Notes under the pieces: model-generated | Databases searched by the model: none | Seen by the model: only the letters and a program-made list of their open reading frames with translations | Told to the model about the DNA's origin: nothing | Part shown: positions 1-64,000 of the stretch, piece by piece | Position numbering within the stretch: the stretch's first letter is position 1 | How the letters are laid out: each line of letters starts with the position of its first letter | Translations under genes and position numbers: made by a program | Assembly (NCBI RefSeq): GCF_026343115.1 | Contig: NZ_JAPEMC010000001.1 | Coordinates: forward strand, 4,421,501 to 4,485,500 | Direction: 5' to 3' | DNA: 64,000 nt | Source of the DNA: Streptomyces sp. NBC_00102 | Lineage (GTDB): Bacteria > Actinomycetota > Actinomycetes > Streptomycetales > Streptomycetaceae

Positions 1-253
1 CGAGATCCGGGGCGCCGGATTCGTACCGCCCGGCGCGGGAGGCCCGGCCGGGCTGGCCCGGCTCGTCGTCCGGATAGGGACGGTCCACGTCCACGTCCCG
101 CTGATCCCCGTCAGCGGCGGCTTCGCCAACCCGACCGACACCGTCCTCACCGTGCCCGTCCCGGTGGAGGTCGAACCCGGCTCGGTGGACGTCCAGGTGG
201 TGACCGCCGCCGGGGTGGAGACCAACAGCTGCCGGATCGACGTGACGGACTGA
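1..253 (+). CDS. 3' end of an unrecognised gene cut by the window edge
   Basis: The frame that opens at base 2 ends at TGA 251-253 and gives the last 83 residues of a protein whose start lies outside the window. The segment is rich in Gly, Pro and Val with alternating hydrophobic residues (LVVRIGTVHVHVPLIPV), as in beta-sandwich domains, and has one Cys near the end (NSCRIDV). I do not recognise the family and propose no function. It ends 14 bases before the convergent small membrane gene. Confidence 0.7.
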   Translation, partial: EIRGAGFVPPGAGGPAGLARLVVRIGTVHVHVPLIPVSGGFANPTDTVLTVPVPVEVEPGSVDVQVVTAAGVETNSCRIDVTD

Positions 254-267
254 CCCCCGGGTCGCCC

Positions 268-645
268 TCAGAACAGCGGCGACCGCACGAAGGCCGTGAA
301 GACCGTACCGGCGAGGATCAGCCAGAGCAGGACCGTGCTGGTCAGCAGGGAGCGCGCGACGGGGAGTGCGGCCGGGCGGTCGCGGAGCGAGGCGACGATC
401 CACCCGCAGGCCGCGCCGAGGAACGGCAGCCCGAAGAGCACCAGGGCGGCGCGCTGCAGAGCGAGCTTCGCCTCGTGGTTGCCCTGCCAGTCGGTGGCGC
501 TCTTGTTCCGGACCGTCTCCTCGGCGGAGTACCAGAACCCGAGGAGCAGCGGGACCAGGAGCACGGCGGTCACCATGAGCAGGACCGCGACCTTGCGGCG
601 GACCGGGGAAGCCTGGGAGTCCTGGAGGTCCTGGGAATCCGTCAT
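268..645 (-). CDS. small three-helix membrane protein, unknown function
   Basis: A 125-residue protein starting at ATG 645. A polar N-terminus (MTDSQDLQDSQ) is followed by three hydrophobic segments at about residues 19-39, 67-88 and 98-120. A charged loop lies between the first two (ETVRNKSATDWQGNHEAK). It looks like a conserved actinomycete integral membrane protein of unknown role. It is transcribed away from the DoxX-like gene, with a 215-base divergent gap. No catalytic motif is visible. Confidence 0.75.
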   Translation of the reverse strand: MTDSQDLQDSQASPVRRKVAVLLMVTAVLLVPLLLGFWYSAEETVRNKSATDWQGNHEAKLALQRAALVLFGLPFLGAACGWIVASLRDRPAALPVARSLLTSTVLLWLILAGTVFTAFVRSPLF

Positions 646-860
646 GCGGGCATCGTCGACGGAGACCCGCGTGCACCGCTACCCGTACCGCGTACGGAGA
701 CGGAAGAGGTGCGGGTTCGTGACGCACCCTCCCCGGTGCGGCGGACGGACCTGCGCGGCGGACGGACCTGCGCGGCCCGAACGGGTCGCCCCGCGGGGCC
801 CGCGTACGTATGTTCTTACGTATGGTCTGTTGACGGGGCAACGGAAAGGTGGGGCAGTTC

Positions 861-1376
861 ATGCAGGGCCACGGAAGCAACGGTTACGGACGCGTTCCCG
901 GCGAACCCAAGGGGCTGCGGGAGTACGCGCGCGAGTTCGCGCTGCTGCCGCTGCGCGTCTTCCTCGGCGTCACGTTCATCTACGCCGGGCTCGACAAACT
1001 GACGGACAGCACGTTCCTGTCGTCGAGCGGCGCCGGTTCGATCGGCGACCAGATGCGCGGGGTGCGCGACTCCGCCGGCGCCCCCTGGCTCGTCGACCTG
1101 GCCCTGCACGGCCCGGTCGGCTTCGGGTACGCCATCGCGCTCGGCGAACTCGCCGTCGGCATCGGCACCCTGTTCGGGCTCTGGGGCCGGCTCGCCGCAC
1201 TCGGCGGCGCCCTGATCTCGCTGAGTCTCTGGCTCACCGTGAGCTGGCAGGCGACCCCGTACTACTACGGCAACGACCTCGTCTACCTCATGGCCTGGCT
1301 GCCGCTGCTGCTCGCCGGATCGGGCCCCTTCTCGCTGGACACGCTCCTGCCGCCGCGCCGCCGCCGGAGCCTGTAG
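861..1376 (+). CDS. DoxX-family integral membrane protein
   Basis: A 171-residue protein with the DoxX layout: an amphipathic start, 'PLRVFLGVTFIYAGLDKL' (about 30-47) with the typical Arg and Asp-Lys around the first helix, then three more membrane segments, including 'GYAIALGELAVGIGTLFGLW' and 'LVYLMAWLPLLLAGSGPFSLD'. The family sits in the cytoplasmic membrane and is linked to oxidoreductase or quinone-related redox systems, but this member's role is unknown. ATG 861 is chosen over in-frame GTG 849 because GAAAGGTGGGG lies just upstream of it. The 3' end overlaps the convergent gene 1283-1546 by 94 bases. Confidence 0.85.
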   Translation: MQGHGSNGYGRVPGEPKGLREYAREFALLPLRVFLGVTFIYAGLDKLTDSTFLSSSGAGSIGDQMRGVRDSAGAPWLVDLALHGPVGFGYAIALGELAVGIGTLFGLWGRLAALGGALISLSLWLTVSWQATPYYYGNDLVYLMAWLPLLLAGSGPFSLDTLLPPRRRRSL

Positions 1377-1546
1377 GCGACCCAGGCGGCCACGGCGGCG
1401 AGGAAGAGACCGCCGCCCAGCACGGCGACGAAGAACACCCACGGCGCCCGCCAGGCCCCGGCCCAGTCGGCCGCGTACCCGGCCGACAGGGCCAGCAGGG
1501 TCAGGCCGGCCAGCGCGCGGCCCGGCCGGAACTCATGAAGCAGCAC
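1283..1546 (-). CDS. small membrane protein downstream of the PspC/LiaF-like gene
   Basis: An 87-residue protein with two predicted membrane helices (about residues 11-30 and 34-60), then an Arg-rich stretch (RLRRRRGGR) and a polar tail. GTG 1546 lies inside the end of the upstream PspC gene, overlapping its stop by 14 bases, so the two are translationally coupled. The last 94 bases run antisense under the DoxX gene. Small membrane proteins commonly follow the PspC gene in streptomycetes, which supports a real gene in envelope-stress context; the function is unknown. Confidence 0.6.
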   Translation of the reverse strand: MLLHEFRPGRALAGLTLLALSAGYAADWAGAWRAPWVFFVAVLGGGLFLAAVAAWVAYRLRRRRGGRSVSSEKGPDPASSSGSQAMR

Positions 1547-2975
1547 GGGTGACCTCCACCTGTCCGAGACCGACTTCCAGGCGCAGCTCGACCGTACCGG
1601 CCGGGTCCGCGCCCCTGGGGGGCGCGAGCGTGCGGGTGGTCCGGCGGTCCGGCGCGATGTCGATGTCCTGCCCGGCCGGATCGCCGGGCAGGGTCACGTC
1701 CCCGAGCCCGACCTCGGCCCGCACCCGGACCGTCGCGTCCTGCGGGACGACCACCACCACGCGCCCGGCCCCCACCTCCACCCGGGTGGAGAGGGTGGTC
1801 CCCAACGGGACGTCCAGACCGGACAGGTCGAGCCGGGCGGTGCCGGCCCCGATGTCGTACGACGGTTCCAGGGCGGCGGCGGTGACGGGACGCCACTGGG
1901 TCCGCGCCCAGGTCGTCCCGATGTCCCTCGGCAGTACCGTCGACGCCGCGAGCACCCCCGTGACGAGCAGCGCGAACACCAGCGTCCCGAAGCCGGTCCG
2001 CCCGAGGAACGAGGCGACCAGCAGCCCCACCCCGAGCACGGCCAGCGCCGCGACGGCTCCGATCTGGAGGCTCTCGCCCAGCGGATGCCTGTCCCAGCCG
2101 GGCCACGCCGCGGCCACCCCGGCGACGATCGCCAGGAACCGCACCAGGAACCCGATCGAGTGCGGCCCGTGGGTGCGCTCCCTCGGATCGGTGGCGACCG
2201 GCGGCAGCCCGTCGGCGGCCGGCGGTACGTACGTCCCATGCCTTCCGGCCACCCGGCGCACCCGGCGCGCCCGGCCCGCCGCGTCCGCCAGGTGCGAACC
2301 GCCCGCCCTGCCGGGCACCGCGTCCGCCGGGCCCCACAGATAGCCGGAGCCCACCGGCCCCGTCGTGCCGTCCTTGACGATCGGGTCCCGCCACCACGAG
2401 GGCCCGGCCGGCGCCGGGGGCGCCTGGACCTCCGGCGGCACCGAGCCCCGTCCGGCGGGCGGCGGAGGAGGAGTGACGCGTACGGCGGGCGGTACGGAGT
2501 CCCCGGCGGCCCGGTCCGGCTCGGTCTCCGTGGCGGCGGCACGGCCGTGCCGGGTCCACACCGAGAACCCGGCCACGGCCACCACCAGCATGGCGGCGAA
2601 CGCCAGCACCCCGCCGTTGTTGATCATCGAGAGGAAGAGCCCGCAGCCGACCAGCGCGAGGAGCAGCGCCACCAGCGACGCGCCCTCCACCCGGCCGGAG
2701 AGCAGCCTGCGGAACTCGTTCTCCTCCTCGCCCTCCACCGGGAGCAGCAGCCACGCGAAGCCGTAGACGATCAGCCCGGTGCCGCCCGCGACGGCGAGGA
2801 CGCCGAGGACCACGCGGAAGATGACCGGGTCCACGTCGAAGTAACGGCCTAGACCGCCGCACACCCCCGCCACCACCTTCTGCCGGGGGCTCCGCGTCAG
2901 CTGCGGCTTCGGTGCGCTCTTCGGTGCGCCGGGGGGCGCCTCGCCGGGGGGCGCGGCGGACGGGGAAGCGGTCAT
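1533..2975 (-). CDS. PspC domain protein with LiaF-like C-terminal domain
   Basis: A 480-residue membrane protein. A Pro/Ala-rich head is followed by a PspC domain at about residues 28-90, with the hallmark 'VVAGVCGGLGRYFDVDP' and a membrane helix. Further helices follow, then a Pro-rich linker, four more hydrophobic segments, and a C-terminal beta-rich domain (from about residue 385: ARLDLSGLDVPLG, VEVGAGRVVVVVP) like the LiaF/toast-rack domain. Such proteins sense or modulate envelope stress. ATG 2975 was chosen because the PspC domain lies close behind it and no ribosome-site support exists further upstream. It is divergent from a PspC histidine kinase, so it is probably the LiaF-like partner of that system. 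Confidence 0.85.
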   Translation of the reverse strand: MTASPSAAPPGEAPPGAPKSAPKPQLTRSPRQKVVAGVCGGLGRYFDVDPVIFRVVLGVLAVAGGTGLIVYGFAWLLLPVEGEEENEFRRLLSGRVEGASLVALLLALVGCGLFLSMINNGGVLAFAAMLVVAVAGFSVWTRHGRAAATETEPDRAAGDSVPPAVRVTPPPPPAGRGSVPPEVQAPPAPAGPSWWRDPIVKDGTTGPVGSGYLWGPADAVPGRAGGSHLADAAGRARRVRRVAGRHGTYVPPAADGLPPVATDPRERTHGPHSIGFLVRFLAIVAGVAAAWPGWDRHPLGESLQIGAVAALAVLGVGLLVASFLGRTGFGTLVFALLVTGVLAASTVLPRDIGTTWARTQWRPVTAAALEPSYDIGAGTARLDLSGLDVPLGTTLSTRVEVGAGRVVVVVPQDATVRVRAEVGLGDVTLPGDPAGQDIDIAPDRRTTRTLAPPRGADPAGTVELRLEVGLGQVEVTRAAS

Positions 2976-3096
2976 GGCTCCATGGTGACGGCCCGAAGGC
3001 TTCCGTGGGACCCACGGCGACCCTGGTCGTTCCCTGATATGGGAGTAGGGGCCGTCCCTGATGCCCCGGCACACCCGGACGTGTGACGATCGGTCC
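2976..3096. promoter_or_regulatory. divergent control region of the PspC / sensor-kinase module
   Basis: A 121-base divergent gap. It holds a repeated element, TCCCTGAT at two places about 25 bases apart (near 3032 and 3054), with an interposed CATATCAGGG-like dyad (CCCTGATATGGG). These could be binding sites for the LuxR-type regulator encoded at 4389, because such systems are often autoregulated. The link is an inference only. Confidence 0.35.
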
Positions 3097-4392
3097 ATGC
3101 CAACCGCCACGTCCCGAGCCGCCGGTGCGCCGGTCACCGACCCGGAGGAACCACCGGCGCGCAAGCTGTACCGCAGCGCCGAGGGGCGGATGCTGGGCGG
3201 CGTCGCGCGTGGCCTCGCCGGGCACCTCGGACTCCCGGTCGTCTGGGTGCGGCTCGTCTTCCTCGGACTGTTCCTGGCGGACGGCCTCGGCGCGCTGCTC
3301 TACGCGGTGTTCTGGATCGTGGTGCCGCTCGGCGTCGGCGGAGTCGGTGGTGTCGACGGCTCGCGCTCCCTTTTCGAGACGGACCCGGACGGCATCCGCC
3401 GGCTCCGCAAGCCCGACAAGGGACAGGTCTTCGCCCTCGTCGGGCTCTTCGTCGGCGCCCTGATCTTCCTCGCCAACGTCAACATGGGCAGCGGCGCCGA
3501 CCGCTACATCTGGCCCATCCTCCTCATCGGCGCCGGCTCCGTGCTGGTCTGGCGGCAGGCCGACAACGCCCGCCGCGCCCAGTGGATGGAGGTGGGCCGC
3601 CGCCGCGGCATGCTGCATCTCGCGCGCGGACTCGCCGGGGTCGCGCTCGTCGGCCTCGGGCTCGCCGCCTTCCTGGTGGTACGCGGCTCGGCCGCCCAGC
3701 TCGGCAACGTCCTCACCGCAGCCATCGCGGTCCTCACCGGCATCGCGCTGCTGGCCGGCCCCTATCTCGTACGGATGACCCAGGACCTCTCCGAGGAGCG
3801 CCTGATGCGCATCCGCGCCCAGGAGCGCGCCGAGGTCGCGGCCCACGTCCACGACTCGGTGCTGCACACCCTCACCCTGATCCAGCGCAACGCCGAGGAC
3901 GCCGGAGAGGTCCGCAGGCTGGCCCGCGCCCAGGAACGCGAGCTGCGGAACTGGCTGTACGACCCCACCGGCACCGGCAAGGACGCCGACGACGAACCCA
4001 CCACCCTCGCCGAGGCCGTGAAACGCGCCGCCGCCGAGGTCGAGGACAAGCACGGCGTCCCGCTGGAGGTCGTCGTCGTCGGCGACTGCCCGCTGGACGA
4101 GAAGATCACCGCCCAGCTCCAGGCCGCGCGCGAGGCGATGGTGAACGCAGCCAAGTACGGTGGCGAGGGCGGCGCGGTCCAGGTCTACGCGGAGGTCGAG
4201 GGCCGGACGGTCTTCATCTCCGTACGCGACCGGGGGCCCGGGTTCGACCTGGACGCGGTCCCCGAGGATCGCATGGGTGTACGAGAATCGATCGTCGGCC
4301 GGATGCGGCGCAACGGCGGCACGGCCCGGCTCCGGTCGGTGCCCGGCGGCGGCACGGAAGTCGAGCTGGAGATGGAGAGGGCGGGCGAATGA
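3097..4392 (+). CDS. PspC-domain sensor histidine kinase (HisKA_3/NarL class)
   Basis: A 431-residue sensor. An N-terminal PspC domain ('MLGGVARGLAGHLGLPVVWVR', about residues 28-85) is followed by membrane segments near 105-123, 135-150, 178-196 and 203-225. The cytoplasmic kinase has the phosphoacceptor H252 in 'VHDSVLHTL', the N-box at N350 (AREAMVNAAKYGG) and the G-box 'DRGPGFDLD'. It should autophosphorylate and pass phosphate to the response regulator encoded next, with which it overlaps by ATGA. ATG 3097 was preferred over ATG 3061, which lies in the likely promoter. With the divergent LiaF-like gene this forms a LiaFSR-like envelope-stress module. Confidence 0.9.
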   Translation: MPTATSRAAGAPVTDPEEPPARKLYRSAEGRMLGGVARGLAGHLGLPVVWVRLVFLGLFLADGLGALLYAVFWIVVPLGVGGVGGVDGSRSLFETDPDGIRRLRKPDKGQVFALVGLFVGALIFLANVNMGSGADRYIWPILLIGAGSVLVWRQADNARRAQWMEVGRRRGMLHLARGLAGVALVGLGLAAFLVVRGSAAQLGNVLTAAIAVLTGIALLAGPYLVRMTQDLSEERLMRIRAQERAEVAAHVHDSVLHTLTLIQRNAEDAGEVRRLARAQERELRNWLYDPTGTGKDADDEPTTLAEAVKRAAAEVEDKHGVPLEVVVVGDCPLDEKITAQLQAAREAMVNAAKYGGEGGAVQVYAEVEGRTVFISVRDRGPGFDLDAVPEDRMGVRESIVGRMRRNGGTARLRSVPGGGTEVELEMERAGE

Positions 4393-5087
4393 CCGAGAAC
4401 ACCGAAGCGGCGACCCAGGGACCGGAGCGCCGGGTACGGGTCGTCCTCGTGGACGACCACCGGATGTTCCGCACCGGCGTCCAGGCCGAGATCGGCCGCA
4501 CCGAGGAGACCGGGGTCGAGGTCGTCGGCGAGGCCGCCGACGTCGACCAGGCCGTCACCGTCATCACGGCGACCCGCCCCGAGGTCGTCCTCCTCGACGT
4601 CCACCTCCCCGGCGGCGGCGGCGTCGAGGTGCTGCGCCGCTGCGCCCCGCTGATGTCGGCCGCCCAGAACCCGGTCCGCTTCCTCGCGCTCTCCGTCTCC
4701 GACGCGGCCGAGGACGTCATCGGGGTCATCCGGGGCGGCGCCCGCGGCTACGTCACCAAGACGATCACCGGCGACGACCTGGTCAACTCCGTCTTCCGGG
4801 TGCAGGAGGGCGACGCGGTCTTCTCGCCCCGCCTGGCCGGCTTCGTGCTCGACGCCTTCGCTTCCACCGACGCCCCGCCCGTCGACGAGGACCTGGACCG
4901 GCTCACCCAGCGCGAGCGCGAGGTGCTGCGGCTGATCGCCCGGGGATACGCGTACAAGGAGATCGCGAAGCAGCTCTTCATCTCGGTGAAGACGGTGGAG
5001 TCGCACGTCTCCGCGGTGCTCCGCAAGCTCCAGCTCTCGAACCGCCACGAGCTGACCCGCTGGGCGACCGCCCGCCGGCTGGTCTGA
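4389..5087 (+). CDS. NarL/LuxR-family response regulator
   Basis: A 232-residue response regulator. The receiver domain (about 16-140) has the acidic pair in 'VLVDDHRMF', phospho-acceptor D70 in 'VVLLDVHLP' and a conserved Lys in 'GYVTKTI'. The C-terminal LuxR helix-turn-helix (about 165-228) has the signature 'LTQREREVLRLIARGYAYKEIA' split around 'KTVESHVS'. Its start overlaps the kinase stop (ATGA), so the two form an operon. It ends 34 bases from the convergent NlpC/P60 gene. Targets are unknown; the divergent PspC gene is the obvious candidate. Confidence 0.93.
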   Translation: MTENTEAATQGPERRVRVVLVDDHRMFRTGVQAEIGRTEETGVEVVGEAADVDQAVTVITATRPEVVLLDVHLPGGGGVEVLRRCAPLMSAAQNPVRFLALSVSDAAEDVIGVIRGGARGYVTKTITGDDLVNSVFRVQEGDAVFSPRLAGFVLDAFASTDAPPVDEDLDRLTQREREVLRLIARGYAYKEIAKQLFISVKTVESHVSAVLRKLQLSNRHELTRWATARRLV

Positions 5088-5121
5088 CGCGTCGCGCTCG
5101 TCGTTCGCGAGGCATGAGCCG

Positions 5122-6186
5122 TCACGCCACCCGGGTCGCCCCCGCGAACGGCATCTGGTCGATCGGGGCGATCCGGATCGGCGCTCCCGGGTGCGGGGCG
5201 TGGATCATCTTGCCGTCGCCGATGTACAGGCCGACATGGCTGATCCCGGAGTAGAAGAACACCAGGTCACCGGGGGCGAGCTGGGAGCGGGAGACCCGCT
5301 GCCCGGCGTTGATCTGGGTGTAGGTGGTGCGTGGCAGCGAGACGCCCGCCGCCTGCCAGGCGGCCTGGGTGAGGCCGGAGCAGTCGTACGCGGACGGGCC
5401 GGTGGCGCCCCAGACGTACGGCTTGCCGAGCGCCCCGTACGCGAAGGCGACGGCCTGCGCGGCGCGGGAGTTCGGGGCGGCGACGGCGCCGGGCGCGGCA
5501 CTCGTGCCACCGGTGCCGGAGGAGCCGCCGGTGCCGGAGGCGTCCTCGTATCCGGCGCGCTCGGCGGCGGTGAGGGTGTGCAGGAGCTTGCGGGCGTCGG
5601 CGAGGCTGCTGGTGATCTTCTTCTTGTGCCGGGCCAGCTCGGCCTCGCGGTCGGCGAGCACGGCGGACTCGTCCTCGGCCCGGGCCCGGACCTGGTCGAT
5701 CCCGGCGATCTGGCGCCGGATGCCGCTGATGGCCCCGGCCTGGCGGTCGCCCGCCATCGCGACGTACGAGGAGCGTTCCAGGTACTCGTCGGGGTCCGAG
5801 GTCAGCAGCAGCTGGAGCGCGGGGTCCAGCCCTCCCGAGCGGTACTGCGCGGCGGCGAGCGAACCCAGCTCGTGCCGGGAGTCGTTGAGGAGAGCCGTGC
5901 GGCGGGCCGCCTCGTCGCGCAGCGCGTCCACCGAGCGGGCGGCCTCGCCGGCCTTCTCCCTGGCGCCGTTGTACCGCTCGGTGGCGGCCTCGGCGTCCCG
6001 GTAGAGCTGGTCCACCTTCGCCTTGACCTGGGCCGTGGTGAGCCGGGGCTCCGCCTGGGCGGAACCGGTCGCGGCGGTCGCGGTGGCCGCCCCGGCGAGC
6101 GCCAGGGCGGCGGCGGAGCGGGCAGCAGAACCGGTGAAGAGGCGCTGCTTGGGCTTGCGGTGAGCTGATTTCCGGTGCGCGGCCAC
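5122..6186 (-). CDS. secreted NlpC/P60 peptidoglycan hydrolase
   Basis: A 354-residue exported enzyme. A basic, twin hydrophobic signal region (about 1-46) is followed by a long coiled coil (about 50-215), a Gly/Ser linker, and an NlpC/P60 domain (about 240-354). The catalytic Cys is C269 in 'YDCSGLTQAAW'; the catalytic His is in 'ISHVGLYIGDG', and a third polar residue follows in 'MIHAPHPG'. The family cleaves peptide cross-links in peptidoglycan, and the coiled coil usually holds the enzyme at the wall. GTG 6186 is chosen by the AGGAAGGA site upstream and by the start 'VAAHRKSAHRKPK', matching the paralogue at 7847-9001. Its leader holds a long hairpin and, unlike the paralogue, no recognisable c-di-AMP riboswitch. 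Confidence 0.9.
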   Translation of the reverse strand: MAAHRKSAHRKPKQRLFTGSAARSAAALALAGAATATAATGSAQAEPRLTTAQVKAKVDQLYRDAEAATERYNGAREKAGEAARSVDALRDEAARRTALLNDSRHELGSLAAAQYRSGGLDPALQLLLTSDPDEYLERSSYVAMAGDRQAGAISGIRRQIAGIDQVRARAEDESAVLADREAELARHKKKITSSLADARKLLHTLTAAERAGYEDASGTGGSSGTGGTSAAPGAVAAPNSRAAQAVAFAYGALGKPYVWGATGPSAYDCSGLTQAAWQAAGVSLPRTTYTQINAGQRVSRSQLAPGDLVFFYSGISHVGLYIGDGKMIHAPHPGAPIRIAPIDQMPFAGATRVA

Positions 6187-6620
6187 GAGGTCCGCATCCT
6201 TCCTGTCGGCTGCCCGCCCGGGGGGTACCGGCGGGCCCGGCGGACCCCGGCGGCGCGCGCCACATGGGGGAGGGCGGGCACCACCGGGATCGTTCGGCCA
6301 GGTGACCGGTGCCACCCGTCAGGGGGCGGCAAGGCGGGCCGGTCACCCAGGGCGTGTCGTCGAAGTGCCATGCCTCCGGCCGGATGACGGCACTTTGACG
6401 ACACGCCCTGGGAGGGACGCTAACCCCGGGGTCGGCCCAGAAGGCGTCATGATCGAAATTGACCTCCGGTGACGTTTCGCCTTCGGAGTGTGACCGTCGG
6501 AGTGGAGGGTGACCCGGTCATATTCGTGCAGCTTCGGGAAAAGGCCGCCAGGGGCATCGAGCGACGAGTAAGCCCCACCTGACCGTCGAGGGGTGATACG
6601 GCCGTCGTTAGGCTGCCGGC
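6187..6620. other. intergenic region between NlpC/P60 gene and small membrane gene
   Basis: A divergent 434-base gap without a convincing gene. It contains the long hairpin at 6346-6412, a CCCCGGGG palindrome near 6425 (complement strand reads GGGGTTAGCGT, a possible -10 for the hydrolase), and a G-rich stretch near the hydrolase start. The ydaO riboswitch landmarks seen upstream of the second hydrolase are missing here. Confidence 0.5.
6346..6412. repeat. 24-bp inverted repeat (long hairpin) in the NlpC/P60 leader
   Basis: The arms 6346-6369 and 6389-6412 are 24 bases each and pair with a single mismatch around a 19-base loop. The arm core GGGCGTGTCGTC resembles the terminal inverted repeats of small Streptomyces insertion sequences, so this may be a minimal IS-derived (MITE-like) element. 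Alternatively it is an attenuator hairpin in the 5' leader of the hydrolase gene that starts at 6186. No transposase is present. Confidence 0.7.
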
Positions 6621-6974
6621 ATGTCTGTACTCATCCATGTCTTCGTCGCCCTGCACATCATCGGCATCGCCTCCCTGCTGGGCGGCTTCCTGACACAGAT
6701 GAAGGCGATGGGTACCAACACCGCCCGGTTCTCGCCCGCGATGCTGCACGGCGCACTCACCATGCTGGTCACCGGCATCGCCCTCGTCGGCTTCCACCAG
6801 GCCGACGACAGCCCGGTCAACAACGTCAAGATCGGCATCAAGCTGCTGATCCTCGTCGTGATCCTGGCCCTCATCTACCTCAAGCGCGACGAGGAGAAGG
6901 TGTCCAAGGGCGCCTTCGCCGCCGTCGGCGGACTGACCGTCGCCAACATCTTCATCGCCACCCTCTGGACCTGA
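6621..6974 (+). CDS. small four-helix membrane protein, unknown function
   Basis: A 117-residue protein with four predicted membrane segments: about 3-25, 44-62, 71-88 and 97-116. Between the second and third lies a short polar loop 'QADDSPVNNVK'. The first helix contains His residues (LIHVFVALHIIG) reminiscent of haem- or metal-linked membrane proteins, but no family is assigned. It stands alone, with ATG 6621 close behind a probable -10 (GTTAGGCT), so a short leader is likely. Confidence 0.8.
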   Translation: MSVLIHVFVALHIIGIASLLGGFLTQMKAMGTNTARFSPAMLHGALTMLVTGIALVGFHQADDSPVNNVKIGIKLLILVVILALIYLKRDEEKVSKGAFAAVGGLTVANIFIATLWT

Positions 6975-7044
6975 TCGGGCCCGGGCGGGCGACCTGATCC
7001 CGCCCTGCGGGGGTGTGTCGGCGCGGCCCCTTAGGGTGCCGGGC

Positions 7045-7776
7045 ATGATCACACGCCCCACGGAAAACGCGGACGGGCCGTACGGCGCCGCCTTTCTGCC
7101 ACGCTGCCGGATCGACCTCGAAGCGGCGGAGATGCCGGTCGCCGAGCCGGTGGCGAAGTTCGGCGGGGACCCGGTCTGGCTCTCCGCACCCGCCTGGCCG
7201 GTGGACCCGCACTCCGGGGTGCCGCTGGTGTTCGTCGGCCAGTTCCCGGTCCCCGGCGACGAGCTCCGCCTGGCCTACCTCTTCCTCGGCGAGGAGGACA
7301 TGATCATGGGCGGGCTGGGGCCGGAGGACGGGGACGGCGTCCTGCTGGTCCAGCCCGGCGGCCGCATACCCTCCTTCGCCGCGATCGGTCCGCCCGGAAC
7401 GCGCGGCCGGACGCTCTGGCGCTGGGGGCCCGACGACGCGGAGATCCCCGTCGAGTGGCGCGTCCACCTGCGTCCGGTGGAGCCGGAGGTGGACCGCTCC
7501 ATCGACGCCCAGGCCGCCTGGGAGCGTGGCATGCGGGGTGAAGGTCCGGCCGTCGCCCAGCCCGGCGGCGAGGACCTGCACGACTACGTCGGCGGAACCG
7601 CCTGCTATCCGAACCACGAGGCGCGGGTGGACGCCCCCTGGCAGTTCCTCTTCAAGCTGAGCGACGCCGGCGAGGCCGAGGACGACCCGTACTTCCTCAA
7701 CTTCGGTTACGGCTACGGATTCGCCTTCGTCAGCCCCGACCACCGCGAAGGACGCTTCTACTGGGAATGCTCGTAG
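7045..7776 (+). CDS. DUF1963 (YwqG-like) family protein
   Basis: A 243-residue soluble protein. 'PVWLSAPAWPVDPHSGVPLVFVGQFP' (quoted in part: VPLVFVGQFPVPG) is the DUF1963 hallmark, and the C-terminal 'WQFLFKLSD' plus 'NFGYGYGFAFVSPD' complete the fold. The family is widespread in bacteria and its biochemical role is unknown. ATG 7045 is chosen over the upstream in-frame start because the family N-terminus begins near 'RPTENADGPYG' and a clear TTAGGGT -10-like element sits about 15 bases upstream. The stop is 70 bases from the convergent NlpC/P60 gene. Confidence 0.75.
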   Translation: MITRPTENADGPYGAAFLPRCRIDLEAAEMPVAEPVAKFGGDPVWLSAPAWPVDPHSGVPLVFVGQFPVPGDELRLAYLFLGEEDMIMGGLGPEDGDGVLLVQPGGRIPSFAAIGPPGTRGRTLWRWGPDDAEIPVEWRVHLRPVEPEVDRSIDAQAAWERGMRGEGPAVAQPGGEDLHDYVGGTACYPNHEARVDAPWQFLFKLSDAGEAEDDPYFLNFGYGYGFAFVSPDHREGRFYWECS

Positions 7777-7846
7777 CCGCCGCTCCGGTCCGGCACCCGG
7801 CAGGCGGGGGCCGGACGGTGTGGCGGGGGCGGGAGCAGCCCGCCGG

Positions 7847-9001
7847 TCAGCCCGGGCGGACGCTGCCGTAGATCGGCATGTAGTAGATCGACTCCTCGCG
7901 GACGTACGCCCCCGGCTTCGGCGCGTGGACCATCATCCCGTCGCCCTTGTAGATGCCCACGTGGCTGATGTCGTCGTAGAAGAAGATCAGGTCGCCGGGC
8001 TGGAGGTCGGCCGTCGCGACCCGTGTCCCGACGTTGACCTGGTCCCAGGTCGTGCGTGGCAGGTCCACGCCCGCCTCCCGCCAGGCCGCCTGGGTCAGGC
8101 CGGAGCAGTCGTACGACGCCGGGCCGGTGGCCCCCCACACGTACGGCTTGCCGATCTGGGACTCGGCGAACGCCAGCGCCTTCGCGCCCTTGGACGACGC
8201 GGCGGTGGTCGAGCCGGTGGAGGTGCCGGTGCCGGTGGTCGCCGTGTCCGATCCCGAGGCGGCGGCTTCGGCGGCCGCCTTGTCGGCTGCGGCCTTCGAC
8301 GCGGCGGCCTGCTCGGCGGCGAGCTTCTCCGCCTTCTTCTTCGCCTCGGCCTCCTTCTTCCGCTCCAGCTCCGCCAGGCGCGCCTTCTCCTCGGCGGTCA
8401 GCTTCGACAGCAGCGTGCGCGCCTCGGCCAGCTTGTTCTGCACCGTCTGCTTGCTGGTGCGCAGATCCTCCTGCGACGCCGTCAGCGCCTCCAGGCTCTT
8501 GGTGGCCTCGGTGCGCTTCTCGGCCGCCGCCAGCTGCTGGGTACGGAAGTCGGAGACCGCCTTCTCCTGCTGACCGCTGCGTCGCTTCATCAGCTGGTCC
8601 TGGTCGAAGTACGACTGCGGGTCGTCCGCCAGGAAGAACGTCATCGAGGACGCCAGACCTCCGGTGCGGTACTGGGCCGCCGCGTAGTTGCCGAGCGCGC
8701 GACGGGCCTCGTTCACCTTCTCCGCCCGCTGGGCCGCCTCCTCCAGCAGGGCGTCCACCTTGTCCTGCTGATCGGCGGTGGAGTCCTTGGCCCGGTTGTA
8801 CTCCTGGGTCGCCGATCCCGCCTGACGGTAGAGGTCGTCGACCTTCTTCCGTACCTCCTCGATGCTCGGCTGGGGCGCCGAGGGGGCGGCCGTCGCGCTC
8901 TGCGCCGAGAGCAGCGTCACCGACGCCAGCGCGACCGTGGTGAACCCCACAGCCGGTGACGTCACGCGCATCGGGGCGCGCGGCTTGCGATGCGATGCCA
9001 A
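7847..9001 (-). CDS. secreted NlpC/P60 peptidoglycan hydrolase under c-di-AMP riboswitch
   Basis: A 384-residue exported hydrolase, paralogous to the product of 5122-6186. It has a signal region (about 1-43), a long Ala/Lys/Glu-rich coiled coil (about 45-235), an Ala/Ser/Thr linker, and an NlpC/P60 domain (about 265-384) with catalytic C299 in 'YDCSGLTQAAW' and His in 'ISHVGIYKGDG'. The start is taken as TTG 9001: GGAAGGAG lies 8 bases upstream, and the upstream ATG at 9019 would sit on that ribosome site itself. The 5' leader carries a ydaO-type riboswitch, so expression should fall when c-di-AMP is high, as reported for streptomycete cell-wall hydrolases. Confidence 0.92.
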   Translation of the reverse strand: MASHRKPRAPMRVTSPAVGFTTVALASVTLLSAQSATAAPSAPQPSIEEVRKKVDDLYRQAGSATQEYNRAKDSTADQQDKVDALLEEAAQRAEKVNEARRALGNYAAAQYRTGGLASSMTFFLADDPQSYFDQDQLMKRRSGQQEKAVSDFRTQQLAAAEKRTEATKSLEALTASQEDLRTSKQTVQNKLAEARTLLSKLTAEEKARLAELERKKEAEAKKKAEKLAAEQAAASKAAADKAAAEAAASGSDTATTGTGTSTGSTTAASSKGAKALAFAESQIGKPYVWGATGPASYDCSGLTQAAWREAGVDLPRTTWDQVNVGTRVATADLQPGDLIFFYDDISHVGIYKGDGMMVHAPKPGAYVREESIYYMPIYGSVRPG

Positions 9002-9021
9002 GACGGCATCTCCTTCCATGG

Positions 9022-9205
9022 TCCGCCTACCGGGTTAGCTGTCGGGTTCGGGCGCGGAAGGCTGCCCTACGGGCCTGTACCGAACGAACGGAGTACGGGC
9101 CCGATTCACCCCGGTGGGACGTGTGGGTCCCCGGTTCCGGACAGCCGGGGGCGGGCCGGATTCGGCGGGGGCGGCCCTGTGGCGCGGTTCGCCTGTCAGG
9201 GGATA
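9022..9205 (-). promoter_or_regulatory. ydaO/yuaA-type c-di-AMP riboswitch
   Basis: Read on the complement strand, the leader contains the conserved blocks of this class in order: GGGGACCCA, then GGGGTGAATCGGG (near 9098-9115), then GTAGGGC (9064-9070), and the 3' block ACAGCTAACCCGGTAGGCG (9024-9042). The last block ends about 25 bases before the TTG start of the NlpC/P60 gene, at its ribosome site. Known members bind c-di-AMP and switch off downstream expression. The 5' limit is approximate. Confidence 0.88.
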
Positions 9206-9423
9206 CGGGCCGCCCGGCTGAGCACGGTAGCCAAGCGGTGGGGCGGCTGGGAAGGGCGATGGCCGATATGCCCGATACATTTTCGTGACCTTGGCGACGG
9301 GGGTCCGCCAGGGACGATTCCTCTCGCGCGCCGCGTACGGTCCTTGACACCCGGTGACGGTGGCCGTGGAGACTCCGCAAGGCCGCCCGGAGTGTCGTCA
9401 CGGGCATCTAAACTCGACAAGCG

Positions 9424-11925
9424 ATGAGCAGCCTCTTTGACGACAGTTTCCTGACCGGCCTCCAGCCCGTGGAGGAGGGGCCCCCGCCGCCTCCCGAGGA
9501 CCACGCGCCCGAGGAGGAGGCCGAGGGCCTCTTCGGAGGCATCTACGACGCACCCCCGCCGCCCAGGGACGGGTACTACCGCGACGGCGCCCCGCGCCCG
9601 GTCATCGACTCCGCGGCGCTGCTCGACGGGCTCAACACCGAGCAGCGCGCCGCCGTCGTGCACGCCGGGTCCCCGCTGCTCATCGTCGCGGGCGCGGGCT
9701 CCGGCAAGACCCGGGTGCTCACCCACCGCATCGCCCACCTGCTGGCCGAACGCGGCGTGCACCCCGGGCAGATCCTGGCGATCACCTTCACCAACAAGGC
9801 CGCCGGCGAGATGAAGGAGCGGGTCGAGCAGCTCGTCGGACCCCGCGCCAACGCCATGTGGGTCATGACCTTCCACAGTGCGTGCGTGCGCATCCTGCGC
9901 CGCGAGTCGAAGCGGCTCGGCTTCACCTCGTCGTTCTCGATCTACGACGCGGCCGACTCCAAGCGGCTCATGGCCCTGGTCTGCCGCGACCTGGACCTGG
10001 ACCCCAAGCGCTACCCGCCGAAGTCCTTCACCGCCAAGGTCTCCAACCTCAAGAACGAGCTCATCGACGAGGAGACCTTCGCCGGGCAGGCCGCCGACGG
10101 CTTCGAGAAGACGCTCGCCCAGGCGTACGCGCTCTACCAGGCGCGGCTGCGCGAGGCCAACGCCCTCGACTTCGACGACATCATCATGACGACGGTCCAC
10201 CTGCTCCAGGCGTTCCCCGACGTCGCCGAGCACTACCGCCGCCGCTTCCGGCATGTTTTGGTCGACGAGTACCAGGACACCAACCACGCCCAGTACACCC
10301 TGGTGCGCGAGCTGGTCGGACCTGCGGGCGAACACGACGCCCCCGGCGAGCTCTGCGTCGTCGGCGACGCGGACCAGTCGATCTACGCCTTCCGCGGCGC
10401 GACGATCCGTAACATCCTCCAGTTCGAAGAGGACTACCCGAACGCGACCACGATCCTCCTGGAGCAGAACTACCGCTCCACGCAGACGATCCTCTCGGCC
10501 GCCAACGCCGTCATCGAACGCAACGAGAGCCGCCGCCCCAAGAACCTCTGGACCAACGCCGGAACCGGCACCCGCATCGCCGGGTACGTCGCCGACACCG
10601 AGCACGACGAGGCGCAGTTCGTCGCCGACGAGATCGACCGGCTCACCGACGCCGGCGACGCCAAGGCCGGCGACGTCGCGGTCTTCTACCGCACCAACGC
10701 CCAGTCCCGTGTCTTTGAAGAGATCTTCATCCGCGTCGGCCTGCCCTACAAGGTCGTCGGCGGCGTCCGCTTCTACGAGCGCAAGGAGGTCCGGGACATC
10801 CTGGCCTACCTCCGGGTGCTCGCCAACCCCGAGGACTCCGTCCCGCTGCGCCGCATCCTCAACGTGCCCAAGCGCGGTATCGGCGACCGGGCCGAGGCGA
10901 TGATCGACGCCCTCTCGCAGCGCGAGAAGATCTCCTTCGCCCAGGCGCTGCGCCGCGTCGACGAGGCGTACGGCATGGCGGCACGCTCCACGAACGCGGT
11001 GAAGCGGTTCAACACGCTGATGGAGGAACTGCGCACCGTCGTGGAGTCCGGCGCCGGTCCCGCGGTCGTGCTGGAAGCCGTCATGGAACGCACCGGCTAC
11101 CTCGCAGAACTCCAGGCGTCCACCGACCCGCAGGACGAGACCCGCATCGAGAACCTCCAGGAACTCGCCGCCGTAGCCCTTGAGTTCGAGCAGGACCAGG
11201 CCCGTGCGGCGGCGGAACCGGACGAGGGGGCCGCGGCAGACGCGGATGCCGGCGCCGAAGCGGAGGCGGCCGGTGTGTCCGGGACGCTCGCGGAGTTCCT
11301 GGAGAAGGTGGCCCTGGTCGCCGACTCCGACCAGATCCCCGACGAGGACGAGGACGGCTCCGGCGTCATCACGCTGATGACCCTGCACACCGCCAAGGGC
11401 CTGGAGTTCCCGGTCGTCTTCCTCACCGGCATGGAAGACGGCGTCTTCCCGCACATGCGGGCGCTCGGCCAGGTCAAGGAGCTGGAAGAGGAGCGCCGCC
11501 TCGCGTACGTCGGGATCACCCGCGCCCGCGAGCGCCTCTACCTCACCCGCGCGTCGATGCGGAGCGCCTGGGGCCAGCCCTCGTACAACCCGCCGTCGCG
11601 GTTCCTGGAGGAGATCCCGGACCAGCATCTGGAGTGGAAGCGGAAGGGGCCGATGGCCGCCTCGGCCGGACCCACCTCGGGGATCACCTCGTCGCTCTCC
11701 TCCTCCCGTGCCCGCTCCGGCCCCTCCGGCTTCGCCACCCGGCGCACCGGCGACAAGCCGGTGGTCACGCTGGTGGTCGGGGACCGGGTCACGCACGACC
11801 AGTTCGGGCTCGGCACGGTGACCGCCGTGGACGGCTTCGGCGACCAGGCGAAGGCCACCGTCGACTTCGGCGACGAGCGGCCCAAGAAGCTGCTGCTGCG
11901 GTACGCCCCCGTCGAGAAGTTGTAG
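9424..11925 (+). CDS. pcrA: UvrD/PcrA-type ATP-dependent DNA helicase
   Basis: An 833-residue superfamily 1A helicase of normal actinobacterial length. Visible motifs are Walker A 'AGAGSGKT' with K95, motif Ia 'AITFTNKAAGEM', Walker B 'VDEYQD' (D281, E282), motif III 'GDADQSIYAFRGA', motif IV 'LEQNYRS', motif V 'LHTAKGLEF' and motif VI 'YVGITRARERLYL'. An acidic Ala-rich insert (about 596-620) separates 2B elements. The C-terminus has a Tudor-like domain (VVGDRVTHDQFGLGTV) as in PcrA. It acts in nucleotide excision repair, replication restart and removal of RecA. ATG 9424 lies a few bases after a TAAACT -10-like element, so the mRNA may be almost leaderless. Confidence 0.96.
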   Translation: MSSLFDDSFLTGLQPVEEGPPPPPEDHAPEEEAEGLFGGIYDAPPPPRDGYYRDGAPRPVIDSAALLDGLNTEQRAAVVHAGSPLLIVAGAGSGKTRVLTHRIAHLLAERGVHPGQILAITFTNKAAGEMKERVEQLVGPRANAMWVMTFHSACVRILRRESKRLGFTSSFSIYDAADSKRLMALVCRDLDLDPKRYPPKSFTAKVSNLKNELIDEETFAGQAADGFEKTLAQAYALYQARLREANALDFDDIIMTTVHLLQAFPDVAEHYRRRFRHVLVDEYQDTNHAQYTLVRELVGPAGEHDAPGELCVVGDADQSIYAFRGATIRNILQFEEDYPNATTILLEQNYRSTQTILSAANAVIERNESRRPKNLWTNAGTGTRIAGYVADTEHDEAQFVADEIDRLTDAGDAKAGDVAVFYRTNAQSRVFEEIFIRVGLPYKVVGGVRFYERKEVRDILAYLRVLANPEDSVPLRRILNVPKRGIGDRAEAMIDALSQREKISFAQALRRVDEAYGMAARSTNAVKRFNTLMEELRTVVESGAGPAVVLEAVMERTGYLAELQASTDPQDETRIENLQELAAVALEFEQDQARAAAEPDEGAAADADAGAEAEAAGVSGTLAEFLEKVALVADSDQIPDEDEDGSGVITLMTLHTAKGLEFPVVFLTGMEDGVFPHMRALGQVKELEEERRLAYVGITRARERLYLTRASMRSAWGQPSYNPPSRFLEEIPDQHLEWKRKGPMAASAGPTSGITSSLSSSRARSGPSGFATRRTGDKPVVTLVVGDRVTHDQFGLGTVTAVDGFGDQAKATVDFGDERPKKLLLRYAPVEKL

Positions 11926-12040
11926 GAACCGGCGCCGCAGTCGGCCGGGGCTCCGGCAGGGTTCCTCGGCCGGGGTTCCGTGCGGGGTTGCCCGGCCGAA
12001 GTTCCGGCAGGGCTCGTCGGCCGGGGTGAGCGGGAGGCCG

Positions 12041-12063
12041 TTGTCAGAGCCTCCCGCTAGCGT
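12041..12063 (+). promoter_or_regulatory. near-match to the PafBC (RecA-NDp) damage promoter
   Basis: TTGTCAGAG, eight bases, then TAGCGT matches the published mycobacterial/streptomycete consensus TTGTCRGTG-N8-TAnnnT with one mismatch. It lies 43 bases before the GTG of the hydrolase gene. It overlaps a hairpin (12029-12038 with 12049-12058) that could end pcrA transcription. The damage-response reading is an inference from the consensus only. Confidence 0.45.
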
Positions 12064-12105
12064 GTCGGCGGCAGCCAGCTCCGACTCCTCTCCGGGAGAA
12101 CAACC

Positions 12106-12789
12106 GTGGACATCCTGCTCATCGCCGGCCTGTGGCTCGACGGATCCGCGTGGGACGACGTCGTGCCCGAACTCACGGCACTCGGCCACCGTCCCGTGCC
12201 GCTCGTCCTCCCCGGCCAGGGGGACGGCAACACCCTCGCCACGCTCGACGACCAGCTTGCGGCCGTGCTCGCGGCCGTCGACGCGGCGCCCGGGAAGCCC
12301 CTGGTGGTGGGGCACTCCGCCGCGTCGACCCTGGCCTGGCTGGCCGCCGACGCGCGACCGGAGAAGGTGGCCGGGGTCGCCCTGATCGGCGGCTTTCCCG
12401 CCGCCGACGGGCGGGCCTACGCCGATTTCTTCGCGATCGAGGGCGGCGTCATGCCCTTCCCGGGCTGGGGCCCCTTCGAGGGAGCGGACTCCGCCGACCT
12501 GGACCAGGAGGCCCGCCACCGCTTCGCGTCCGCAGCCGTCCCCGTCCCCGAGGGGGTCGCCAGGGGAGCCGTGCGCCTGACCGACGAGCGCCGTTTCGAC
12601 GTTCCCGTCGTGGTCGTCTGTCCCGAGTTCACCCCCTCGCAGGCCAAGGAGTGGATCGCCGCCGGCGAGAGCGCCGACCTCGCCCGCGTCTCCCGCCTCG
12701 AGTACGTGGACCTCGACTCGGGCCACTGGCCGATGGTCACGCGTCCCCGCGAGCTGGCCCGCGTCCTGGCGGAGGCCGCGAGCGCCTAA
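12106..12789 (+). CDS. small alpha/beta hydrolase
   Basis: A 227-residue cytoplasmic hydrolase starting at GTG 12106 behind GGGAGAAC. 'LLIAGLWLDGSAW' is the oxyanion-hole strand, the nucleophile Ser lies in 'VVGHSAAS', and the catalytic His in 'DSGHWPM'; the acid is probably in the 'VVVCPEF' region. The substrate cannot be told from sequence. It follows pcrA by 180 bases behind a possible damage-type promoter. Its TAA stop is part of the left end of the MITE-like element, so that element may have inserted at, or replaced, the original end of the gene. Confidence 0.82.
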   Translation: MDILLIAGLWLDGSAWDDVVPELTALGHRPVPLVLPGQGDGNTLATLDDQLAAVLAAVDAAPGKPLVVGHSAASTLAWLAADARPEKVAGVALIGGFPAADGRAYADFFAIEGGVMPFPGWGPFEGADSADLDQEARHRFASAAVPVPEGVARGAVRLTDERRFDVPVVVVCPEFTPSQAKEWIAAGESADLARVSRLEYVDLDSGHWPMVTRPRELARVLAEAASA

Positions 12790-12951
12790 GGGCTGTCCCG
12801 TAATCCCTGGTGGGTGCGCGACGACCGCTACGGCACCTCGCCGCGTTGTCGGAACGTCCACATACATCCAGTATGCGGACGCTCCTCCGCCTTGCGATGC
12901 ACCGCATCTGACGCCGCGCACTGATCCACCACGGATTACGGGACCCCTTAG
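12786..12951. mobile_element. MITE-like element with terminal inverted repeats
   Basis: A 166-bp non-coding unit bounded by imperfect terminal inverted repeats of about 28 bases: CTAAGGGCTGTCCCGTAATC at the left and GGATTACGGGACCCCTTAG at the right. An inner dyad flanks ATACATCCAGTAT. I recall close relatives dispersed in Streptomyces genomes, as expected for a transposase-less element mobilised in trans. No ORF is present. The right end lies about 70 bases from the stop of the M23 peptidase gene. Confidence 0.75.
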
Positions 12952-13022
12952 GCCGTGTCTGACGCGGACGTACGGGAGGGCCGGGTCCTGACGACCCGGC
13001 CCTTTCGTGAAATCCCTTGCGG

Positions 13023-14906
13023 CTACTGCGGGTTGAGCCCGTGGCTCGCCAGCCAGGGCAGCGGGTTGACCGCGGCGCCGCCGCCGGGGCGCACCTCGAA
13101 GTGCAGGTGCGGACCGGTGGAGTTGCCGGAGTTGCCGGAGTACGCGATCACGTCGCCGGCCTTCACCGAACCCGAGCGGATCTTGGTGCTGCTCAGATGG
13201 CAGTACCAGGTCTCGGTGCCGTCCTCCATGGTCACGATCGCCATGTTGCCGTAGGCGCTGTTCCACTGGGTGCGTACGGTTCCGTCGGTCGCGGCCATCA
13301 CCGGAGTCCCGTACTGCACGGGGAAGTCGATGCCGGTGTGCACGGACATCCAGTTGACGCCGGCCTGGCCGAAGTAGGCGCTGAGCCCGTGCTGGGCGAC
13401 GGGGAGCAGGTACTTGGGGCGGGCGGCCTCCTTGCGGGCGGCCTCCTCCTCGCGCTTCTTCTTGTCGGCGGCCTGCCGCTCCTTGAGGTCGATGCGCTCC
13501 TGCGTACGGCTGGCCCGGTCCCGGAAGTCCTCACCGGCGGCGCTGACCCCGGCGAGCTGGGTGTCCAGCTTGGTGTTGGACGCGAGCGCCTTGACGCCGG
13601 CCGTGTCGGCGGCGGCCATCGTCGTCGTGTCGTCCTTGGTCTCCTCGGTGCCCCCGAGTCCGCCGACCGACGCCGCCGCGATCCCCGCGACACCCATCAC
13701 GCAGGCGGACGGGACCGCGATCGTCAACAGCGCGGACCGCTTGGCGGGCGTACGCCGGCGGGCACGGTTCCGGGCGGCGGACCGGCCCTCCGGCCGGCCT
13801 TCGGAGTGCACCTCGGGCTGGTACGGGTCGGGCCAGGTGTCCGGGAGGCCGGACGGTTCACCGGACTCCGGTGCGGGTGAGGGGTCCTCGGCGGAGTCGG
13901 ACACCTCCGGCCCGTCCGTCGCGTGTTCGGGCGCCTGGTGTTCGGCGTTCTGGTGTTCGGGCACCTGGTGTTCGGGCACCGCCTCGTGATGCTCGGCGGG
14001 CGCGTAGGACATCTGTTCCGGGACGTACGCGGTCGCCCCGGGCGTGGCGTCGGGGTCCGACGCGGTGTTCCAGGCGGTCGCGTCGTAGGCGCCGGTGTCG
14101 TACGCGCCGGTGGCGAAGGCGGTGGGTGCCGCGTAGGCCGGAGTGCCGGAGGCGGGGGTGTCGTAGCCGGGGCTGTCGTAGCCGGTGGTGGCGCCGTAGC
14201 CGTCCGCCGCCTCGAAGGCGCGGGTGTCGAAGACGCCGGTGGTGTCGTGGTGCCCGATGTCGTACGCGCCGGTGCTGTGGGTCCCGTTTTCGAAGATGCC
14301 GGTCCCGTAGATGCCGGTGTCGTAGGCACCGGTCGTGTGGGCGGTGGGCCCGTAGCGGGTGTCGTCGGTCCCGTAGGCGGAGGGGGCTGCGGCGTATCCC
14401 GCCGTGTCGTACCCGCCCTGGGCCTCGTACGTGCCGGTGACCGGCGCGGCGGCCTGGTACGTCCCCGTCTCGGACAGGGATGACTCGAAGGTGGTGGTGG
14501 GGAAGGCGCCGGTGTCGGTGAAGGACCACTGCCCGGTCGTCGTGTGGGTCGCGGCCTGCTGCCAGGCGCTGGAGTCCCACTGCCCGGTCTCGTCGGGTGC
14601 GCCGGCCGACCTGCTGCCGGTGGTGTCGTACGCGTGCTGGTGCGCGGCCAGGGACTCCGCCGCGTAGGCGTCGTACGCGCCGCCGCTCTCCCAGGAGGAG
14701 CCGGTGGCGTAGGTGGTGTCCTGACCGGGATACGCGCCGTGGTGGGCGGCGGCCGTGGGGCCCGCCGCGAAATCGCTGTCGTATCCGGAACCGGGAGCGA
14801 CGCCGTGCTCGCCGGGGAGCGTCCCGTAGAGCGGACCGGCGGGGTAACTGCCGGTCTGTGACGTGTCGTATCCGGCGTACCCGGCGTGGGTGTGCTGGTC
14901 GTTCAC
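13023..14906 (-). CDS. M23 metallopeptidase with a long repetitive N-terminal region
   Basis: A 627-residue protein. Residues 1 to about 340 are low-complexity, Tyr/Gly/Thr/Ala/Asp-rich, with repeated TGAYDTG/TGIYGTG units. Then come an Arg/Lys patch, one membrane helix at about 392-414 (LLTIAVPSACVMGVAGIAAA), a coiled coil (about 435-490) and a C-terminal M23 endopeptidase domain (about 510-627). Metal-binding residues are visible in 'HTGIDFP' and 'GPHLHFEV' (H600, H602). M23 enzymes cut peptidoglycan cross-bridges; the topology suggests a membrane-anchored enzyme with a disordered cytoplasmic arm. GTG 14906 is chosen because the repeat region begins right after it and GAGAGAGAAG lies upstream. 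It neighbours two other wall hydrolases. Confidence 0.85.
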   Translation of the reverse strand: MNDQHTHAGYAGYDTSQTGSYPAGPLYGTLPGEHGVAPGSGYDSDFAAGPTAAAHHGAYPGQDTTYATGSSWESGGAYDAYAAESLAAHQHAYDTTGSRSAGAPDETGQWDSSAWQQAATHTTTGQWSFTDTGAFPTTTFESSLSETGTYQAAAPVTGTYEAQGGYDTAGYAAAPSAYGTDDTRYGPTAHTTGAYDTGIYGTGIFENGTHSTGAYDIGHHDTTGVFDTRAFEAADGYGATTGYDSPGYDTPASGTPAYAAPTAFATGAYDTGAYDATAWNTASDPDATPGATAYVPEQMSYAPAEHHEAVPEHQVPEHQNAEHQAPEHATDGPEVSDSAEDPSPAPESGEPSGLPDTWPDPYQPEVHSEGRPEGRSAARNRARRRTPAKRSALLTIAVPSACVMGVAGIAAASVGGLGGTEETKDDTTTMAAADTAGVKALASNTKLDTQLAGVSAAGEDFRDRASRTQERIDLKERQAADKKKREEEAARKEAARPKYLLPVAQHGLSAYFGQAGVNWMSVHTGIDFPVQYGTPVMAATDGTVRTQWNSAYGNMAIVTMEDGTETWYCHLSSTKIRSGSVKAGDVIAYSGNSGNSTGPHLHFEVRPGGGAAVNPLPWLASHGLNPQ

Positions 14907-15196
14907 CAACTTCTCTCTCGCCTCGGCAGCAGGACCAGTCCGGAGTTCAGTGGGGAGAGCCCCGGGAAGCAGTGGCCGCGACTGTACCTGTCGGTGTGTG
15001 ACGGCCACAATCTTCGGAAGGGTTTGGTCTCGGGGGAAGCGGGCATTCGGGCGCCTTTCGGCGGAGCCGAGACCTGTTGTTGGCGTTACGTTCGAGGAAT
15101 CCGTTCTTATTTCCGCCGTACGTGATGACGGAACGTAGTCACGACGGTTGACGCGGTGGGGGAACGGTGCACGATCGGCACGGAGGGGGAGATTCG

Positions 15197-16054
15197 GTGT
15201 ACGGGCCAACCAGAGGTGGCGAAGGCTGGGGATACGCCCTCAGGTCCGACGAGGACGAGGCCGACTTCTGGGGTTTCGCGCGCGGCGCGGAGGGGCTGTT
15301 CACGCCGCTCGGCGGGGACACGGAGAACACCGAGGGGGACGCGGCCGAAGAAGACGTCGACACGGGACGGCGACGGGTGCTCCTCACCGGCTGCCGCCCG
15401 GAGGGCGGCCTGCTGAAGGCGGCCGGCCGCATCGGTGGCCGACGTGCCGAGGCGGGGAACGCCCATCTCCGCGTACTCGACCCGGAGGGCGTCACCATGG
15501 GGGCCTACTTCGTCGGCGGCGTGACCGCCGTCGGTGCCCGGCCCTCCGCTCACGGGACCGGGCTGGTCGACCTCACGGTCGACCTGTGGTGCGACAACGC
15601 CTTGCCCGGATCGGAAGCGGCGTGGGACCTGGTCCGGGCCGGGGGGCCGGACCGTACAGGCCTGTGGCGCGGGCTCTCCACCGACGAGCAATGGACCTGG
15701 CTCTCCGTGGCGTTGTGGTCCCACGAGTACCACCGGCGGGGGAAACCCGAGCCCGAGGCCCGTTCCGGGCGGACGGTCACCGTGGACGGCCGGTACACCG
15801 TCGACCGGAACAGCTTCTTCTGCGCGATCGGGGAGGCGGTCAACGGGCCCGGCGGCTACTTCGGCTGGAACCTGGACGCGTTGGACGACTGCTTGATCGG
15901 CGGTTGGGGCGCCGCGCGCGGGTACACCCTCGAGTGGGTGAACTCGGCGGAAGCCCGGGCGCGGTTGGTGGAGCCGACGGGCTCGGGCGCCCCGCTCTTC
16001 GACGTGATCCTGGAGATCTTCGAGGAGCGGGGCGTCAGCGTCGTCCTCAGGTGA
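15197..16054 (+). CDS. two-domain protein with C-terminal barstar-like domain
   Basis: A 285-residue soluble protein. The C-terminal part (about 198-285) has the barstar pattern: 'GRYTVDRNSFFCAIGEAVNG', then 'FGWNLDALDDCL', then a final amphipathic region with 'FDVILEIFEERGVSVVLR'. Barstar domains bind and inhibit barnase-type RNases. The N-terminal domain (about 20-190: ADFWGFARGAEGLF, VDLWCDNALPGSE) is not recognised. GTG 15197 is preferred because GGAGGGGGAG precedes it directly. No barnase-like gene is in the window, so this could be an orphan immunity protein or a housekeeping barstar-fold protein. Confidence 0.75.
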   Translation: MYGPTRGGEGWGYALRSDEDEADFWGFARGAEGLFTPLGGDTENTEGDAAEEDVDTGRRRVLLTGCRPEGGLLKAAGRIGGRRAEAGNAHLRVLDPEGVTMGAYFVGGVTAVGARPSAHGTGLVDLTVDLWCDNALPGSEAAWDLVRAGGPDRTGLWRGLSTDEQWTWLSVALWSHEYHRRGKPEPEARSGRTVTVDGRYTVDRNSFFCAIGEAVNGPGGYFGWNLDALDDCLIGGWGAARGYTLEWVNSAEARARLVEPTGSGAPLFDVILEIFEERGVSVVLR

Positions 16055-16090
16055 CCGGCGATCCCGGGCCCGGATCTCCCTGTGCCACGG

Positions 16091-17002
16091 TCACGCCACG
16101 GTGGTGCCGCTCGCGGTGCCGGTGTGCGCCGGCGGGCCACCGGCGGACGGGAGCGGGATGCCGCCCGCCGCGTCGAGCTCCTGACGGATGCGGGCGGCGA
16201 CGGCCGGGTGCACGGGGAGCGCGAGGTGGCCGATGCCCGTGACGCGTACGTTCTCCGCGTCGAGATCCGGGTGGTCGATGCACGCGGTGCGTACCGGGAC
16301 CATCACCCGGTCCAGTTCGCTCCAGAACGAGACGAAATGTGTCCGGCACCCCGGCGCGGGGGTGCGCAGCTCCTCGATGAAGTCGGAGCCCGCGCGCATC
16401 TGGCGCACGATCGGGTGGGCGCTCGCCAGGGGCGCGACGGCGGTGCCGCCGTGCGGGGTGCCGAGCGTGACCAGGACGCGTACCCGGTGGTCACCGCCGA
16501 GGCACTGTACGTAGTACCGGGCGATCAGTCCCCCCAGGCTGTGCCCCACGATGTCCACCCGCTGGTGCCCGGTGCGCTCGCAGATCTCCTCGACGTGCCG
16601 CCCCAGCAGTTCGGCGGCCGCACGGATGTCGCAGGTCAGCGGGGAGTAGTTGAGCGACTCCAGATGGCGCCTGCCGTGCCGGGCGAGGGACCGGCGGAGC
16701 AGCACGAAGACGGAGCGGTTGTCGATGAACCCGTGCAGCAGTACCACCGGCGGCCGGTCGTCCTCGCGGGGAGGGGGCAGCGCCGCGACACCCGAGGGCA
16801 GCGCGTCGAGATCCTGCTCGATACCGGGGGTGGCTTTGCGGCGCTCCGGGGTGAGTCCGGTCGGGTAGAAGAGCACGTGTCCGGCGAGGATCGCCAGATC
16901 CAGTGCGGTGGCTCTGAGCAGCGCAGAAGAATCGCGCAGGCCGCTCGGTGACGGCAGGCGCAGCAGACGCGGCAGCAGGGTGAGCATCGAGAGCAGATTC
17001 AT
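16091..17002 (-). CDS. lipase/esterase, alpha/beta-hydrolase fold
   Basis: A 303-residue protein. An N-terminal hydrophobic region (about 1-50, with LLSMLTLLPRLLRL and ALDLAILAGHVLFY) suggests membrane association. The hydrolase core has the oxyanion motif 'VVLLHGFIDNRS', nucleophile S155 in 'VGHSLGGLIARY', and catalytic His in 'TGIGHLALPVHP'. It resembles triacylglycerol lipases of the PGAP1/LipA-like type. ATG 17002 is supported by AGGAGGTCGGCC. From memory it corresponds to the lipase gene next to icmB in S. coelicolor. The substrate is unknown. Confidence 0.83.
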   Translation of the reverse strand: MNLLSMLTLLPRLLRLPSPSGLRDSSALLRATALDLAILAGHVLFYPTGLTPERRKATPGIEQDLDALPSGVAALPPPREDDRPPVVLLHGFIDNRSVFVLLRRSLARHGRRHLESLNYSPLTCDIRAAAELLGRHVEEICERTGHQRVDIVGHSLGGLIARYYVQCLGGDHRVRVLVTLGTPHGGTAVAPLASAHPIVRQMRAGSDFIEELRTPAPGCRTHFVSFWSELDRVMVPVRTACIDHPDLDAENVRVTGIGHLALPVHPAVAARIRQELDAAGGIPLPSAGGPPAHTGTASGTTVA

Positions 17003-17652
17003 GGCCGACCTCCTGCACCGGCACGCGCGAACGGCTTCGGTCCCGCGCGCCTTCAGGGGGTGCCGTCGTGAGGTCACTGCCGGCCGGTCGACCGGCATTC
17101 GTGTCACCGGACTCCGTGCCGGCCGGACTCCGTGTCGGACGGTGGCGGTTTGTGGCCGGGCGCTGTGCCGGCCGGTGCCCACAGCTGCCGTGTCCCGCAC
17201 TGCTCGGAGCCGTGTCGCTTCGTTCCGTGAGCGGCCCGGACCGGGTCCCGACGGCCGGTATCTCCGGCCCGCCGGCCGTCCGCTCCCCCGGCAGCCCTGC
17301 TACGGCTGCCGGAGGACCGGACGGTCGCGGGGGCCTCACCTCCGCGCCGTGCGGCTGACGGCGCGGGTGTGCGGCGACCTCTGGCGGCTCCCCAGTACGG
17401 CCGTCCCCGGGTGGCGGGTGTGCGCCTCCCGATGCGGGGGCGGGCGTATGGCGAACATGTCCCACAGGGAGATTTCCCCCCTCACGTCCTTCACGAAACA
17501 GGGCGCGACGGGGAAGGATGCTGAAGATAACGTTCGTTCACATCCGTGGGGTCGTCGGGAGCGGGACACGGCGCGGGCCGCGGCGCGGATCGCGGCGGTT
17601 CTCCGCGGCGGAGCGGGCGACCGGCGGTGCGGGAGACCAGGTGGAGGCAGTG
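17003..17652. other. 650-base intergenic region upstream of icmB and the lipase gene
   Basis: No convincing gene. The first half is GC-rich with an imperfect repeat of CGTGCCGGCCGGACTCCGTG type near 17068-17140, and is probably leader or promoter sequence for the lipase. The second half, near 17495-17540, is less GC-rich (TTCACGAAACAGG, GAAGATAACGTTCGTT) and is the likely promoter area for icmB. Confidence 0.45.
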
Positions 17653-18066
<414 letters not shown>

Positions 18067-18111
18067 TCCGGGTGGAGCGAAGCACCTGTGACGGGCTCGG
18101 TGACCGGGTTG

Positions 18112-18191
18112 CCCGGTGACCCGGTGACCCGGTGACCCGGTGACCCGGTGACCCGGTGACCCGGTGACCCGGTGACCCGGTGACCCGGTGA
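18112..18191. repeat. perfect 8-bp tandem repeat, ten copies
   Basis: The unit CCCGGTGA is repeated ten times without error from 18112 to 18191, then decays (CTCGGTGT) into a GGCGGCCT run. It lies downstream of icmB and of the convergent DUF5691 gene. Such a run would vary in length by strand slippage. It is not CRISPR: no spacers exist. Confidence 0.9.
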
Positions 18192-18313
18192 CTCGGTGTA
18201 CTGGCGGCCTGGCGGCCTGGCGGCCCGGCGGCCCGGTGACCGGGTGTGACGTGTGGGGATCCGAGGCGGGTGACCCCCGATGATCGAAGCGGGCGGGGTT
18301 CGGGTTGCGGGGC

Positions 18314-18369
18314 GGTGGCGTTCGGGTCGCCGATGCGGGGGCGGGTGGCGTTCGGGTCGCCGATGCGGG
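18314..18369. repeat. 30-bp direct repeat, 1.9 copies
   Basis: The unit beginning GGTGGCGTTCGGGTCGCCG occurs at 18314 and 18344 with a period of 30 bases. It lies just past the 3' end of the DUF5691 gene (stop at 18394 on the complement strand). The rest of the 327-base gap 18067-18393 holds no gene. Confidence 0.85.
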
Positions 18370-18393
18370 CCGCACCCGGTCCACCACCGTGCG

Positions 18394-20163
18394 TCAGGCG
18401 CCGACCTCCGCCAGTTCGGCTTCCATGGCCGCGCGCAGGCGGAGGGTGGAGACCAGCCTCTGGAAGGCCTCGGACCAGTAGCCGCCCGCGCCGGGGGAGG
18501 CGTCCTCGCGTTCGTCCCCCGTGGTGGTGAGGACCTCCAGCCGGTCGGCCTCGCCGGGATCGAGGCAGCGCTCGGCCAGCCCCATGACTCCGCTGAAGCT
18601 CCAGGGGTAACTGCCCGCATCCCGGGCGATGTCGAGAGCGTCCACGACCGCTCGCCCGAGCGGGGCCGCCCACGGCACCGCGCACACACCCAGCAGTTGG
18701 AACGCCTCGGACAGGCCGTGGGCCGCTATGAAGTCGGCGGCCCAGACGGCGCGTTCCTCCCGGGGGAGGGTCGCGAGGAGCTTGGACCGCTCCGCCGGCG
18801 AGTCCGTCCCGGTGGTGTCCGACGGGGGCGCGGTGGGAACCCCGAGCAACGCCCGCGCCCACTCCCCGTCCCGCTGCCGAACGGCGGCGCGGCACCAGGC
18901 GGCGTGCAGATCCGCGGCCCAGTCGTCGCCCACCGGCAGCCCGACCACCTCCCGCGCCGTGCGTCCGCCGAGCTTCGCGGACCAGGTCGCGAGCGGCGTC
19001 GACTCGATCAACTGGCCGAACCACCAAGACCGTTCGCCCTTCCCTGCCGGTGGTACCGCGACCACGCCGTCCCGCTGCATCGCCGCGTCGCACTCGTACG
19101 GTGCCTCTATCAGCAGGGAGGGTCCGTCGGGGTTCGGTGAGGGGCCGCCGGACCTGCGGTCCAGGACGACGCAGGAGGCCGCACGGGCGGCCATCCGGCG
19201 GCCCAACGCCGTGTCGGGCAGGGTGGAGAGGAGCTCCGCGGCGGTGGCGCGGACATTGCGGCTGCGGTCGTCGAGCGCCTCCTCCAGGAAGTCCTCGTCG
19301 GCTCCGGAGAGCCTGGCGCGGAGGGTGTCCAGGAACATCAGCCGGTCCTCGGCGCGCTCGGCGGACCAGGTGCCGGCGAGCAGGTCCCGCGCGGCCTCCG
19401 GATCGCGGAGCCGTACGGCACTGAGCAGCGCGATCCGCTCCGTGAACAGCCCCTCCTCCCAGAGTTCGCGCACCGCGTCCGCGTCGGCGCCACCGCCGGG
19501 GCCTCCCCGGAGAGCGGCCTGCGGGGCGCCGTCGCGCAGGGCGAACCGCCAGTCCGGGTTCAGGCCGGCCAGCCAGCGACCGCGCTGTCCGGCGAAGGTC
19601 AACGCGTGCGGACGCAGATCCGTGCGGGCCCGCGCCGCGTCCAGCAAGGACGGGAGCAGCGCCGCGGGGGCGCGGTAACCATGGCGGTTGGCGGCGGCCA
19701 GCCACTGCGGGATCAGCTCCGTCAGGTCGGGGGCCGTGCCCCGCCTGCCGCTGGGGGAACCGCCCGTCCGGTCCGCGAGAAGTTGCGCGAGCCGACGGCG
19801 GGCCGCCTCGGGCAGCGGCGGACGGGGGTCCTCGGGGGCCCGGTCGGGGAGAGTCCCGGCCGCTGCGGGGCGCAGCCCAGCCCGCCGGCGCACGGCGTGC
19901 ACCGCCGCCGCGTCCAGCAGGGCGGCCGGACTGCCGCAGGTGCCGTCCGGCGAGGTGGCGGGGCGGCGGTCCGTACCGAGGAGGGCCCGGGTGACCAACT
20001 CGTCCCACTGCTCGTCCCACTGCTGGGGCTGGGGCTGGGGCTGGGGCTGGGGCTGTGGACGGTCGGCCGGGCCCCGGTCGGCCGCGAAGTCCGGCGCGGT
20101 GGCGTGGTGGTGGTCGTGATCCGGGCAACCTGGTGCGGAAGACGGCGGGTTCGTGGCGGTCAT
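18394..20163 (-). CDS. DUF5691-type protein of the MoxR/VWA cluster
   Basis: A 589-residue soluble, Leu/Ala/Arg-rich protein. After a His/Pro-rich head and a Pro-Gln run (about 37-46, encoded by repeats of CTGGGG at 20022-20054), the body begins with 'WDELVTRALLGTDRRP', typical of the DUF5691 group found beside SWIM and MoxR genes. The middle consists of helical, HEAT-like segments (LLAGTWSAERAEDRLMFLDTL, FLEEALDDRSRNVRATAAELL quoted in part) suggesting a protein-interaction scaffold. ATG 20163 has a clean GGAGGTGAACC site. It is downstream of, and co-directional with, the SWIM-like gene. Biochemical function is unknown. Confidence 0.75.
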   Translation of the reverse strand: MTATNPPSSAPGCPDHDHHHATAPDFAADRGPADRPQPQPQPQPQPQQWDEQWDELVTRALLGTDRRPATSPDGTCGSPAALLDAAAVHAVRRRAGLRPAAAGTLPDRAPEDPRPPLPEAARRRLAQLLADRTGGSPSGRRGTAPDLTELIPQWLAAANRHGYRAPAALLPSLLDAARARTDLRPHALTFAGQRGRWLAGLNPDWRFALRDGAPQAALRGGPGGGADADAVRELWEEGLFTERIALLSAVRLRDPEAARDLLAGTWSAERAEDRLMFLDTLRARLSGADEDFLEEALDDRSRNVRATAAELLSTLPDTALGRRMAARAASCVVLDRRSGGPSPNPDGPSLLIEAPYECDAAMQRDGVVAVPPAGKGERSWWFGQLIESTPLATWSAKLGGRTAREVVGLPVGDDWAADLHAAWCRAAVRQRDGEWARALLGVPTAPPSDTTGTDSPAERSKLLATLPREERAVWAADFIAAHGLSEAFQLLGVCAVPWAAPLGRAVVDALDIARDAGSYPWSFSGVMGLAERCLDPGEADRLEVLTTTGDEREDASPGAGGYWSEAFQRLVSTLRLRAAMEAELAEVGA

Positions 20164-20405
20164 GGTTCACCTCCGGCAGACGGGAACGCGGGTGGGTGGG
20201 CGGGAAGAGCGGCGCCGGGTGGGCGGGAAGAGCGGCGTCGGGTGGGCGAGGAGAGCGGCGTCGGGTGGGCGGGGAGAGCGGCGCCGGGGTCGGCAGAGTG
20301 GGGTGACGGGGCTGGGGCGGGCGAGGCGCGGTGACGGAGAGGTCCGGGCGGTCCCGGCTCCGGCCGCCCGGGCCGGGCGGGCCAGGTCCGGCAGTGCGGG
20401 CAGGG

Positions 20406-21452
20406 TCAGGCCAGGGCGACGGTCTCGACCGGGCCCTCCCCGCCCGCGTGTCCGCCACCCTCTCCGGCGGACCACGCCGTCAGAGGGGCGAAGCCGCGCG
20501 GGCCCAGCTCGCCGAAGACCGTGACCGGCCCGCCGCCCGACAGTGCGGCCAGCCGCCAGAGCCCCGGCCGGGAACGGGGGTCCCCCGCTATCGGCAGGGC
20601 GGTCCCGGTCCTCTCGTCGGCGAGCTGCCAGCGGCCGGCGGAGGGGACCGGTATCACCGTGCCCAGCACCGCCGGATGCCTCTCCGCCCAGGGGTCTTCG
20701 CCCAGCGCCCTGCCGTATCCGGCGAGGGCCTCGGCGGGGGAGACGCCCGGCGGCGGGGCGGCGGCGGGATCCGGGGTGCCGAACACCGCCCCCGGCTCGG
20801 CCCGGTGCCCCGCACCCGGATGCGGCGTCAGCTCCGCCTCCAGCACCGTGCCCACGGGCAGGGACCGCTCCGGGGCGCGTCCCCCCGCTCCGTAGGAGAG
20901 CAGCACCAGCGTGCGGCCCGAGTCCTCTCCGTACAGCCAGATACGGCGAGTGACGATCTTGCCGTCCGGGGTGTCGTACTGGGCGAGCACCTGCCAGCGG
21001 TCGCGCACCGGCCGGCCGTCCGCGGCGGAGGACAGTCCCACCCGGGTGCGGACCGTCGCCAGCAGGGATGGTGGCAGCCGATCGCGGTCGAGCCAGGCGG
21101 TGTTGAGCAGATGGAGCAAGCCGCACTCCTCCAGCATCCGCGCGGGCCACCCCGCCCCGGACGCGGGCAGCGCGCCCAACTCGCGGACCCGGGATGCCAG
21201 TCCGGGGGCCTGCGCGTCGACCATCCGGGCGGCGGTCTCCTCCCAGTGGGTGCCGCCGGACTGTCCGGACACCGCGAGGCCGGAGCGCAGGAGGTCGGCG
21301 AGGCGCTCCTCCAACTCTCGTGCTCCATCGGCGATCCGGGCAGACCTCCGCTCGGCTCGCTTGCGCGCCGCCTCGGCGTCGGCCGGGGCGGCGGGTGCGC
21401 GTCCCGCCCGATCGGCGGTCCGCGCGGACTCTCCCTCATGAGACAGCAGCAT
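20406..21452 (-). CDS. SWIM-family protein lacking its zinc-finger N-terminus
   Basis: A 348-residue protein whose body (ELEERLADLLRSGL, 'AARMVDAQAPGLASRVREL', 'PPSLLATVRTRVGL', 'VRDRWQVLAQYDT') matches the region after the finger in actinomycete SWIM zinc-finger proteins. The usual N-terminal part with the CxCxnCxH finger, roughly 80-100 residues, is absent: only about 30 unrelated residues precede the homologous body. ATG 21452 is well supported, because a damage-type promoter with -10 TAACGT places the transcript start at this ATG (leaderless). The gene thus keeps its promoter but not its finger. It is divergent from the MoxR operon. Confidence 0.75.
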   Translation of the reverse strand: MLLSHEGESARTADRAGRAPAAPADAEAARKRAERRSARIADGARELEERLADLLRSGLAVSGQSGGTHWEETAARMVDAQAPGLASRVRELGALPASGAGWPARMLEECGLLHLLNTAWLDRDRLPPSLLATVRTRVGLSSAADGRPVRDRWQVLAQYDTPDGKIVTRRIWLYGEDSGRTLVLLSYGAGGRAPERSLPVGTVLEAELTPHPGAGHRAEPGAVFGTPDPAAAPPPGVSPAEALAGYGRALGEDPWAERHPAVLGTVIPVPSAGRWQLADERTGTALPIAGDPRSRPGLWRLAALSGGGPVTVFGELGPRGFAPLTAWSAGEGGGHAGGEGPVETVALA

Positions 21453-21459
21453 GGCGACG

Positions 21460-21482
21460 ACGTTAGGGCCTCCCACTGACAA
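21460..21482 (-). promoter_or_regulatory. PafBC (RecA-NDp)-type promoter of the SWIM-like gene
   Basis: On the complement strand TTGTCAGTG (21482-21474), eight bases, TAACGT (21465-21460) is an exact match to the published consensus TTGTCRGTG-N8-TAnnnT. ATG 21452 begins about 7 bases after the -10, implying a leaderless transcript. The TTGTCAGTG half belongs to a perfect 13-base inverted repeat shared with the opposite promoter (21473-21485 and 21517-21529). Confidence 0.8.
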
Positions 21483-21519
21483 TCGCGCTGACCTGCGGTG
21501 ACGGTGAGTGAGGGACCGA

Positions 21520-21542
21520 TTGTCAGTGGCGTGGTGCACGGT
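21520..21542 (+). promoter_or_regulatory. PafBC-type promoter of the MoxR operon
   Basis: TTGTCAGTG, eight bases, CACGGT fits the damage-promoter consensus except for the first base of the -10. It faces the MoxR gene 46 bases upstream of its ATG. Its -35 block is the right arm of the perfect 13-base inverted repeat CCACTGACAATCG / CGATTGTCAGTGG. Confidence 0.7.
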
Positions 21543-21588
21543 GGTGACACATCGGACCGAGCGATGAGCGATCTGGAGGAGGGGGACC

Positions 21589-22863
21589 ATGACCGGATAC
21601 GAACGAGCCGGGAATCCGGCTGCCACCGGCCACACGCCGGACGCCGGACCGCAGGGCGCCGACGCTCGCGTGGGTGCGCTGCCGGACGGTGCATTGCGGG
21701 ACGGTGCGTTGCGGGATGGTGCGACGCGGGACGGTGCGTTGCGGGACGGCGGGTCTGGGGACGGTGCGCCGCCCGACGCGGGGGTGCGGGCACTCCGGCC
21801 GCACGCCGAGGACGCGTTCGCCGACGAACTCAAGGCGCTGGCCGCCGCCGACGACCGCCCCAGGCCCGCCCGTTGGCGCCTCTCGCCGTGGGCCGTCGCC
21901 ACCTATCTGCTCGGCGGGGCACTCCCGGACGGCACGGTGATCACCCCCAAGTACGTGGGCCCGCGCCGGCTCGTCGAGGTCGCCGTGTCCACCCTCGCCA
22001 CCGATCGCGCCCTGCTGCTCCTCGGCGTCCCCGGCACCGCCAAGACCTGGGTTTCCGAGCACCTCGCGGCGGCCGTCAGCGGTGATTCGACCCTCCTCGT
22101 CCAGGGCACCGCAGGCACGCCCGAGGAAGCGATCCGGTACGGCTGGAACTACGCCCGGTTGCTCACCGACGGCCCGAGCCGCGCCGCTCTGGTGCCCGGC
22201 CCGGTGATGCGAGCCATGGCCGAGGGGCTGACCGCCCGGGTGGAGGAGCTGACCCGCATCCCGGCCGACGTGCAGGACTCGCTCATCACGATCCTCTCGG
22301 AGAAGACCCTGCCCGTCCCCGAGCTCGGCCAGGAGGTCCAGGCGGTCCGGGGGTTCAACCTCATCGCCACCGCCAACGACCGCGACCGGGGCGTCAACGA
22401 GCTGTCCAGCGCGCTCCGTCGGCGCTTCAACACCGTCGTGCTGCCGCTCCCGGCGACCCCCGAGGACGAGGTGGACATCGTCTCGCGCCGCGTCGATCAA
22501 CTGGGCCGCGCCCTGGACCTGCCGGCCGCTCCCGAGGGTCTGACCGAGATACGGCGCGTGGTCACCGTCTTCCGGGAACTCCGCGACGGCGTCACCACCG
22601 ACGGCCGCACCCGGGTCAAATCCCCCTCGGGCACGCTCTCCACCGCCGAGGCGATCTCCGTGGTCACCCACGGCCTCGCGCTCGCCGCCCACTTCGGCGA
22701 CGGGACCCTGCGCCCGGGCGACGTCGCCGCCGGAATCCTCGGCGCGGTCGTCCGGGACCCCGCGGCGGACCGGGCCGTCTGGCAGGAGTATCTGGAGACC
22801 GTCGTACGCGAGCGGGACGGCTGGAAGGACTTCTACCGGGCCTGCCGCGAGGTCTCGCCATGA
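21589..22863 (+). CDS. MoxR-family AAA+ ATPase
   Basis: A 424-residue AAA+ protein. Residues 31-55 are five repeats of a five-residue LRDGA-like unit (15-bp DNA repeat at 21679-21753), probably disordered. Walker A is 'GVPGTAKTW' (146-154, K152); Walker B and sensor regions follow around 'LTRIPADVQDSLITIL' and 'FNLIATANDRDRGVNELSSAL', with the arginine finger in 'RRRFN'. MoxR ATPases act as chaperones with a VWA-domain partner to assemble or remodel protein complexes. ATG 21589 has a GGAGGAGGGGGACC site. It overlaps the next gene by ATGA, so MoxR, DUF5682 and VWA genes form one operon under the damage-type promoter. Confidence 0.9.
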   Translation: MTGYERAGNPAATGHTPDAGPQGADARVGALPDGALRDGALRDGATRDGALRDGGSGDGAPPDAGVRALRPHAEDAFADELKALAAADDRPRPARWRLSPWAVATYLLGGALPDGTVITPKYVGPRRLVEVAVSTLATDRALLLLGVPGTAKTWVSEHLAAAVSGDSTLLVQGTAGTPEEAIRYGWNYARLLTDGPSRAALVPGPVMRAMAEGLTARVEELTRIPADVQDSLITILSEKTLPVPELGQEVQAVRGFNLIATANDRDRGVNELSSALRRRFNTVVLPLPATPEDEVDIVSRRVDQLGRALDLPAAPEGLTEIRRVVTVFRELRDGVTTDGRTRVKSPSGTLSTAEAISVVTHGLALAAHFGDGTLRPGDVAAGILGAVVRDPAADRAVWQEYLETVVRERDGWKDFYRACREVSP

Positions 22864-25349
22864 CCTCGCCGCGCACGGCCCCGGCACCCCCGCCCCGGAA
22901 GGCCACCACTCGGCGCCCCAGGACTCCGGGGCCCCTGCTTCTGGGTGTGCGGCACCACGGCCCGGGGTCCGCGCGGGCCGTGCTCGCCGCGCTGGACGCG
23001 GTGCGGCCGCGCGCCGTGCTGGTCGAAGGGCCCCCGGAGGGCGACGCGTTGCTGCCGCTCGCCGCCGATCCGCAGATGCGCCCCCCGGTGGCTCTGCTCG
23101 CGCACGCCGAGGACGATCCGGGGCTCGCGTCGTTCTGGCCGATGGCGGAGTTCTCGCCCGAGTGGGTCGCGATCCGCTGGGCCCTCGCGCACGGGGCGGC
23201 CGTCCGCTTCATCGACCTGCCCGCCGCCCATTCGCTGGCCCTCGCGGCGGCGGCCCGTGGCGAGGAGCCCGGGGATACGGCCGGCCGGGGCGAGGAGCCC
23301 GGGGACACGGCGGGCCGGGGCGAGGAGCCCGGGGAGACCGAGCCCGCCCCGCCCGACCCGATCGCGGTGCTCGCCGAGGCCGCCGGTCACGACGACCCCG
23401 AGCGCTGGTGGGAGGACGTGGTGGAGCACCGGTCCGCCGCGTCCGGTGCCGACCCCGTCGCCCCGTTCACCGCGCTGGCCGAGGCGATGACGGCGCTGCG
23501 CGAGACGTACGGGGACGGCGGGCATCCCCACGACGACGTACGCGAGGCCTTCATGCGCATCCGGCTGCGGGCGGCACGCAAGGAGTTCGGCGACGAGGTC
23601 GCGGTCGTCTGCGGCGCCTGGCACGTGCCCGCCCTCGCCGCGCGAACGACCCTCACCGCCGACCGCTCCCTGGTGAAGGGACTCCCCAAGGTCCGGACCG
23701 GCATGACCTGGGTGCCCTGGACGCACCACCGGCTGGCCCGGCGCAGCGGATACGGCGCCGGGATCGAGGCCCCCGGCTGGTACGCCCACCTCTTCCACGC
23801 GCCGGACCGGCCCGTGGAGCGCTGGATGACGAAGGTCGCGGGCCTGCTCCGCGACCAGGACCGGTTCGTCTCCCCGGCCCACGTCATCGAGGCGGTACGG
23901 CTCGCCGGGACGCTCGCCGCCCTGCGCGGGCGCCCGCTCGCCGGGCTGGACGAGGCCACCGACGCGGTCCGGGCCGTCATGTGCGACGGGTCCGACGTGC
24001 CCCTCGCCCTCGTCCACGACGGACTCGTCGTCGGCGACACACTCGGCGAAGTCCCCGACGGCGCACCGGCCGTGCCGCTCCAACGGGACCTGACCCGGCA
24101 GCTGCGCACCCTGCGCCTGAAGCCGGAACCGTCCGACCGCGAGGTGGAGTTCGACCTCCGCCAGGACACCGACGCGGCGCGGAGCCGGCTCCTGCACCGG
24201 CTGCGCCTGCTCGCCGTGGACTGGGGCGAGCCCGTGGCCGGCCGGGGGAGCACCGGCACCTTCCGGGAGACCTGGCGGCTGCGGTGGGAACCGGAACTCT
24301 CGGTCCGGATCGCGGAGGCCGGCACCTGGGGCACCACGGTGCTCACCGCCGCCACCGCCAAGGCCGAGTCCGACGCGAGGGCGGCGACCACCCTCGGCGA
24401 GGTCACCGCCCTCGCCGAACACTGCCTCCTCGCCGGACTGCCCGGCGCGCTGCGGGTGGTGATGCGGGCCCTCGCGGACCGGGCCGCGCTCGACGCGGAC
24501 GTGGCCCATCTCGCCGAAGCCCTCCCCGCGTTGGCCCGTTCACTGCGGTACGGGGACGTACGGGCCACGGACACCGCGGCCCTCGGCGAGGTCGCCACCG
24601 GGCTGGCGACCCGGATCTGCGTCGGGCTGCCCGCCGCCTGCACGGGCCTGGACGCCGACAGCGCGGAGGCGATGCGCCGCGCGGTGGACGAGGTGCACGG
24701 CGCGATCGCCCTCCTGGCAGCCCCGGACGGGCGGGTGGCCCCGGACGGGCCTGGAACGGGTGGGCTGCGGGGCCGTTGGGCGGCGGTGCTCCGCACACTG
24801 TCGGCCCGGGACACCGTCGCCGGGGTCGTCCGGGGCCGCGCCGCCCGGCTGCTGCTGGACGAGGGCCGGCTCGCGGACGACGAGGCGGCGCGGCTCATGG
24901 GCCTCGCCCTCTCGCCCGGCGCCCCGCCCCCGCAGGCCGCCGCGTGGATCGACGGCTTCGTCGGAGGAGCCTCCGGCGGCGGGATGCTCCTCGTGCACGA
25001 CGAGCGCCTGCTCGCCCTCGTGGACGGCTGGCTGACCGGAGTACCCGACCACGCCTTCACGGACGTGCTGCCGCTGCTCCGGCGCACCTTCTCCGCGTAC
25101 GAACCCGGCGTGCGGCGCACCCTGGGGGAGCTGGCCCGCCGGGGCCCGGCCACGGCCGGACGGGCCCGCGGGCCAGGGACCCCAGCGGCTCTGCCCGGCT
25201 TCGGCCCGGAGCTGGACGGGCCCCGCGCCGACTCCGTACTCCCGGTGCTGCGCCTGATCCTCGGCCCCGACCGGGTCCCGGAGCGCTCGGAGCCCGAGCC
25301 CGACCGGACCCGGCCGGCCCTCCCACGTACAGGAGTTGATCGACCGTGA
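22860..25349 (+). CDS. DUF5682 family protein, central gene of the MoxR/VWA operon
   Basis: An 829-residue soluble protein starting in an ATGA overlap with the MoxR gene and ending in a GTGA overlap with the VWA gene. The N-terminus 'LLGVRHHGPGSARAVLAALD' and 'VLVEGPPEGDALLPL' is the family landmark and looks like an enzyme fold beginning with a Gly-His-rich loop. A 30-bp tandem repeat at 23259-23338 encodes three EEPGDTAGRG-like units. The C-terminal two-thirds is helical and Ala/Leu/Arg-rich. No known catalytic signature is certain. The family always travels with MoxR and VWA genes, so it is probably the effector or client of that pair. Confidence 0.8.
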   Translation: MTSPRTAPAPPPRKATTRRPRTPGPLLLGVRHHGPGSARAVLAALDAVRPRAVLVEGPPEGDALLPLAADPQMRPPVALLAHAEDDPGLASFWPMAEFSPEWVAIRWALAHGAAVRFIDLPAAHSLALAAAARGEEPGDTAGRGEEPGDTAGRGEEPGETEPAPPDPIAVLAEAAGHDDPERWWEDVVEHRSAASGADPVAPFTALAEAMTALRETYGDGGHPHDDVREAFMRIRLRAARKEFGDEVAVVCGAWHVPALAARTTLTADRSLVKGLPKVRTGMTWVPWTHHRLARRSGYGAGIEAPGWYAHLFHAPDRPVERWMTKVAGLLRDQDRFVSPAHVIEAVRLAGTLAALRGRPLAGLDEATDAVRAVMCDGSDVPLALVHDGLVVGDTLGEVPDGAPAVPLQRDLTRQLRTLRLKPEPSDREVEFDLRQDTDAARSRLLHRLRLLAVDWGEPVAGRGSTGTFRETWRLRWEPELSVRIAEAGTWGTTVLTAATAKAESDARAATTLGEVTALAEHCLLAGLPGALRVVMRALADRAALDADVAHLAEALPALARSLRYGDVRATDTAALGEVATGLATRICVGLPAACTGLDADSAEAMRRAVDEVHGAIALLAAPDGRVAPDGPGTGGLRGRWAAVLRTLSARDTVAGVVRGRAARLLLDEGRLADDEAARLMGLALSPGAPPPQAAAWIDGFVGGASGGGMLLVHDERLLALVDGWLTGVPDHAFTDVLPLLRRTFSAYEPGVRRTLGELARRGPATAGRARGPGTPAALPGFGPELDGPRADSVLPVLRLILGPDRVPERSEPEPDRTRPALPRTGVDRP

Positions 25350-26626
25350 CGGAACACGTGAACGGGGCCGGACCGGCCCCGGAGCCCCCGCACCCGCCGA
25401 CCGCGCGGACCTCCGGCGACGAGCGGCTGAGGAGGTGGCGGCTGGTGCTCGGCTCCGACAGCGCGGAGTCCACCGGCCACACCCCCGAAGGCCGGGACGC
25501 CGCCATGGACCGCACCCTCACCGCGCTCTACGGCGGCGCGAAGAACCCGGGCACCAGGACACCCGCCGAGCGCGGGGCCGGACTCGGAGCGTCCGCTCCC
25601 GCCGCGGCCCGCTGGCTCGGCGACATCCGTACGTACTTCCCCGCCCCGGTGGTCCAGGTCATGCAGCGGGACGCGATCGAGCGGCTCGGCCTCGCCGCCC
25701 TGCTACTGGAGCCCGAGATGCTCGACGCGGTCGAAGCCGACGTCCACCTCGTCGGCGCCCTCCTCCAGCTCGGCGGGGCGATGCCGGAGACCACCCGGGA
25801 GACGGCCCGTGCGGTGGTGCGCAAGGTCGTCGCCGACCTGGAGAGGAGGCTGGCCGGCCACACCCGGGCGACCCTCACCGGCGCGCTCGACCGGTCCGCG
25901 CGCATCGGCAGACCGCGCCACCGCGACATCGACTGGAACCGCACCGTCCGCGCCAACCTCAAGAACTGGGTCCCGCTGCCCGCGGCGGACGGTACGGACC
26001 CCACGAGCGACGAGGACCCGGCGAACGGCGCGAGCCGTGCGGCCGGCGCGGGCACCGTCGTCCCCGAGCGGCTCGTCGGCTACGGCCGGGCGGGCAGGTC
26101 CGTACGCAAGGAGATCGTTCTCTGCGTCGACCAGTCGGGTTCGATGGCCGCCTCCGTCGTCCACGCGGCCGTCTTCGGGGCGGTCCTCGCCTCGATGCGC
26201 TCGCTGGACACCCGGCTGATCGTGTTCGACACCGCCGTCGTGGACCTCACCGACCAGCTCGACGACCCGGTCGACGTGCTCTTCGGCACCCGGCTCGGCG
26301 GCGGTACGGACATCAACCGGGCCCTCACCTACTGCCAGGCACGCATCACCCGCCCCGCCGACACCGTCGTCGTGCTGATCAGCGATCTCTACGAAGGGGG
26401 GATACGCGACCGGATGATCCAGCGGGTCGCGGCGATGAGGGACGCGGGAGTGGAGTTCGTGGCCCTGCTCGCGCTCTCGGACGAGGGGGCCCCCGCGTAC
26501 GACCACGACCACGCGGCGGCCCTGGCCGCCCTCGGGGTCCCCGCCTTCGCCTGCACCCCGGACCTCTTCCCCGAGGTGATGGCGGCGGCCCTGGAGAAGC
26601 GGCCCCTGCCGGTCCCGGAGCGGTAG
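25346..26626 (+). CDS. VWA-domain protein, partner of the MoxR ATPase
   Basis: A 426-residue soluble protein. The N-terminal half is helical (WRLVLGSDS, MDRTLTALYG, ERLGLAALLLEPEML); the VWA domain occupies about 255-420. The metal-ion (MIDAS) site is complete: D262-x-S264-x-S266 in 'VDQSGSMAAS', T321 in 'GGGTDINRAL' and the Asp of 'VVLISDLYEGG'. Such proteins deliver clients to MoxR ATPases. The GTG start overlaps the stop of the DUF5682 gene. It closes the operon; three CCGGCACGAGC repeats follow its stop. Confidence 0.9.
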   Translation: MTEHVNGAGPAPEPPHPPTARTSGDERLRRWRLVLGSDSAESTGHTPEGRDAAMDRTLTALYGGAKNPGTRTPAERGAGLGASAPAAARWLGDIRTYFPAPVVQVMQRDAIERLGLAALLLEPEMLDAVEADVHLVGALLQLGGAMPETTRETARAVVRKVVADLERRLAGHTRATLTGALDRSARIGRPRHRDIDWNRTVRANLKNWVPLPAADGTDPTSDEDPANGASRAAGAGTVVPERLVGYGRAGRSVRKEIVLCVDQSGSMAASVVHAAVFGAVLASMRSLDTRLIVFDTAVVDLTDQLDDPVDVLFGTRLGGGTDINRALTYCQARITRPADTVVVLISDLYEGGIRDRMIQRVAAMRDAGVEFVALLALSDEGAPAYDHDHAAALAALGVPAFACTPDLFPEVMAAALEKRPLPVPER

Positions 26627-27060
26627 CGCCCCGGCACGAGCCCGGCACGAGCCCGGCACGAGCCCGCCCCGGACTCCCTTCCGGTCCGCGGGCCGGGACG
26701 GTCGGGTGGTCCTGGTCGGGTGGTCCTTCTCTCACCGGTCCGACGGTTGGGGCGGCGCCCGGCAGGCCATCGCCGCGCCCGTTCCGGCCGTACCCCCGCT
26801 GACCAGCGTGACCGCAGGTGCGGCAGCGCGCCGATTTGTCCCCTCCGGCCCGGTCACCAGGGGCGTCTGTGACCGTAATCACCGCTCGTGCGCGATCTCC
26901 GATTTATGGTCGGGCGGAGCGCGGGGATAACCTGCCGGATGGACATGCCGCGTACCGGACACCGTGTACGCATCCCTGGTGACAGCGCAGTCACGTTTGC
27001 CCCTCGCGGCACGCCCACGCATCAAACCAACCGCGAGACCACTAAAAGGGACGGACGCGC
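26627..27060. other. intergenic region and sucC promoter area
   Basis: A 434-base gap. At 26631-26663 the 11-bp unit CCGGCACGAGC is repeated three times. The part from about 26870 to 27050 is less GC-rich (GTGACCGTAATCACC, CGATTTATGG, CACTAAAAGGGACGG) and should hold the sucCD promoter and leader. No gene is seen. Confidence 0.5.
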
Positions 27061-28242
27061 GTGGACCTGTTCGAGTACCAGGCGAGGGACCTCTTCGCCA
27101 AGCACGGTGTACCGGTGCTGGCCGGTGAAGTCATCGACACGCCTGAGGCAGCCCGCGAGGCGACCGAGCGGCTGGGCGGCAAGTCTGTCGTCAAGGCCCA
27201 GGTGAAGGTCGGCGGTCGTGGCAAGGCCGGCGGCGTCAAGCTGGCCGCCGACCCCGACGAGGCGGTCGCCCGCGCGACCGACATCCTCGGCATGGACATC
27301 AAGGGCCACACGGTCCACAAGGTGATGATCGCCGAGCTGTCCCCCGAGATCGAGGCGGAGTACTACGTCTCGTACCTCCTCGACCGCACCAACCGCACCT
27401 TCCTGGCCATGGCCTCGGTGCAGGGCGGCATGGACATCGAGGAGGTCGCGGAGAAGACCCCCGAGGCCCTCGCGAAGGTCCCGGTCAACGCCGTCGACGG
27501 CGTCGACATCGTCAAGGCCCGCGAGATCGTGGCCCAGGCGAAGTTCCCGGCCGACGTGGCCGAGGGTGTCGCCGAGGCCCTGGTGACCCTGTGGGAGACC
27601 TTCGTCGCCGAGGACGCGCTCCTCGTCGAGGTCAACCCGCTGGTGAAGACCAAGGACGGCCGCATCCTGGCCCTCGACGGCAAGGTCTCGCTCGACGAGA
27701 ACGCCGACTTCCGCCAGCCGGAGCACGAGGCGCTCGAGGACAAGGCCGCGGCCAACCCCCTCGAAGCCGCCGCGAAGGCCAAGAACCTCAACTACGTCAA
27801 GCTCGACGGCGAGGTCGGCATCATCGGTAACGGTGCCGGTCTGGTCATGTCGACGCTGGACGTCGTCGCGTACGCCGGTGAGAACCACGGCAACGTGAAG
27901 CCCGCCAACTTCCTCGACATCGGTGGCGGCGCCTCCGCCGAGGTCATGGCGAACGGCCTGGAGATCATCCTCGGCGACACGGACGTCAAGTCCGTGTTCG
28001 TCAACGTCTTCGGTGGCATCACCGCTTGTGACGAGGTCGCCAACGGCATCGTCCAGGCGCTCGCCCTGCTGGAGAGCAAGGGCGAGAAGGTCGAGAAGCC
28101 GCTCGTCGTGCGTCTCGACGGCAACAACGCGGAGCTGGGTCGCAAGATCCTTTCCGACGCCAACCACCCGCTGGTCCAGCGTGTGGACACCATGGACGGC
28201 GCGGCCGACAAGGCCGCCGAGCTCGCCGCGGCTGCGAAGTAA
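27061..28242 (+). CDS. sucC: succinyl-CoA synthetase (ADP-forming) beta subunit
   Basis: A 393-residue protein of standard length. It begins '[19 protein letters not shown]', the classic N-terminus, followed by the ATP-grasp domain with '[16 protein letters not shown]' and the CoA-ligase domain with '[18 protein letters not shown]' and '[17 protein letters not shown]'. With SucD it converts succinyl-CoA to succinate with substrate-level phosphorylation in the TCA cycle. It starts at GTG 27061 behind AAAGGGACGG. The sucD gene follows after 19 bases in the same operon. Confidence 0.97.
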
Positions 28243-28261
28243 GGACGAGGGACTCCACACC

Positions 28262-29146
28262 ATGGCTATCTTCCTCACCAAGGACAGCAAGGTCATCGTC
28301 CAGGGGATGACCGGCGCCACGGGCATGAAGCACACCAAGCTCATGCTGGCCGACGGCACCAACATCGTCGGCGGCGTGAACCCGCGCAAGGCCGGCACGA
28401 CCGTCGACTTCGACGGCACCGAGGTACCGGTCTTCGGCTCCGTCGCCGAGGCGATGGAGAAGACGGGCGCCGACGTGTCCGTCCTCTTCGTGCCGCCGGC
28501 CTTCGCGAAGGCCGCCGTCGTCGAGGCGATCGACGCCGAGATCCCCCTCGCCGTCGTCATCACCGAGGGCATCGCCGTCCACGACTCCGCCGCCTTCTGG
28601 GCGTACGCGGGCTCGAAGGGCAACAAGACCCGGATCATCGGCCCGAACTGCCCGGGTCTGATCACCCCCGGCCAGTCCAACGCCGGCATCATCCCGGGCG
28701 ACATCACCAAGCCCGGCCGCATCGGTCTCGTGTCCAAGTCCGGCACGCTGACCTACCAGATGATGTACGAGCTCCGTGACATCGGATTCTCCTCCGCCGT
28801 CGGCATCGGTGGCGACCCGGTCATCGGCACCACGCACATCGACGCCCTCGCGGCGTTCGAGGCGGACCCCGAGACCGACCTCATCGTCATGATCGGCGAG
28901 ATCGGTGGCGACGCCGAGGAGCGTGCCGCCGACTTCATCGCGAAGAACGTCACGAAGCCGGTCGTCGGCTACGTCGCCGGCTTCACCGCGCCCGAGGGCA
29001 AGACCATGGGCCACGCGGGCGCCATCGTCTCCGGCTCCTCCGGCACCGCCGCCGCGAAGAAGGAGGCCCTCGAGGCCGCCGGCGTGAAGGTCGGCAAGAC
29101 GCCGACCGAGACCGCCAAGCTGGCGCGCGAGATCCTCGGCGCCTGA
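28262..29146 (+). CDS. sucD: succinyl-CoA synthetase alpha subunit
   Basis: A 294-residue protein of standard length. The CoA-binding Rossmann domain is at the N-terminus ([19 protein letters not shown]), with 'VNPRKAGT' next. The phosphohistidine H251 lies in '[18 protein letters not shown]', and '[14 protein letters not shown]' forms the active-site loop. ATG 28262 follows GACGAGGG. It is the second gene of the sucCD operon, closed by a strong terminator at 29200-29243. Confidence 0.97.
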
Positions 29147-29199
29147 TCACGGCCGGCGCGGCGGCACCGCCGCCGCACCCCGTGTGAACGCGTCACGAC

Positions 29200-29243
29200 G
29201 GCGCGGGCCCGTACCCCTCTCACCGGGGGTGCGGGCCCGCGCC
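29200..29243 (+). terminator. intrinsic terminator after sucCD
   Basis: A GC-rich stem beginning GGCGCGGGCCCG pairs with CGGGCCCGCGCC around a short loop, with an extra CCCC/GGGG step, and is followed by GTTTTCC. It lies between sucD and the convergent HTH gene and could serve both strands. Confidence 0.8.
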
Positions 29244-29294
29244 GTTTTCCGTCGTACCGGACGCGTCCGACAGTGCTCCACCGTCGACGGGCCG

Positions 29295-30683
29295 TCAGTG
29301 GGGCAGCGGGACGAGACGCTCCGGGCCGTGGACGAGCTCCTCGCGCAGGGACGCCTGGAGTTCCAGGTCCTGCTCGGTCAACTGCTGCGGGCCGCCGCGC
29401 GGGGGTACGCCCCCGACGCGTTCGGCGGGGGAGAGGGGCTCCTCGTACCGGGTCGGCGCGGTGTGCAGGGTGAAGGCGGTCGCGCCGATGAGCAGGGCGG
29501 CGAACGCGATGGCCGCCCTGGTCCACAGTTGGGCCTTGCGCTCGCTCCCGGCGCGTACGGCCTTCGGCGTGGGCAGGGCGGGCGCCGGTTCGACGGCCGC
29601 GAGGGAGTGGAGCCGCTCGCGCAGCAGGGCGGAGAGCTCCGTGGACGAGGGGGCACCGGCCAGTTCGGGAAGCCGCTCGGTGAGGGCGGCGCGCGCGTTC
29701 ACCAGCCGCCCGGCGGCGGCCGGTGTGCTCGCCTCCGTCTCGGCCGCCGTCTCCGGCAGGTCGAGCCCGACCCCGTCGTAGAGCAGCACCGTGCGGCGGG
29801 AGGCCGGCGGCAGCGCGAGGAACGCCTCCAGGGTCGCCCGGCGCTCCGGGTCGGCGGGCGGTTTGTCCGGGTGGCGGTGGGCGCGGCGCACCCGGTGCCA
29901 GGGCGACAGCGCGTACTCGTGCGCGGCGGCCCGTACCCAGCCTGCCGGGTCCCGGTCCACGGCGACCTCGGGCCACCGCTCCCACGCCGTGTGGAACGCG
30001 CGCTCCACGGACTCCCGGGAGAGGCCCCGACGGCCGGTCAGCAGAAAGGCCTGGCCCACCAGTCCGGGCGCCGTCCGGCGGTAGAGCGCGTCGAAGGCCC
30101 CTTCCGGGGTCGGCCCCGCAGGGGCGTCCGGGTCGGGCGCCACCGGCGCCGGAGCGGCTCCGTCCTCTCCGGCCGGGGCGGCCCGCGCGGGAACCTCCTG
30201 GTCCGGAGCGTCCTGGTCCGGGGACGGGGTGAGGTCCGGCTCGGTCGGGGACATGGGGGTGCTCCCGGTGGCTGCGACGGTGAGGGGCGGTGCGGTGGCA
30301 TCCGCCGCACCCGGCGCGGCGGCACGCGACGACGGGGCTGAATCCGCGCGCGGAGACGGTCGCGACGACGGGGCTGCATCCGCGGGCGGAGACGGTCGCG
30401 ACGACGGGGCCGGACTGGTGGGCGGGTGCGGACCCGCGGGCGGTGCGGAGGGTCGGCGGCGGCCCGGCCTGCGGCCGGCGCACCCGATGAGCTGGGCGTA
30501 CGCCGCCCGCTTGCGGCCTCGCGGGGCGGTACGCCCCGACTCCCAGGACCGGACGGTGGCCGGAGTGACTCCGACCGCCGAGGCCACCTGTTCCTCCGTC
30601 AGCGATTTTGCCTCGCGCAGCCTCCGCCGTTCCTTCGGGGGCGGCAGCGGCACGTCGGCGGTGCCGGTCGTACTCTCCGTCAC
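29295..30683 (-). CDS. membrane-anchored HTH / sigma-factor-like regulator
   Basis: A 462-residue protein. An N-terminal XRE-type helix-turn-helix (about 15-65) has 'LTEEQVASAVGVTPATVRSWE'. A long Pro/Ala/Ser-rich linker follows (about 70-190), in which SSRPSP units repeat. A domain at about 195-360 resembles ECF sigma factors (region 2 'ALYRRTAPGLVGQAFLLTG', region 4-like 'FLALPPASRRTVLLYDGVGLD'). One membrane helix lies at about 380-405 (WTRAAIAFAALLIGATAFTL), with an extracytoplasmic tail. It may regulate envelope genes. GTG 30683 is the start; the divergent gap to the DUF6350 gene has an AT-rich element, TACATAAACGTATA. Confidence 0.78.
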   Translation of the reverse strand: MTESTTGTADVPLPPPKERRRLREAKSLTEEQVASAVGVTPATVRSWESGRTAPRGRKRAAYAQLIGCAGRRPGRRRPSAPPAGPHPPTSPAPSSRPSPPADAAPSSRPSPRADSAPSSRAAAPGAADATAPPLTVAATGSTPMSPTEPDLTPSPDQDAPDQEVPARAAPAGEDGAAPAPVAPDPDAPAGPTPEGAFDALYRRTAPGLVGQAFLLTGRRGLSRESVERAFHTAWERWPEVAVDRDPAGWVRAAAHEYALSPWHRVRRAHRHPDKPPADPERRATLEAFLALPPASRRTVLLYDGVGLDLPETAAETEASTPAAAGRLVNARAALTERLPELAGAPSSTELSALLRERLHSLAAVEPAPALPTPKAVRAGSERKAQLWTRAAIAFAALLIGATAFTLHTAPTRYEEPLSPAERVGGVPPRGGPQQLTEQDLELQASLREELVHGPERLVPLPH

Positions 30684-30791
30684 GAGTGGCCCCCCGCAAC
30701 ACTGGACCGGGTGAAAAAGTACATAAACGTATATTGGGCGACACGGCGCCCGTTCGCCCGTTACACGGATTCAGCGCGTGTCGTTGGCAGC
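30684..30791. promoter_or_regulatory. AT-rich divergent promoter between HTH and DUF6350 genes
   Basis: A 108-base divergent gap with a striking low-GC island at about 30710-30740 (GAAAAAGTACATAAACGTATA). Near-palindromic GTACATAAACGTAT could be an operator for the adjacent HTH protein. No experimental motif is known to me. Confidence 0.4.
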
Positions 30792-32756
30792 ATGGCGGGC
30801 GTGACCCAAGTGACCGATCGCAGCCCGATGTTGTCCTCCGGACGCGGCAGGGCTGCCGCCCTGGCCTCCGCACTCCTGCGCGGTGCGATCGCGGCCGGAC
30901 TCGGTCTCGCCACCCTCACCGTCCTCCTGATGGGGCTCTGGATCAGCTCCCCCTACTCCGACGCGGGACCCGGCGGGACGATGCGTACGGCGGCGGCCCT
31001 GTGGCTGCTCTCGCACGGCGCCGAACTCGTCAGGAGTGACACCCTCAGCTCAATCCCCGCGCCGGTGGCGACCGTCCCCCTGCTGCTGACGGCGCTCCCC
31101 GTGTGGCTGTTGCACCGGGCCGCCCGCGACGCGCTGGACGCGGTGGACCCGGTGGGCCCGATGGAGGCGACGGACGAGCGGCCACCGCCGTCGGCGGCCG
31201 CCGTCTGCTGCGCGGTGACGACCGGCTATCTGCTGGTGGTCGCGGGAGCGGTGGCCTTCGTCCGGTCGGCCCCGCTGAGCGTGGACACCGGGAATTCGGC
31301 CACCCTGGCGTTCCCGCTGGTGGCCGTGGTGGCGGGTGCGGCGGTGGCCGGGGTGTGGACGGCGTCCGGCCGGCCGTTGGGCGCCACCCCGTCCTGGGCC
31401 CCGCTGCGGGTCCAGGAAGCGGTCGCCCGGACCCTCTTCCGGGACAGGGCCGAAGCGGCGACCCGCTCGGCGCTGGCGGGGGTCGTCGTGCTGCTCGGCG
31501 GCGGCGCGCTGCTCGTCGCGGTGGGGCTCGTACGGCATCGGGCCGCCGCCGAGGAATCGTTCCTGGCGCTCTCCGACGAGGTGTCCGGGAAGGTCGCGGT
31601 GTTGCTGCTCGCGATGGCGCTGGTACCGAACGCGGCGGTGTGGGCGGCGTCGTACGGACTCGGGCCCGGCTTCTCGCTCGGTACGGAGGCGACGGTCGCC
31701 CCCCTCGGTTTCCACGGCGACCCCGCGCTCCCCGGGTTCCCGCTGCTGGCCGCCCTGCCCGATCCGGGCCCCGGAACCGCCGCGAACGCAACGGCCTGCG
31801 CGGTCCCCCTGCTGGCGGCGTTCGCCGTCGCCTGGTTCACCGTGCGGAGGGCGGCCCCGCTGTACGGAGCGCGCGAGGACGCCTGGAGCCCGGGGGAGAC
31901 CGCGCTGGTCACGGGGCTCGCGGCGATCGGCTGCGGTGCGGGGACGGCCGCCCTCGCCGCCCTCGCGGGCGGGCCGATGGGGACTCGGGCGCTCGCCGAG
32001 TTCGGCCCGGTCTGGTGGCTGACCGGCGGCGCCGCGGTGATCTGGACCGTCGTGCTGGGAGTGCCCCTGGCCCTGCTCATGAGGGCCTGGAGGCTGCGGG
32101 AACAGACCTGGGGCTGGCGGTGGGAGACGGCCGAAGCGGTGCGGGGCGCGGGAGTCACGAGCAAGGTGCCCGAGGCCGTGGCGGTGCCGGAGTGGACGGC
32201 GCGACCCGCGCGCGCATCCGGTTTCTGGCGGTCCGCGTCCTCGCCGGCGGCCGCTCCCGGGGCGGAGTTCCCGGGCGGGGCCGCACAGGAATCCCGCGGA
32301 GCGGTCTCCGGAGAAGCGCGCGCGTGGTGGAACCCGCGCCTACCCCGGCGGACGTGGACGACGCGGCGGACGTGGACGACGTGGACGACGTGGCGGACGT
32401 GGCGGACGTGGCGGAAGCCCGAAGCGTCCGGAGCGACGGCGGCAGCCGGTACGCCGTCAGCTCCGCCGGCCCCCGCGAGCCCGGCGGGAAGGCCCGCCGC
32501 GCCCGTCGCCTCACCTGTCACGGCGCCCGTCGTCGCTCCTGTCGTCGGCGCGCCCGTCACTCCGCCCCTGGCCGCGCCCGTTGCTCCGCCCCTTGCCGTG
32601 CCCCTTGCCCCGCCCGTCACTCCGCCCCTTGCCCCGACCGCCCGTCCCGCCGAACCCGGTTCCGAGAGCTACGACTTCCTGCCGAGGTCGGAGCCCGCGA
32701 GCCGTCCCGAGCCGGAGGACCCCCGGCCGACGACGACGGACGGCGCGGCAACCTGA
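30792..32756 (+). CDS. DUF6350 multi-pass membrane protein
   Basis: A 654-residue integral membrane protein. About eight or nine membrane helices fill residues 18-440, with family landmarks 'GLWISSPYSDAGPGG', 'LWLLSHGAELV' and 'PVATVPLLLTALPVWLLHR'. The C-terminal 200 residues are soluble, with an odd Thr-Trp-Arg run at about 519-545 from a 9-bp-like tandem repeat, then Pro-Val-Ala repeats and 'ESYDFLP'. The family lies immediately upstream of purN in streptomycetes; the function is unknown. ATG 30792 is used, with GTG 30801 as a close alternative. Confidence 0.8.
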   Translation: MAGVTQVTDRSPMLSSGRGRAAALASALLRGAIAAGLGLATLTVLLMGLWISSPYSDAGPGGTMRTAAALWLLSHGAELVRSDTLSSIPAPVATVPLLLTALPVWLLHRAARDALDAVDPVGPMEATDERPPPSAAAVCCAVTTGYLLVVAGAVAFVRSAPLSVDTGNSATLAFPLVAVVAGAAVAGVWTASGRPLGATPSWAPLRVQEAVARTLFRDRAEAATRSALAGVVVLLGGGALLVAVGLVRHRAAAEESFLALSDEVSGKVAVLLLAMALVPNAAVWAASYGLGPGFSLGTEATVAPLGFHGDPALPGFPLLAALPDPGPGTAANATACAVPLLAAFAVAWFTVRRAAPLYGAREDAWSPGETALVTGLAAIGCGAGTAALAALAGGPMGTRALAEFGPVWWLTGGAAVIWTVVLGVPLALLMRAWRLREQTWGWRWETAEAVRGAGVTSKVPEAVAVPEWTARPARASGFWRSASSPAAAPGAEFPGGAAQESRGAVSGEARAWWNPRLPRRTWTTRRTWTTWTTWRTWRTWRKPEASGATAAAGTPSAPPAPASPAGRPAAPVASPVTAPVVAPVVGAPVTPPLAAPVAPPLAVPLAPPVTPPLAPTARPAEPGSESYDFLPRSEPASRPEPEDPRPTTTDGAAT

Positions 32757-32856
32757 GGCTGCCGCGCCGCCGTGCTGCCGCGCCCGGTCGGGTCGGGCGC
32801 GGGTCGTGCCGATGTGCGGGTGCCGCGGTCGGTGCGGATACCTCGGTGGCCGCGGG

Positions 32857-33882
32857 TCAGCTCGCGGTGCAGGAGACCGTCGGCCAGGTCCAGGTGCCGT
32901 TGGTCTGGATCGTCACGCCCCAGTTGTTGCCGCTGCCGTTCGGTTTCGCGACGAGTTGCTGGGCGCTCGGGTAGCTTGCGCCGATGTTCCAGGTGGAGAG
33001 GACCTTCTCGGGCGAGGGCACGTTCATCGTCACGGTCCAGTTGCTGGAGCCGCTGACCGAGACGTTGAGGTTGTAGCGGTCGCTCCACTTGTCGCCGGCG
33101 GAGAGCGTCGCGGTGCAGCCGCTGCTCGTACCGCCACCGCCCGTGCTGCCGCCGCCGGTGCTCCCGCCCCCGGTGCTGCCGCCGGTGCCGTCGAGGGTGA
33201 TGTTGGAGTTACCACTGCTCTGGTAGCCCTCGGTGGCGAGCACCATGTAGTTGAAGGACCCCAGGTTCATGCCCTTGCTCGCCCAGGCGTCGAAGTGGTT
33301 GCCCGTGGTGATGGTTCCACCGGTCTTCTTCGACTGCCGGACGCTCCAGTACTGGTTGAAGGTCTTGGTTCCCTCGATGGACGGGGCGTTGGTTCGCGTC
33401 GTCTCGTAGATGTCGTAGGTGCCGCCGTCGCTGGTCACCGTGCCCTTGAAGGTGCCGGTGGGCCGGTAGGTGCCCCAGTTGTCGACGACGTAGTACTCGA
33501 CGAGCGGGTTGGTGGTCCAGCCGTAAAGGGCCAGATAGGCATTGCCGGACGGGTTGAACGTGCCGGTGTAGTTCACGCTCCGGCGCCCGCCGGTGCTCCA
33601 GCCCTTACCGGCGACGAAGTTTCCGACGTTGCTCCAGTTGGTGCTGTAATTCCCGCCGGAACCGAGGTTCATGGAGACCGATCCGCCACCGTCGGACCAG
33701 TACGAGTAGTAGTAGCCGTTGTTGGTGCCGGTCTGGTTCGAGTTGATCGTCGTGTCGGCGTTGGCGGTGCCCGGCAGAATCAGCGCGGTCGCCGCCGCAG
33801 CCAGGGCGAAGGCCCGGCCGAGGAGCCGCAAGCGGCTGAGGCCGCGGCTCCTCGGCCGAGTGGTGCCTTCCTTCGTGAACAT
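32857..33882 (-). CDS. secreted GH11 endo-1,4-beta-xylanase with carbohydrate-binding module
   Basis: A 341-residue exported enzyme. The signal peptide ends at about A42 (GTANA before DTTINS). The GH11 jelly-roll spans about 46-230, with nucleophile E129 in '[13 protein letters not shown]' and acid/base E218 in '[11 protein letters not shown]'. A Gly/Ser/Thr linker (231-255) leads to a CBM2-like binding module (about 256-341, disulfide C256-C338, aromatic residues in 'TWTWPTV'). It hydrolyses xylan outside the cell. ATG 33882 has a perfect AAGGAGGAAGC site. It is not part of the neighbouring core genes and has its own promoter and likely operators upstream. Confidence 0.95.
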
Positions 33883-34089
33883 GCTTCCTCCTTGTGCGGA
33901 CTGGCCGGAGACCAGGTGGCAGGGCGTCACCCCGGCCCGGAAATGTCATGGACGCGTCAGGAGTTGAGCCGTGTCGGTGTAGGGGGCGACGCGGCGCGGT
34001 GGTGCGGTCCTGTTGCGCCCGGGAGCCGTTAGGGGCGGCTCGTGCGGGTGCCCTCAAATCGACGGCCTTTGAGGTCTGTTGGCGACGCC

Positions 34090-34118
34090 AGTGTTGATTC
34101 GGCGCTCGGGGGTGTCAA
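34090..34118 (-). promoter_or_regulatory. sigma-70-like promoter of the xylanase gene
   Basis: On the complement strand, TTGACA (34118-34113), 17 bases, then AACACT (34095-34090) gives a promoter with a perfect -35 and ideal spacing. Transcription would start near 34083, giving a leader of about 200 bases. Confidence 0.6.
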
Positions 34119-34277
34119 TGGTTTCGGCAGGTATCGCGAAAAACTTTTTTGACCGGCCTGGGGGGCGGAGGCATGTTTTCCCAGGTCAGTATGAGTCTCA
34201 TCCGGGATTGCGTGATCGAGGTCGTGGTAATCCCCGGATAGGGGAACTCATTAAGGGTCGAGGGAGGGCGTGGAATT

Positions 34278-34300
34278 CGAAACATTTCGAAAATTTTTCG
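34278..34300. promoter_or_regulatory. overlapping CGAAA/TTTCG inverted repeats, possible xylanase regulator site
   Basis: CGAAACATTTCG (34278-34289) overlaps CGAAAATTTTTCG (34288-34300). The arrangement resembles the CGAAA-N-TTTCG sites reported as regulator targets upstream of Streptomyces xylanase genes. The spacing here is 2 and 3 bases rather than 1, and the distance to the promoter is about 160 bases, so the assignment is tentative. Confidence 0.45.
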
Positions 34301-34646
34301 CTCGCGCACGGGTATTCCGGAATGCGTAGCCGAGGGGGTACCGGGCCTGGGTCGGGCGGCGGTGCGCGGCCGGCGGGGAGCGTCGGCGGTGCGCGTCGGC
34401 GGTGCGCGTCACGAGGTGTGCGGGGTGCGGTGGGACGCGTCCCGGCCGACGGCTCCGCGCGGCCGGGGTGGCCGGAATTCGTCTCCCTGTGGGCTGTCCC
34501 GGCTCGGTGTGTGCGGCCCGGACGCGCGGGCCCGGACGTGTGCGCCCGGGTGCCTGCGCGGACGTCGCCGTACGGGCGGCCCGCCCCGTGCGAACGGCCC
34601 GGCTCCTGAAGCAGGGGCCGGGCCGTCGACGGAGGGTGGGGGTGGG

Positions 34647-35696
34647 TCAGTTCTTGACGCCGAAGATCGGTTCGAGGGGGTCCGGCAAGAGGTCGTTGCA
34701 GGCCAGCGCGCTGGAACGGGTCAGTGCGTCGTCCACGCAGGTGTAGTAGTCGCGGTAGACCAGCTGGACGGTGAACGTCCCGGCCACCATCGCCAGCGCC
34801 AGCAGCGCGGTCACCAGGCCGCTGACCGCCGCCGTGGTCTGCGGCTTCCCGACGCCGGGGGCGCCCGGTACGGGCTGCCCGCCCGGCGGTACGGAACCGG
34901 GCGCGGGGGCGCCGCCGGGCGCCTGGGCGCCCGGGGCGGGGGTCGTTCCGGCGTGGCCGGAACCCGTCGGTCCGTCGGCGGGCGCCGGCGGCTTCGGATC
35001 GGCGCGCAGCGAACTGATCGCCCAGTACGTACCGAGCGCGCCGAGCAGCAGGGCGATCTCCGGGAAGCCGAACAGGACGAAGAAGAAGGCCCACATTCCG
35101 CTGAGCACCGCGTAGCGGGCGCGGCGCTGGGCGGGATCGGTGGGGTCCCACCGCATGCCGCCCCGGCCGCCGTCGGGGCGCTCCGGCCCGCCGCCCGCTC
35201 CGGGGCGCCGGCCGAAGTCGCCGCCCTCCCGGCCGGGCTGCCGGTCGCTCCACTGGCTGCCCCAGACCGGGCGGTCGTCGGACGGGCCGTTCCCCTGGCC
35301 GTTCCCGCCGCCCTGCCCGTCGCCCCGGCCGCTGTGGGCCGAGGGGTGCGAGGGGTGGCGGGGCCGCCAGGGCTGGTCGGGCCGCCCCTGCGGGGGTGCC
35401 GCGAAGGGGTTGTCCTCGACGGGGGCGGCGGGCGAGGGCCGGTCCCGGCCCTCGGCCTCGCCCGGGGTGCCCTGCCCGCCGGACGTGCCCGAGGTGTCCG
35501 GCGTACCCGAACCGGTCGCACCGGGCGCATCGGAGCCGCCGTGCGGCGAGGGCTGCCGCTCCCGCAGCAGGGGTGCCGACGGTGCGCCCACCGGCCTCGT
35601 CGGGGCGCCCCCGGTCAGCGGCGAGAGCTGCGGATGGCGCGGAAAGAGCGAAGGCTGCGGAGGGCGGGAGTCGGTGCGGCGGCGTCGGTCCGGCAT
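34647..35696 (-). CDS. proline-rich membrane protein, DUF4190-like
   Basis: A 349-residue protein. The first 195 residues are Pro/Gly/Arg-rich and likely disordered. Two membrane helices at about 197-230 (YAVLSGMWAFFFVLFGFPEIALLLGAL, quoted in part: FFFVLFGFPEIALLLGAL) are followed by a Pro/Gly linker, and a third helix at about 300-325 (VSGLVTALLALAMVAGTF). The end 'YRDYYTCVDDALTRSSALAC' has two Cys that may pair outside the membrane. ATG 35696 was chosen because upstream in-frame codons fall in the purN promoter region. Function unknown. Confidence 0.72.
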   Translation of the reverse strand: MPDRRRRTDSRPPQPSLFPRHPQLSPLTGGAPTRPVGAPSAPLLRERQPSPHGGSDAPGATGSGTPDTSGTSGGQGTPGEAEGRDRPSPAAPVEDNPFAAPPQGRPDQPWRPRHPSHPSAHSGRGDGQGGGNGQGNGPSDDRPVWGSQWSDRQPGREGGDFGRRPGAGGGPERPDGGRGGMRWDPTDPAQRRARYAVLSGMWAFFFVLFGFPEIALLLGALGTYWAISSLRADPKPPAPADGPTGSGHAGTTPAPGAQAPGGAPAPGSVPPGGQPVPGAPGVGKPQTTAAVSGLVTALLALAMVAGTFTVQLVYRDYYTCVDDALTRSSALACNDLLPDPLEPIFGVKN

Positions 35697-35871
35697 GTGG
35701 TGAACGTCTTCCCCATCTTGTCGTTTCCGCCCGTCGGACGGTTCGCGTCCCCTGACGCTACCTCCCGGCCCCGCCCCCGTCCCGTGGGGGCGGCAGGGTG
35801 TGCCGGTATCGTTGCCGACGGTCGGTCCGTTCGTAGAGTCCCCCGTACCCGGGGGCGATCTTCGTTCGTAG

Positions 35872-35897
35872 GACCGTACAAAGAGACCGTACGAAGA
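35872..35897. repeat. 13-bp direct repeat upstream of purN
   Basis: GACCGTACAAAGA (35872-35884) is followed directly by GACCGTACGAAGA (35885-35897), 66 bases before the purN start. It may be part of the promoter or a regulator site for the purine genes; no specific regulator is inferred. Confidence 0.5.
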
Positions 35898-35962
35898 GTT
35901 CATCAGTGCAGAGTTCCGCCGGCACACCGCAGGCGCGTCTCCATGCGAGAAAGGGCCCAGCC

Positions 35963-36617
35963 GTGGCCTCGCCCACCTCAGCCGATCCGGCCCGCTCCGT
36001 CGATCCGGCCCGTCTGGTCGTGCTGGTCTCCGGTTCCGGTACGAACCTCCAGGCGCTGCTCGACGCCATCGACGCCGACCCCCAGGGGTACGGCGCCCGG
36101 ATCGTCGCGGTCGGCGCCGACCGCGAGGGCATCGTCGGTCTGGAGCGGGCCGAGCGTGCCGGCATCCCCACCTTCGTGTGCAAGGTGAAGGACCACGCCA
36201 CCCGCGAGGAGTGGGACGCCGCGCTGGCCGCCGCCACCGCCGGGTACCGGCCCGATCTCGTCGTCTCGGCCGGTTTCATGAAGATCGTGGGCAAGGAGTT
36301 CCTGGCCGCGTTCGGCGGCCGGATCGTCAACACCCACCCCGCCCTGCTCCCCAGCTTCCCCGGCGCCCACGGAGTGCGTGACGCACTCGCGTACGGCGTG
36401 AAGGTCACGGGGTGCACCGTCCACTTCGTCGACGACGGCGTCGACACCGGTCCGATCATCGCGCAGGGCGTGGTCGAGGTGACCGAAGAGGACACCCCGG
36501 AGGGCGAAGCCGCTCTCCACGAACGCATCAAGGAAGTCGAGCGCAAGCTGCTCGTCGAGGCCGTGGGGCGGATCGCCCGTGACGGTCATCGCATTGAGGG
36601 ACGAAAGGTTCATCTCG

Positions 36618-36625
<8 letters not shown>
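35963..36625 (+). CDS. purN: phosphoribosylglycinamide formyltransferase
   Basis: A 220-residue enzyme transferring a formyl group from 10-formyl-THF to GAR in de novo purine synthesis. The N-terminal phosphate loop is '[17 protein letters not shown]', the folate and catalytic motif is '[15 protein letters not shown]' (Asn and His), and the catalytic Asp lies in '[12 protein letters not shown]'. GTG 35963 follows GAGAAAGGG; an upstream ATG-led extension lacks family similarity. The stop overlaps the purH start by 8 bases. The folD gene nearby makes its cofactor. Confidence 0.96.
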
Positions 36626-38165
<1,540 letters not shown>

Positions 38166-38209
38166 GTCACGCGGTAGCACCGCCGGAATCCCCGCCGGGA
38201 TGACGGTTC

Positions 38210-38245
38210 GTGCGGCCCGCCGGGAATCCTCCCGGCGGGCCGCAC
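38210..38245 (+). terminator. intrinsic terminator after purH
   Basis: A perfect 16-bp stem, GTGCGGCCCGCCGGGA with TCCCGGCGGGCCGCAC, encloses a four-base loop 45 bases after the purH stop. No T-run follows, as is usual in Streptomyces. Confidence 0.85.
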
Positions 38246-38460
38246 GTGTAGGGCCCCCTGCCCCCTGGCCCCTGGTCCCGGGCGCCGGGGGACGGGACGG
38301 AACCGAGGTCTCCCCGGGGCACCGTCTCTCTGTTCTAATGGATCGCTTGTCCGAAGGGGTGTGCGGGGGCGCGCGATCCGCGAGCCGTCGAAAACGGTTC
38401 GCGAGCCCCTCCGATCGGCGTGCACGACTCGATGCGAACCGGTGGGTGAATTCATTGCGG

Positions 38461-40083
38461 ATGGGGAAAGCGCCCGGCCCGGGCGGCGACGCCCGGAGCC
38501 GTACCGGAAGCGGCAACGGCTGGTCCGTCCCCGCGCAGCAGGCGCGCGGCAAGGCCCCCCGCCCGCGCACGGACGACGAGCCGCGGCCGGAGGAACCCAC
38601 GCCCGGTGCGACGGGCCCCGACGCGACGGCTCCGGAGGCGACTGCTCCCGACGCGACGGTTCCGGACGCGACGGTTCCGGACGCGACGGCTCCCGGCGAG
38701 CGGTCCGGCCGTGTTCCGCTGCGTCCGTATCTGATCATCGGCGCGGTCCTCTGCGCCCTGTACTTCCTCTACGCCTACCTCCAGTACGCGCGCTTCGACT
38801 CGCCCTCCTGGGACCTCGGCATCTTCGAGCAGGAGGTACGCGCGTACGCCGGGTTCCACGCGCCGGTCGTCGACATCAAGGGCCCCGGCTACCTGATCCT
38901 CGGCGACCACTTCTCCCCGGCGGTGGCGCTGCTCGTCCCGCTCTACTGGATCTGGCCCTCCGCCGTCGCCCTGCTGTTCGCGCAGGCCGCCCTCTTCGCG
39001 CTCTCCGCCGTCATCGTGGGGCGTACCGTCCAGCAGGTCCTCGGCGGCCGTCACGGGCCCTGGGTCACGGTCGCGTACGGGCTCTCCTGGGGGCTCCAGG
39101 AGGCGGTGAAGTCCGACTTCCACGAGATCGCCCTCGCCGTCCCGCTGATCGCCCTCGTCTGCCGGGCGCTGCTCACCGAACGCTGGACGGCCGCCGTCCT
39201 CTGGGCCCTGCCGCTGGTCCTGGTCAAGGAGGACCTCGGCATCACCGTGGCCGCCGTCGGCCTGGTCCTCTTCGTCCTCGGACAGCGGTTCCAGGGCACA
39301 CTGCTCGCCATCACCGGCGCCTGTGCCTTCGTGCTCACCGTCTTCGTCCTGATACCGGCGGCCAGCAACGCGGGCGGTTACGACTACTGGAAGAAGATCG
39401 ACACCGACGGCCAACAGCACGTCTCCACCCTCGACGTGGTGCTCGGGGCGTTCGACTCGTCCGTCAAGATCGAGATGCTGGTCTTCCTCTTCGGCATCAC
39501 CGCCTTCATGGCGCTGCGTTCACCGTTGGTGCTGCTCGTCCTGCCCACGCTCGGCTGGCGGTTGCTCTCCAGGGACGAGAACCACTGGGGCATGGTCTGG
39601 CACTACAGCGCCGTCCTCATGCCGATGGTCTTCCTCGCCATGGCGGACGGCATCCGCCGCAGCCGTACGTCGGCCAGGCCCTGGCTCGCCTCCTTCGCCG
39701 GAGCGGTAGTCCCGGTGACCGTGGGCATCGCCTTCGCCATGACCCAGCACCTGCCGCTGCGCGAGCTGCTGCGCCCGGAGACCTACCGCGCCGACGCCGG
39801 CACGTACGCGGCGCGCGAGGCGATGGCGGCGATCCCGGTGGGCGCCAGCGTGGAGACCGACATCGCGCTGATGGCGCACCTCACCGCAGACCGGACCGTC
39901 TACTGGATCGGTGGCGCGCCCGGTACCGCCCCCGACATCGTCGCCTTCAACCTGGACGCGGGCTGGGCCAGTTCGATCCAGGACCCGGCGGCGTACGCGA
40001 CGCAGCTGCACCCGGAGGCCACCTACCGGCTCAAGCTCCGCACCGGGAGCATCGTGGTGGTGGAACGGATTCCGGCGGGCTGA
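38461..40083 (+). CDS. DUF2079 multi-pass membrane protein
   Basis: A 540-residue membrane protein. A hydrophilic head has 'TAPDATVPDATVPDA' repeats (residues about 55-78). About ten membrane helices follow, with the DUF2079 landmark 'FDSPSWDLGIFEQEVRAYAG' and 'LGDHFSPAVALLVPLYWIWP'. The family resembles polyprenyl-phosphate-dependent glycosyltransferases (GT-C fold) and the Asp-rich first loop fits that, but activity is unproven. ATG 38461 is the chosen start; GTG 38443 is possible. It ends at a terminator shared with the convergent gene. Confidence 0.82.
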   Translation: MGKAPGPGGDARSRTGSGNGWSVPAQQARGKAPRPRTDDEPRPEEPTPGATGPDATAPEATAPDATVPDATVPDATAPGERSGRVPLRPYLIIGAVLCALYFLYAYLQYARFDSPSWDLGIFEQEVRAYAGFHAPVVDIKGPGYLILGDHFSPAVALLVPLYWIWPSAVALLFAQAALFALSAVIVGRTVQQVLGGRHGPWVTVAYGLSWGLQEAVKSDFHEIALAVPLIALVCRALLTERWTAAVLWALPLVLVKEDLGITVAAVGLVLFVLGQRFQGTLLAITGACAFVLTVFVLIPAASNAGGYDYWKKIDTDGQQHVSTLDVVLGAFDSSVKIEMLVFLFGITAFMALRSPLVLLVLPTLGWRLLSRDENHWGMVWHYSAVLMPMVFLAMADGIRRSRTSARPWLASFAGAVVPVTVGIAFAMTQHLPLRELLRPETYRADAGTYAAREAMAAIPVGASVETDIALMAHLTADRTVYWIGGAPGTAPDIVAFNLDAGWASSIQDPAAYATQLHPEATYRLKLRTGSIVVVERIPAG

Positions 40084-40102
40084 CATCCGGCCCGGACACG
40101 GC

Positions 40103-40140
40103 GAAGGCCGTGCCCCGCGGAGTGCGGGGACACGGCCTTC
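40103..40140. terminator. bidirectional terminator between convergent genes
   Basis: GAAGGCCGTG-CCCCG pairs with CGGGG-CACGGCCTTC around a short loop. It sits between the stop of the DUF2079 gene (40083) and that of the convergent membrane gene (40166), so it can act on both. Confidence 0.8.
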
Positions 40141-40165
40141 GTACGCAGGCGGTACCGACGCGGCG

Positions 40166-40768
40166 TCAGTACTGCTGCGGCTGCTTGTGACGGTTGAACC
40201 AGGCGCTGCCGTCGCCGTTGGCCGAGAACACGATGACGAGAACGGCGAGCACCGTGTAGACGAGGCCGACCAGGACGAACGGGTAGATGCCGAGGATCGC
40301 CGTCACCGCACCGAACACGATGGCCGTGACGCGCAGGCCGCTGCCCCCGCTGCGGAACTTCGCAGCGAGCACGATGGCGAACACCGCCCACACCAGCGCG
40401 AAGACGGTGATGGCCCACAGCACGCCGCCCGAGTAGTCCGCGAGCTGCTGGAACTGCACGTCCTCCTGGAGGGAGGCGTCGTTCTTGGCGGCGCTGACGG
40501 CCACCGCGCTGAGCGCGAAGAGGATGGTGCCGATGACGCTGAGGCCGCCCATCACGAAGAGCATCACGCGGGCCGCCTTCACCCCACCCGGCATCTCGGT
40601 CGGGCCGGCCGGGAAACCGCCCTGACCGTACGGCGCCTGGGGGTAGCCGTAGCCCTGCTGGGGTACGCCCTGCGGGGCCTGCGGGTAGCCGTATCCGGGC
40701 TGCTGGCCGGGCTGCTGGGCGCCCGGCTGCGGCTGGCCGTAGGGGTTGTTGGGGTCGCCGAAGCTCAT
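40166..40768 (-). CDS. small membrane protein with Gly/Pro/Gln-rich head
   Basis: A 200-residue protein. The head (1-70) is a Pro-Gln-Gly-Tyr-rich low-complexity region ([18 protein letters not shown]). Then come four membrane helices at about 78-100, 118-143, 148-165 and 167-185. It resembles DUF4190/DUF4064-like actinomycete membrane proteins; the function is unknown. ATG 40768 has a good GGAGGAACC site. It is divergent from folD. Confidence 0.8.
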
Positions 40769-41004
40769 GGCGAGGTTCCTCCGTTGTGATGGTGCGGGGA
40801 CGGTGCGGCCCGCGCGGAGGTACGGCTGCGCATACAACGGTTCGTCCCCCCGGCACTGTCCGCATTGCTGCGCGCCTCATCGTCGTCCCGCTGGCCGGTT
40901 TCTGTCCACCCGATTGGCGTAGTAGTTGTGCGAGTGCAACCTCACAGGTCCGGACACCGGACCCGAATTGGTCCGCAGGTGGGTTCATCCGCGAGGATGG
41001 GGGC

Positions 41005-41883
41005 ATGACCGCCCAGATTCTCGATGGCAAGGCCACCGCAGCAACGATCAAGTCCGAACTCACCATCCGTGTGGCGGCCCTCAAGGAGCGGGGCGTCACG
41101 CCAGGCCTCGGAACCCTGCTCGTCGGGGACGACCCGGGCAGCAAGTGGTACGTCAACGGCAAGCACCGCGACTGCGCGCAGGTCGGCATCGGCTCGATCC
41201 AGCGCGAACTCCCCGACACCGCCACCCAGGAGGAGATCGAGGACGTCGTACGCGAGCTCAACGCCAACCCCGACTGCACCGGTTACATCGTGCAGCTCCC
41301 GCTCCCCAAGGGCATCGACACCAACCGCGTGCTGGAGCTGATGGATCCGGCCAAGGACGCCGACGGGCTGCACCCCATGAACCTCGGCCGCCTCGTCCTG
41401 AACGAGACCGGCCCGCTGCCCTGCACCCCGCAGGGCGTCGTCCAGCTGCTCCGCCACCACGGCGTGGAGATCAAGGGGAAGCACGTCGTGGTCGTCGGCC
41501 GCGGTGTCACCATCGGCCGTCCGATCCCGCTGCTGCTGACCCGTAAGTCCGAGAACGCCACGGTCACCCAGTGCCACACCGGCACCCGCGACCTCTCCGC
41601 CCACCTCAAGGAGGCGGACATCATCGTCGCCGCCGCCGGGGTGGCCCACATCATCAAGCCCGAGGACGTGAAGCCGGGCGCCGCCGTGCTCGACGTCGGC
41701 GTCAGCCGCGACGAGAACGGCAAGATCGTCGGAGACGTGCACCCGGGCGTGGCCGAGGTCGCCGCCTGGATCTCGCCGAACCCGGGCGGAGTCGGCCCGA
41801 TGACCCGCGCCCAGCTGCTGGTCAACGTCGTCGAGGCGGCCGAGCGCGACGCCGCCGCGGCCGACGCCCCGGCAGCCGGCTGA
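41005..41883 (+). CDS. folD: methylenetetrahydrofolate dehydrogenase / cyclohydrolase
   Basis: A 292-residue bifunctional enzyme converting 5,10-methylene-THF to 10-formyl-THF, the formyl donor for PurN and PurH. Landmarks are '[20 protein letters not shown]' in the substrate domain with the catalytic Lys, '[13 protein letters not shown]', '[11 protein letters not shown]', '[11 protein letters not shown]', and the NADP loop '[16 protein letters not shown]'. It ends in the conserved '[14 protein letters not shown]'. ATG 41005 follows GCGAGGATGGGG. The DUF3017 gene follows after 102 bases, its usual neighbour in streptomycetes. Confidence 0.97.
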
Positions 41884-41985
41884 CCCCGAGGCGCCGGACG
41901 CGTCCGACGCGTCCGAACGTTTCCCTCGCGAGTCCGGTCGCCCGACCGGACGCGCCGTCGTCCGTGCAGACCCGGAAGGAACCCG

Positions 41986-42534
41986 ATGGCTGCTGCCACG
42001 AGCCCGGCAGACCCCGCCCGCCGCGAAGCGCGGGACCCGGGTGACGCGGACCGTGCCGGAAAAGCGGAAGAGGCGGGGGGACCCGCCGGGGAGCCCGAGG
42101 GGGCCGCGGAACCGCAGGGATCGTCCCCCGCGACGCCCCAGCGGTCCTGGCGGTTCTCGCTGACCCGTGACACCGCCCGCCCCGAGGGCGGTGGCCGGGC
42201 GGCGTCCGGCGACGCCCCCGCACCGGCCCGCCAGTGGCCGCTGCTCACGGTGCTCGTGACGGCGGCCCTGGGGCTGCTCATCGTGGCCACCGACCCGTTC
42301 ACCGAGGCCTTCCGGATCGGCTCCCTGCTGATCGGGGTGGCCCTGCTGACCGGGGCCGTGCTGCGCTGGGTGGTCCCGTCGGTCGGCATGCTCGCCGTAC
42401 GGTCGCGGTTCACCGACCTCGTCACGTACGGGGTGATGGGCACGCTGATCGTGCTGCTCGCGCTGATGGCGCAGCCGGAGCCGTGGCTGGACATCCCGGT
42501 CCTGGAGGACGCGGTCCACTTCACGATCCGCTGA
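41986..42534 (+). CDS. DUF3017 membrane protein
   Basis: A 182-residue protein. The first 80 residues are acidic, Ala/Gly/Glu-rich and disordered. Three membrane helices follow at about 84-102, 107-128 and 140-160, with the family landmark 'ATDPFTEAFRIGSLLIG' and the tail 'LDIPVLEDAVHF'. The domain is restricted to actinobacteria and found after folD; its function is unknown. ATG 41986 follows GGAAGGAACCCG. Confidence 0.85.
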   Translation: MAAATSPADPARREARDPGDADRAGKAEEAGGPAGEPEGAAEPQGSSPATPQRSWRFSLTRDTARPEGGGRAASGDAPAPARQWPLLTVLVTAALGLLIVATDPFTEAFRIGSLLIGVALLTGAVLRWVVPSVGMLAVRSRFTDLVTYGVMGTLIVLLALMAQPEPWLDIPVLEDAVHFTIR

Positions 42535-42765
42535 GGCCCGGCCCCCGCGCTTTTCGCGTTCCGCCCGGCGCCCGGTGAGTGGCCCCGCGGGGTGTCCGTC
42601 CCTTCCCCCGACAGGGACGGACACCCGGGGCGGGCGGGGCGGTGCGGCCCCGGCGGGCGGCGACGCGAGCGCCGTCCGCGGCCCGCTCCAAGAGTCATGG
42701 ACACGACCATGCAGGGCAAGGAACGGTCGCTCCCTGTGGCACGGAAGTGACCATTCCGGGACCGT

Positions 42766-42920
42766 GTGACCGCCCCGCCACCGGCCTGCCTCCGCCTTGC
42801 CACCGCGCGGTGACCGCCCCGCCACCGGCCTGCCTCCGCCTTGCCACCGCCCGGTGACCGCCCCGCCACCGGCCTGCCACCGCCCGGTGACCGCCTCGCC
42901 AACGCCCGGTGACCGCTGTG
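42766..42920. repeat. 44-bp tandem repeat, decaying copies
   Basis: Units starting GTGACCGCCCCGCCACCGGC begin at 42766 and 42810 (44 bases, one mismatch) and at 42854 (shortened to 33 bases by loss of 11). Further GTGACCGC-led fragments at 42887 and 42909 are shorter still. This looks like a minisatellite shrinking by slippage. Confidence 0.9.
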
Positions 42921-43084
42921 CCGGTGACCGCCCTGTCACCCGCCGCACGGTGACCGCCCCCGTGCCCGGCCCCCCTCCCCGGACGGGAGGGACGCCCCCG
43001 GGCGCCGGTACGGGGAGTCTGTGGGCCGTGACACAGGGGGGTGGGCGGTCCGCACGGCCAGGGTCGGATAGCCTGACCGACGGA

Positions 43085-43104
43085 TATCTCTTCACATCAA
43101 GATT
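43085..43104. promoter_or_regulatory. imperfect inverted repeat upstream of mdh, TamR/UrtR-like
   Basis: TATCTCTTCACATCAAGATT is an imperfect dyad (ATCT-TT / AA-GAT halves) 62 bases before the mdh ATG. It resembles the TCTTGA-N-TCAAGA-type sites of the MarR-family regulator TamR, which in S. coelicolor is reported to bind the mdh promoter. The assignment rests on memory of that motif. Confidence 0.4.
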
Positions 43105-43133
43105 CAGGAGATGTCCAGCTCCAGGGGCCATGA

Positions 43134-44156
<1,023 letters not shown>

Positions 44157-44188
44157 GCCTGAGGGCCCCCGCGGCCCCACCGGCTCGT

Positions 44189-44224
44189 GGAGCGCCCGTA
44201 CGGCACCTGCCGTGCGGGCGCTCC
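44189..44224 (+). terminator. intrinsic terminator after mdh
   Basis: GGAGCGCCCGTACGGCA pairs with TGCCGTGCGGGCGCTCC around a two-base loop with a single mismatch. It starts 32 bases after the mdh stop. Confidence 0.85.
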
Positions 44225-44279
44225 CGTTCGTCGTGCCTCCTGCTCGTCGTGCTTCCCGTTCGTCGTGCCTCCTGCTCGT
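44222..44279. repeat. 26-bp direct repeat, two copies
   Basis: TCCCGTTCGTCGTGCCTCCT with its following TGCTCGT occurs at 44222 and again at 44254. It lies between the mdh terminator and the next operon, in otherwise gene-free sequence. Confidence 0.8.
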
Positions 44280-44411
44280 GAAAGTTGCGTGCACGGCCCC
44301 GCACCTGGCGTGCAATCGCCTCGCTCAACACCGTCACCGCCCGCTACATTGGCGTCCTTTCCCATGCAACACCCGTGCGAACGAGACGGGTTGCTCATCG
44401 AAGGGGTGCCG

Positions 44412-46325
44412 GTGACCGTGACCTCCGTGCCGTCGCAGGAATCGCGAGGCGGGGACGAGCCGGGTGGGAGACCTCCGGTCCATCCCGCGGGCAGTGAAGC
44501 CTGCCGGCTGCTCTGTGCCGGAGTCCATCACCACGAGGGCTTCCGGGACGCGGTGATCGACCACTTGTATCTCCGGGAGAACCGGATCGTCTCCCCGTCC
44601 GCCGGCTTCGACGCGGCTCGCGTGCTGGCCCATGCACTGTGGGCGCGGAAGACCCAAATCCAGTGGGCCGTCGGCATGTTGGCCGTCTGGGTGCTGGCGG
44701 TCGTCGTCACCCGGGGTTTCTTCGGCATCCTGGCTGTCGCGGCCTTCTGGGTCGGGGTCGCCCGGCTGATCCGGGGCACCGCCGCCGAGCCGCCCTACTA
44801 CCGGGTCGTCCCGGCCCTTCTGATCCGCTGGTACGCCCGGGGCATCATGGCCCTGTTCCTGCTCGCCGTCGTCGTTTCGGTGGCGGGCGGGTCCCTCGGC
44901 TGGCTCGACGACAGCGGCTCCTCCGACTATTACGGCTCCTCCGACTCGTACGGCTACTACGGCTCGTACGACTCGGACGACGGCTTCGTCGACAGCCTTC
45001 CCGGTGTGTTCGCCCTGGGGCCGAGCCTCGTGGGCGGGCTCTCCGAGTCGATGCCCGCCTCCGTGCCCTGGCTCTGCCTGCTGGCCTACGCCGGACTCGC
45101 CGCCCTGGTGGGTCTCCAACGCGGCCAGTTCTCCCGGGTGATGGGAGCGGAACTCTCCCGGCAGCGCTTCGCCGACCTCTCCGCCGACCCGGCGGAGCGG
45201 TACGCGGGCGGGCGGTTCCGGTGGCTCCGTGACCGCATCCGGGTGGAGCAGCACTCCCCGCTGATCATGTACAACGAGGACGATCCGTTCTGCGGGAGCG
45301 GGGACACCCGCCGCGCGTGGAACCTCTCCGTCGAACTCCGCCCGCGCACCGACACGGTGGCCGAGCCCATCGACAACGCGGCGATCCTCCGCCGGATCGC
45401 CCCTCTGCTCGAAGGGCTGCGGGTTCCGTCCCCGCACGGCTCGCCGGAGGCGGCGGCCGCCGTCCGCGACCGGCTGCGCGAACTCCAGGTGGACGAGTGC
45501 GTGTTCCTCCCGGTACGCGGGCTGTTGAAGCGCGGGGACGCGCCGTACGGGCCGGAGGGGTTCGAGGTGCACCGGCGGGCCGCCGTGGAGGAGGGCGGCG
45601 AGAGCCGCAGGCACTTCCTGCGGATCAGGGTCGGCGGCTGGGGCGAGGAGGTCGTGGTCACCGTCTTCGTCCGGGTCCACACCCAGGGCGGGATGCTGAT
45701 GCTGGAGGTCGCCCCGCACATCTTGAAGCCGCTGCTGCCGTTCTTCCGGCAGCTGGACCAGATCGCGCACCAGCACCGCAACAACAACTGGTTCGGCAAG
45801 GCGTACTGGGCCGCCACCAGGGTGCCGGCCTCCCTGATGGGTTCGCTGGTCACTCTCGGCCGGGGCACGGCCGTCAGCCGGAAGCAGCTCACCGACGGCC
45901 ACGGCGGCGCCCTCCCGGAAGGGCCCGAGCTGTCGATCCGGGAACTGGCCTCGGACACCCGGGCCACGCTCTTCCAGGAGATGGACATCGACCGGTACCT
46001 CAAGAGCGTCGAGGACCGGGTGACCGGCGGGGTACGGCTGGCGCTGCGCGAAGCCGGCTGGCAGACCGACGAGTTCGAGCAGAAGATCGTCCACGTCGGC
46101 GCGGGCGGGGTCTTCATCGAGTCCGCGACCGACAGCGCCATCGGCATCGGCGACCACAACACCGTCAACAGCGACCGGCGGCGCGGCTCCACCCCCGGCA
46201 CGCCGGGCGCCGGCCCGGGCTCGGGCCGCGGTTCGGGTCGGGGATCAGGCCGGGGGGCGGGCCCCAGGGCGGGTACGTCCTCGCCGCCTTCACCGCTCGG
46301 GCCGGGCCCCGCGCCGCACGAGTAA
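44412..46325 (+). CDS. membrane protein ending in an IGDHNTV motif
   Basis: A 637-residue protein, family not recognised. Four membrane helices lie at about 81-100, 103-121, 146-168 and 216-236; the loop before the fourth is Tyr/Ser/Gly/Asp-rich (SDYYGSSDSYGYYGSYDSDD). The soluble part (about 240-560) contains 'WNLSVELRPRTD', 'RHFLRIRVGGWGEEVVVTVF' and 'FRQLDQIAHQHRNNNWFGK'. Near the end, 'GIGDHNTVNS' (578-587) recurs in the next gene's product; then a Gly/Ser/Arg tail. GTG 44412 is chosen by GAAGGGG just upstream; ATG 44364 is an alternative. It is the first gene of a three-gene operon. Confidence 0.78.
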   Translation: MTVTSVPSQESRGGDEPGGRPPVHPAGSEACRLLCAGVHHHEGFRDAVIDHLYLRENRIVSPSAGFDAARVLAHALWARKTQIQWAVGMLAVWVLAVVVTRGFFGILAVAAFWVGVARLIRGTAAEPPYYRVVPALLIRWYARGIMALFLLAVVVSVAGGSLGWLDDSGSSDYYGSSDSYGYYGSYDSDDGFVDSLPGVFALGPSLVGGLSESMPASVPWLCLLAYAGLAALVGLQRGQFSRVMGAELSRQRFADLSADPAERYAGGRFRWLRDRIRVEQHSPLIMYNEDDPFCGSGDTRRAWNLSVELRPRTDTVAEPIDNAAILRRIAPLLEGLRVPSPHGSPEAAAAVRDRLRELQVDECVFLPVRGLLKRGDAPYGPEGFEVHRRAAVEEGGESRRHFLRIRVGGWGEEVVVTVFVRVHTQGGMLMLEVAPHILKPLLPFFRQLDQIAHQHRNNNWFGKAYWAATRVPASLMGSLVTLGRGTAVSRKQLTDGHGGALPEGPELSIRELASDTRATLFQEMDIDRYLKSVEDRVTGGVRLALREAGWQTDEFEQKIVHVGAGGVFIESATDSAIGIGDHNTVNSDRRRGSTPGTPGAGPGSGRGSGRGSGRGAGPRAGTSSPPSPLGPGPAPHE

Positions 46326-46358
46326 GACCGTTACCCAGGACCACCGGAGGGACATGAC

Positions 46359-46739
46359 ATGGGAAGCACGGACGGGCAGCAGAAGCCCCGGGCCGGCGTG
46401 CACATCGGTTCGGTGACGGGCAGCGCGTTCGCCATCGGCGACCACAACACCGTGACACAGAACGGATTCGCGGCCGACGGTGACGATCCGCAGGCGGAAC
46501 TGCTGCGTGTCGTAGGTGAGTTGCGCGCCGACCTCGCCCGCTTCGTCGCCACGGACGCCACCGGGGCGCTCGACTCCGAACTCGCCGCCGTGGAAGAGGA
46601 GATCGGGACGGAGGGCGCCGCCGCGCCCGGACGGCTGGTCCGTCTGCGGGAGGCCATGGAGGCGGCCGGCGCGTTCGTCGCCACCCTGGCCTCGGGCGTC
46701 GCGGTCGGCCATGAGCTCTCGGCCCTGCTGGGAGGCTGA
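46359..46739 (+). CDS. small helical protein with N-terminal IGDHNTV motif
   Basis: A 126-residue soluble protein, not assigned to a family. Residues 13-36 read as a short beta-prone segment (GVHIGSVTGSAFAIGDHNTV, residues 13-32) followed by a helical domain (about 43-126: AELLRVVGELRADLARFV, ELAAVEEEIG, RLREAMEAAGAFVATL). The motif repeats the one at the C-terminus of the upstream product, and 20 bases coding for it are identical. That layout, a short Gly-Asn amyloid-like motif joined to a small helical domain, resembles bacterial amyloid-signalling adaptors. ATG 46359 follows CGGAGGGACATGAC. Confidence 0.8.
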   Translation: MGSTDGQQKPRAGVHIGSVTGSAFAIGDHNTVTQNGFAADGDDPQAELLRVVGELRADLARFVATDATGALDSELAAVEEEIGTEGAAAPGRLVRLREAMEAAGAFVATLASGVAVGHELSALLGG

Positions 46740-46742
46740 CCG

Positions 46743-47810
46743 ATGAAGGGCGGCGGCGCACCGCGCTGGAACGACGAGACGCAGAGGTGGGAGACGGGGG
46801 ACCACCCCCCGCCCGCCGTACCGCCACCGCTGCCCGCCTCCCCGCCGGTGGCCCCGGCCCCGCCGGTCGCGCCCCCCGGGGCGTACGTACCGCCGCAGCC
46901 GCCGGAGGGTCCGGCCGGCGGATACGTCCACGGCCCCGACGGGCGGGGCGGGTTCGCGGTCGGCACCGGCGGGGAGACCGGCGTCGAAGCGGGCGGTGGC
47001 GGACTTGTCGGCGGTTTCGTGGGCGGTTTCGTCGGCGAGGTCGAGCCCGGGGACGGCGTACGGGTGGACGGCGTACGGGAGGACGGCGTACGGGAGGACG
47101 GCGTCGGCACGGTGTGGCAGCGGATCACCCCGCTGACCGCCGGGCTCACGGTCGGCGTGCTCGCCGCGTGCACGGCCGCGCTCTGGTTCACGCTCGCCAA
47201 GGACGACCACCACGCCGCCGCACAGGGGACCTCGGCCTCGGAGTCCGCCTCGGTGGAGGACACGTCCGGTGGGCCGGGCGCGGGCGAGGAGTCCCCCGTC
47301 GAACCGATCGGAGAGGGCCCTTCGCCCACGGACGAGGAGACCGACCCGGCGACGGCAGGCCCCGGCTACGCGCGCGTGGACGACGTCGAGGGCGGCTTCA
47401 CCGTCGTCGTGCCCGAGGAGTGGCAGAACCGCACCGAGGACGACCACGGCGTCTACTACACCTCGGCGGACGGCACCTCGCTGCTCCAGATCTGGCAGGT
47501 CACCGGGGTCGGCAGCGCCTTGGACGCGGTCCGCACCGCCTCCGAGTCCCGCAGCGCCAGTCCCGGGTTCCAGGAGATCAGCGTGGAGGAGGTGGATTCC
47601 CCGGACGGCGGTGACGCCGCCGAACTGGTCTACGCGTACGACCACGAGGCGACCGGCACCCGGCGCCAGGTGATCGACCGGGTGTTCACCGCGTCGGACG
47701 GCAAGCTGTACGCCCTGCTGGTCGCCGCCCCGGACACGGAGTGGCCGCTCCACGAGGAGATCCTCGCCGAGGCGGTCGCTGGCTTCGCACCGCGGGGCCC
47801 GGCTCACTGA
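46743..47810 (+). CDS. single-pass membrane protein, kinase-ectodomain-like C-terminus
   Basis: A 355-residue protein. The head is Pro-rich (PPPAVPPPLPASPPVAPAPP), then Gly/Val repeats (GGFVGGFVGEV) and VDGVREDG repeats from a DNA tandem repeat near 47055-47103. One membrane helix lies at about 125-147 (ITPLTAGLTVGVLAACTAALW). The extracytoplasmic domain (about 205-350: 'GGFTVVVPEEWQNR', 'SLLQIWQV', 'RQVIDRVFTASDGKLYALL') resembles PsbP/LpqN-like domains seen at the ends of Streptomyces Ser/Thr kinases. It begins 3 bases after the small IGDHNTV gene and so is in the same operon. Function unknown. Confidence 0.78.
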   Translation: MKGGGAPRWNDETQRWETGDHPPPAVPPPLPASPPVAPAPPVAPPGAYVPPQPPEGPAGGYVHGPDGRGGFAVGTGGETGVEAGGGGLVGGFVGGFVGEVEPGDGVRVDGVREDGVREDGVGTVWQRITPLTAGLTVGVLAACTAALWFTLAKDDHHAAAQGTSASESASVEDTSGGPGAGEESPVEPIGEGPSPTDEETDPATAGPGYARVDDVEGGFTVVVPEEWQNRTEDDHGVYYTSADGTSLLQIWQVTGVGSALDAVRTASESRSASPGFQEISVEEVDSPDGGDAAELVYAYDHEATGTRRQVIDRVFTASDGKLYALLVAAPDTEWPLHEEILAEAVAGFAPRGPAH

Positions 47811-47930
47811 GCGACCGGCCCACTGAGCGACCGGACGACGAGGATCCCGCCGTTCGCGGGGAACGGCGGGATCTCCGTGGGGCCGGGGCGCCGGCCGGCC
47901 CGGCCGGCCCGGCCGGTCAGGGACAGGAGG

Positions 47931-50276
47931 TCAGAAGGTCAGGCTCCAGCCCTGGAGGTGGCCTCCGGGGATGTCGAACATGCCCGGCGTGGCGTCCTGG
48001 ACCCGCAAGGTCCACGTACCGTCCGCCCGGAAGGCCGAGGCGTCGACCGTGTACGTCTCGTGGAGCTCGGGGGTGAGTACCCAGGGTCCCCAGGCCTTGA
48101 CCGGGATGACCGTGCCGTCCGGGGCGATCAGGTCGATCACCTGGGCGTTGCTGAACCCGTGGTCGAGATCGACCGTGACGGCGAGGTCGCTCGGGGCCAT
48201 GCCCTTCCTCCGCGTGACGACCAGCGGTGACTCGGCGGTGCCCCACTGCGGGATGTCGAAGGCCGTGCGGTTGACGAAGTAGTCCCCGCCGGACCGCAGG
48301 ACGGTCCAGGTCACCGGAAGCCGCCGGGTGTCCCCCGCCGAGTCCCTGAGGGTGATGGTGGTGCGGTACGTCCCGGTCTTCTTCGGCGTACCGGTGATCA
48401 GACCCGTGGTGCGGTCGAGTGAGAGCCCCTTGGGCAGGTGCTCGGCCGTGTACCGCAGCGGCCCCGGGCGGGTGCTGGTCGCCACGATCCGACGGTGTAC
48501 CGGCTGGCCGAGCGACACCGGTTCGGTGGGCAGTGAGGCCAGGGCGATGTGGTTGACGTAGCGCAGCCCGACGTTGACGGCCGCCCAGGCGTTGGCGACG
48601 GCCTCGTAGCTGTCGCTCCCGGAGCCGTAGAGGTCGGCGGCGGCCTGGAGCATGGCGGTCCGGGCCCCCGCGTAGTCGGTGGAGCTGGTCATGTAGACGG
48701 TGAGCGCGCGGTAGACGACGTCGGTGGCGGCGGTCAGTCCGATGCCCGCCACCGGCAGGCCGTCGTAGGTGGGGCTGTCGTACGCCACGCCGTTGATGGT
48801 CTTCGCTCCGCTGCCCTCCGCGAGCAGGTAGAAGAAGTGGTCCCCCACGCCCGCGAGCATGTGCGGTTCGTCCCGCTTGGCCTCGGGGCTCCAGTAGTCC
48901 AGGGGCGCGTACCCGACGGCGCTGATGCCCGCCGCGGAGGGACGGTCCATGTAGCGGATGGGTTTGCCGTCGCCGTGCAGGTCGTCCAGCTCGGCCATCA
49001 TGTAGTCGGGCACGTCCTGCGGGCTGTCGGCGTAGAACTCGACGGCGGCGGCCATCATGTCGCTGATCGCCTCGTTGAGGGCCGGCGATTCACCGTAGTC
49101 GCCCAGGCCCGCCGTGCTGGAGGTGACCCCGTGGGCCATCTCGTGGGCGGCGATGTCCAGCGAGGTCACCGGGTGCCGGCCGTCCCCGCCGTCGCCGTAG
49201 CTCATGCAGAAGCAGCCGTCCTGCCAGTTGGCGTTGGCGAGCGATGTTCCCGCCACCGCCTGGTAGTGGACGCGTGAGTAACTGCTGCGGCCGTCGTCGG
49301 CTATGCCGTTGCGGCCGAACCGGTCGCGGTAGAAGGACCAGGTCGTCTGCGCACCGTAGGCCGCGTCCACCGCCGCGGTCTGGACGTCCGCCGCGGTCCC
49401 GTCGCCCCACACGTCGTCCTCGTCGGTGAGCAGCACCCCCTGGGGACCGGCGGTCGCGTCGAGCGTCCGGTGGCCGCTCACCGGGTCGACCAGGGCGTAT
49501 GTCCCGTCCTCCTGGCGGGTGCTGCCGATCCGGACCTTCCCGCTGTACATGCTCATGCCGTCGGCGGACTCGACCTGCTCCGCGCTGTCGAGCACGGCGC
49601 CGCTCTCCGCGTCGGTGAAGACGTGCAGCTCACTGGGGGACCCGTCCTCCTGCACGCCGGTGACGACGGACTCCCACGCGAGCGTCGGCCTGCCGTTCTG
49701 CGCCCAGACGACCAGCCGGGGAGCCCGGCCCGCCACCGGCTTCCCGGTGTCCTCGCCCGCGGCGGCGCTCAGCGCCGACTTCTTCGCCTCGGCCGCGGGG
49801 AGTCCCGCCTCGGTCGTCGGTACGGACAGCTTCGCGTCGGTGGCGTACGTGGTGCTCAGCACGCCCGCACGGTCGTGCACCACCAGGTCGCCGCCTAGGA
49901 CGGGCAGCCCGGCGTACGTCCGCTCGTAGCGGGTGTGGACGGTCCCGTCGGCGTCCTCGACGACGTCCTTCGGCACCAACTTCTCCTGTGCGCCCAGCCG
50001 CAGGGCGCGAGCGGTCTCCGACGAGGCGGCGGCCGCCGCGTCGAGCAGCTGTCGGCGCTGCTCGGGGGAGAGGGAGACCGCCTTCGCCTCCGGGCGCTGG
50101 CGCGCCTCGATGCGGTGCGGCGCCGTCTCCGCACCGGCCGAGGCCGAGGCCGGTGGCGCGGAGGCCGACAGCGCGGTGGCGGCCAGGGAGGCGGCCACCA
50201 GGAACGTGGCGGGCGCGGCGAACCGCGAGCGGCGGGCGCTCCCGCGCGCCGCCGACCGTCTGCTGGAGCTCGTCAC
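47931..50276 (-). CDS. secreted M4 (thermolysin-like) metallopeptidase with P-domain
   Basis: A 781-residue exported zinc protease. After a signal peptide (about 1-48, ending SASA) come the FTP/PepSY propeptide (about 60-230), the M4 catalytic domain (about 235-545), an Ig-like putative-domain (about 550-640) and a C-terminal proprotein-convertase P-domain (about 650-781, 'VVTRRKGMAPSDLAVTVDLD'). The zinc site is H378-E379-x-x-H382 (AHEMAHG) with the third ligand in 'NEAISDMMAA'. It degrades proteins outside the cell. GTG 50276 follows GAAAGGAACC. It lies downstream of a second M4 gene in the same direction. Confidence 0.93.
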   Translation of the reverse strand: MTSSSRRSAARGSARRSRFAAPATFLVAASLAATALSASAPPASASAGAETAPHRIEARQRPEAKAVSLSPEQRRQLLDAAAAASSETARALRLGAQEKLVPKDVVEDADGTVHTRYERTYAGLPVLGGDLVVHDRAGVLSTTYATDAKLSVPTTEAGLPAAEAKKSALSAAAGEDTGKPVAGRAPRLVVWAQNGRPTLAWESVVTGVQEDGSPSELHVFTDAESGAVLDSAEQVESADGMSMYSGKVRIGSTRQEDGTYALVDPVSGHRTLDATAGPQGVLLTDEDDVWGDGTAADVQTAAVDAAYGAQTTWSFYRDRFGRNGIADDGRSSYSRVHYQAVAGTSLANANWQDGCFCMSYGDGGDGRHPVTSLDIAAHEMAHGVTSSTAGLGDYGESPALNEAISDMMAAAVEFYADSPQDVPDYMMAELDDLHGDGKPIRYMDRPSAAGISAVGYAPLDYWSPEAKRDEPHMLAGVGDHFFYLLAEGSGAKTINGVAYDSPTYDGLPVAGIGLTAATDVVYRALTVYMTSSTDYAGARTAMLQAAADLYGSGSDSYEAVANAWAAVNVGLRYVNHIALASLPTEPVSLGQPVHRRIVATSTRPGPLRYTAEHLPKGLSLDRTTGLITGTPKKTGTYRTTITLRDSAGDTRRLPVTWTVLRSGGDYFVNRTAFDIPQWGTAESPLVVTRRKGMAPSDLAVTVDLDHGFSNAQVIDLIAPDGTVIPVKAWGPWVLTPELHETYTVDASAFRADGTWTLRVQDATPGMFDIPGGHLQGWSLTF

Positions 50277-50833
50277 TTCTGGGGTTCCTTTCGTTTCCGA
50301 CCGCGCTTCCTCGGAGGTGCGGGCCGGACGGGGATGCGTACGAGGGGTGCGTACGAGGGGTGGGCGCGAGGGTGTGCGCCCGGGGAGAACAGGAATGGGC
50401 GGTTTCCGGCGAGTCCCGGCAATTTCTCGTGTCGTCGCGTTTCTGCGGTGCGGTGCGGTGCGGGGCGGGGCGCGGGGCGCGGGAAAGGGGAATGCGGATT
50501 CCCGTGCCGTGCCCCGTGAATCCCTTTGAGGAACCCTTTGGTTTCCCTTGCGCTGCGCATGGGGTTTCCTTGTCGGTTCCTTGTCGATTTCTTGTCGCGG
50601 GCAGGTGATTACGCGCGGGCGAAGGTGAATTGCCCGCGCACGGGGGATTTCTCTGCCACCGGCATCACGGAAGCCGGGCCGGCGGCGCTTTCGGGCACGC
50701 GCTGTTCCCGCGTCCCCGGGGCGAGGGCCCGGGGACGCGGAGGACGTGCGGTGGATCATGAGGGGGCGGGCGGACCGTCACCGCCCGGAGAGGAAGCCCG
50801 CGGCCCGGCAGCAGCCGGCCCGCCCGTTCGTCC
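50277..50833. other. 557-base gap between the two M4 peptidase genes
   Basis: No gene is evident. The stretch near 50480-50600 is less GC-rich, with direct repeats of TTCCTTGTCG (near 50565 and 50577), and is the likely promoter and leader of the downstream M4 gene. Its length argues that the two peptidases are transcribed separately. Confidence 0.45.
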
Positions 50834-52606
50834 TCAGCCGTTGGTCGCGGTGACGTTCACCGCGGCCCACGCCTTGTTCACGGTGGTGTACTCCGTGCTG
50901 GTCTGCCCGTACAGGTCGGCCGCGGCCTGCAGGGTCGCCGTGCGGGCGTCGTGGAAGTCGGTGCTGGAGACCATGTACCGGGTCAGCGCCTGGTAGAAGA
51001 TCGCCACCGCCTTGTCGCGGCCGATACCGGTCACGGTCGACCCGTCGTACGTCGCCGAGCTGTACGAGACGCCGCCGATGGTCTTGCTCCCGCTGCCCTC
51101 CGCCAGCAGGTAGAAGGCGTGGGAGGAGACACCGGACCCCGCGTGGACCTCCGTGCTGGGGGCCTTGGTGCTCCAGTAGTCGACCGTGCCCTCCAGCTTG
51201 TCCAGCGACGGGTGATCGAGTCTCCGCAGGAACCCCTGCGCGAGGCCCAGCTGCTCGCCCATCAGGTAGTTCGGGGCGTGCGTGGAGTTGTTCGTGGTGA
51301 ACTCGACGGCGCTGCCGAAGATGTCGGCCAGCGACTCGTTCAGCGAACCCGCCTCGCCGATCTGGTTGCCGGCCGAGTCGTAGTCGGTCTCCAGGCCGGC
51401 CGTGGACGACACCACGCCGTGGGTCAGCTCGTGCCCGGTGACGTCCAGCTGGGTCAGCGGCTTGGTGAAGGTCGAGCCGTCGCCGTCGCCGTAGACCATG
51501 CACCAGCAGCCGTCGCTCCAGCCGGCGTTGCCGTAGTTGCGCGCGTAGTGGACGACGCCGTGCGGGCCGACGCCGTCGTTCTTGATGCCGCTGCGGGCGA
51601 AGGTGTTCTTGTAGAAGTCGAAGGTCGAGGTCAGCCCGTACTGGGCGTCCACACCAGCGGTGTTGGTGTCGGAGGTGGTGCCACTGCCCCACTTGTCGTC
51701 CGTGTCGGTCATGGCGCTGGAGCTGGTGAAGACGCTCGCCTCCGACAGGGACTTGTTCTTGGCGTTCTTGACCTGGGCGCCGCCGCGGGTGGTGTCGGTG
51801 AGGGTGTACGAGGACGCCGCGGTCTGCGTGGTGTTCAGGGTCACCGTGCCGTCGTACATCGACGCTCCGGTGCCCACCGCCGGGGCGGGGTAGGCGGCGG
51901 CGAGCCGCGGGGCCGCCGACGCGGCCGTGGACGCGGTCGGGGACGGTGTGGCGCGCTCGCCCAGGGCCTTGAGCTTGCTCTCCAGCTTCGGCGAGATGAA
52001 CTCGTCCAGGGTCGCCGCGTCGCTCACCACGCCGCCGGTCACCGCGTCGAGCAGGACCGCGCGGGAGGCCACCGCGTCCGCCCCCACGGACACCCCCACC
52101 TGGTAGGCGAGGATGCTCGTGCCCCGATGGAACCGCACCACCAGCCGGGGCGCCGCGGCCGAGCCGTTCGGCACCACCGAGGCGGCCTTGGCGCGGGCCT
52201 GCCGCGTGGTGACCTTCGCCGTCACCGCCGGCACCGAGACCGGCTTGTCCGCCGCGCGGGTCACGCCGAGGTACCCGGAGTTGCTGCTGAGGTGGACAAC
52301 GATGTCCGCACCGACGACGGGAAGGCCCCGGAAGGTCTGAGAGAAGCGCACGTGCCGCAGGCCGCTCCGGTCGGTCATGACGTCCGTGGCGACCAGTCCG
52401 CTCAGCCCGGTCAGACCGGTCTCGGCGGCGTGCGCGAAGGCCGCCGAGTTCGCGGCGCTCACGATCGCGGCCTGGGCGGGAAGTGCCTGGGCGTGCGATC
52501 CGCTCGGCGCGGGGGCGGCCAGGGCGGCGGTGCCCGTGATCGAGGCGGAGGCCACTGTGGTCAGCGTCAGTGCGATGGCAAGCCTGGATATGAGAGGAGA
52601 ACGCAT
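50834..52606 (-). CDS. secreted M4 (thermolysin-like) metallopeptidase
   Basis: A 590-residue exported zinc protease. It has a signal peptide (about 1-31, ending LAA), a propeptide (about 50-240), and the catalytic domain (about 245-590). Zinc site: H392-E393-x-x-H396 in 'GHELTHGVVSSTAGLE', third ligand in 'NESLADIFGSAVEF', active-site His in 'HAGSGVSSHAFYLLAEGSG'. It ends with the normal M4 C-terminus 'AWAAVNV', so unlike the neighbouring M4 it has no P-domain. ATG 52606 follows GGAAGGACGAG at somewhat long spacing. The pair probably arose by old duplication. Confidence 0.93.
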   Translation of the reverse strand: MRSPLISRLAIALTLTTVASASITGTAALAAPAPSGSHAQALPAQAAIVSAANSAAFAHAAETGLTGLSGLVATDVMTDRSGLRHVRFSQTFRGLPVVGADIVVHLSSNSGYLGVTRAADKPVSVPAVTAKVTTRQARAKAASVVPNGSAAAPRLVVRFHRGTSILAYQVGVSVGADAVASRAVLLDAVTGGVVSDAATLDEFISPKLESKLKALGERATPSPTASTAASAAPRLAAAYPAPAVGTGASMYDGTVTLNTTQTAASSYTLTDTTRGGAQVKNAKNKSLSEASVFTSSSAMTDTDDKWGSGTTSDTNTAGVDAQYGLTSTFDFYKNTFARSGIKNDGVGPHGVVHYARNYGNAGWSDGCWCMVYGDGDGSTFTKPLTQLDVTGHELTHGVVSSTAGLETDYDSAGNQIGEAGSLNESLADIFGSAVEFTTNNSTHAPNYLMGEQLGLAQGFLRRLDHPSLDKLEGTVDYWSTKAPSTEVHAGSGVSSHAFYLLAEGSGSKTIGGVSYSSATYDGSTVTGIGRDKAVAIFYQALTRYMVSSTDFHDARTATLQAAADLYGQTSTEYTTVNKAWAAVNVTATNG

Positions 52607-52901
52607 CTGGGGGGCTCGTCCTTCCGGAACTCAACTCGTCGGCCCTTCGCCGGAAATGGCGAGGACTGGCGAGAGCATGTCACGGCGGGTGTTACGAACG
52701 GATGCGCTCCGAGTTAACGACGCTTTTCCGCGGGCTCCTGGAGGGCGATGACATTTCTCTCTGTTTCGGGGCCCGTTGAATGCGGGTAGCGAATTCCGAA
52801 TAGGGTGCTGGCGGTCAATTCGACGCCGAAATAGTGGTGTTGCTCCCGGATTGGGTGAGTGGGGGGAGGCGGCCGGGGGGTGCGGACGCGGGTCCGGTAC
52901 G

Positions 52902-53045
52902 GGTGGGTCCGAAACGGGGTGGGTGCGGGGTGGGCACGGCGTCGGTGGGTCCGGAACGGGGCGGGTGCGGGGTGGGCACGGCGTGGGTGGGTCCGGAACG
53001 GGGTGGGCGCGGGGTGGGCACGGCGTGGGTGGGTCCGGCGCGGCT
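52902..53045. repeat. 42-bp tandem repeat, about 3.4 copies
   Basis: Units led by GGTGGGTCCGGAACGGGG begin at 52902, 52944, 52986 and 53028, a constant 42-base period with a few substitutions. The array sits just before the terminator at 53056-53085 and has no reading frame of its own. Confidence 0.9.
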
Positions 53046-53055
53046 GGGCGCGGAA

Positions 53056-53085
53056 ACGCCCCGCGGGCCGCAGCCCGCGGGGCGT
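53056..53085 (-). terminator. intrinsic terminator of the CMD gene
   Basis: ACGCCCCGCGGGC pairs perfectly with GCCCGCGGGGCGT around a four-base loop, 40 bases past the stop of the carboxymuconolactone decarboxylase-family gene. Confidence 0.8.
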
Positions 53086-53124
53086 CTCGGAGGGTCGCCG
53101 CGGTGCGGCAGGACCGGAGAGGTG

Positions 53125-53631
53125 TCAGTGCGCGCCCGGGGTGTAGTGGCCCGGGACCATGCGGGTGCTCACGGCGAAGCGGTTCCAGCCGTTGATCACG
53201 TTGATCGCGGCGACCAGGTGGGCCAGCTCGGTCCCGTCGAAGTGCTTGGCCGCCTTCTCCCAGACCTCGTCCGGCACGAACCCGTCGGTCACGACGGTGA
53301 TCGCCTCGGTCAGCTCGATCGCCGCGATCTCCTTCTCCGTGTAGAAGTGCTTCGACTCCTCCCACGCGCTGAGCTGCACGATCCGCTGGACGGTCTCGCC
53401 CTGGGCGAGGGCGTCCTTGGTGTGCATGTCCAGGCAGAACGCGCAGTGGTTGAGCTGCGAGGAGCGGATCTTCACCAGCTCGCCGATGACCGGGTCGAGC
53501 CCCTTACGGGCCGCCGCGTCCAGCCGGACCATGGCCTTGTAGACGTCGGGCGCGAGCTCCGCCCAGTTGAGGCGCGGGGTGTGCTCGGGAACGAACTCGG
53601 ACGTGGCGTGGGTGTGGCTCTGTGTCGTCAT
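53125..53631 (-). CDS. carboxymuconolactone decarboxylase (AhpD-like) family protein
   Basis: A 168-residue protein of the CMD/AhpD fold. The redox motif C-x-x-C-x-x-x-H is intact in 'NHCAFCLDMHTKDA', as in alkylhydroperoxidase-like members; 'VINGWNRFAVSTRMVPG' ends the domain. Likely role: peroxide or small-molecule detoxification. ATG 53631 is 7 bases after a TAGCGT -10, suggesting a leaderless mRNA. It is divergent, by only 47 bases, from a MocR regulator that probably controls it, a pairing common in actinobacteria. Confidence 0.88.
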   Translation of the reverse strand: MTTQSHTHATSEFVPEHTPRLNWAELAPDVYKAMVRLDAAARKGLDPVIGELVKIRSSQLNHCAFCLDMHTKDALAQGETVQRIVQLSAWEESKHFYTEKEIAAIELTEAITVVTDGFVPDEVWEKAAKHFDGTELAHLVAAINVINGWNRFAVSTRMVPGHYTPGAH

Positions 53632-53678
53632 GCCCACCACGCTACGGCTCGGGTGGCACCGGGCTATGGTCCATTTCC

Positions 53679-55079
53679 ATGACGGATTCCTGGGCCACTT
53701 TCGGCGCCGACCTGCACATCGAACCGCACGCCGGGGGCCTGCGCGACGGGCTCATGGAGGCGCTCCGGGAGGCCGTACGCACGGGGAGGCTGACCCCGGG
53801 CGCCCGGCTGCCCTCCTCCCGGGCGCTCGCCGCGGATCTGGGGGTCGCGCGGAACACGGTGGCCGACGCGTACGCGGAACTGGTCGCCGAGGGGTGGCTC
53901 ACCGCCCGCCAGGGCTCCGGGACCCGTGTCGCACGGCGGGCGGAGCCGCGCGGCGGGACTCCGGCCGCCCGCAGGACCCTGCCGGCCCGCCGCCTGCCCA
54001 CGTACAGCCTGATGCCGGGCCAGCCGGACTTGGCCTCCTTCCCGCGTGCCGCCTGGCTCCGGGCGTCCCGCCGCGCGCTCACCGACGCACCCAACGAGGC
54101 CTTCGGGTACGGAGATCCGCGCGGGCGCGTCGAACTGCGCACCGCCCTCGCGGAGTACCTGGGCCGGGCGCGCGGGGTGTACACCGACCCGGAACGGGTG
54201 GTGATCTGCTCGGGCTTCATCCACGGACTGCGCCTGGTGGCCGCGGTGCTGAGGAAGCGGCGGGTGCGCGAGGTCGCCGTGGAGTCGTACGGACTCGACT
54301 TCCACCGGGGTGTCCTCGCCGACGCCGGGCTGCGGACCCCCTGCCTTCCGCTCGATCAACGAGGCGCTCGTACCGACGAGTTGGCGGCAAGGGGCGGGGT
54401 CGGTGCGGTGCTGATGACCCCCGCCCACCAGTTCCCGACCGGTGTCCCGCTCGACCCGGACCGGCGGGCGACGGCCGTCGACTGGGCGCGTGCGACGGGC
54501 GGGCTGATCGTCGAGGACGACTACGACGGCGAGTTCCGCTACGACCGCCAGCCCGTCGGCAGCCTTCAAGGACTCGACCCCGACCGGGTCGTGTACATCG
54601 GCACGGCGAGCAAGTCCCTCGCCCCGGGACTGCGGTTGGGCTGGATGGTCCCGCCCGCCGGCATGGTCCAGGAACTCGCCGACGCCAAGGGCTTCTCCGA
54701 CTGGACGACCGGTGCACTGGAACAGCTGGTCCTCGCGGAGTTCATCGCCTCGGGCGCGTACGACCGCCATGTGCGCGCGATGCGGCTCCGCTACCGCCGC
54801 CGCCGCGACCAGCTCGTCGCCGCTCTCGCCGAACGCGCACCCGGCATCAGGGTCAGCGGCATCGCGGCCGGGCTGCACGCCGTCCTCGAACTCCCCGAAG
54901 GAACCGAACGCTCGGTGATCTCCGCCGCCGCGTTCCAGGGCCTGGCACTGGAGGGCCTCTCCTACTTCCGCCACCCGGACGCCCCACGGGAGAGCGACGC
55001 GCTGGTCATCAGCTACGGCTCACCGCCCGACAGCGCCTGGAAGGGGACCCTGGACGCCCTGTGCCGGGTGCTGCCGTGA
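53679..55079 (+). CDS. MocR/PdxR-type GntR-aminotransferase regulator
   Basis: A 466-residue regulator. The N-terminal GntR winged helix (about 14-84) has 'PSSRALAADLGVARNTVADAY'. The C-terminal domain (about 105-466) is a fold-type I aminotransferase with 'VEDDYDGEFRYDRQPVG' and the PLP-Lys in 'GTASKSLAPGLRLGW'. MocR proteins bind DNA and sense PLP or amino compounds. ATG 53679 follows a TATGGT -10-like element by about 10 bases; an upstream ATG-led extension lacks similarity. It is divergent from the CMD gene. Confidence 0.92.
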   Translation: MTDSWATFGADLHIEPHAGGLRDGLMEALREAVRTGRLTPGARLPSSRALAADLGVARNTVADAYAELVAEGWLTARQGSGTRVARRAEPRGGTPAARRTLPARRLPTYSLMPGQPDLASFPRAAWLRASRRALTDAPNEAFGYGDPRGRVELRTALAEYLGRARGVYTDPERVVICSGFIHGLRLVAAVLRKRRVREVAVESYGLDFHRGVLADAGLRTPCLPLDQRGARTDELAARGGVGAVLMTPAHQFPTGVPLDPDRRATAVDWARATGGLIVEDDYDGEFRYDRQPVGSLQGLDPDRVVYIGTASKSLAPGLRLGWMVPPAGMVQELADAKGFSDWTTGALEQLVLAEFIASGAYDRHVRAMRLRYRRRRDQLVAALAERAPGIRVSGIAAGLHAVLELPEGTERSVISAAAFQGLALEGLSYFRHPDAPRESDALVISYGSPPDSAWKGTLDALCRVLP

Positions 55080-55113
55080 GGCGGCACCGGCCTCCGGCCG
55101 GGGCGGCTCGGCC

Positions 55114-55740
55114 TCACCAGCCGAGCAGGTCCATGGACGCGCGCTCGGTCCACTCACCGAACGACACCGGCCGGCCGTCCAGGTTCAGCGGAAGGATCAG
55201 ATCGCAGGAGGCCCGGCCGTCGAACCACAGCGAGCCCCGGAGCGGACCGGTGACCACGAGCAGCGTCGAGAAGCCGCAGCCGTTGTCCTGGACGAACACC
55301 GCCCCGGCCGTCTTGTGCTCCTGGAACACCTCGTACTCGGCGTCCCACCGCGCCCACGCGGCCCGGTGGGCGCCGGGGTCCGGGTAGTCCTCCGGCGCGG
55401 GTTCACGCGCGTCCAGCTCGTCCTCACGGGCGCGGTAGGAGTCGGGATGCGGGAAGTCCTCGCCGAGCAGAGCGTAGTTGGTGCCGTGATCCCCGTCCCA
55501 GCCCCAGCCCGCGGCGGTGCGCCGCAGCCGGTTCACCACGCCCCCGGCGGTCCTCCGGAGCAGGTACTCCCGGTACTCCCGCGGAAACGTGATCCCCAAC
55601 TCCGCCTCTGCCGAAAGCACTTCCGCCTCCGTGAGCGGCGGGGGAGCGGTGTCCGGCCCTGCCGGGGGCGGACCGCCCGGCTCATGGTGCCGGTGCCCCC
55701 GGGCCAAGCGCTCGGCCTCCGCCACCCAGTCGGTCGTCAC
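55114..55740 (-). CDS. SMI1/KNR4-family protein
   Basis: A 208-residue soluble protein with the SMI1/KNR4 (SUKH) pattern: 'PLTEAEVLSAEAELGITFPREYREYLL' (quoted in part: AELGITFPREYREYLL, about 48-63), then 'FVQDNGCGFSTLLVV' and 'GSLWFDGRASCDLILPL' (about 148-180). Many SUKH proteins are immunity proteins against secreted toxins, while others are housekeeping. No toxin gene adjoins it, so an orphan is inferred. The GTG 55740 start has no strong ribosome site. Confidence 0.8.
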   Translation of the reverse strand: MTTDWVAEAERLARGHRHHEPGGPPPAGPDTAPPPLTEAEVLSAEAELGITFPREYREYLLRRTAGGVVNRLRRTAAGWGWDGDHGTNYALLGEDFPHPDSYRAREDELDAREPAPEDYPDPGAHRAAWARWDAEYEVFQEHKTAGAVFVQDNGCGFSTLLVVTGPLRGSLWFDGRASCDLILPLNLDGRPVSFGEWTERASMDLLGW

Positions 55741-55875
55741 GCGGACGAGGATAGGCGCCGCCTGCGGGGTGGGGCCGTGCGGCCCGCCGGCTGGGGGTGC
55801 GACACGGAAACCGGGAGCCGGCTTCGTACCCGGCCGAGGTACGGAAAGAGGGCGCCCGGGCCCATGCCATTGCTC

Positions 55876-56082
55876 TCAGCCGGAGCGGAAGCGGGCCGCA
55901 CGCTCCGGATGTTCCGCCTTGTCGTGGCGCCTGCGTAGGACGCGCCAGTCCGTCGCCAGGCTCAGGTCGCCCGTCGACTCGGCGTCTTCCTCTGCCCAGT
56001 CGAAATCCAGGCAGACGGAACAGCTGGGGGAACCGGACGGGGTCGCTGTATCGGCGGGGTCGGCTTGGGGCTCCTCGTTCAC
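55876..56082 (-). CDS. small hypothetical protein with CxxC pair
   Basis: A 68-residue acidic protein with 'CSVCLDFDWAEEDAE' in the middle and a basic tail. GTG 56082 overlaps the end of the upstream small gene (GTGA), so the two are coupled. Small proteins of this kind accompany XRE/DUF397 regulator clusters in streptomycetes. The function is unknown. Confidence 0.6.
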   Translation of the reverse strand: MNEEPQADPADTATPSGSPSCSVCLDFDWAEEDAESTGDLSLATDWRVLRRRHDKAEHPERAARFRSG

Positions 56083-56336
56083 AGCACATCACCCCGACTC
56101 CGCGCGTTGCACCGTGCGTTCTCGGCGCGTAGCCGCTCTATGGGGGTTGCGGGGCGGGTGTGTTCGGGCGCCACTTCCCACTCGGTCCCGCCGCCGATGG
56201 GGCGTATGGCCCAGTACGGGCCGGCCACCCCTCTGAACTCGCCGACACGACAGCCCTGGGTGGTGTCCACCATGGGTGTACCGGGTGCCGGAACCGGACG
56301 TCCTGATCCGTTCGGAAGGATGTTCTCCTCGGGCAT
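56079..56336 (-). CDS. small conserved protein, paralogue of 61160-61393
   Basis: An 85-residue protein starting at ATG 56336 (GTG 56339 is also possible) behind GGAGAGGAGCGG. Its second half, 'YWAIRPIGGGTEWEVAPEH', and the end 'ERLRAENARCNARSRGD' are closely matched by the product of 61160-61393. It is divergent from the truncated XRE regulator, sharing a promoter gap of about 95 bases. The family is a typical satellite of XRE/DUF397 systems; its role is unknown. Confidence 0.65.
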   Translation of the reverse strand: MPEENILPNGSGRPVPAPGTPMVDTTQGCRVGEFRGVAGPYWAIRPIGGGTEWEVAPEHTRPATPIERLRAENARCNARSRGDVL

Positions 56337-56430
56337 CACCGCTCCTCTCCGTAGTGAATCGACTACTGGATGGCCTCAGCGTCGCCTAGCGTCGAGTTGT
56401 CTCCGGCGGCCCGTCGGAGGTAGCGGCATC

Positions 56431-56724
56431 ATGGATCGCCAACTGTCACACCTGATCGAGTTCGCGGAGCAGCCGCACACCGTACTTCAGTTGGCTCCGT
56501 ACGCCATGGGGGAGCGCCGCCCGTTCAATCGTCTCGTGAACCTCCTGACCATGCCCGACCGCTCGATCATGTCCTACGTCGAGTCGCAGACCCATGGTCA
56601 CTTGGACAGGGAGATCGCTTCCGTCCTTCCGCTGGTGAGGGCCTACCATTTGCTGCAGGCCGAGGCGCTCTCTCAGGCGGCATCCGTGGCCATGATCAAC
56701 GAGGCGCGAAAGGGCACCCCGTGA
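56431..56724 (+). pseudogene. truncated XRE regulator: only the DUF5753 C-terminal domain
   Basis: A 97-residue frame matching the last third of streptomycete XRE/DUF5753 regulators ('MDRQLSHLIEFAEQPHTV', 'VESQTHGHLDREIASVLPL'). A full-length relative has about 280 residues, with an N-terminal HTH that is wholly missing. GGAGGTAGCGGC precedes the ATG, and a TAGCGT-type -10 lies upstream, so an in-frame deletion appears to have joined the original promoter and ribosome site to the C-terminal domain. It overlaps the DUF397 start (GTGA), as in intact clusters. It may still be translated. Confidence 0.75.
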
Positions 56725-56933
56725 AGACCGACGCTCCTCTCCACTGGATCAAGTCCTCCTACAGCGGCAGCGGCGGTTCTTGTGTCGAATGGGCCCCGGC
56801 GCACGCGTTCGCCGTCGGCATGGTCCCTGTGCGGGACTCCAAGAATCGAAGTGGCCCGGTTCTGAACTTCTCCGCAGTTGCGTTCGCCGCGTTCGTGGGC
56901 TGCGTCAAAGAGGAAGAGTTCGGCTCTCACTGA
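56721..56933 (+). CDS. DUF397 domain protein
   Basis: A 70-residue protein with the family layout: 'WIKSSYSGSGGSCVEWAP' at the start, 'VPVRDSKNRSGPVLNF' in the middle, and 'AFAAFVGCVKEEEF' at the end. DUF397 proteins act with XRE regulators, in some cases as antagonists of the regulator, in development and antibiotic control. Its GTG overlaps the stop of the truncated regulator gene, so it is left here without an intact DNA-binding partner. Confidence 0.88.
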   Translation: MKTDAPLHWIKSSYSGSGGSCVEWAPAHAFAVGMVPVRDSKNRSGPVLNFSAVAFAAFVGCVKEEEFGSH

Positions 56934-56984
56934 GCGCCCTGCCGCGGCCTGCGCGGGCACTCCGAAGGACCGGGAGAGCCGTAC

Positions 56985-57164
56985 GTGAACGCGGCCCAAG
57001 CCGCCCATCCCGCGTACGAGGAGAGTCTGAACCGGCTGCGTTCCATGGGGGTCCTGGTCGGCGACTACGTACCGCACCAGCCCAAGGCGGTCGGCGGGCG
57101 GGACGCGTACGACTGGACCCAGGTCCTCGATCGTTCCGGCGGACGGGCACGGCACCGGTCCTCA
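56985..57164 (+). pseudogene. C-terminal remnant of a flavoprotein gene
   Basis: The frame from GTG 56985 encodes 'NAAQAAHPAYEESLNRLRSM' and 'GDYVPHQPKAVGG', which resembles the C-terminus of the phosphopantothenoylcysteine-decarboxylase-like flavoproteins that often follow XRE/DUF397 genes. The N-terminal flavin-binding part is missing. The frame then runs without a stop, antisense to the hydrolase gene. I read it as a decayed fragment of the same regulator cluster. Confidence 0.55.
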
Positions 57165-58001
57165 CGCCTCCGAGGTGAACCCGGCGGTGAGACGGGCCGC
57201 GAGCTGCCCGGGTGCGTCCTCCTGGAGAAGATGGCCCGCGCCCTCGATCCAGTGCAGTTCGGCGTGCGGGATGCGCTCGTGCAGCCATCGCGCGTACTCC
57301 GGGGGAAGGATGTGGTCCTCGCGTCCCCACAGGAGCCGCACCGGAAGGGAGATCCCGCCCAGGAGGTGCTCGTACCCGGCGGTGTCCGCCTGCCTGATCT
57401 GGCTGTACTGGCGGTAGAAGGCGGCCTGCCCCGCCGCCCCGCGCCACGGTGCGAGGAACGCGTCGAGGACTCCCGGGCGGAAGCCGACATGCGTGGCGTG
57501 CCGCAGGTGGGCGGCGACCAGCGCCTCGTGCGCGTACGGGGGGAGCTGCCGGAACACCTCCGTGTGCTCCAGGAAGAGCCGGAACAGCCCTCGCTCCCAG
57601 TCGCCGCCGCTCACGGCGTCGAAGAGGGTCAGGTCCCGGTAGATCCGCCCCTCCAGCAGCAGCGTCCGCAGGGCCACGGCGCCGCCGATGTCGTGCGCGA
57701 CGACGCTGGGGGAGGACAGCTCCCAGTGGTCGAGGAGCCCCGCGAAATTCCGCGCGTGGGCGGCGAGGCTCAGGTCCTGTCCCTCGCGCTGCTCCGACAG
57801 GCCGAAGCCGAGATGGTCGAAGACGAAGACCGGGCGGTCACGGGCGAGCGCCGGCGCGATGTCCCGCCAGAGGTAGGAGGAGTACGGCGTGCCGTGCACC
57901 AGCACGACAGGATCGCGGTCGTGGGACCCCTCACCGGCCAGGCGGCTCCAGCGGATCACCCCGCCGGGCGTCTCGAATTCCTGCTCCAGTTCCCATGTCA
58001 C
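57162..58001 (-). CDS. alpha/beta hydrolase, haloalkane-dehalogenase-like
   Basis: A 279-residue soluble hydrolase. Motifs are the oxyanion loop 'VLVHGTPYSSYLWRDIA', an Asp nucleophile elbow 'VAHDIGGAVALRTLL' (Asp in place of Ser, as in haloalkane dehalogenases and epoxide hydrolases), and 'IEGAGHLLQED' with the catalytic His. GTG 58001 is preferred because AGGAGGAGGCCCAC lies right before it; ATG 58025 would place that site inside the gene. The substrate is unknown. Confidence 0.85.
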   Translation of the reverse strand: MTWELEQEFETPGGVIRWSRLAGEGSHDRDPVVLVHGTPYSSYLWRDIAPALARDRPVFVFDHLGFGLSEQREGQDLSLAAHARNFAGLLDHWELSSPSVVAHDIGGAVALRTLLLEGRIYRDLTLFDAVSGGDWERGLFRLFLEHTEVFRQLPPYAHEALVAAHLRHATHVGFRPGVLDAFLAPWRGAAGQAAFYRQYSQIRQADTAGYEHLLGGISLPVRLLWGREDHILPPEYARWLHERIPHAELHWIEGAGHLLQEDAPGQLAARLTAGFTSEA

Positions 58002-58256
58002 CGTGGGCCTCCTCCTGTCCGGCATGACCAGCACCTTTGTCAGGCACTCCCCGGTAATCCCGGAGAACGACCGTCTGCCCCGGGACCGCGACGACATCAC
58101 CCTCCCGTGGCGCTCGGGGGCTCCTGCGGCAGGTCCGGAGGACGGGCCGGCGGCGTTGAAGGGGCGGCGGGCCCGGGCGCCCCGTTCACCGAACCACCCT
58201 CACTCCGGGCCCACTTGTTCACCGCGAACGGCCGTGCCACGTCCTACGATGACCCG

Positions 58257-58634
58257 ATGCTGAAGTTCACCGATGTCATCCTCGACTGCCCCGATCCCTG
58301 GAAGCTGGCCGAGTTCTACGCCAAGGTGCTGGACTGGGAGATCAACACCGAGAGCAGCCAGGAAGGGTGGGTCAACCTGCGCAACGACGGGATCGAGCTG
58401 TCGTTCCAGCGGGCGGAGAACTACCAGCCGCCCAGCTGGCCGGGCCAGGAGCATCCGCAGCAGTTCCACCTCGACTTCGAAGTGGACGAGTTCGAGCCCG
58501 AGCACCAGCGGGTGACCGAGCTCGGCGCGACCTTCCTGAAGAGCTTCGTCGGCGAGTCCGGCTACGGCTGGCAGGTCTACACCGACCCGGCCGGACACCC
58601 GTTCTGCCTCTGCCGCAACCGCCCCCAGCCCTGA
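58257..58634 (+). CDS. VOC (glyoxalase/bleomycin-resistance) family protein
   Basis: A 125-residue protein with one complete VOC module pair. It begins 'VILDCPDPWKLAEFYAKVLDW' (quoted in part: CPDPWKLAEFYAKVL), continues 'QQFHLDFEVDEFEPEHQRV' and ends 'YTDPAGHPFCLC'. VOC proteins bind metals or small ligands; some confer resistance by sequestration. The residues in 'HLDFEV' and 'GHPFCL' fit metal-binding positions. ATG 58257 is the only reasonable start. Confidence 0.85.
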   Translation: MLKFTDVILDCPDPWKLAEFYAKVLDWEINTESSQEGWVNLRNDGIELSFQRAENYQPPSWPGQEHPQQFHLDFEVDEFEPEHQRVTELGATFLKSFVGESGYGWQVYTDPAGHPFCLCRNRPQP

Positions 58635-58664
58635 CCGCTCCCCGGCCCCGACCGCACTCCGGCC

Positions 58665-59474
58665 TCATCGCGTTCCTGGGCCGACCGTGCCCAGGAACGC
58701 GCGGACGTGCCGGAGCCACGTCGCCCGGTCCGGCCCGCTCAGGACATGGGCGGCGCCGGGCAGCTCGACGAGTTCGGCGCCCGCGATCCCAGCCGCCAGG
58801 CGCCGCGAACCGTCGGGCAGGACGAGCCTGTCCCCGGTCGGTACCACCACGAGTACGGGCACGGACAGGCCGGCCAGGTCCGCCCGGACGTCGACCCGGG
58901 ACACCAGGTCGAAGTGGTCCACCGTCCCCGCCGGCATGGCGGCCAGGGTCTGGGACACGAGGGTGTCCAGGGCGGCGGGTTCGATCTCCGCCAGATCCTT
59001 CGCGGTCATGCAGCTCAGGCAGGCGAGCCGGGCCACCTCCTCCCACCGGCCGTCGGCCGCGAGGGACTTGATGAGCCGGGCCGCCAGGGCCAGCACCGGG
59101 TCCGCGACGGGGAAACCGGCGGTGAGGACGAGCGCCCGGACGCGTCCGGGATGACGGGCAGCGGCCCGGACCGCCACCGCGCAGCCCAACGACTCACCGA
59201 CCAGGACGAACGACTCCTCTCCCGCCGACACGGCCGAAGCGACCAACTGATCCGCCAGTTCGTCCAGTTCCAAGGGCTTCTCGTCAGCCGGAGTGTTACC
59301 GGCGCCCGGGTAATGGGGGCCGATCAGGGTGTGGTCACGGGCGAGGTCGTCGAGTACGAGGCCGAAGTTGCCGTGGATGCCGCCTCCGGCGCCGTGGGCG
59401 AGCAGCAGTGCGGGGCCGCTGCCCCGTACGAGGACGTCGAGACGGGGTTCGGGAAGCGCTTCTCGGGTGGTCAT
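58665..59474 (-). CDS. alpha/beta hydrolase controlled by the divergent MerR regulator
   Basis: A 269-residue hydrolase. It has 'LLAHGAGGGIHGNFG' as the oxyanion loop, nucleophile Ser in 'VLVGESLGCAVAVRA', and catalytic His in 'LPGAAHVLSGPD'. ATG 59474 lies about 7 bases after a TAGCGT -10, so the mRNA is probably leaderless. Its promoter has the long 19-20 base spacer typical of MerR control, with the dyad at 59489-59510 in the spacer. The natural substrate is unknown. Confidence 0.87.
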   Translation of the reverse strand: MTTREALPEPRLDVLVRGSGPALLLAHGAGGGIHGNFGLVLDDLARDHTLIGPHYPGAGNTPADEKPLELDELADQLVASAVSAGEESFVLVGESLGCAVAVRAAARHPGRVRALVLTAGFPVADPVLALAARLIKSLAADGRWEEVARLACLSCMTAKDLAEIEPAALDTLVSQTLAAMPAGTVDHFDLVSRVDVRADLAGLSVPVLVVVPTGDRLVLPDGSRRLAAGIAGAELVELPGAAHVLSGPDRATWLRHVRAFLGTVGPGTR

Positions 59475-59481
59475 ACGGGCG

Positions 59482-59513
59482 ACGCTAAACTCTGACATCA
59501 GTGTCGGAGTCAA
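59482..59513 (-). promoter_or_regulatory. MerR-type promoter and operator
   Basis: On the complement strand TTGACT (59513-59508) and TAGCGT (59487-59482) are 20 bases apart (19 to TTAGCG). The spacer contains ACTCTGACA-TCAG-TGTCGGAGT (59489-59510), a 9-base dyad with one mismatch. MerR activators bind such spacers and untwist over-spaced promoters. It sits between the hydrolase gene and the merR-like gene. Confidence 0.8.
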
Positions 59514-59537
59514 GTCGTTGATCCGGAGGCGGACCAC

Positions 59538-59918
59538 ATGCGCATGAAGGACATGGTCAGGCGCACCGGAGTCCACGAGCGGCTGTTGCGCTACTACGAG
59601 CAGCAGGGGCTGCTGGCCCCGGACCGGCTGCCGAGCGGTTACCGGGTCTACGCCGAAGCCGATGTGGAGACGGTGCGCCGCATCCGGACCCTGCTGGCGG
59701 CGGGGCTCACGACCTCCCTGATCGCCCAGGTACTGCCCTGCGTCGACGCCGACTCCGAGCACATCGTGCCCATGTGCCCGGAACTGGTCGGCCGGCTGCG
59801 GCGGGAACACGAGAGGATCGGGCGATCCGTCGAGGAATTGCAGGCGTCGCGCGCACTGCTCGGTGCCGTCATCGCCGGTGCGCCGGCCGTCGCCCGCCCG
59901 CACCCCGTCGCCGGCTGA
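59538..59918 (+). CDS. MerR-family transcriptional regulator
   Basis: A 126-residue regulator. The winged helix (about 2-70) has 'VRRTGVHERLLRYYEQQGLL' and 'GYRVYAEADVETVRRIRTLL'; a dimerisation helix follows (about 80-112). The C-terminal effector part is very short. 'VLPCVDADSEHIVPMCPEL' holds two Cys (about residues 73 and 85) that could bind metal or sense redox state. ATG 59538 follows GGAGGCGGACC. Its target is most likely the divergent hydrolase gene. Confidence 0.9.
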   Translation: MRMKDMVRRTGVHERLLRYYEQQGLLAPDRLPSGYRVYAEADVETVRRIRTLLAAGLTTSLIAQVLPCVDADSEHIVPMCPELVGRLRREHERIGRSVEELQASRALLGAVIAGAPAVARPHPVAG

Positions 59919-60000
59919 CCGGCCTCAGCCGCCTCCGGGCACGGGACGGCTGACCGGCCTCAGCCGCCTCCGGGCACGGGACGGCTGACCGGCCTCAGCC
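59913..60000. repeat. 35-bp tandem repeat spanning two convergent gene ends
   Basis: GGCTGACCGGCCTCAGCC begins at 59913, 59948 and 59983, with a 35-base period and near-perfect identity (2.5 copies). The first copy holds the TGA of the merR-like gene and the last the stop of the ATP-grasp gene. Each unit also forms a small GGCTGA/TCAGCC hairpin, so the array can act as repeated terminators on both strands. Confidence 0.88.
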
Positions 60001-60921
60001 TTCCCACGACGTGAGGCGGCGTTCGACGCAGGCGGTGATGGCCGGGACGACCGCCGTCATCTGCGGGCGCCAGCCGGGTACGGCGTTGACCTCGCAGACC
60101 GTGAAGGTGTCCTCGGAGGCGAAGAGGAGATCCACCCCGGCGATGGCGAGGCCCATCGCTCCGGCCGCCCGCACGGCCAGCGCCTCCGCCTCCGGGTACT
60201 CGCCCGGGCAGACGGTGGCGGAGCCGCCCTGGCCGATGTTCGAGGTGAGGCCGCCGTTGCGGGAGGTGCGGACGGCGGCGCCCACGGTCTCGCCGTCGAC
60301 CACGAGCAGGCGCAGGTCCCGGCCGTGCGAGTGGGAGACGTACTCCTGGAAGAGGTGCGGAGTCTCCTGCGCGAGGGCGCCCGCGATCCCGCGCAGCAGA
60401 TGGGTGTCGGGGGCGAGGAAGACCTGCTTGCCCTTGTGGCCGGTGACCGACTTGACCACGCACGGGGTGTCGAGGCCGTCGGTGCGCACCACCCCCTCCA
60501 GGGGCGCGGTCCCGTACGAGAGGGTGTCGGGCACCGGCAGCCCGGCCAGGGCCAGTTCCTGCATCTGCCAGACCTTGTTGCGGCAGACCAGGTGCGCCGC
60601 GAGCGGGTTGAGGAGGGTGGCGCCCATGCGCTCCAGGTGCCGCAGCAGGGTGACCTCGCGGTCGTGGTGCATGGAGCCCGGGGTCTGGCGTACGAGGACG
60701 ACCTTCGGCGCGGGCACCTCGGCGCCGCCCAGGGTCCGCAGGAACAGCCGGCCTCCGCTGACGCCGAACACGAACTCGTTGGTGTGCCAGACGGCGAACC
60801 TCGGTCCGTGCAGCGCCGCGAGGGCGTCGGCCAGCCTGTGGGTCGCGCCCTGCAAGGGGACCGGGAGCGCCCTTACCAGCAGCCATACGTCCGTGGGGGG
60901 CAGTAACTCCGCACGCGCCAT
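59995..60921 (-). CDS. ATP-grasp ligase, RimK-like
   Basis: A 308-residue protein with the ATP-grasp fold: 'CRNKVWQMQELALAGLPVPDT' (quoted in part: LALAGLPVPDTLSYG), 'CVVKSVTGHKGKQVFLA' with the ATP-binding Lys residues, 'LFQEYVSHSHGRDLRLLVV' and 'VCEVNAVPGWR' with metal-binding Glu and Asn. RimK-like ligases join amino acids to peptides, proteins or cofactors; some make lasso-like macrocycles in graspetides. No precursor peptide is evident beside it, so the substrate is open. ATG 60921 lies behind GGAGAGGCG. Confidence 0.83.
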   Translation of the reverse strand: MARAELLPPTDVWLLVRALPVPLQGATHRLADALAALHGPRFAVWHTNEFVFGVSGGRLFLRTLGGAEVPAPKVVLVRQTPGSMHHDREVTLLRHLERMGATLLNPLAAHLVCRNKVWQMQELALAGLPVPDTLSYGTAPLEGVVRTDGLDTPCVVKSVTGHKGKQVFLAPDTHLLRGIAGALAQETPHLFQEYVSHSHGRDLRLLVVDGETVGAAVRTSRNGGLTSNIGQGGSATVCPGEYPEAEALAVRAAGAMGLAIAGVDLLFASEDTFTVCEVNAVPGWRPQMTAVVPAITACVERRLTSWEG

Positions 60922-61159
60922 GGTTCGTTCGCCTCTCCGCCTCGCTGCCAGGACCGACGGAAAGATAGCGCGGGAGGGGTGAATTCCTGGAGGAAACGGG
61001 GATGGTGCATCCCAAAGAGACGTCCATGGCCGGGGTCGCGGGGAACGATTTCCGCTCGTTCGTCGAGGGGCTCACCGCGAGCGGCGCGTAGCGTACGCGA
61101 ACCGTCCGGCGCGATGCGAGGGGCGCGGGCCCATGGGGGTGGGCCCGTGCCCTCGTGCG
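60922..61159. other. gap between ATP-grasp gene and small gene
   Basis: A 238-base gap without a convincing gene. The part next to the ATP-grasp start (60955-61010) is lower in GC and is the likely promoter. Confidence 0.4.
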
Positions 61160-61393
61160 TCACAGCCGTTCGCCCCGGCTCCGCGCGTTGCACCGCGCGT
61201 TCTCGGCCCGAAGGCGTTCGGCGGGATCCGCGAACCGGACCTGCTCCGGATCGGCCTGCCACTCGGCCCCTCCGGCCACCGGCCGCAGCTGCCAGAAGGC
61301 GCCCGAGACGCTCCGGAACTCGCCGATCACTCCGGGGCGTGACGCGTCCACCACCAGCGCCCCGACGGCGGGTTCGCTTCTCTTGGCGTTCAC
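61160..61393 (-). CDS. small conserved protein, paralogue of 56079-56336
   Basis: A 77-residue protein starting at GTG 61393 behind GGAGAGGACG. 'GEFRSVSGAFWQLRPVAGGA' and the end 'ERLRAENARCNARSRGE' match the product of 56079-56336 almost word for word over the last 20 residues. It is another satellite of XRE/DUF397 systems, here without any regulator beside it. Function unknown. Confidence 0.68.
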   Translation of the reverse strand: MNAKRSEPAVGALVVDASRPGVIGEFRSVSGAFWQLRPVAGGAEWQADPEQVRFADPAERLRAENARCNARSRGERL

Positions 61394-61771
61394 TCTTCTC
61401 GTCCTCTCCGCACCCTGGTGGTGCTCTTCGGGACACCTGGTGGGTGTCCCGGCACCCCTAGAGTGAGGCAGAAACGGGCCGGTTGGTATGGAAACCGGAG
61501 CCGACCTGCGCAGGGGTCGTCCGGGTGCGTGGGTCCGGGGCCTACCGGCGTCGTCGCGGCACCCGCTCGGGAGGCCCGGACCGCCGGTCGGGAGCGGGGG
61601 GATGAAAACCGGGAGGCAGGTTGACGGGGGTGCCGTGGGGCCGCGCGGACCCGCGACGAGGGCCCCGCGCGCACGGCGGAGGACGCATGCGTCACACCCG
61701 CCACCACCGCCTCAGGGGTCGCCGCTCAGGTGGCGCTGACGGCGGGAGGTGCCGCCTCGGGAGGTGCCGCC
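61394..61771. other. 378-base gap with a short repeat at the sulfatase end
   Basis: No gene is seen. A 15-bp unit, GGGAGGTGCCGCCTC, is repeated at 61744, 61759 and (two changes) 61774, running over the sulfatase stop codon. The remainder is ordinary GC-rich spacer with the promoter of the small gene near 61410-61450. Confidence 0.5.
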
Positions 61772-63253
61772 TCAGGAGGTGCTGCCTCGGGCGGCGCCGT
61801 CCGGAGCAGGCTCGAAGGCCGTCGGCAGCGAGCCGGGGGTGACCGGGGTCCGCTGGCCCGAGCCGGTGACCGGTAGCCGGGCGCCGTCCTGGGCGGGGTC
61901 GACGTACCGTGCGAACCAGGCGTCCAGGCGGGCGGCGAGGGCGATGCGCTCCTCGGCGCGGGACGGGTCGCCGGCGAGGTTCCGCTCCTCGCCCGGGTCG
62001 GCGACCAGGTCGTAGAACTCGTGCGGTCCGTGCGGGTAGCGGTGGACGTACTTGCGGTCCCGGGTGCGGATCATGCGGACCGGGCCGTACTCGTCGTAGA
62101 CGACGACCCGTTCACGGTCGGCACCGGCCGCGGTCTCCCCGCCCGCGGGGTCTGCGGAACCGTCCTCCGTGCCCGCCAGGATGTCCGCGAAGGAGCGGCC
62201 CGGGAGGGCGGGGTCGTGGTGGTGGTCGATGCCGAGGTGTTCCACGAGCGTCGGCAGTACGTCGTACTGGGAGAGCAGCGCCTCGCTGTGCCGGCCCGCC
62301 GGGATGCGGCCGGGCTGGGACATGAGGCAGGGGACGAGCACCGAGCTGTCGTACATGTTCTGCGGGAAGGTGCCGTTGCCCTTGCCCCAGATGCCGTGGT
62401 GTCCGGCGTTGAAGCCGTTGTCGCTGGTGAATATCACCAGGGTGGATTCGGTGAGGCCGAGCGCGTCGAGCCGGTCGAGCACCCTGCCGATGGCGGCGTC
62501 CATCGCGGTGGTGGCGGCGAAATAGCCAATCAATGCCTCGCGGGTGTCGCTCTCGCCGCCGACCGGAGCGCCGTTCTCGTCGACGGGCTGCCAGGGGTGC
62601 GCGGGGCCCTGCGGGCAGCTGTCGAAGGCGCAGTCCTCGTACAACTCCGTGTACTCGGACGGGTGCTGGCCCTTCCACGGTTTGTGCGGGGCGGTGAAGT
62701 GCAGGGAGAGATGGAAGGGCTCCGGGCGGTCGGACTCGGCGGTGAGGAACTCCCGCGCGTCGTCGGCGAGCGCGTCGGTGAGGTACGACGGCTCCTCGGT
62801 GCGGACGCCGTCGCGGTAGAGCGGCGCGCCGTAGTACGGGCCGCCGCCGCTCTCGTGGGCGTACCAGTGCACGAACCCCTTGCGGGGGCGGTCGTTGGCG
62901 CCCAGGTGCCACTTGCCGCTGAGGCCGAGGCGGTAGCCGGCGTCGGCGAAGACATCGGTGAAGAGGGTCCGGCCGGACAGGAAGTCGATGCCCGTCCGGC
63001 CCGCGTGATGGTACGAGAGCCAGTCGTGCACCCCGTGCTGGGACGGCAGTTCGCCGGTGAAGAGTGAGGCGCGGGCCGGTGAGCAGACCGGGGAGGTGCA
63101 GAAGAAGCGACTGAAACGGACCCCGCGGTCCGCGAGCGCGTCCAGGTGCGGGGTGCGGATCTCGTCGTTGCCCGCGCAGCCCATGGCCCACGGCCCCTGG
63201 TCGTCCGAGAGGATCAGCAGGACGTTGGGGCGGTACGGGTCACGACTGGCCAT
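61772..63253 (-). CDS. type I sulfatase
   Basis: A 493-residue hydrolase of sulfate esters. The metal-binding start is 'LLILSDDQGPWAMGC' (D17, D18), and the formylglycine motif C57-S-P-A-R61 lies in 'VCSPARASLFTG'. Further active-site residues are in 'GKWHLGA', 'SDNGFNAGHHG' and 'FTAPHKPW'. The key Cys must be oxidised by a formylglycine-generating enzyme, which is not in the window. No signal peptide is visible, so it may be cytoplasmic. ATG 63253 follows CGAGGAGGACTCCCC. It is divergent from a sugar-binding lipoprotein gene, suggesting use of a sulfated sugar. Confidence 0.93.
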   Translation of the reverse strand: MASRDPYRPNVLLILSDDQGPWAMGCAGNDEIRTPHLDALADRGVRFSRFFCTSPVCSPARASLFTGELPSQHGVHDWLSYHHAGRTGIDFLSGRTLFTDVFADAGYRLGLSGKWHLGANDRPRKGFVHWYAHESGGGPYYGAPLYRDGVRTEEPSYLTDALADDAREFLTAESDRPEPFHLSLHFTAPHKPWKGQHPSEYTELYEDCAFDSCPQGPAHPWQPVDENGAPVGGESDTREALIGYFAATTAMDAAIGRVLDRLDALGLTESTLVIFTSDNGFNAGHHGIWGKGNGTFPQNMYDSSVLVPCLMSQPGRIPAGRHSEALLSQYDVLPTLVEHLGIDHHHDPALPGRSFADILAGTEDGSADPAGGETAAGADRERVVVYDEYGPVRMIRTRDRKYVHRYPHGPHEFYDLVADPGEERNLAGDPSRAEERIALAARLDAWFARYVDPAQDGARLPVTGSGQRTPVTPGSLPTAFEPAPDGAARGSTS

Positions 63254-63744
63254 GGGGAGTCCTCCTCGGGCGAACCGAACGGGAGTGGGGTGGGCCGCCC
63301 TGGAGCCGGGCGGTCCGTCGGGGGAGTGGGGCGGGCCGCGGGAGTCGGGCGGACCGCCCGGGAGCGGAACCGGCGGTGGAACCCGGCCGTCCGGTCGCTC
63401 CCGCCGTCCGGTCGCTCCCGCCGTCCGGGCGCCGGGGGTGGGTGCCTCGCCGGGGTGGGAGTCCCGCCGGGCTGTGCAGAGCGTGGGCTCTGATGGCCGG
63501 ATAAGTCAACTGTTTCAGGCGCATGAATTGCTGATGTCTTTGGGTCCGGTTCGACTCCTGCTTCCCTGCTCGTCACCCGCAATCACCTGCTATTCAGCCG
63601 TTCTTGGAGAGGGGCAGGCGCGGATCCCGTGAAATTCATAGGTGATTCATTCGCTCTGTAAGCGATTGACCGCTCTATGAATGGCTGGAAATCATTGGGC
63701 CACTTCGCCAGCCCCGCCTCAGACCCCCGTCTCCGAGGAGAGCC
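63254..63744. promoter_or_regulatory. divergent control region of sulfatase and ABC transporter genes
   Basis: A 491-base divergent gap. The half nearest the sulfatase has GC-rich imperfect repeats (GGTCGCTCCCGCCGTCC twice, near 63403 and 63412). The half nearest the lipoprotein gene is much lower in GC and contains the inverted repeat ATTCATAG (63634-63641) and CTATGAAT (63675-63682), with related ATTCAT copies between, fitting an operator for a sugar-responsive LacI/GntR-type repressor. Confidence 0.5.
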
Positions 63745-64000
63745 ATGCCCACCGACCGATCCGCGCGCCTCTCGCGCCGCACCGTTCTCGTCGTCGCCCT
63801 GGCGGCGACCCTCGGCCTCACGGCATCCGCCTGTTCGTCCGGCGCCTCCTCGGCCGGCGGGGGCGGCGACTCGTTCACCTACTGGTCGATGTGGAAGCAG
63901 AACGAACCGCAGGCCAAGGTGGTCCAGGCGGCGATCGACACGTTCACCAAGGACACCGGCATCAAGGTCAGCGTCCAGTGGAAGGGCCGGCAGGTCGTCC
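63745..64000 (+). CDS. 5' end of a sugar ABC-transporter substrate-binding lipoprotein
   Basis: The first 85 residues of a protein cut by the window edge. A signal peptide ends in the lipobox 'LTASACSSG', whose Cys (about 31) would be lipidated. The mature start 'SFTYWSMWKQNEPQAKVVQ' and 'TKDTGIKVSVQWKGRQV' is typical of extracellular sugar-binding proteins. ATG 63745 follows CGAGGAGAG. It is divergent from the sulfatase, so the transporter may import the desulfated or sulfated sugar. Confidence 0.88.
   Translation, partial: MPTDRSARLSRRTVLVVALAATLGLTASACSSGASSAGGGGDSFTYWSMWKQNEPQAKVVQAAIDTFTKDTGIKVSVQWKGRQVV

Follow-up and report, generated by a model that had tools for sequence, protein, structure and literature searches.

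What five neighbouring genes of Streptomyces sp. NBC_00102 do together is the question raised by this locus, which lies in a window of 64,000 nucleotides (the whole stretch of DNA that was analysed). One arm encodes a MoxR-type AAA+ ATPase (PF07728, E 1.5e-37, 129 bits), a DUF5682 protein (PF18934, E 3e-293, 975 bits) and a VWA protein (PF05762, E 8e-58, 196 bits), and the divergent arm encodes a SWIM-family protein and a DUF5691 protein (PF18944, E 6e-172, 573.9 bits; all from a Pfam scan). The gene coordinates bear out both four-base overlaps, MoxR/DUF5682 and DUF5682/VWA, that had been described for the first arm (Table 1).

Table 1. Genes, promoter sites and DUF5682 features of the locus, in window positions
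Feature	Position	Strand	Remarks
DUF5691 gene	18394..20163	-	589 aa; second gene of the divergent arm
SWIM-family gene	20406..21452	-	348 aa; N-terminal SWIM zinc finger absent
RecA-NDp/PafBC-type promoter, TTGTCAGTG-N8-TAACGT	21460..21482	-	faces the SWIM-DUF5691 arm; leaderless ATG
Second, divergent site, TTGTCAGTG-N8-CACGGT	21520..21542	+	faces MoxR-DUF5682-VWA; -10 variant CANNNT
MoxR/AAA_5 gene	21589..22863	+	424 aa; AAA+ ATPase, YehL-like
DUF5682 gene	22860..25349	+	829 aa; homologue of E. coli YehM
DUF5682 N-domain	22917..23729	+	residues about 20-290; TIKI/ChaN/Ere-like predicted fold
First GxxH motif, G29-VR-H32-H33	22944..22958	+	conserved residues
E56 (VLVEGP)	23025..23027	+	candidate partner in a His-Glu pair
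R228 (REAxMR)	23541..23543	+	invariant
Second GxxH motif, G252-AW-H255	23613..23624	+	G252 and H255 invariant
DUF5682 C-domain	23787..25259	+	residues about 310-800; mostly helical, HEAT-like
VWA_CoxE gene	25346..26626	+	426 aa; GTG start; homologue of E. coli YehP

The preliminary description took the five genes for one system, a view at odds with any pattern in which the families occur mostly apart; no such pattern was seen in a gene-neighbourhood survey, since the five genes form a single conserved unit. DUF5682 is adjoined by VWA in all 49 Actinomycetota loci and by MoxR in 48 of them, the single remaining locus beginning at a contig end; this is an association beyond chance. Among the matches listed, all five genes are present in 67 of 80 named loci, and the other 13 lie at or near contig ends; these 80, nearly all from Streptomyces, belong to at least 586 matches, and 73 of them entered the SWIM counts. 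The SWIM-family and DUF5691 genes occur together, and adjoin each other, in 13/13 type A loci of Actinomycetota outside Streptomyces, and in loci L080 and L082 the two parts are fused in one ORF. DUF5691 is also a neighbour in Deinococcus, type B systems carry a DUF5682-VWA fusion, and the core genes are adjacent to one another across phyla. Within Streptomyces the locus is core and syntenic, and DUF5682 genes are present in nearly all members, judging by the sample. Four of 56 match rows (G224:C302, G330, G367:C11 and G331) were left out as weak or fragmentary, one (G049) covers the remaining part of a gene that another row had counted, and L129 was excluded from the tree.

The damage-type promoters claimed earlier are real, with two divergent TTGTCAGTG sites, one for each arm. 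The consensus for RecA-NDp promoters, tTGTCRgtg-8 nt-TannnT (PMC5656591), as known from the mycobacterial PafBC regulon, is matched exactly by the sequence of the SWIM-arm promoter, whereas the MoxR arm carries CANNNT in place of TannnT; genes of the five-gene system are not named in the available text on that regulon. In the window the SWIM-gene ATG lies 7 nt downstream of the -10, and in 83 of 90 loci the spacing is 6-8 nt. The SWIM-directed site is perfect in 80 of 93 loci and has at most one mismatch in 90 (L119 and L162, where the intergenic stretch was wrongly cut or short, counting as misses), and it appeared in none of 9,300 single-base shuffles. With L119, L134 and L162 excluded, the MoxR-directed site is present in 89/90 loci, its 9-mer being perfect in 85, and the -10 is CANNNT in all 89. 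Across 61 Streptomyces genomes the pattern occurs 10-44 times per genome, against 0-2 times for the reversed control. In one of these genomes (G023) it stands upstream of recA, uvrA, uvrB, ruvC, ung, ogt and pcrA, and also before two RecD2-like genes, one DnaN-like gene and one DinG-like gene; these genes account for 11 of the 20 sites that lie outside the DUF5682 locus. The promoter also precedes the other DUF5682 systems of Streptomyces, in 8/8 type B loci, own copy apart (five perfect, three with one mismatch), and in 2/2 type C loci. Site conservation, co-occurrence with repair genes and recurrence on three system types make the proposed damage link strong in Streptomyces, and the promoter sequences indicate that the five-gene system very probably belongs to the damage regulon.

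Evidence from other bacteria concerns different regulators. The available texts of PMC11039860 and PMC4576408 list E. coli molR as LexA-regulated, and according to that of PMC8533742 DdrO depletion raises a Deinococcus operon that includes a DUF4132 gene. A pattern search in Deinococcus found no DdrO box. A CTG-N10-CAG match before E. coli yehF agrees with an SOS consensus at 13 of 20 positions, but adds little alone because another position (21904) in the stretch scores equally.

The two proteins flanking DUF5682 in the first arm carry the motifs of their families. Walker A and the EE Walker B are present in 98/98 MoxR homologues, and the VWA MIDAS DxSGS and GGTD in 94/94 homologues. An E. 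coli YehL query matches the window MoxR at 222 bits by pairwise similarity. YehL is a named MoxR subfamily in the available part of PMC3893208, where MoxR-VWA pairs are assigned roles in metal insertion or the remodelling of enzyme complexes. The MoxR-VWA pair probably acts on DUF5682.

The DUF5682 protein had been put forward as the effector, and that idea gains from the TIKI-like predicted fold of its N-domain. Its "Gly-His-rich start" is better read as the motif GVRHHGP, which is conserved and supplies the first GxxH of this domain. R31, H32 and H33 are invariant in 16/16 sequences from three system types, G29, R31, H32 and H33 are each kept in at least 90% of 76 sequences, and E56, R228, G252 and H255 are invariant in both sets. 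The AF2 model (mean pLDDT 83.1, pTM 0.79) predicts a parallel beta core flanked by helices in the N-domain and places the helical solenoid in the C-terminal half. A Foldseek search with the whole model was swamped by helical repeats; the N-domain folded alone gave a clean list. Among its best ten VIA rows, seven are ChaN, HopBA1, EreC (two rows), two Bcr135-like proteins annotated as "succinoglycan biosynthesis" and a toxin-domain entry with RRSP-like numbering. A single Tetrahymena complex IV subunit accounts for the other three.

A conserved His-Glu pair is described for the TIKI superfamily in the available text of PMC6254334, and H32/H33 and E56, conserved in the DUF5682 sequence, are candidates for it. 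The second Glu of the Ere-type 2His/2Glu motif is absent, and since GVRHH stands in place of the Ere-type GExxH the protein is not filed as an erythromycin esterase. Sequence and profile searches of the PDB returned chance matches only. A crude profile comparison, run on whole ORFs with their other domains included, gave no match between DUF5682 and eight Ere-family proteins; these came from 8 of 13 fetched Ere loci, L201 and L204 having given no ORF by the filter and L205-L207 (shorter or partial) having been excluded. TraB was found in 1/118 and 1/396 genomes, the same genome both times and too few for a profile, and its locus (L194) gave no ORF for comparison. On balance, DUF5682 is slightly more likely than not to be a hydrolase.

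The "SWIM relative" of the preliminary description is a SWIM protein by its homologues, but it has neither a Pfam family nor a finger. The scan, made on the longer ORF 20406-21902, gave no Pfam match at E 0.01, and the protein contains no CxC..CxH finger, whereas an intact relative matches PF04434 and CxCPSxxxPCKH is kept in 17 of 20 Streptomyces loci, a set that includes the window. Judged by its sequence, the window gene is a SWIM protein that has lost its finger by in-frame deletion. The missing finger was also considered as a start-codon artefact, which was rejected because the promoter -10 leaves just 7 nt ahead of the ATG. The finger is absent in several lineages that retain the rest of the system, so it would be an optional recognition part.

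The closest known counterpart is yehL-yehM-yehP-yehQ of E. coli, likewise a cluster of MoxR, DUF5682, VWA and SWIM genes, in which YehL, YehM (26% identical to the window DUF5682) and YehP are homologous in sequence to the three core proteins. The yeh genes are collinear whereas the window genes are divergent, YehQ keeps the SWIM finger, and E. coli has a DUF4132 protein (YehI) while no DUF5691 was found in the control genome. RavA-ViaA shares the pairing of a MoxR ATPase with a VWA cofactor; the window VWA protein, however, matches the ViaA model weakly (22 bits, where the cut-off is 500), and no DUF5682 partner is known for that pair. The TIKI/TraB/ChaN/erythromycin-esterase superfamily resembles DUF5682 in the predicted N-domain fold and in conserved residues (two GxxH, a Glu and an Arg), but DUF5682 differs by the missing second Ere-type Glu, its long helical C-domain and its MoxR-VWA partners. 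The MoxR-vWA-VMAP/beta-propeller ternary systems (PMC7159879) also combine MoxR and vWA with a third component; SWIM, yeh, TraB and DUF56 do not appear in the available text of that paper, and the window MoxR scores below the bpMoxR cut-off (21.3 bits against 27).

The system is fairly likely to be a MoxR/YehL-type remodelling machine that DNA damage induces. PafBC, activated by single-stranded DNA, would turn on both arms through the two divergent RecA-NDp-type sites that face them. MoxR, with VWA as a MIDAS adaptor, would remodel or load DUF5682 through ATP hydrolysis. DUF5682 would be the working part, its TIKI/ChaN/erythromycin-esterase-like domain hydrolysing either a peptide or an ester bond of a substrate that arises from damage and its helical C-domain holding the partners. 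SWIM-DUF5691 would select the target, a role as targeting arm that is proposed tentatively. SWIM and WGR modules are linked to nucleic acids. A more specific version, which we consider quite unlikely, is a bacterial counterpart of eukaryotic p97-SPRTN, in which the AAA+ MoxR-VWA pair would feed a TIKI-fold protease, DUF5682, that clears damaged DNA of trapped or crosslinked proteins; SWIM (types A and C) and WGR (type C) would guide the machine to DNA. One catalytic core would then be served by three interchangeable targeting arms, SWIM-DUF5691, B347-BigB and DUF4132-SWIM (the last with WGR or lacking it), each of them under the damage promoter in Streptomyces.

A damage-inducible machine has to be weighed against other explanations. 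The genes might encode a maturation chaperone like CoxD-CoxE, NorQ-NorD or RavA-ViaA, in which MoxR-VWA would insert metal into, or remodel, one enzyme complex, DUF5682 would be a non-catalytic scaffold and damage induction would serve the repair of a damaged metalloenzyme. The known roles of MoxR-VWA pairs, the CoxE-like VWA protein and a remark in PMC8533742 that a DUF4132 protein is possibly involved in molybdopterin synthesis speak for such a chaperone; it is nonetheless rather unlikely, given the invariance of the TIKI-like residues across three system types, the molybdate genes listed as unchanged in the available text of the same study, and the lack of an obvious client metalloenzyme among nine window neighbours scanned. 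A general stress or redox module that came under RecA-NDp promoters by happenstance, with no repair role, would fit the control of oxidative-stress genes by PafBC (PMC8223512, available text) and the several G023 sites before genes without a repair role, such as one encoding a sigma factor and one encoding a SUKH-4 protein. That the same promoter serves three DUF5682 system types in Streptomyces, and that in E. coli and Deinococcus the DUF4132/WGR genes are under other damage regulators, makes this very unlikely.

The preliminary description had also allowed for a conflict response, and this part was not supported. A suicide system that senses heavy damage or phage DNA, with DUF5682 killing or stalling the cell, could draw on the hydrolytic effectors among TIKI-fold proteins (PMC6254334) and on proposals that related vWA-MoxR ternary systems are conflict systems (PMC7159879; PMC10910872, in the text available). 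It is the least probable explanation, considering the core, syntenic locus in Streptomyces, the coverage of yehM to at least 80% in 5,166 of 5,426 E. coli genomes (95%) and the rarity of plasmid and phage copies; on these grounds a mobile defence island was rejected. Conflict-system membership was rejected on the bpMoxR score and on PADLOC, whose models gave no match to the system proteins at E 0.01; the Pfam scan of the five proteins showed neither a propeller nor a VMAP component.

The system was held to be undescribed, which stands for DUF5682 and DUF5691, neither mentioned in the literature searched, but not for YehL with its subfamily name. Within that literature just two papers contain at least two of YehL, YehM, YehP and YehQ; judged by their titles, one announces a genome and the other presents a strain resource. 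The five Streptomyces genes and the related E. coli set appear to form an ATP-driven machine around a hydrolase-like DUF5682, and the conserved promoter sequences point to its being switched on upon DNA damage. DUF5682 is common to most E. coli and nearly all sampled Streptomyces, yet it is unnamed in the literature searched. The RecA-NDp regulon is indicated across Streptomyces, where one study doubted its existence. With promoters tying it to the DNA damage response and a predicted fold tying it to a hydrolase superfamily, what was a hypothetical operon can be tested as a machine for repair or quality control.

The five genes of the locus form one conserved unit, carried by an 8.6-Mb genome whose closest relatives by DUF5682 protein are Streptomyces. 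The gene models and domains proposed in the preliminary description agree with those found here, and the genes of the right-hand arm (MoxR, DUF5682 and VWA) overlap by 4 bases. Searches of the locus proteins gave weak matches in NCBIfam and zero matches in PADLOC. DUF5682 is present in 39 of 396 Actinomycetota genomes and, among the genomes listed, has a match in all 20 of the window's genus (its own included). Gene neighbourhoods were compared at 51 places, comprising the window, a second locus of the same genome (L004) and 49 further loci (L045-L093), with four weak rows omitted. MoxR adjoins DUF5682 in 48 of these 49 loci, the exception (L093) starting at a contig end, and VWA does so in every one.

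Genes of the five-gene locus, in window coordinates
Gene	Position	Strand
DUF5691	18394-20163	-
SWIM-family	20406-21452	-
MoxR	21589-22863	+
DUF5682	22860-25349	+
VWA	25346-26626	+

Three arrangements recur around DUF5682. In type A, to which the window belongs, a SWIM-family gene and DUF5691 accompany MoxR-DUF5682-VWA, divergently oriented in Streptomyces and collinear in other genera. Each of the 13 type A loci outside Streptomyces (L064, L080, L082-L092) carries both SWIM-family and DUF5691 sequence, within a single ORF in L080 and L082; the motif of the N-terminal SWIM zinc finger was not found in the L082 ORF. Of 80 further loci, taken as the best of at least 586 in a scan of one collection, all five type A genes are present in 67, and the remaining 13 lie at or close to contig ends. 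On a 430-kb replicon of Deinococcus taeanensis the order is SWIM, DUF5691, AAA, a small gene, DUF5682, VWA. Type B consists of B347 and a second, large protein of roughly 1,700 aa, together with MoxR and a DUF5682-VWA fusion; a copy occurs on contig C8 of the window's own genome, at 8203-19870 of L004 (coordinates 6000-25900), and its large protein is without a Pfam match. Type C comprises DUF4132 (WGR accompanies it in L076 and L077 but not in L075), MoxR, DUF5682, VWA and SWIM, which is also the arrangement of E. coli yehI-yehL-yehM-yehP-yehQ; the E. coli yehF-yehI stretch is what we take to be molR. Two loci (L078, L079) with MoxR, VWA and weak DUF5682 similarity represent a fourth, divergent MoxR-VWA pair in two other actinobacterial families. 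Four proteins that join DUF5682 to an AAA, VWA or SWIM domain (P0121, P0123, P0125, P0130) are single entries from one source and possible frameshift artefacts.

The locus is core rather than mobile. DUF5691 was found in 282 of 296 Streptomyces genomes, and in loci of at least 15 kb the window's B12-binding (81/82), lipase-like (76/82) and succinyl-CoA-ligase-like (76/82) genes also neighbour the locus. Similarly, 5,166 of 5,426 E. coli genomes cover yehM to at least 80%, and 5,289 of 5,291 yehM places are chromosomal. Among 72,556 plasmid records, 23 carry a DUF5682 relative, some of those 23 being millions of bases long, and so does one of 50,697 phage records. The window's genes for an M23 peptidase and a Barstar-domain protein (13023-16054) stand beside the locus in 6 and 0, respectively, of 99 loci, many with short flanks, and are probably strain-specific given this rarity. 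Elsewhere in the window, a c-di-AMP riboswitch (RF00379, 70 bits; 9008-9163, minus strand) lies at the start of an ORF (7847-9019, minus strand).

Both arms are preceded by sequences resembling the mycobacterial RecA-independent damage promoter, tTGTCRgtg - 8 nt - TannnT (PMC5656591), through which PafBC works (PMC8223512) when triggered by single-stranded DNA (PMC11804915). The SWIM-directed site is perfect in the window and in 80 of 93 loci, has at most one mismatch in its first nine bases in 90 of 93, and is matched by none of 9,300 single-base shuffles. The SWIM-family ATG lies 6-8 nt downstream of the -10 in 83 of 90 loci (exactly 7 nt in 78), a spacing that fixes the start and points to a leaderless mRNA. 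The nine bases of the MoxR-directed site (window 21520-21542, plus strand) are identical in 85 of 90 loci, or 89 allowing one mismatch, and appear in 14 of 4,500 shuffles; its -10 is CANNNT in all 89 loci with the site, and the C in place of the first T suggests that this arm is weaker or differently timed. A near-match with one mismatch (window 12041-12063, plus strand) is located roughly 40 nt upstream of the alpha/beta hydrolase gene at 12106.

Genome-wide, the damage-promoter pattern has 10 sites in the window's own genome, recA among them, versus 0 in a reversed control, and 10-44 versus 0-2 across 61 Streptomyces genomes, own included. Genome G023 has 20 sites outside this locus, of which 11 stand before genes recognisably involved in repair or replication (ung, ruvC, uvrA, uvrB, ogt, pcrA, recA, two RecD2-like, one DnaN-like and one DinG-like); the genes behind the remaining nine are a DEAD/DSHCT helicase, a GmrSD-like gene, a sigma factor, a SUKH-4 protein, ribosomal S6 and unknowns. 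For S. coelicolor SCO6735 a RecA-NDp promoter has been published (PMC5087735), and an initial search reported the M. smegmatis motif as not conserved in S. venezuelae (PMC9380542). The promoter also precedes the other Streptomyces arrangements: all eight type B loci besides the own copy (five perfect, three with one mismatch) and both type C loci; in the own type B copy the sequence has two mismatches. At up to one mismatch it is missing from all 13 type A and both type B loci outside Streptomyces, which counts against the damage-promoter link; one of two non-Streptomyces type C loci has it with one mismatch. E. coli molR is listed among LexA-regulated genes (PMC11039860, PMC4576408), and DdrO depletion in D. 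radiodurans strongly raises an operon containing a DUF4132 gene (PMC8533742). Outside the Streptomyces group the damage link is indirect and comes through such DUF4132/WGR genes. A further uncharacterised protein, in which cysteines and histidines form a SWIM-like cluster, lies behind a perfect damage promoter in the own genome (L007) and in G023 (L192, without a Pfam match). Three identical damage-type promoters on contigs C3, C4 and C9 (L012, L013, L014), each with a 497-aa ORF beginning 7 nt downstream, look as if placed on repeated chromosome ends or related replicons.

Among 93 SWIM-family proteins the finger is kept in 80, its ligands are kept with altered neighbours in four, and it is missing in frame in nine, the window's included. 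This distribution needs eight changes on a FastTree phylogeny of DUF5682 (92 loci), at least seven of them forced by well-supported branches, and we infer these to be losses because the finger is present in other families. The nine finger-less loci retain the remainder of the gene, the partner genes and the SWIM-directed promoter (perfect in seven, one mismatch in two); the finger therefore seems to be an optional element for recognition.

The components are already known by name, YehL being one of seven MoxR subfamilies (PMC3893208). The literature searched made no mention of DUF5682 or DUF5691, and at least two of YehL, YehM, YehP and YehQ appeared together in just two papers there, whose titles mark one as a genome announcement and the other as a strain resource. 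Within the limits of that literature, the damage regulon, the predicted TIKI-like fold of the DUF5682 N-domain and the recurrent finger loss appear new. The MoxR and VWA motifs are conserved, and in the mechanism proposed here PafBC would control the locus, MoxR-VWA would remodel DUF5682, DUF5682 would hydrolyse and SWIM-DUF5691 would provide targeting. Such a damage-induced remodeller-hydrolase is preferred to a cofactor chaperone, and a conflict system ranks below the two. The p97-SPRTN arrangement has a protein on DNA as its substrate, and by analogy the candidate substrate of the five-gene system may likewise be a protein on DNA.
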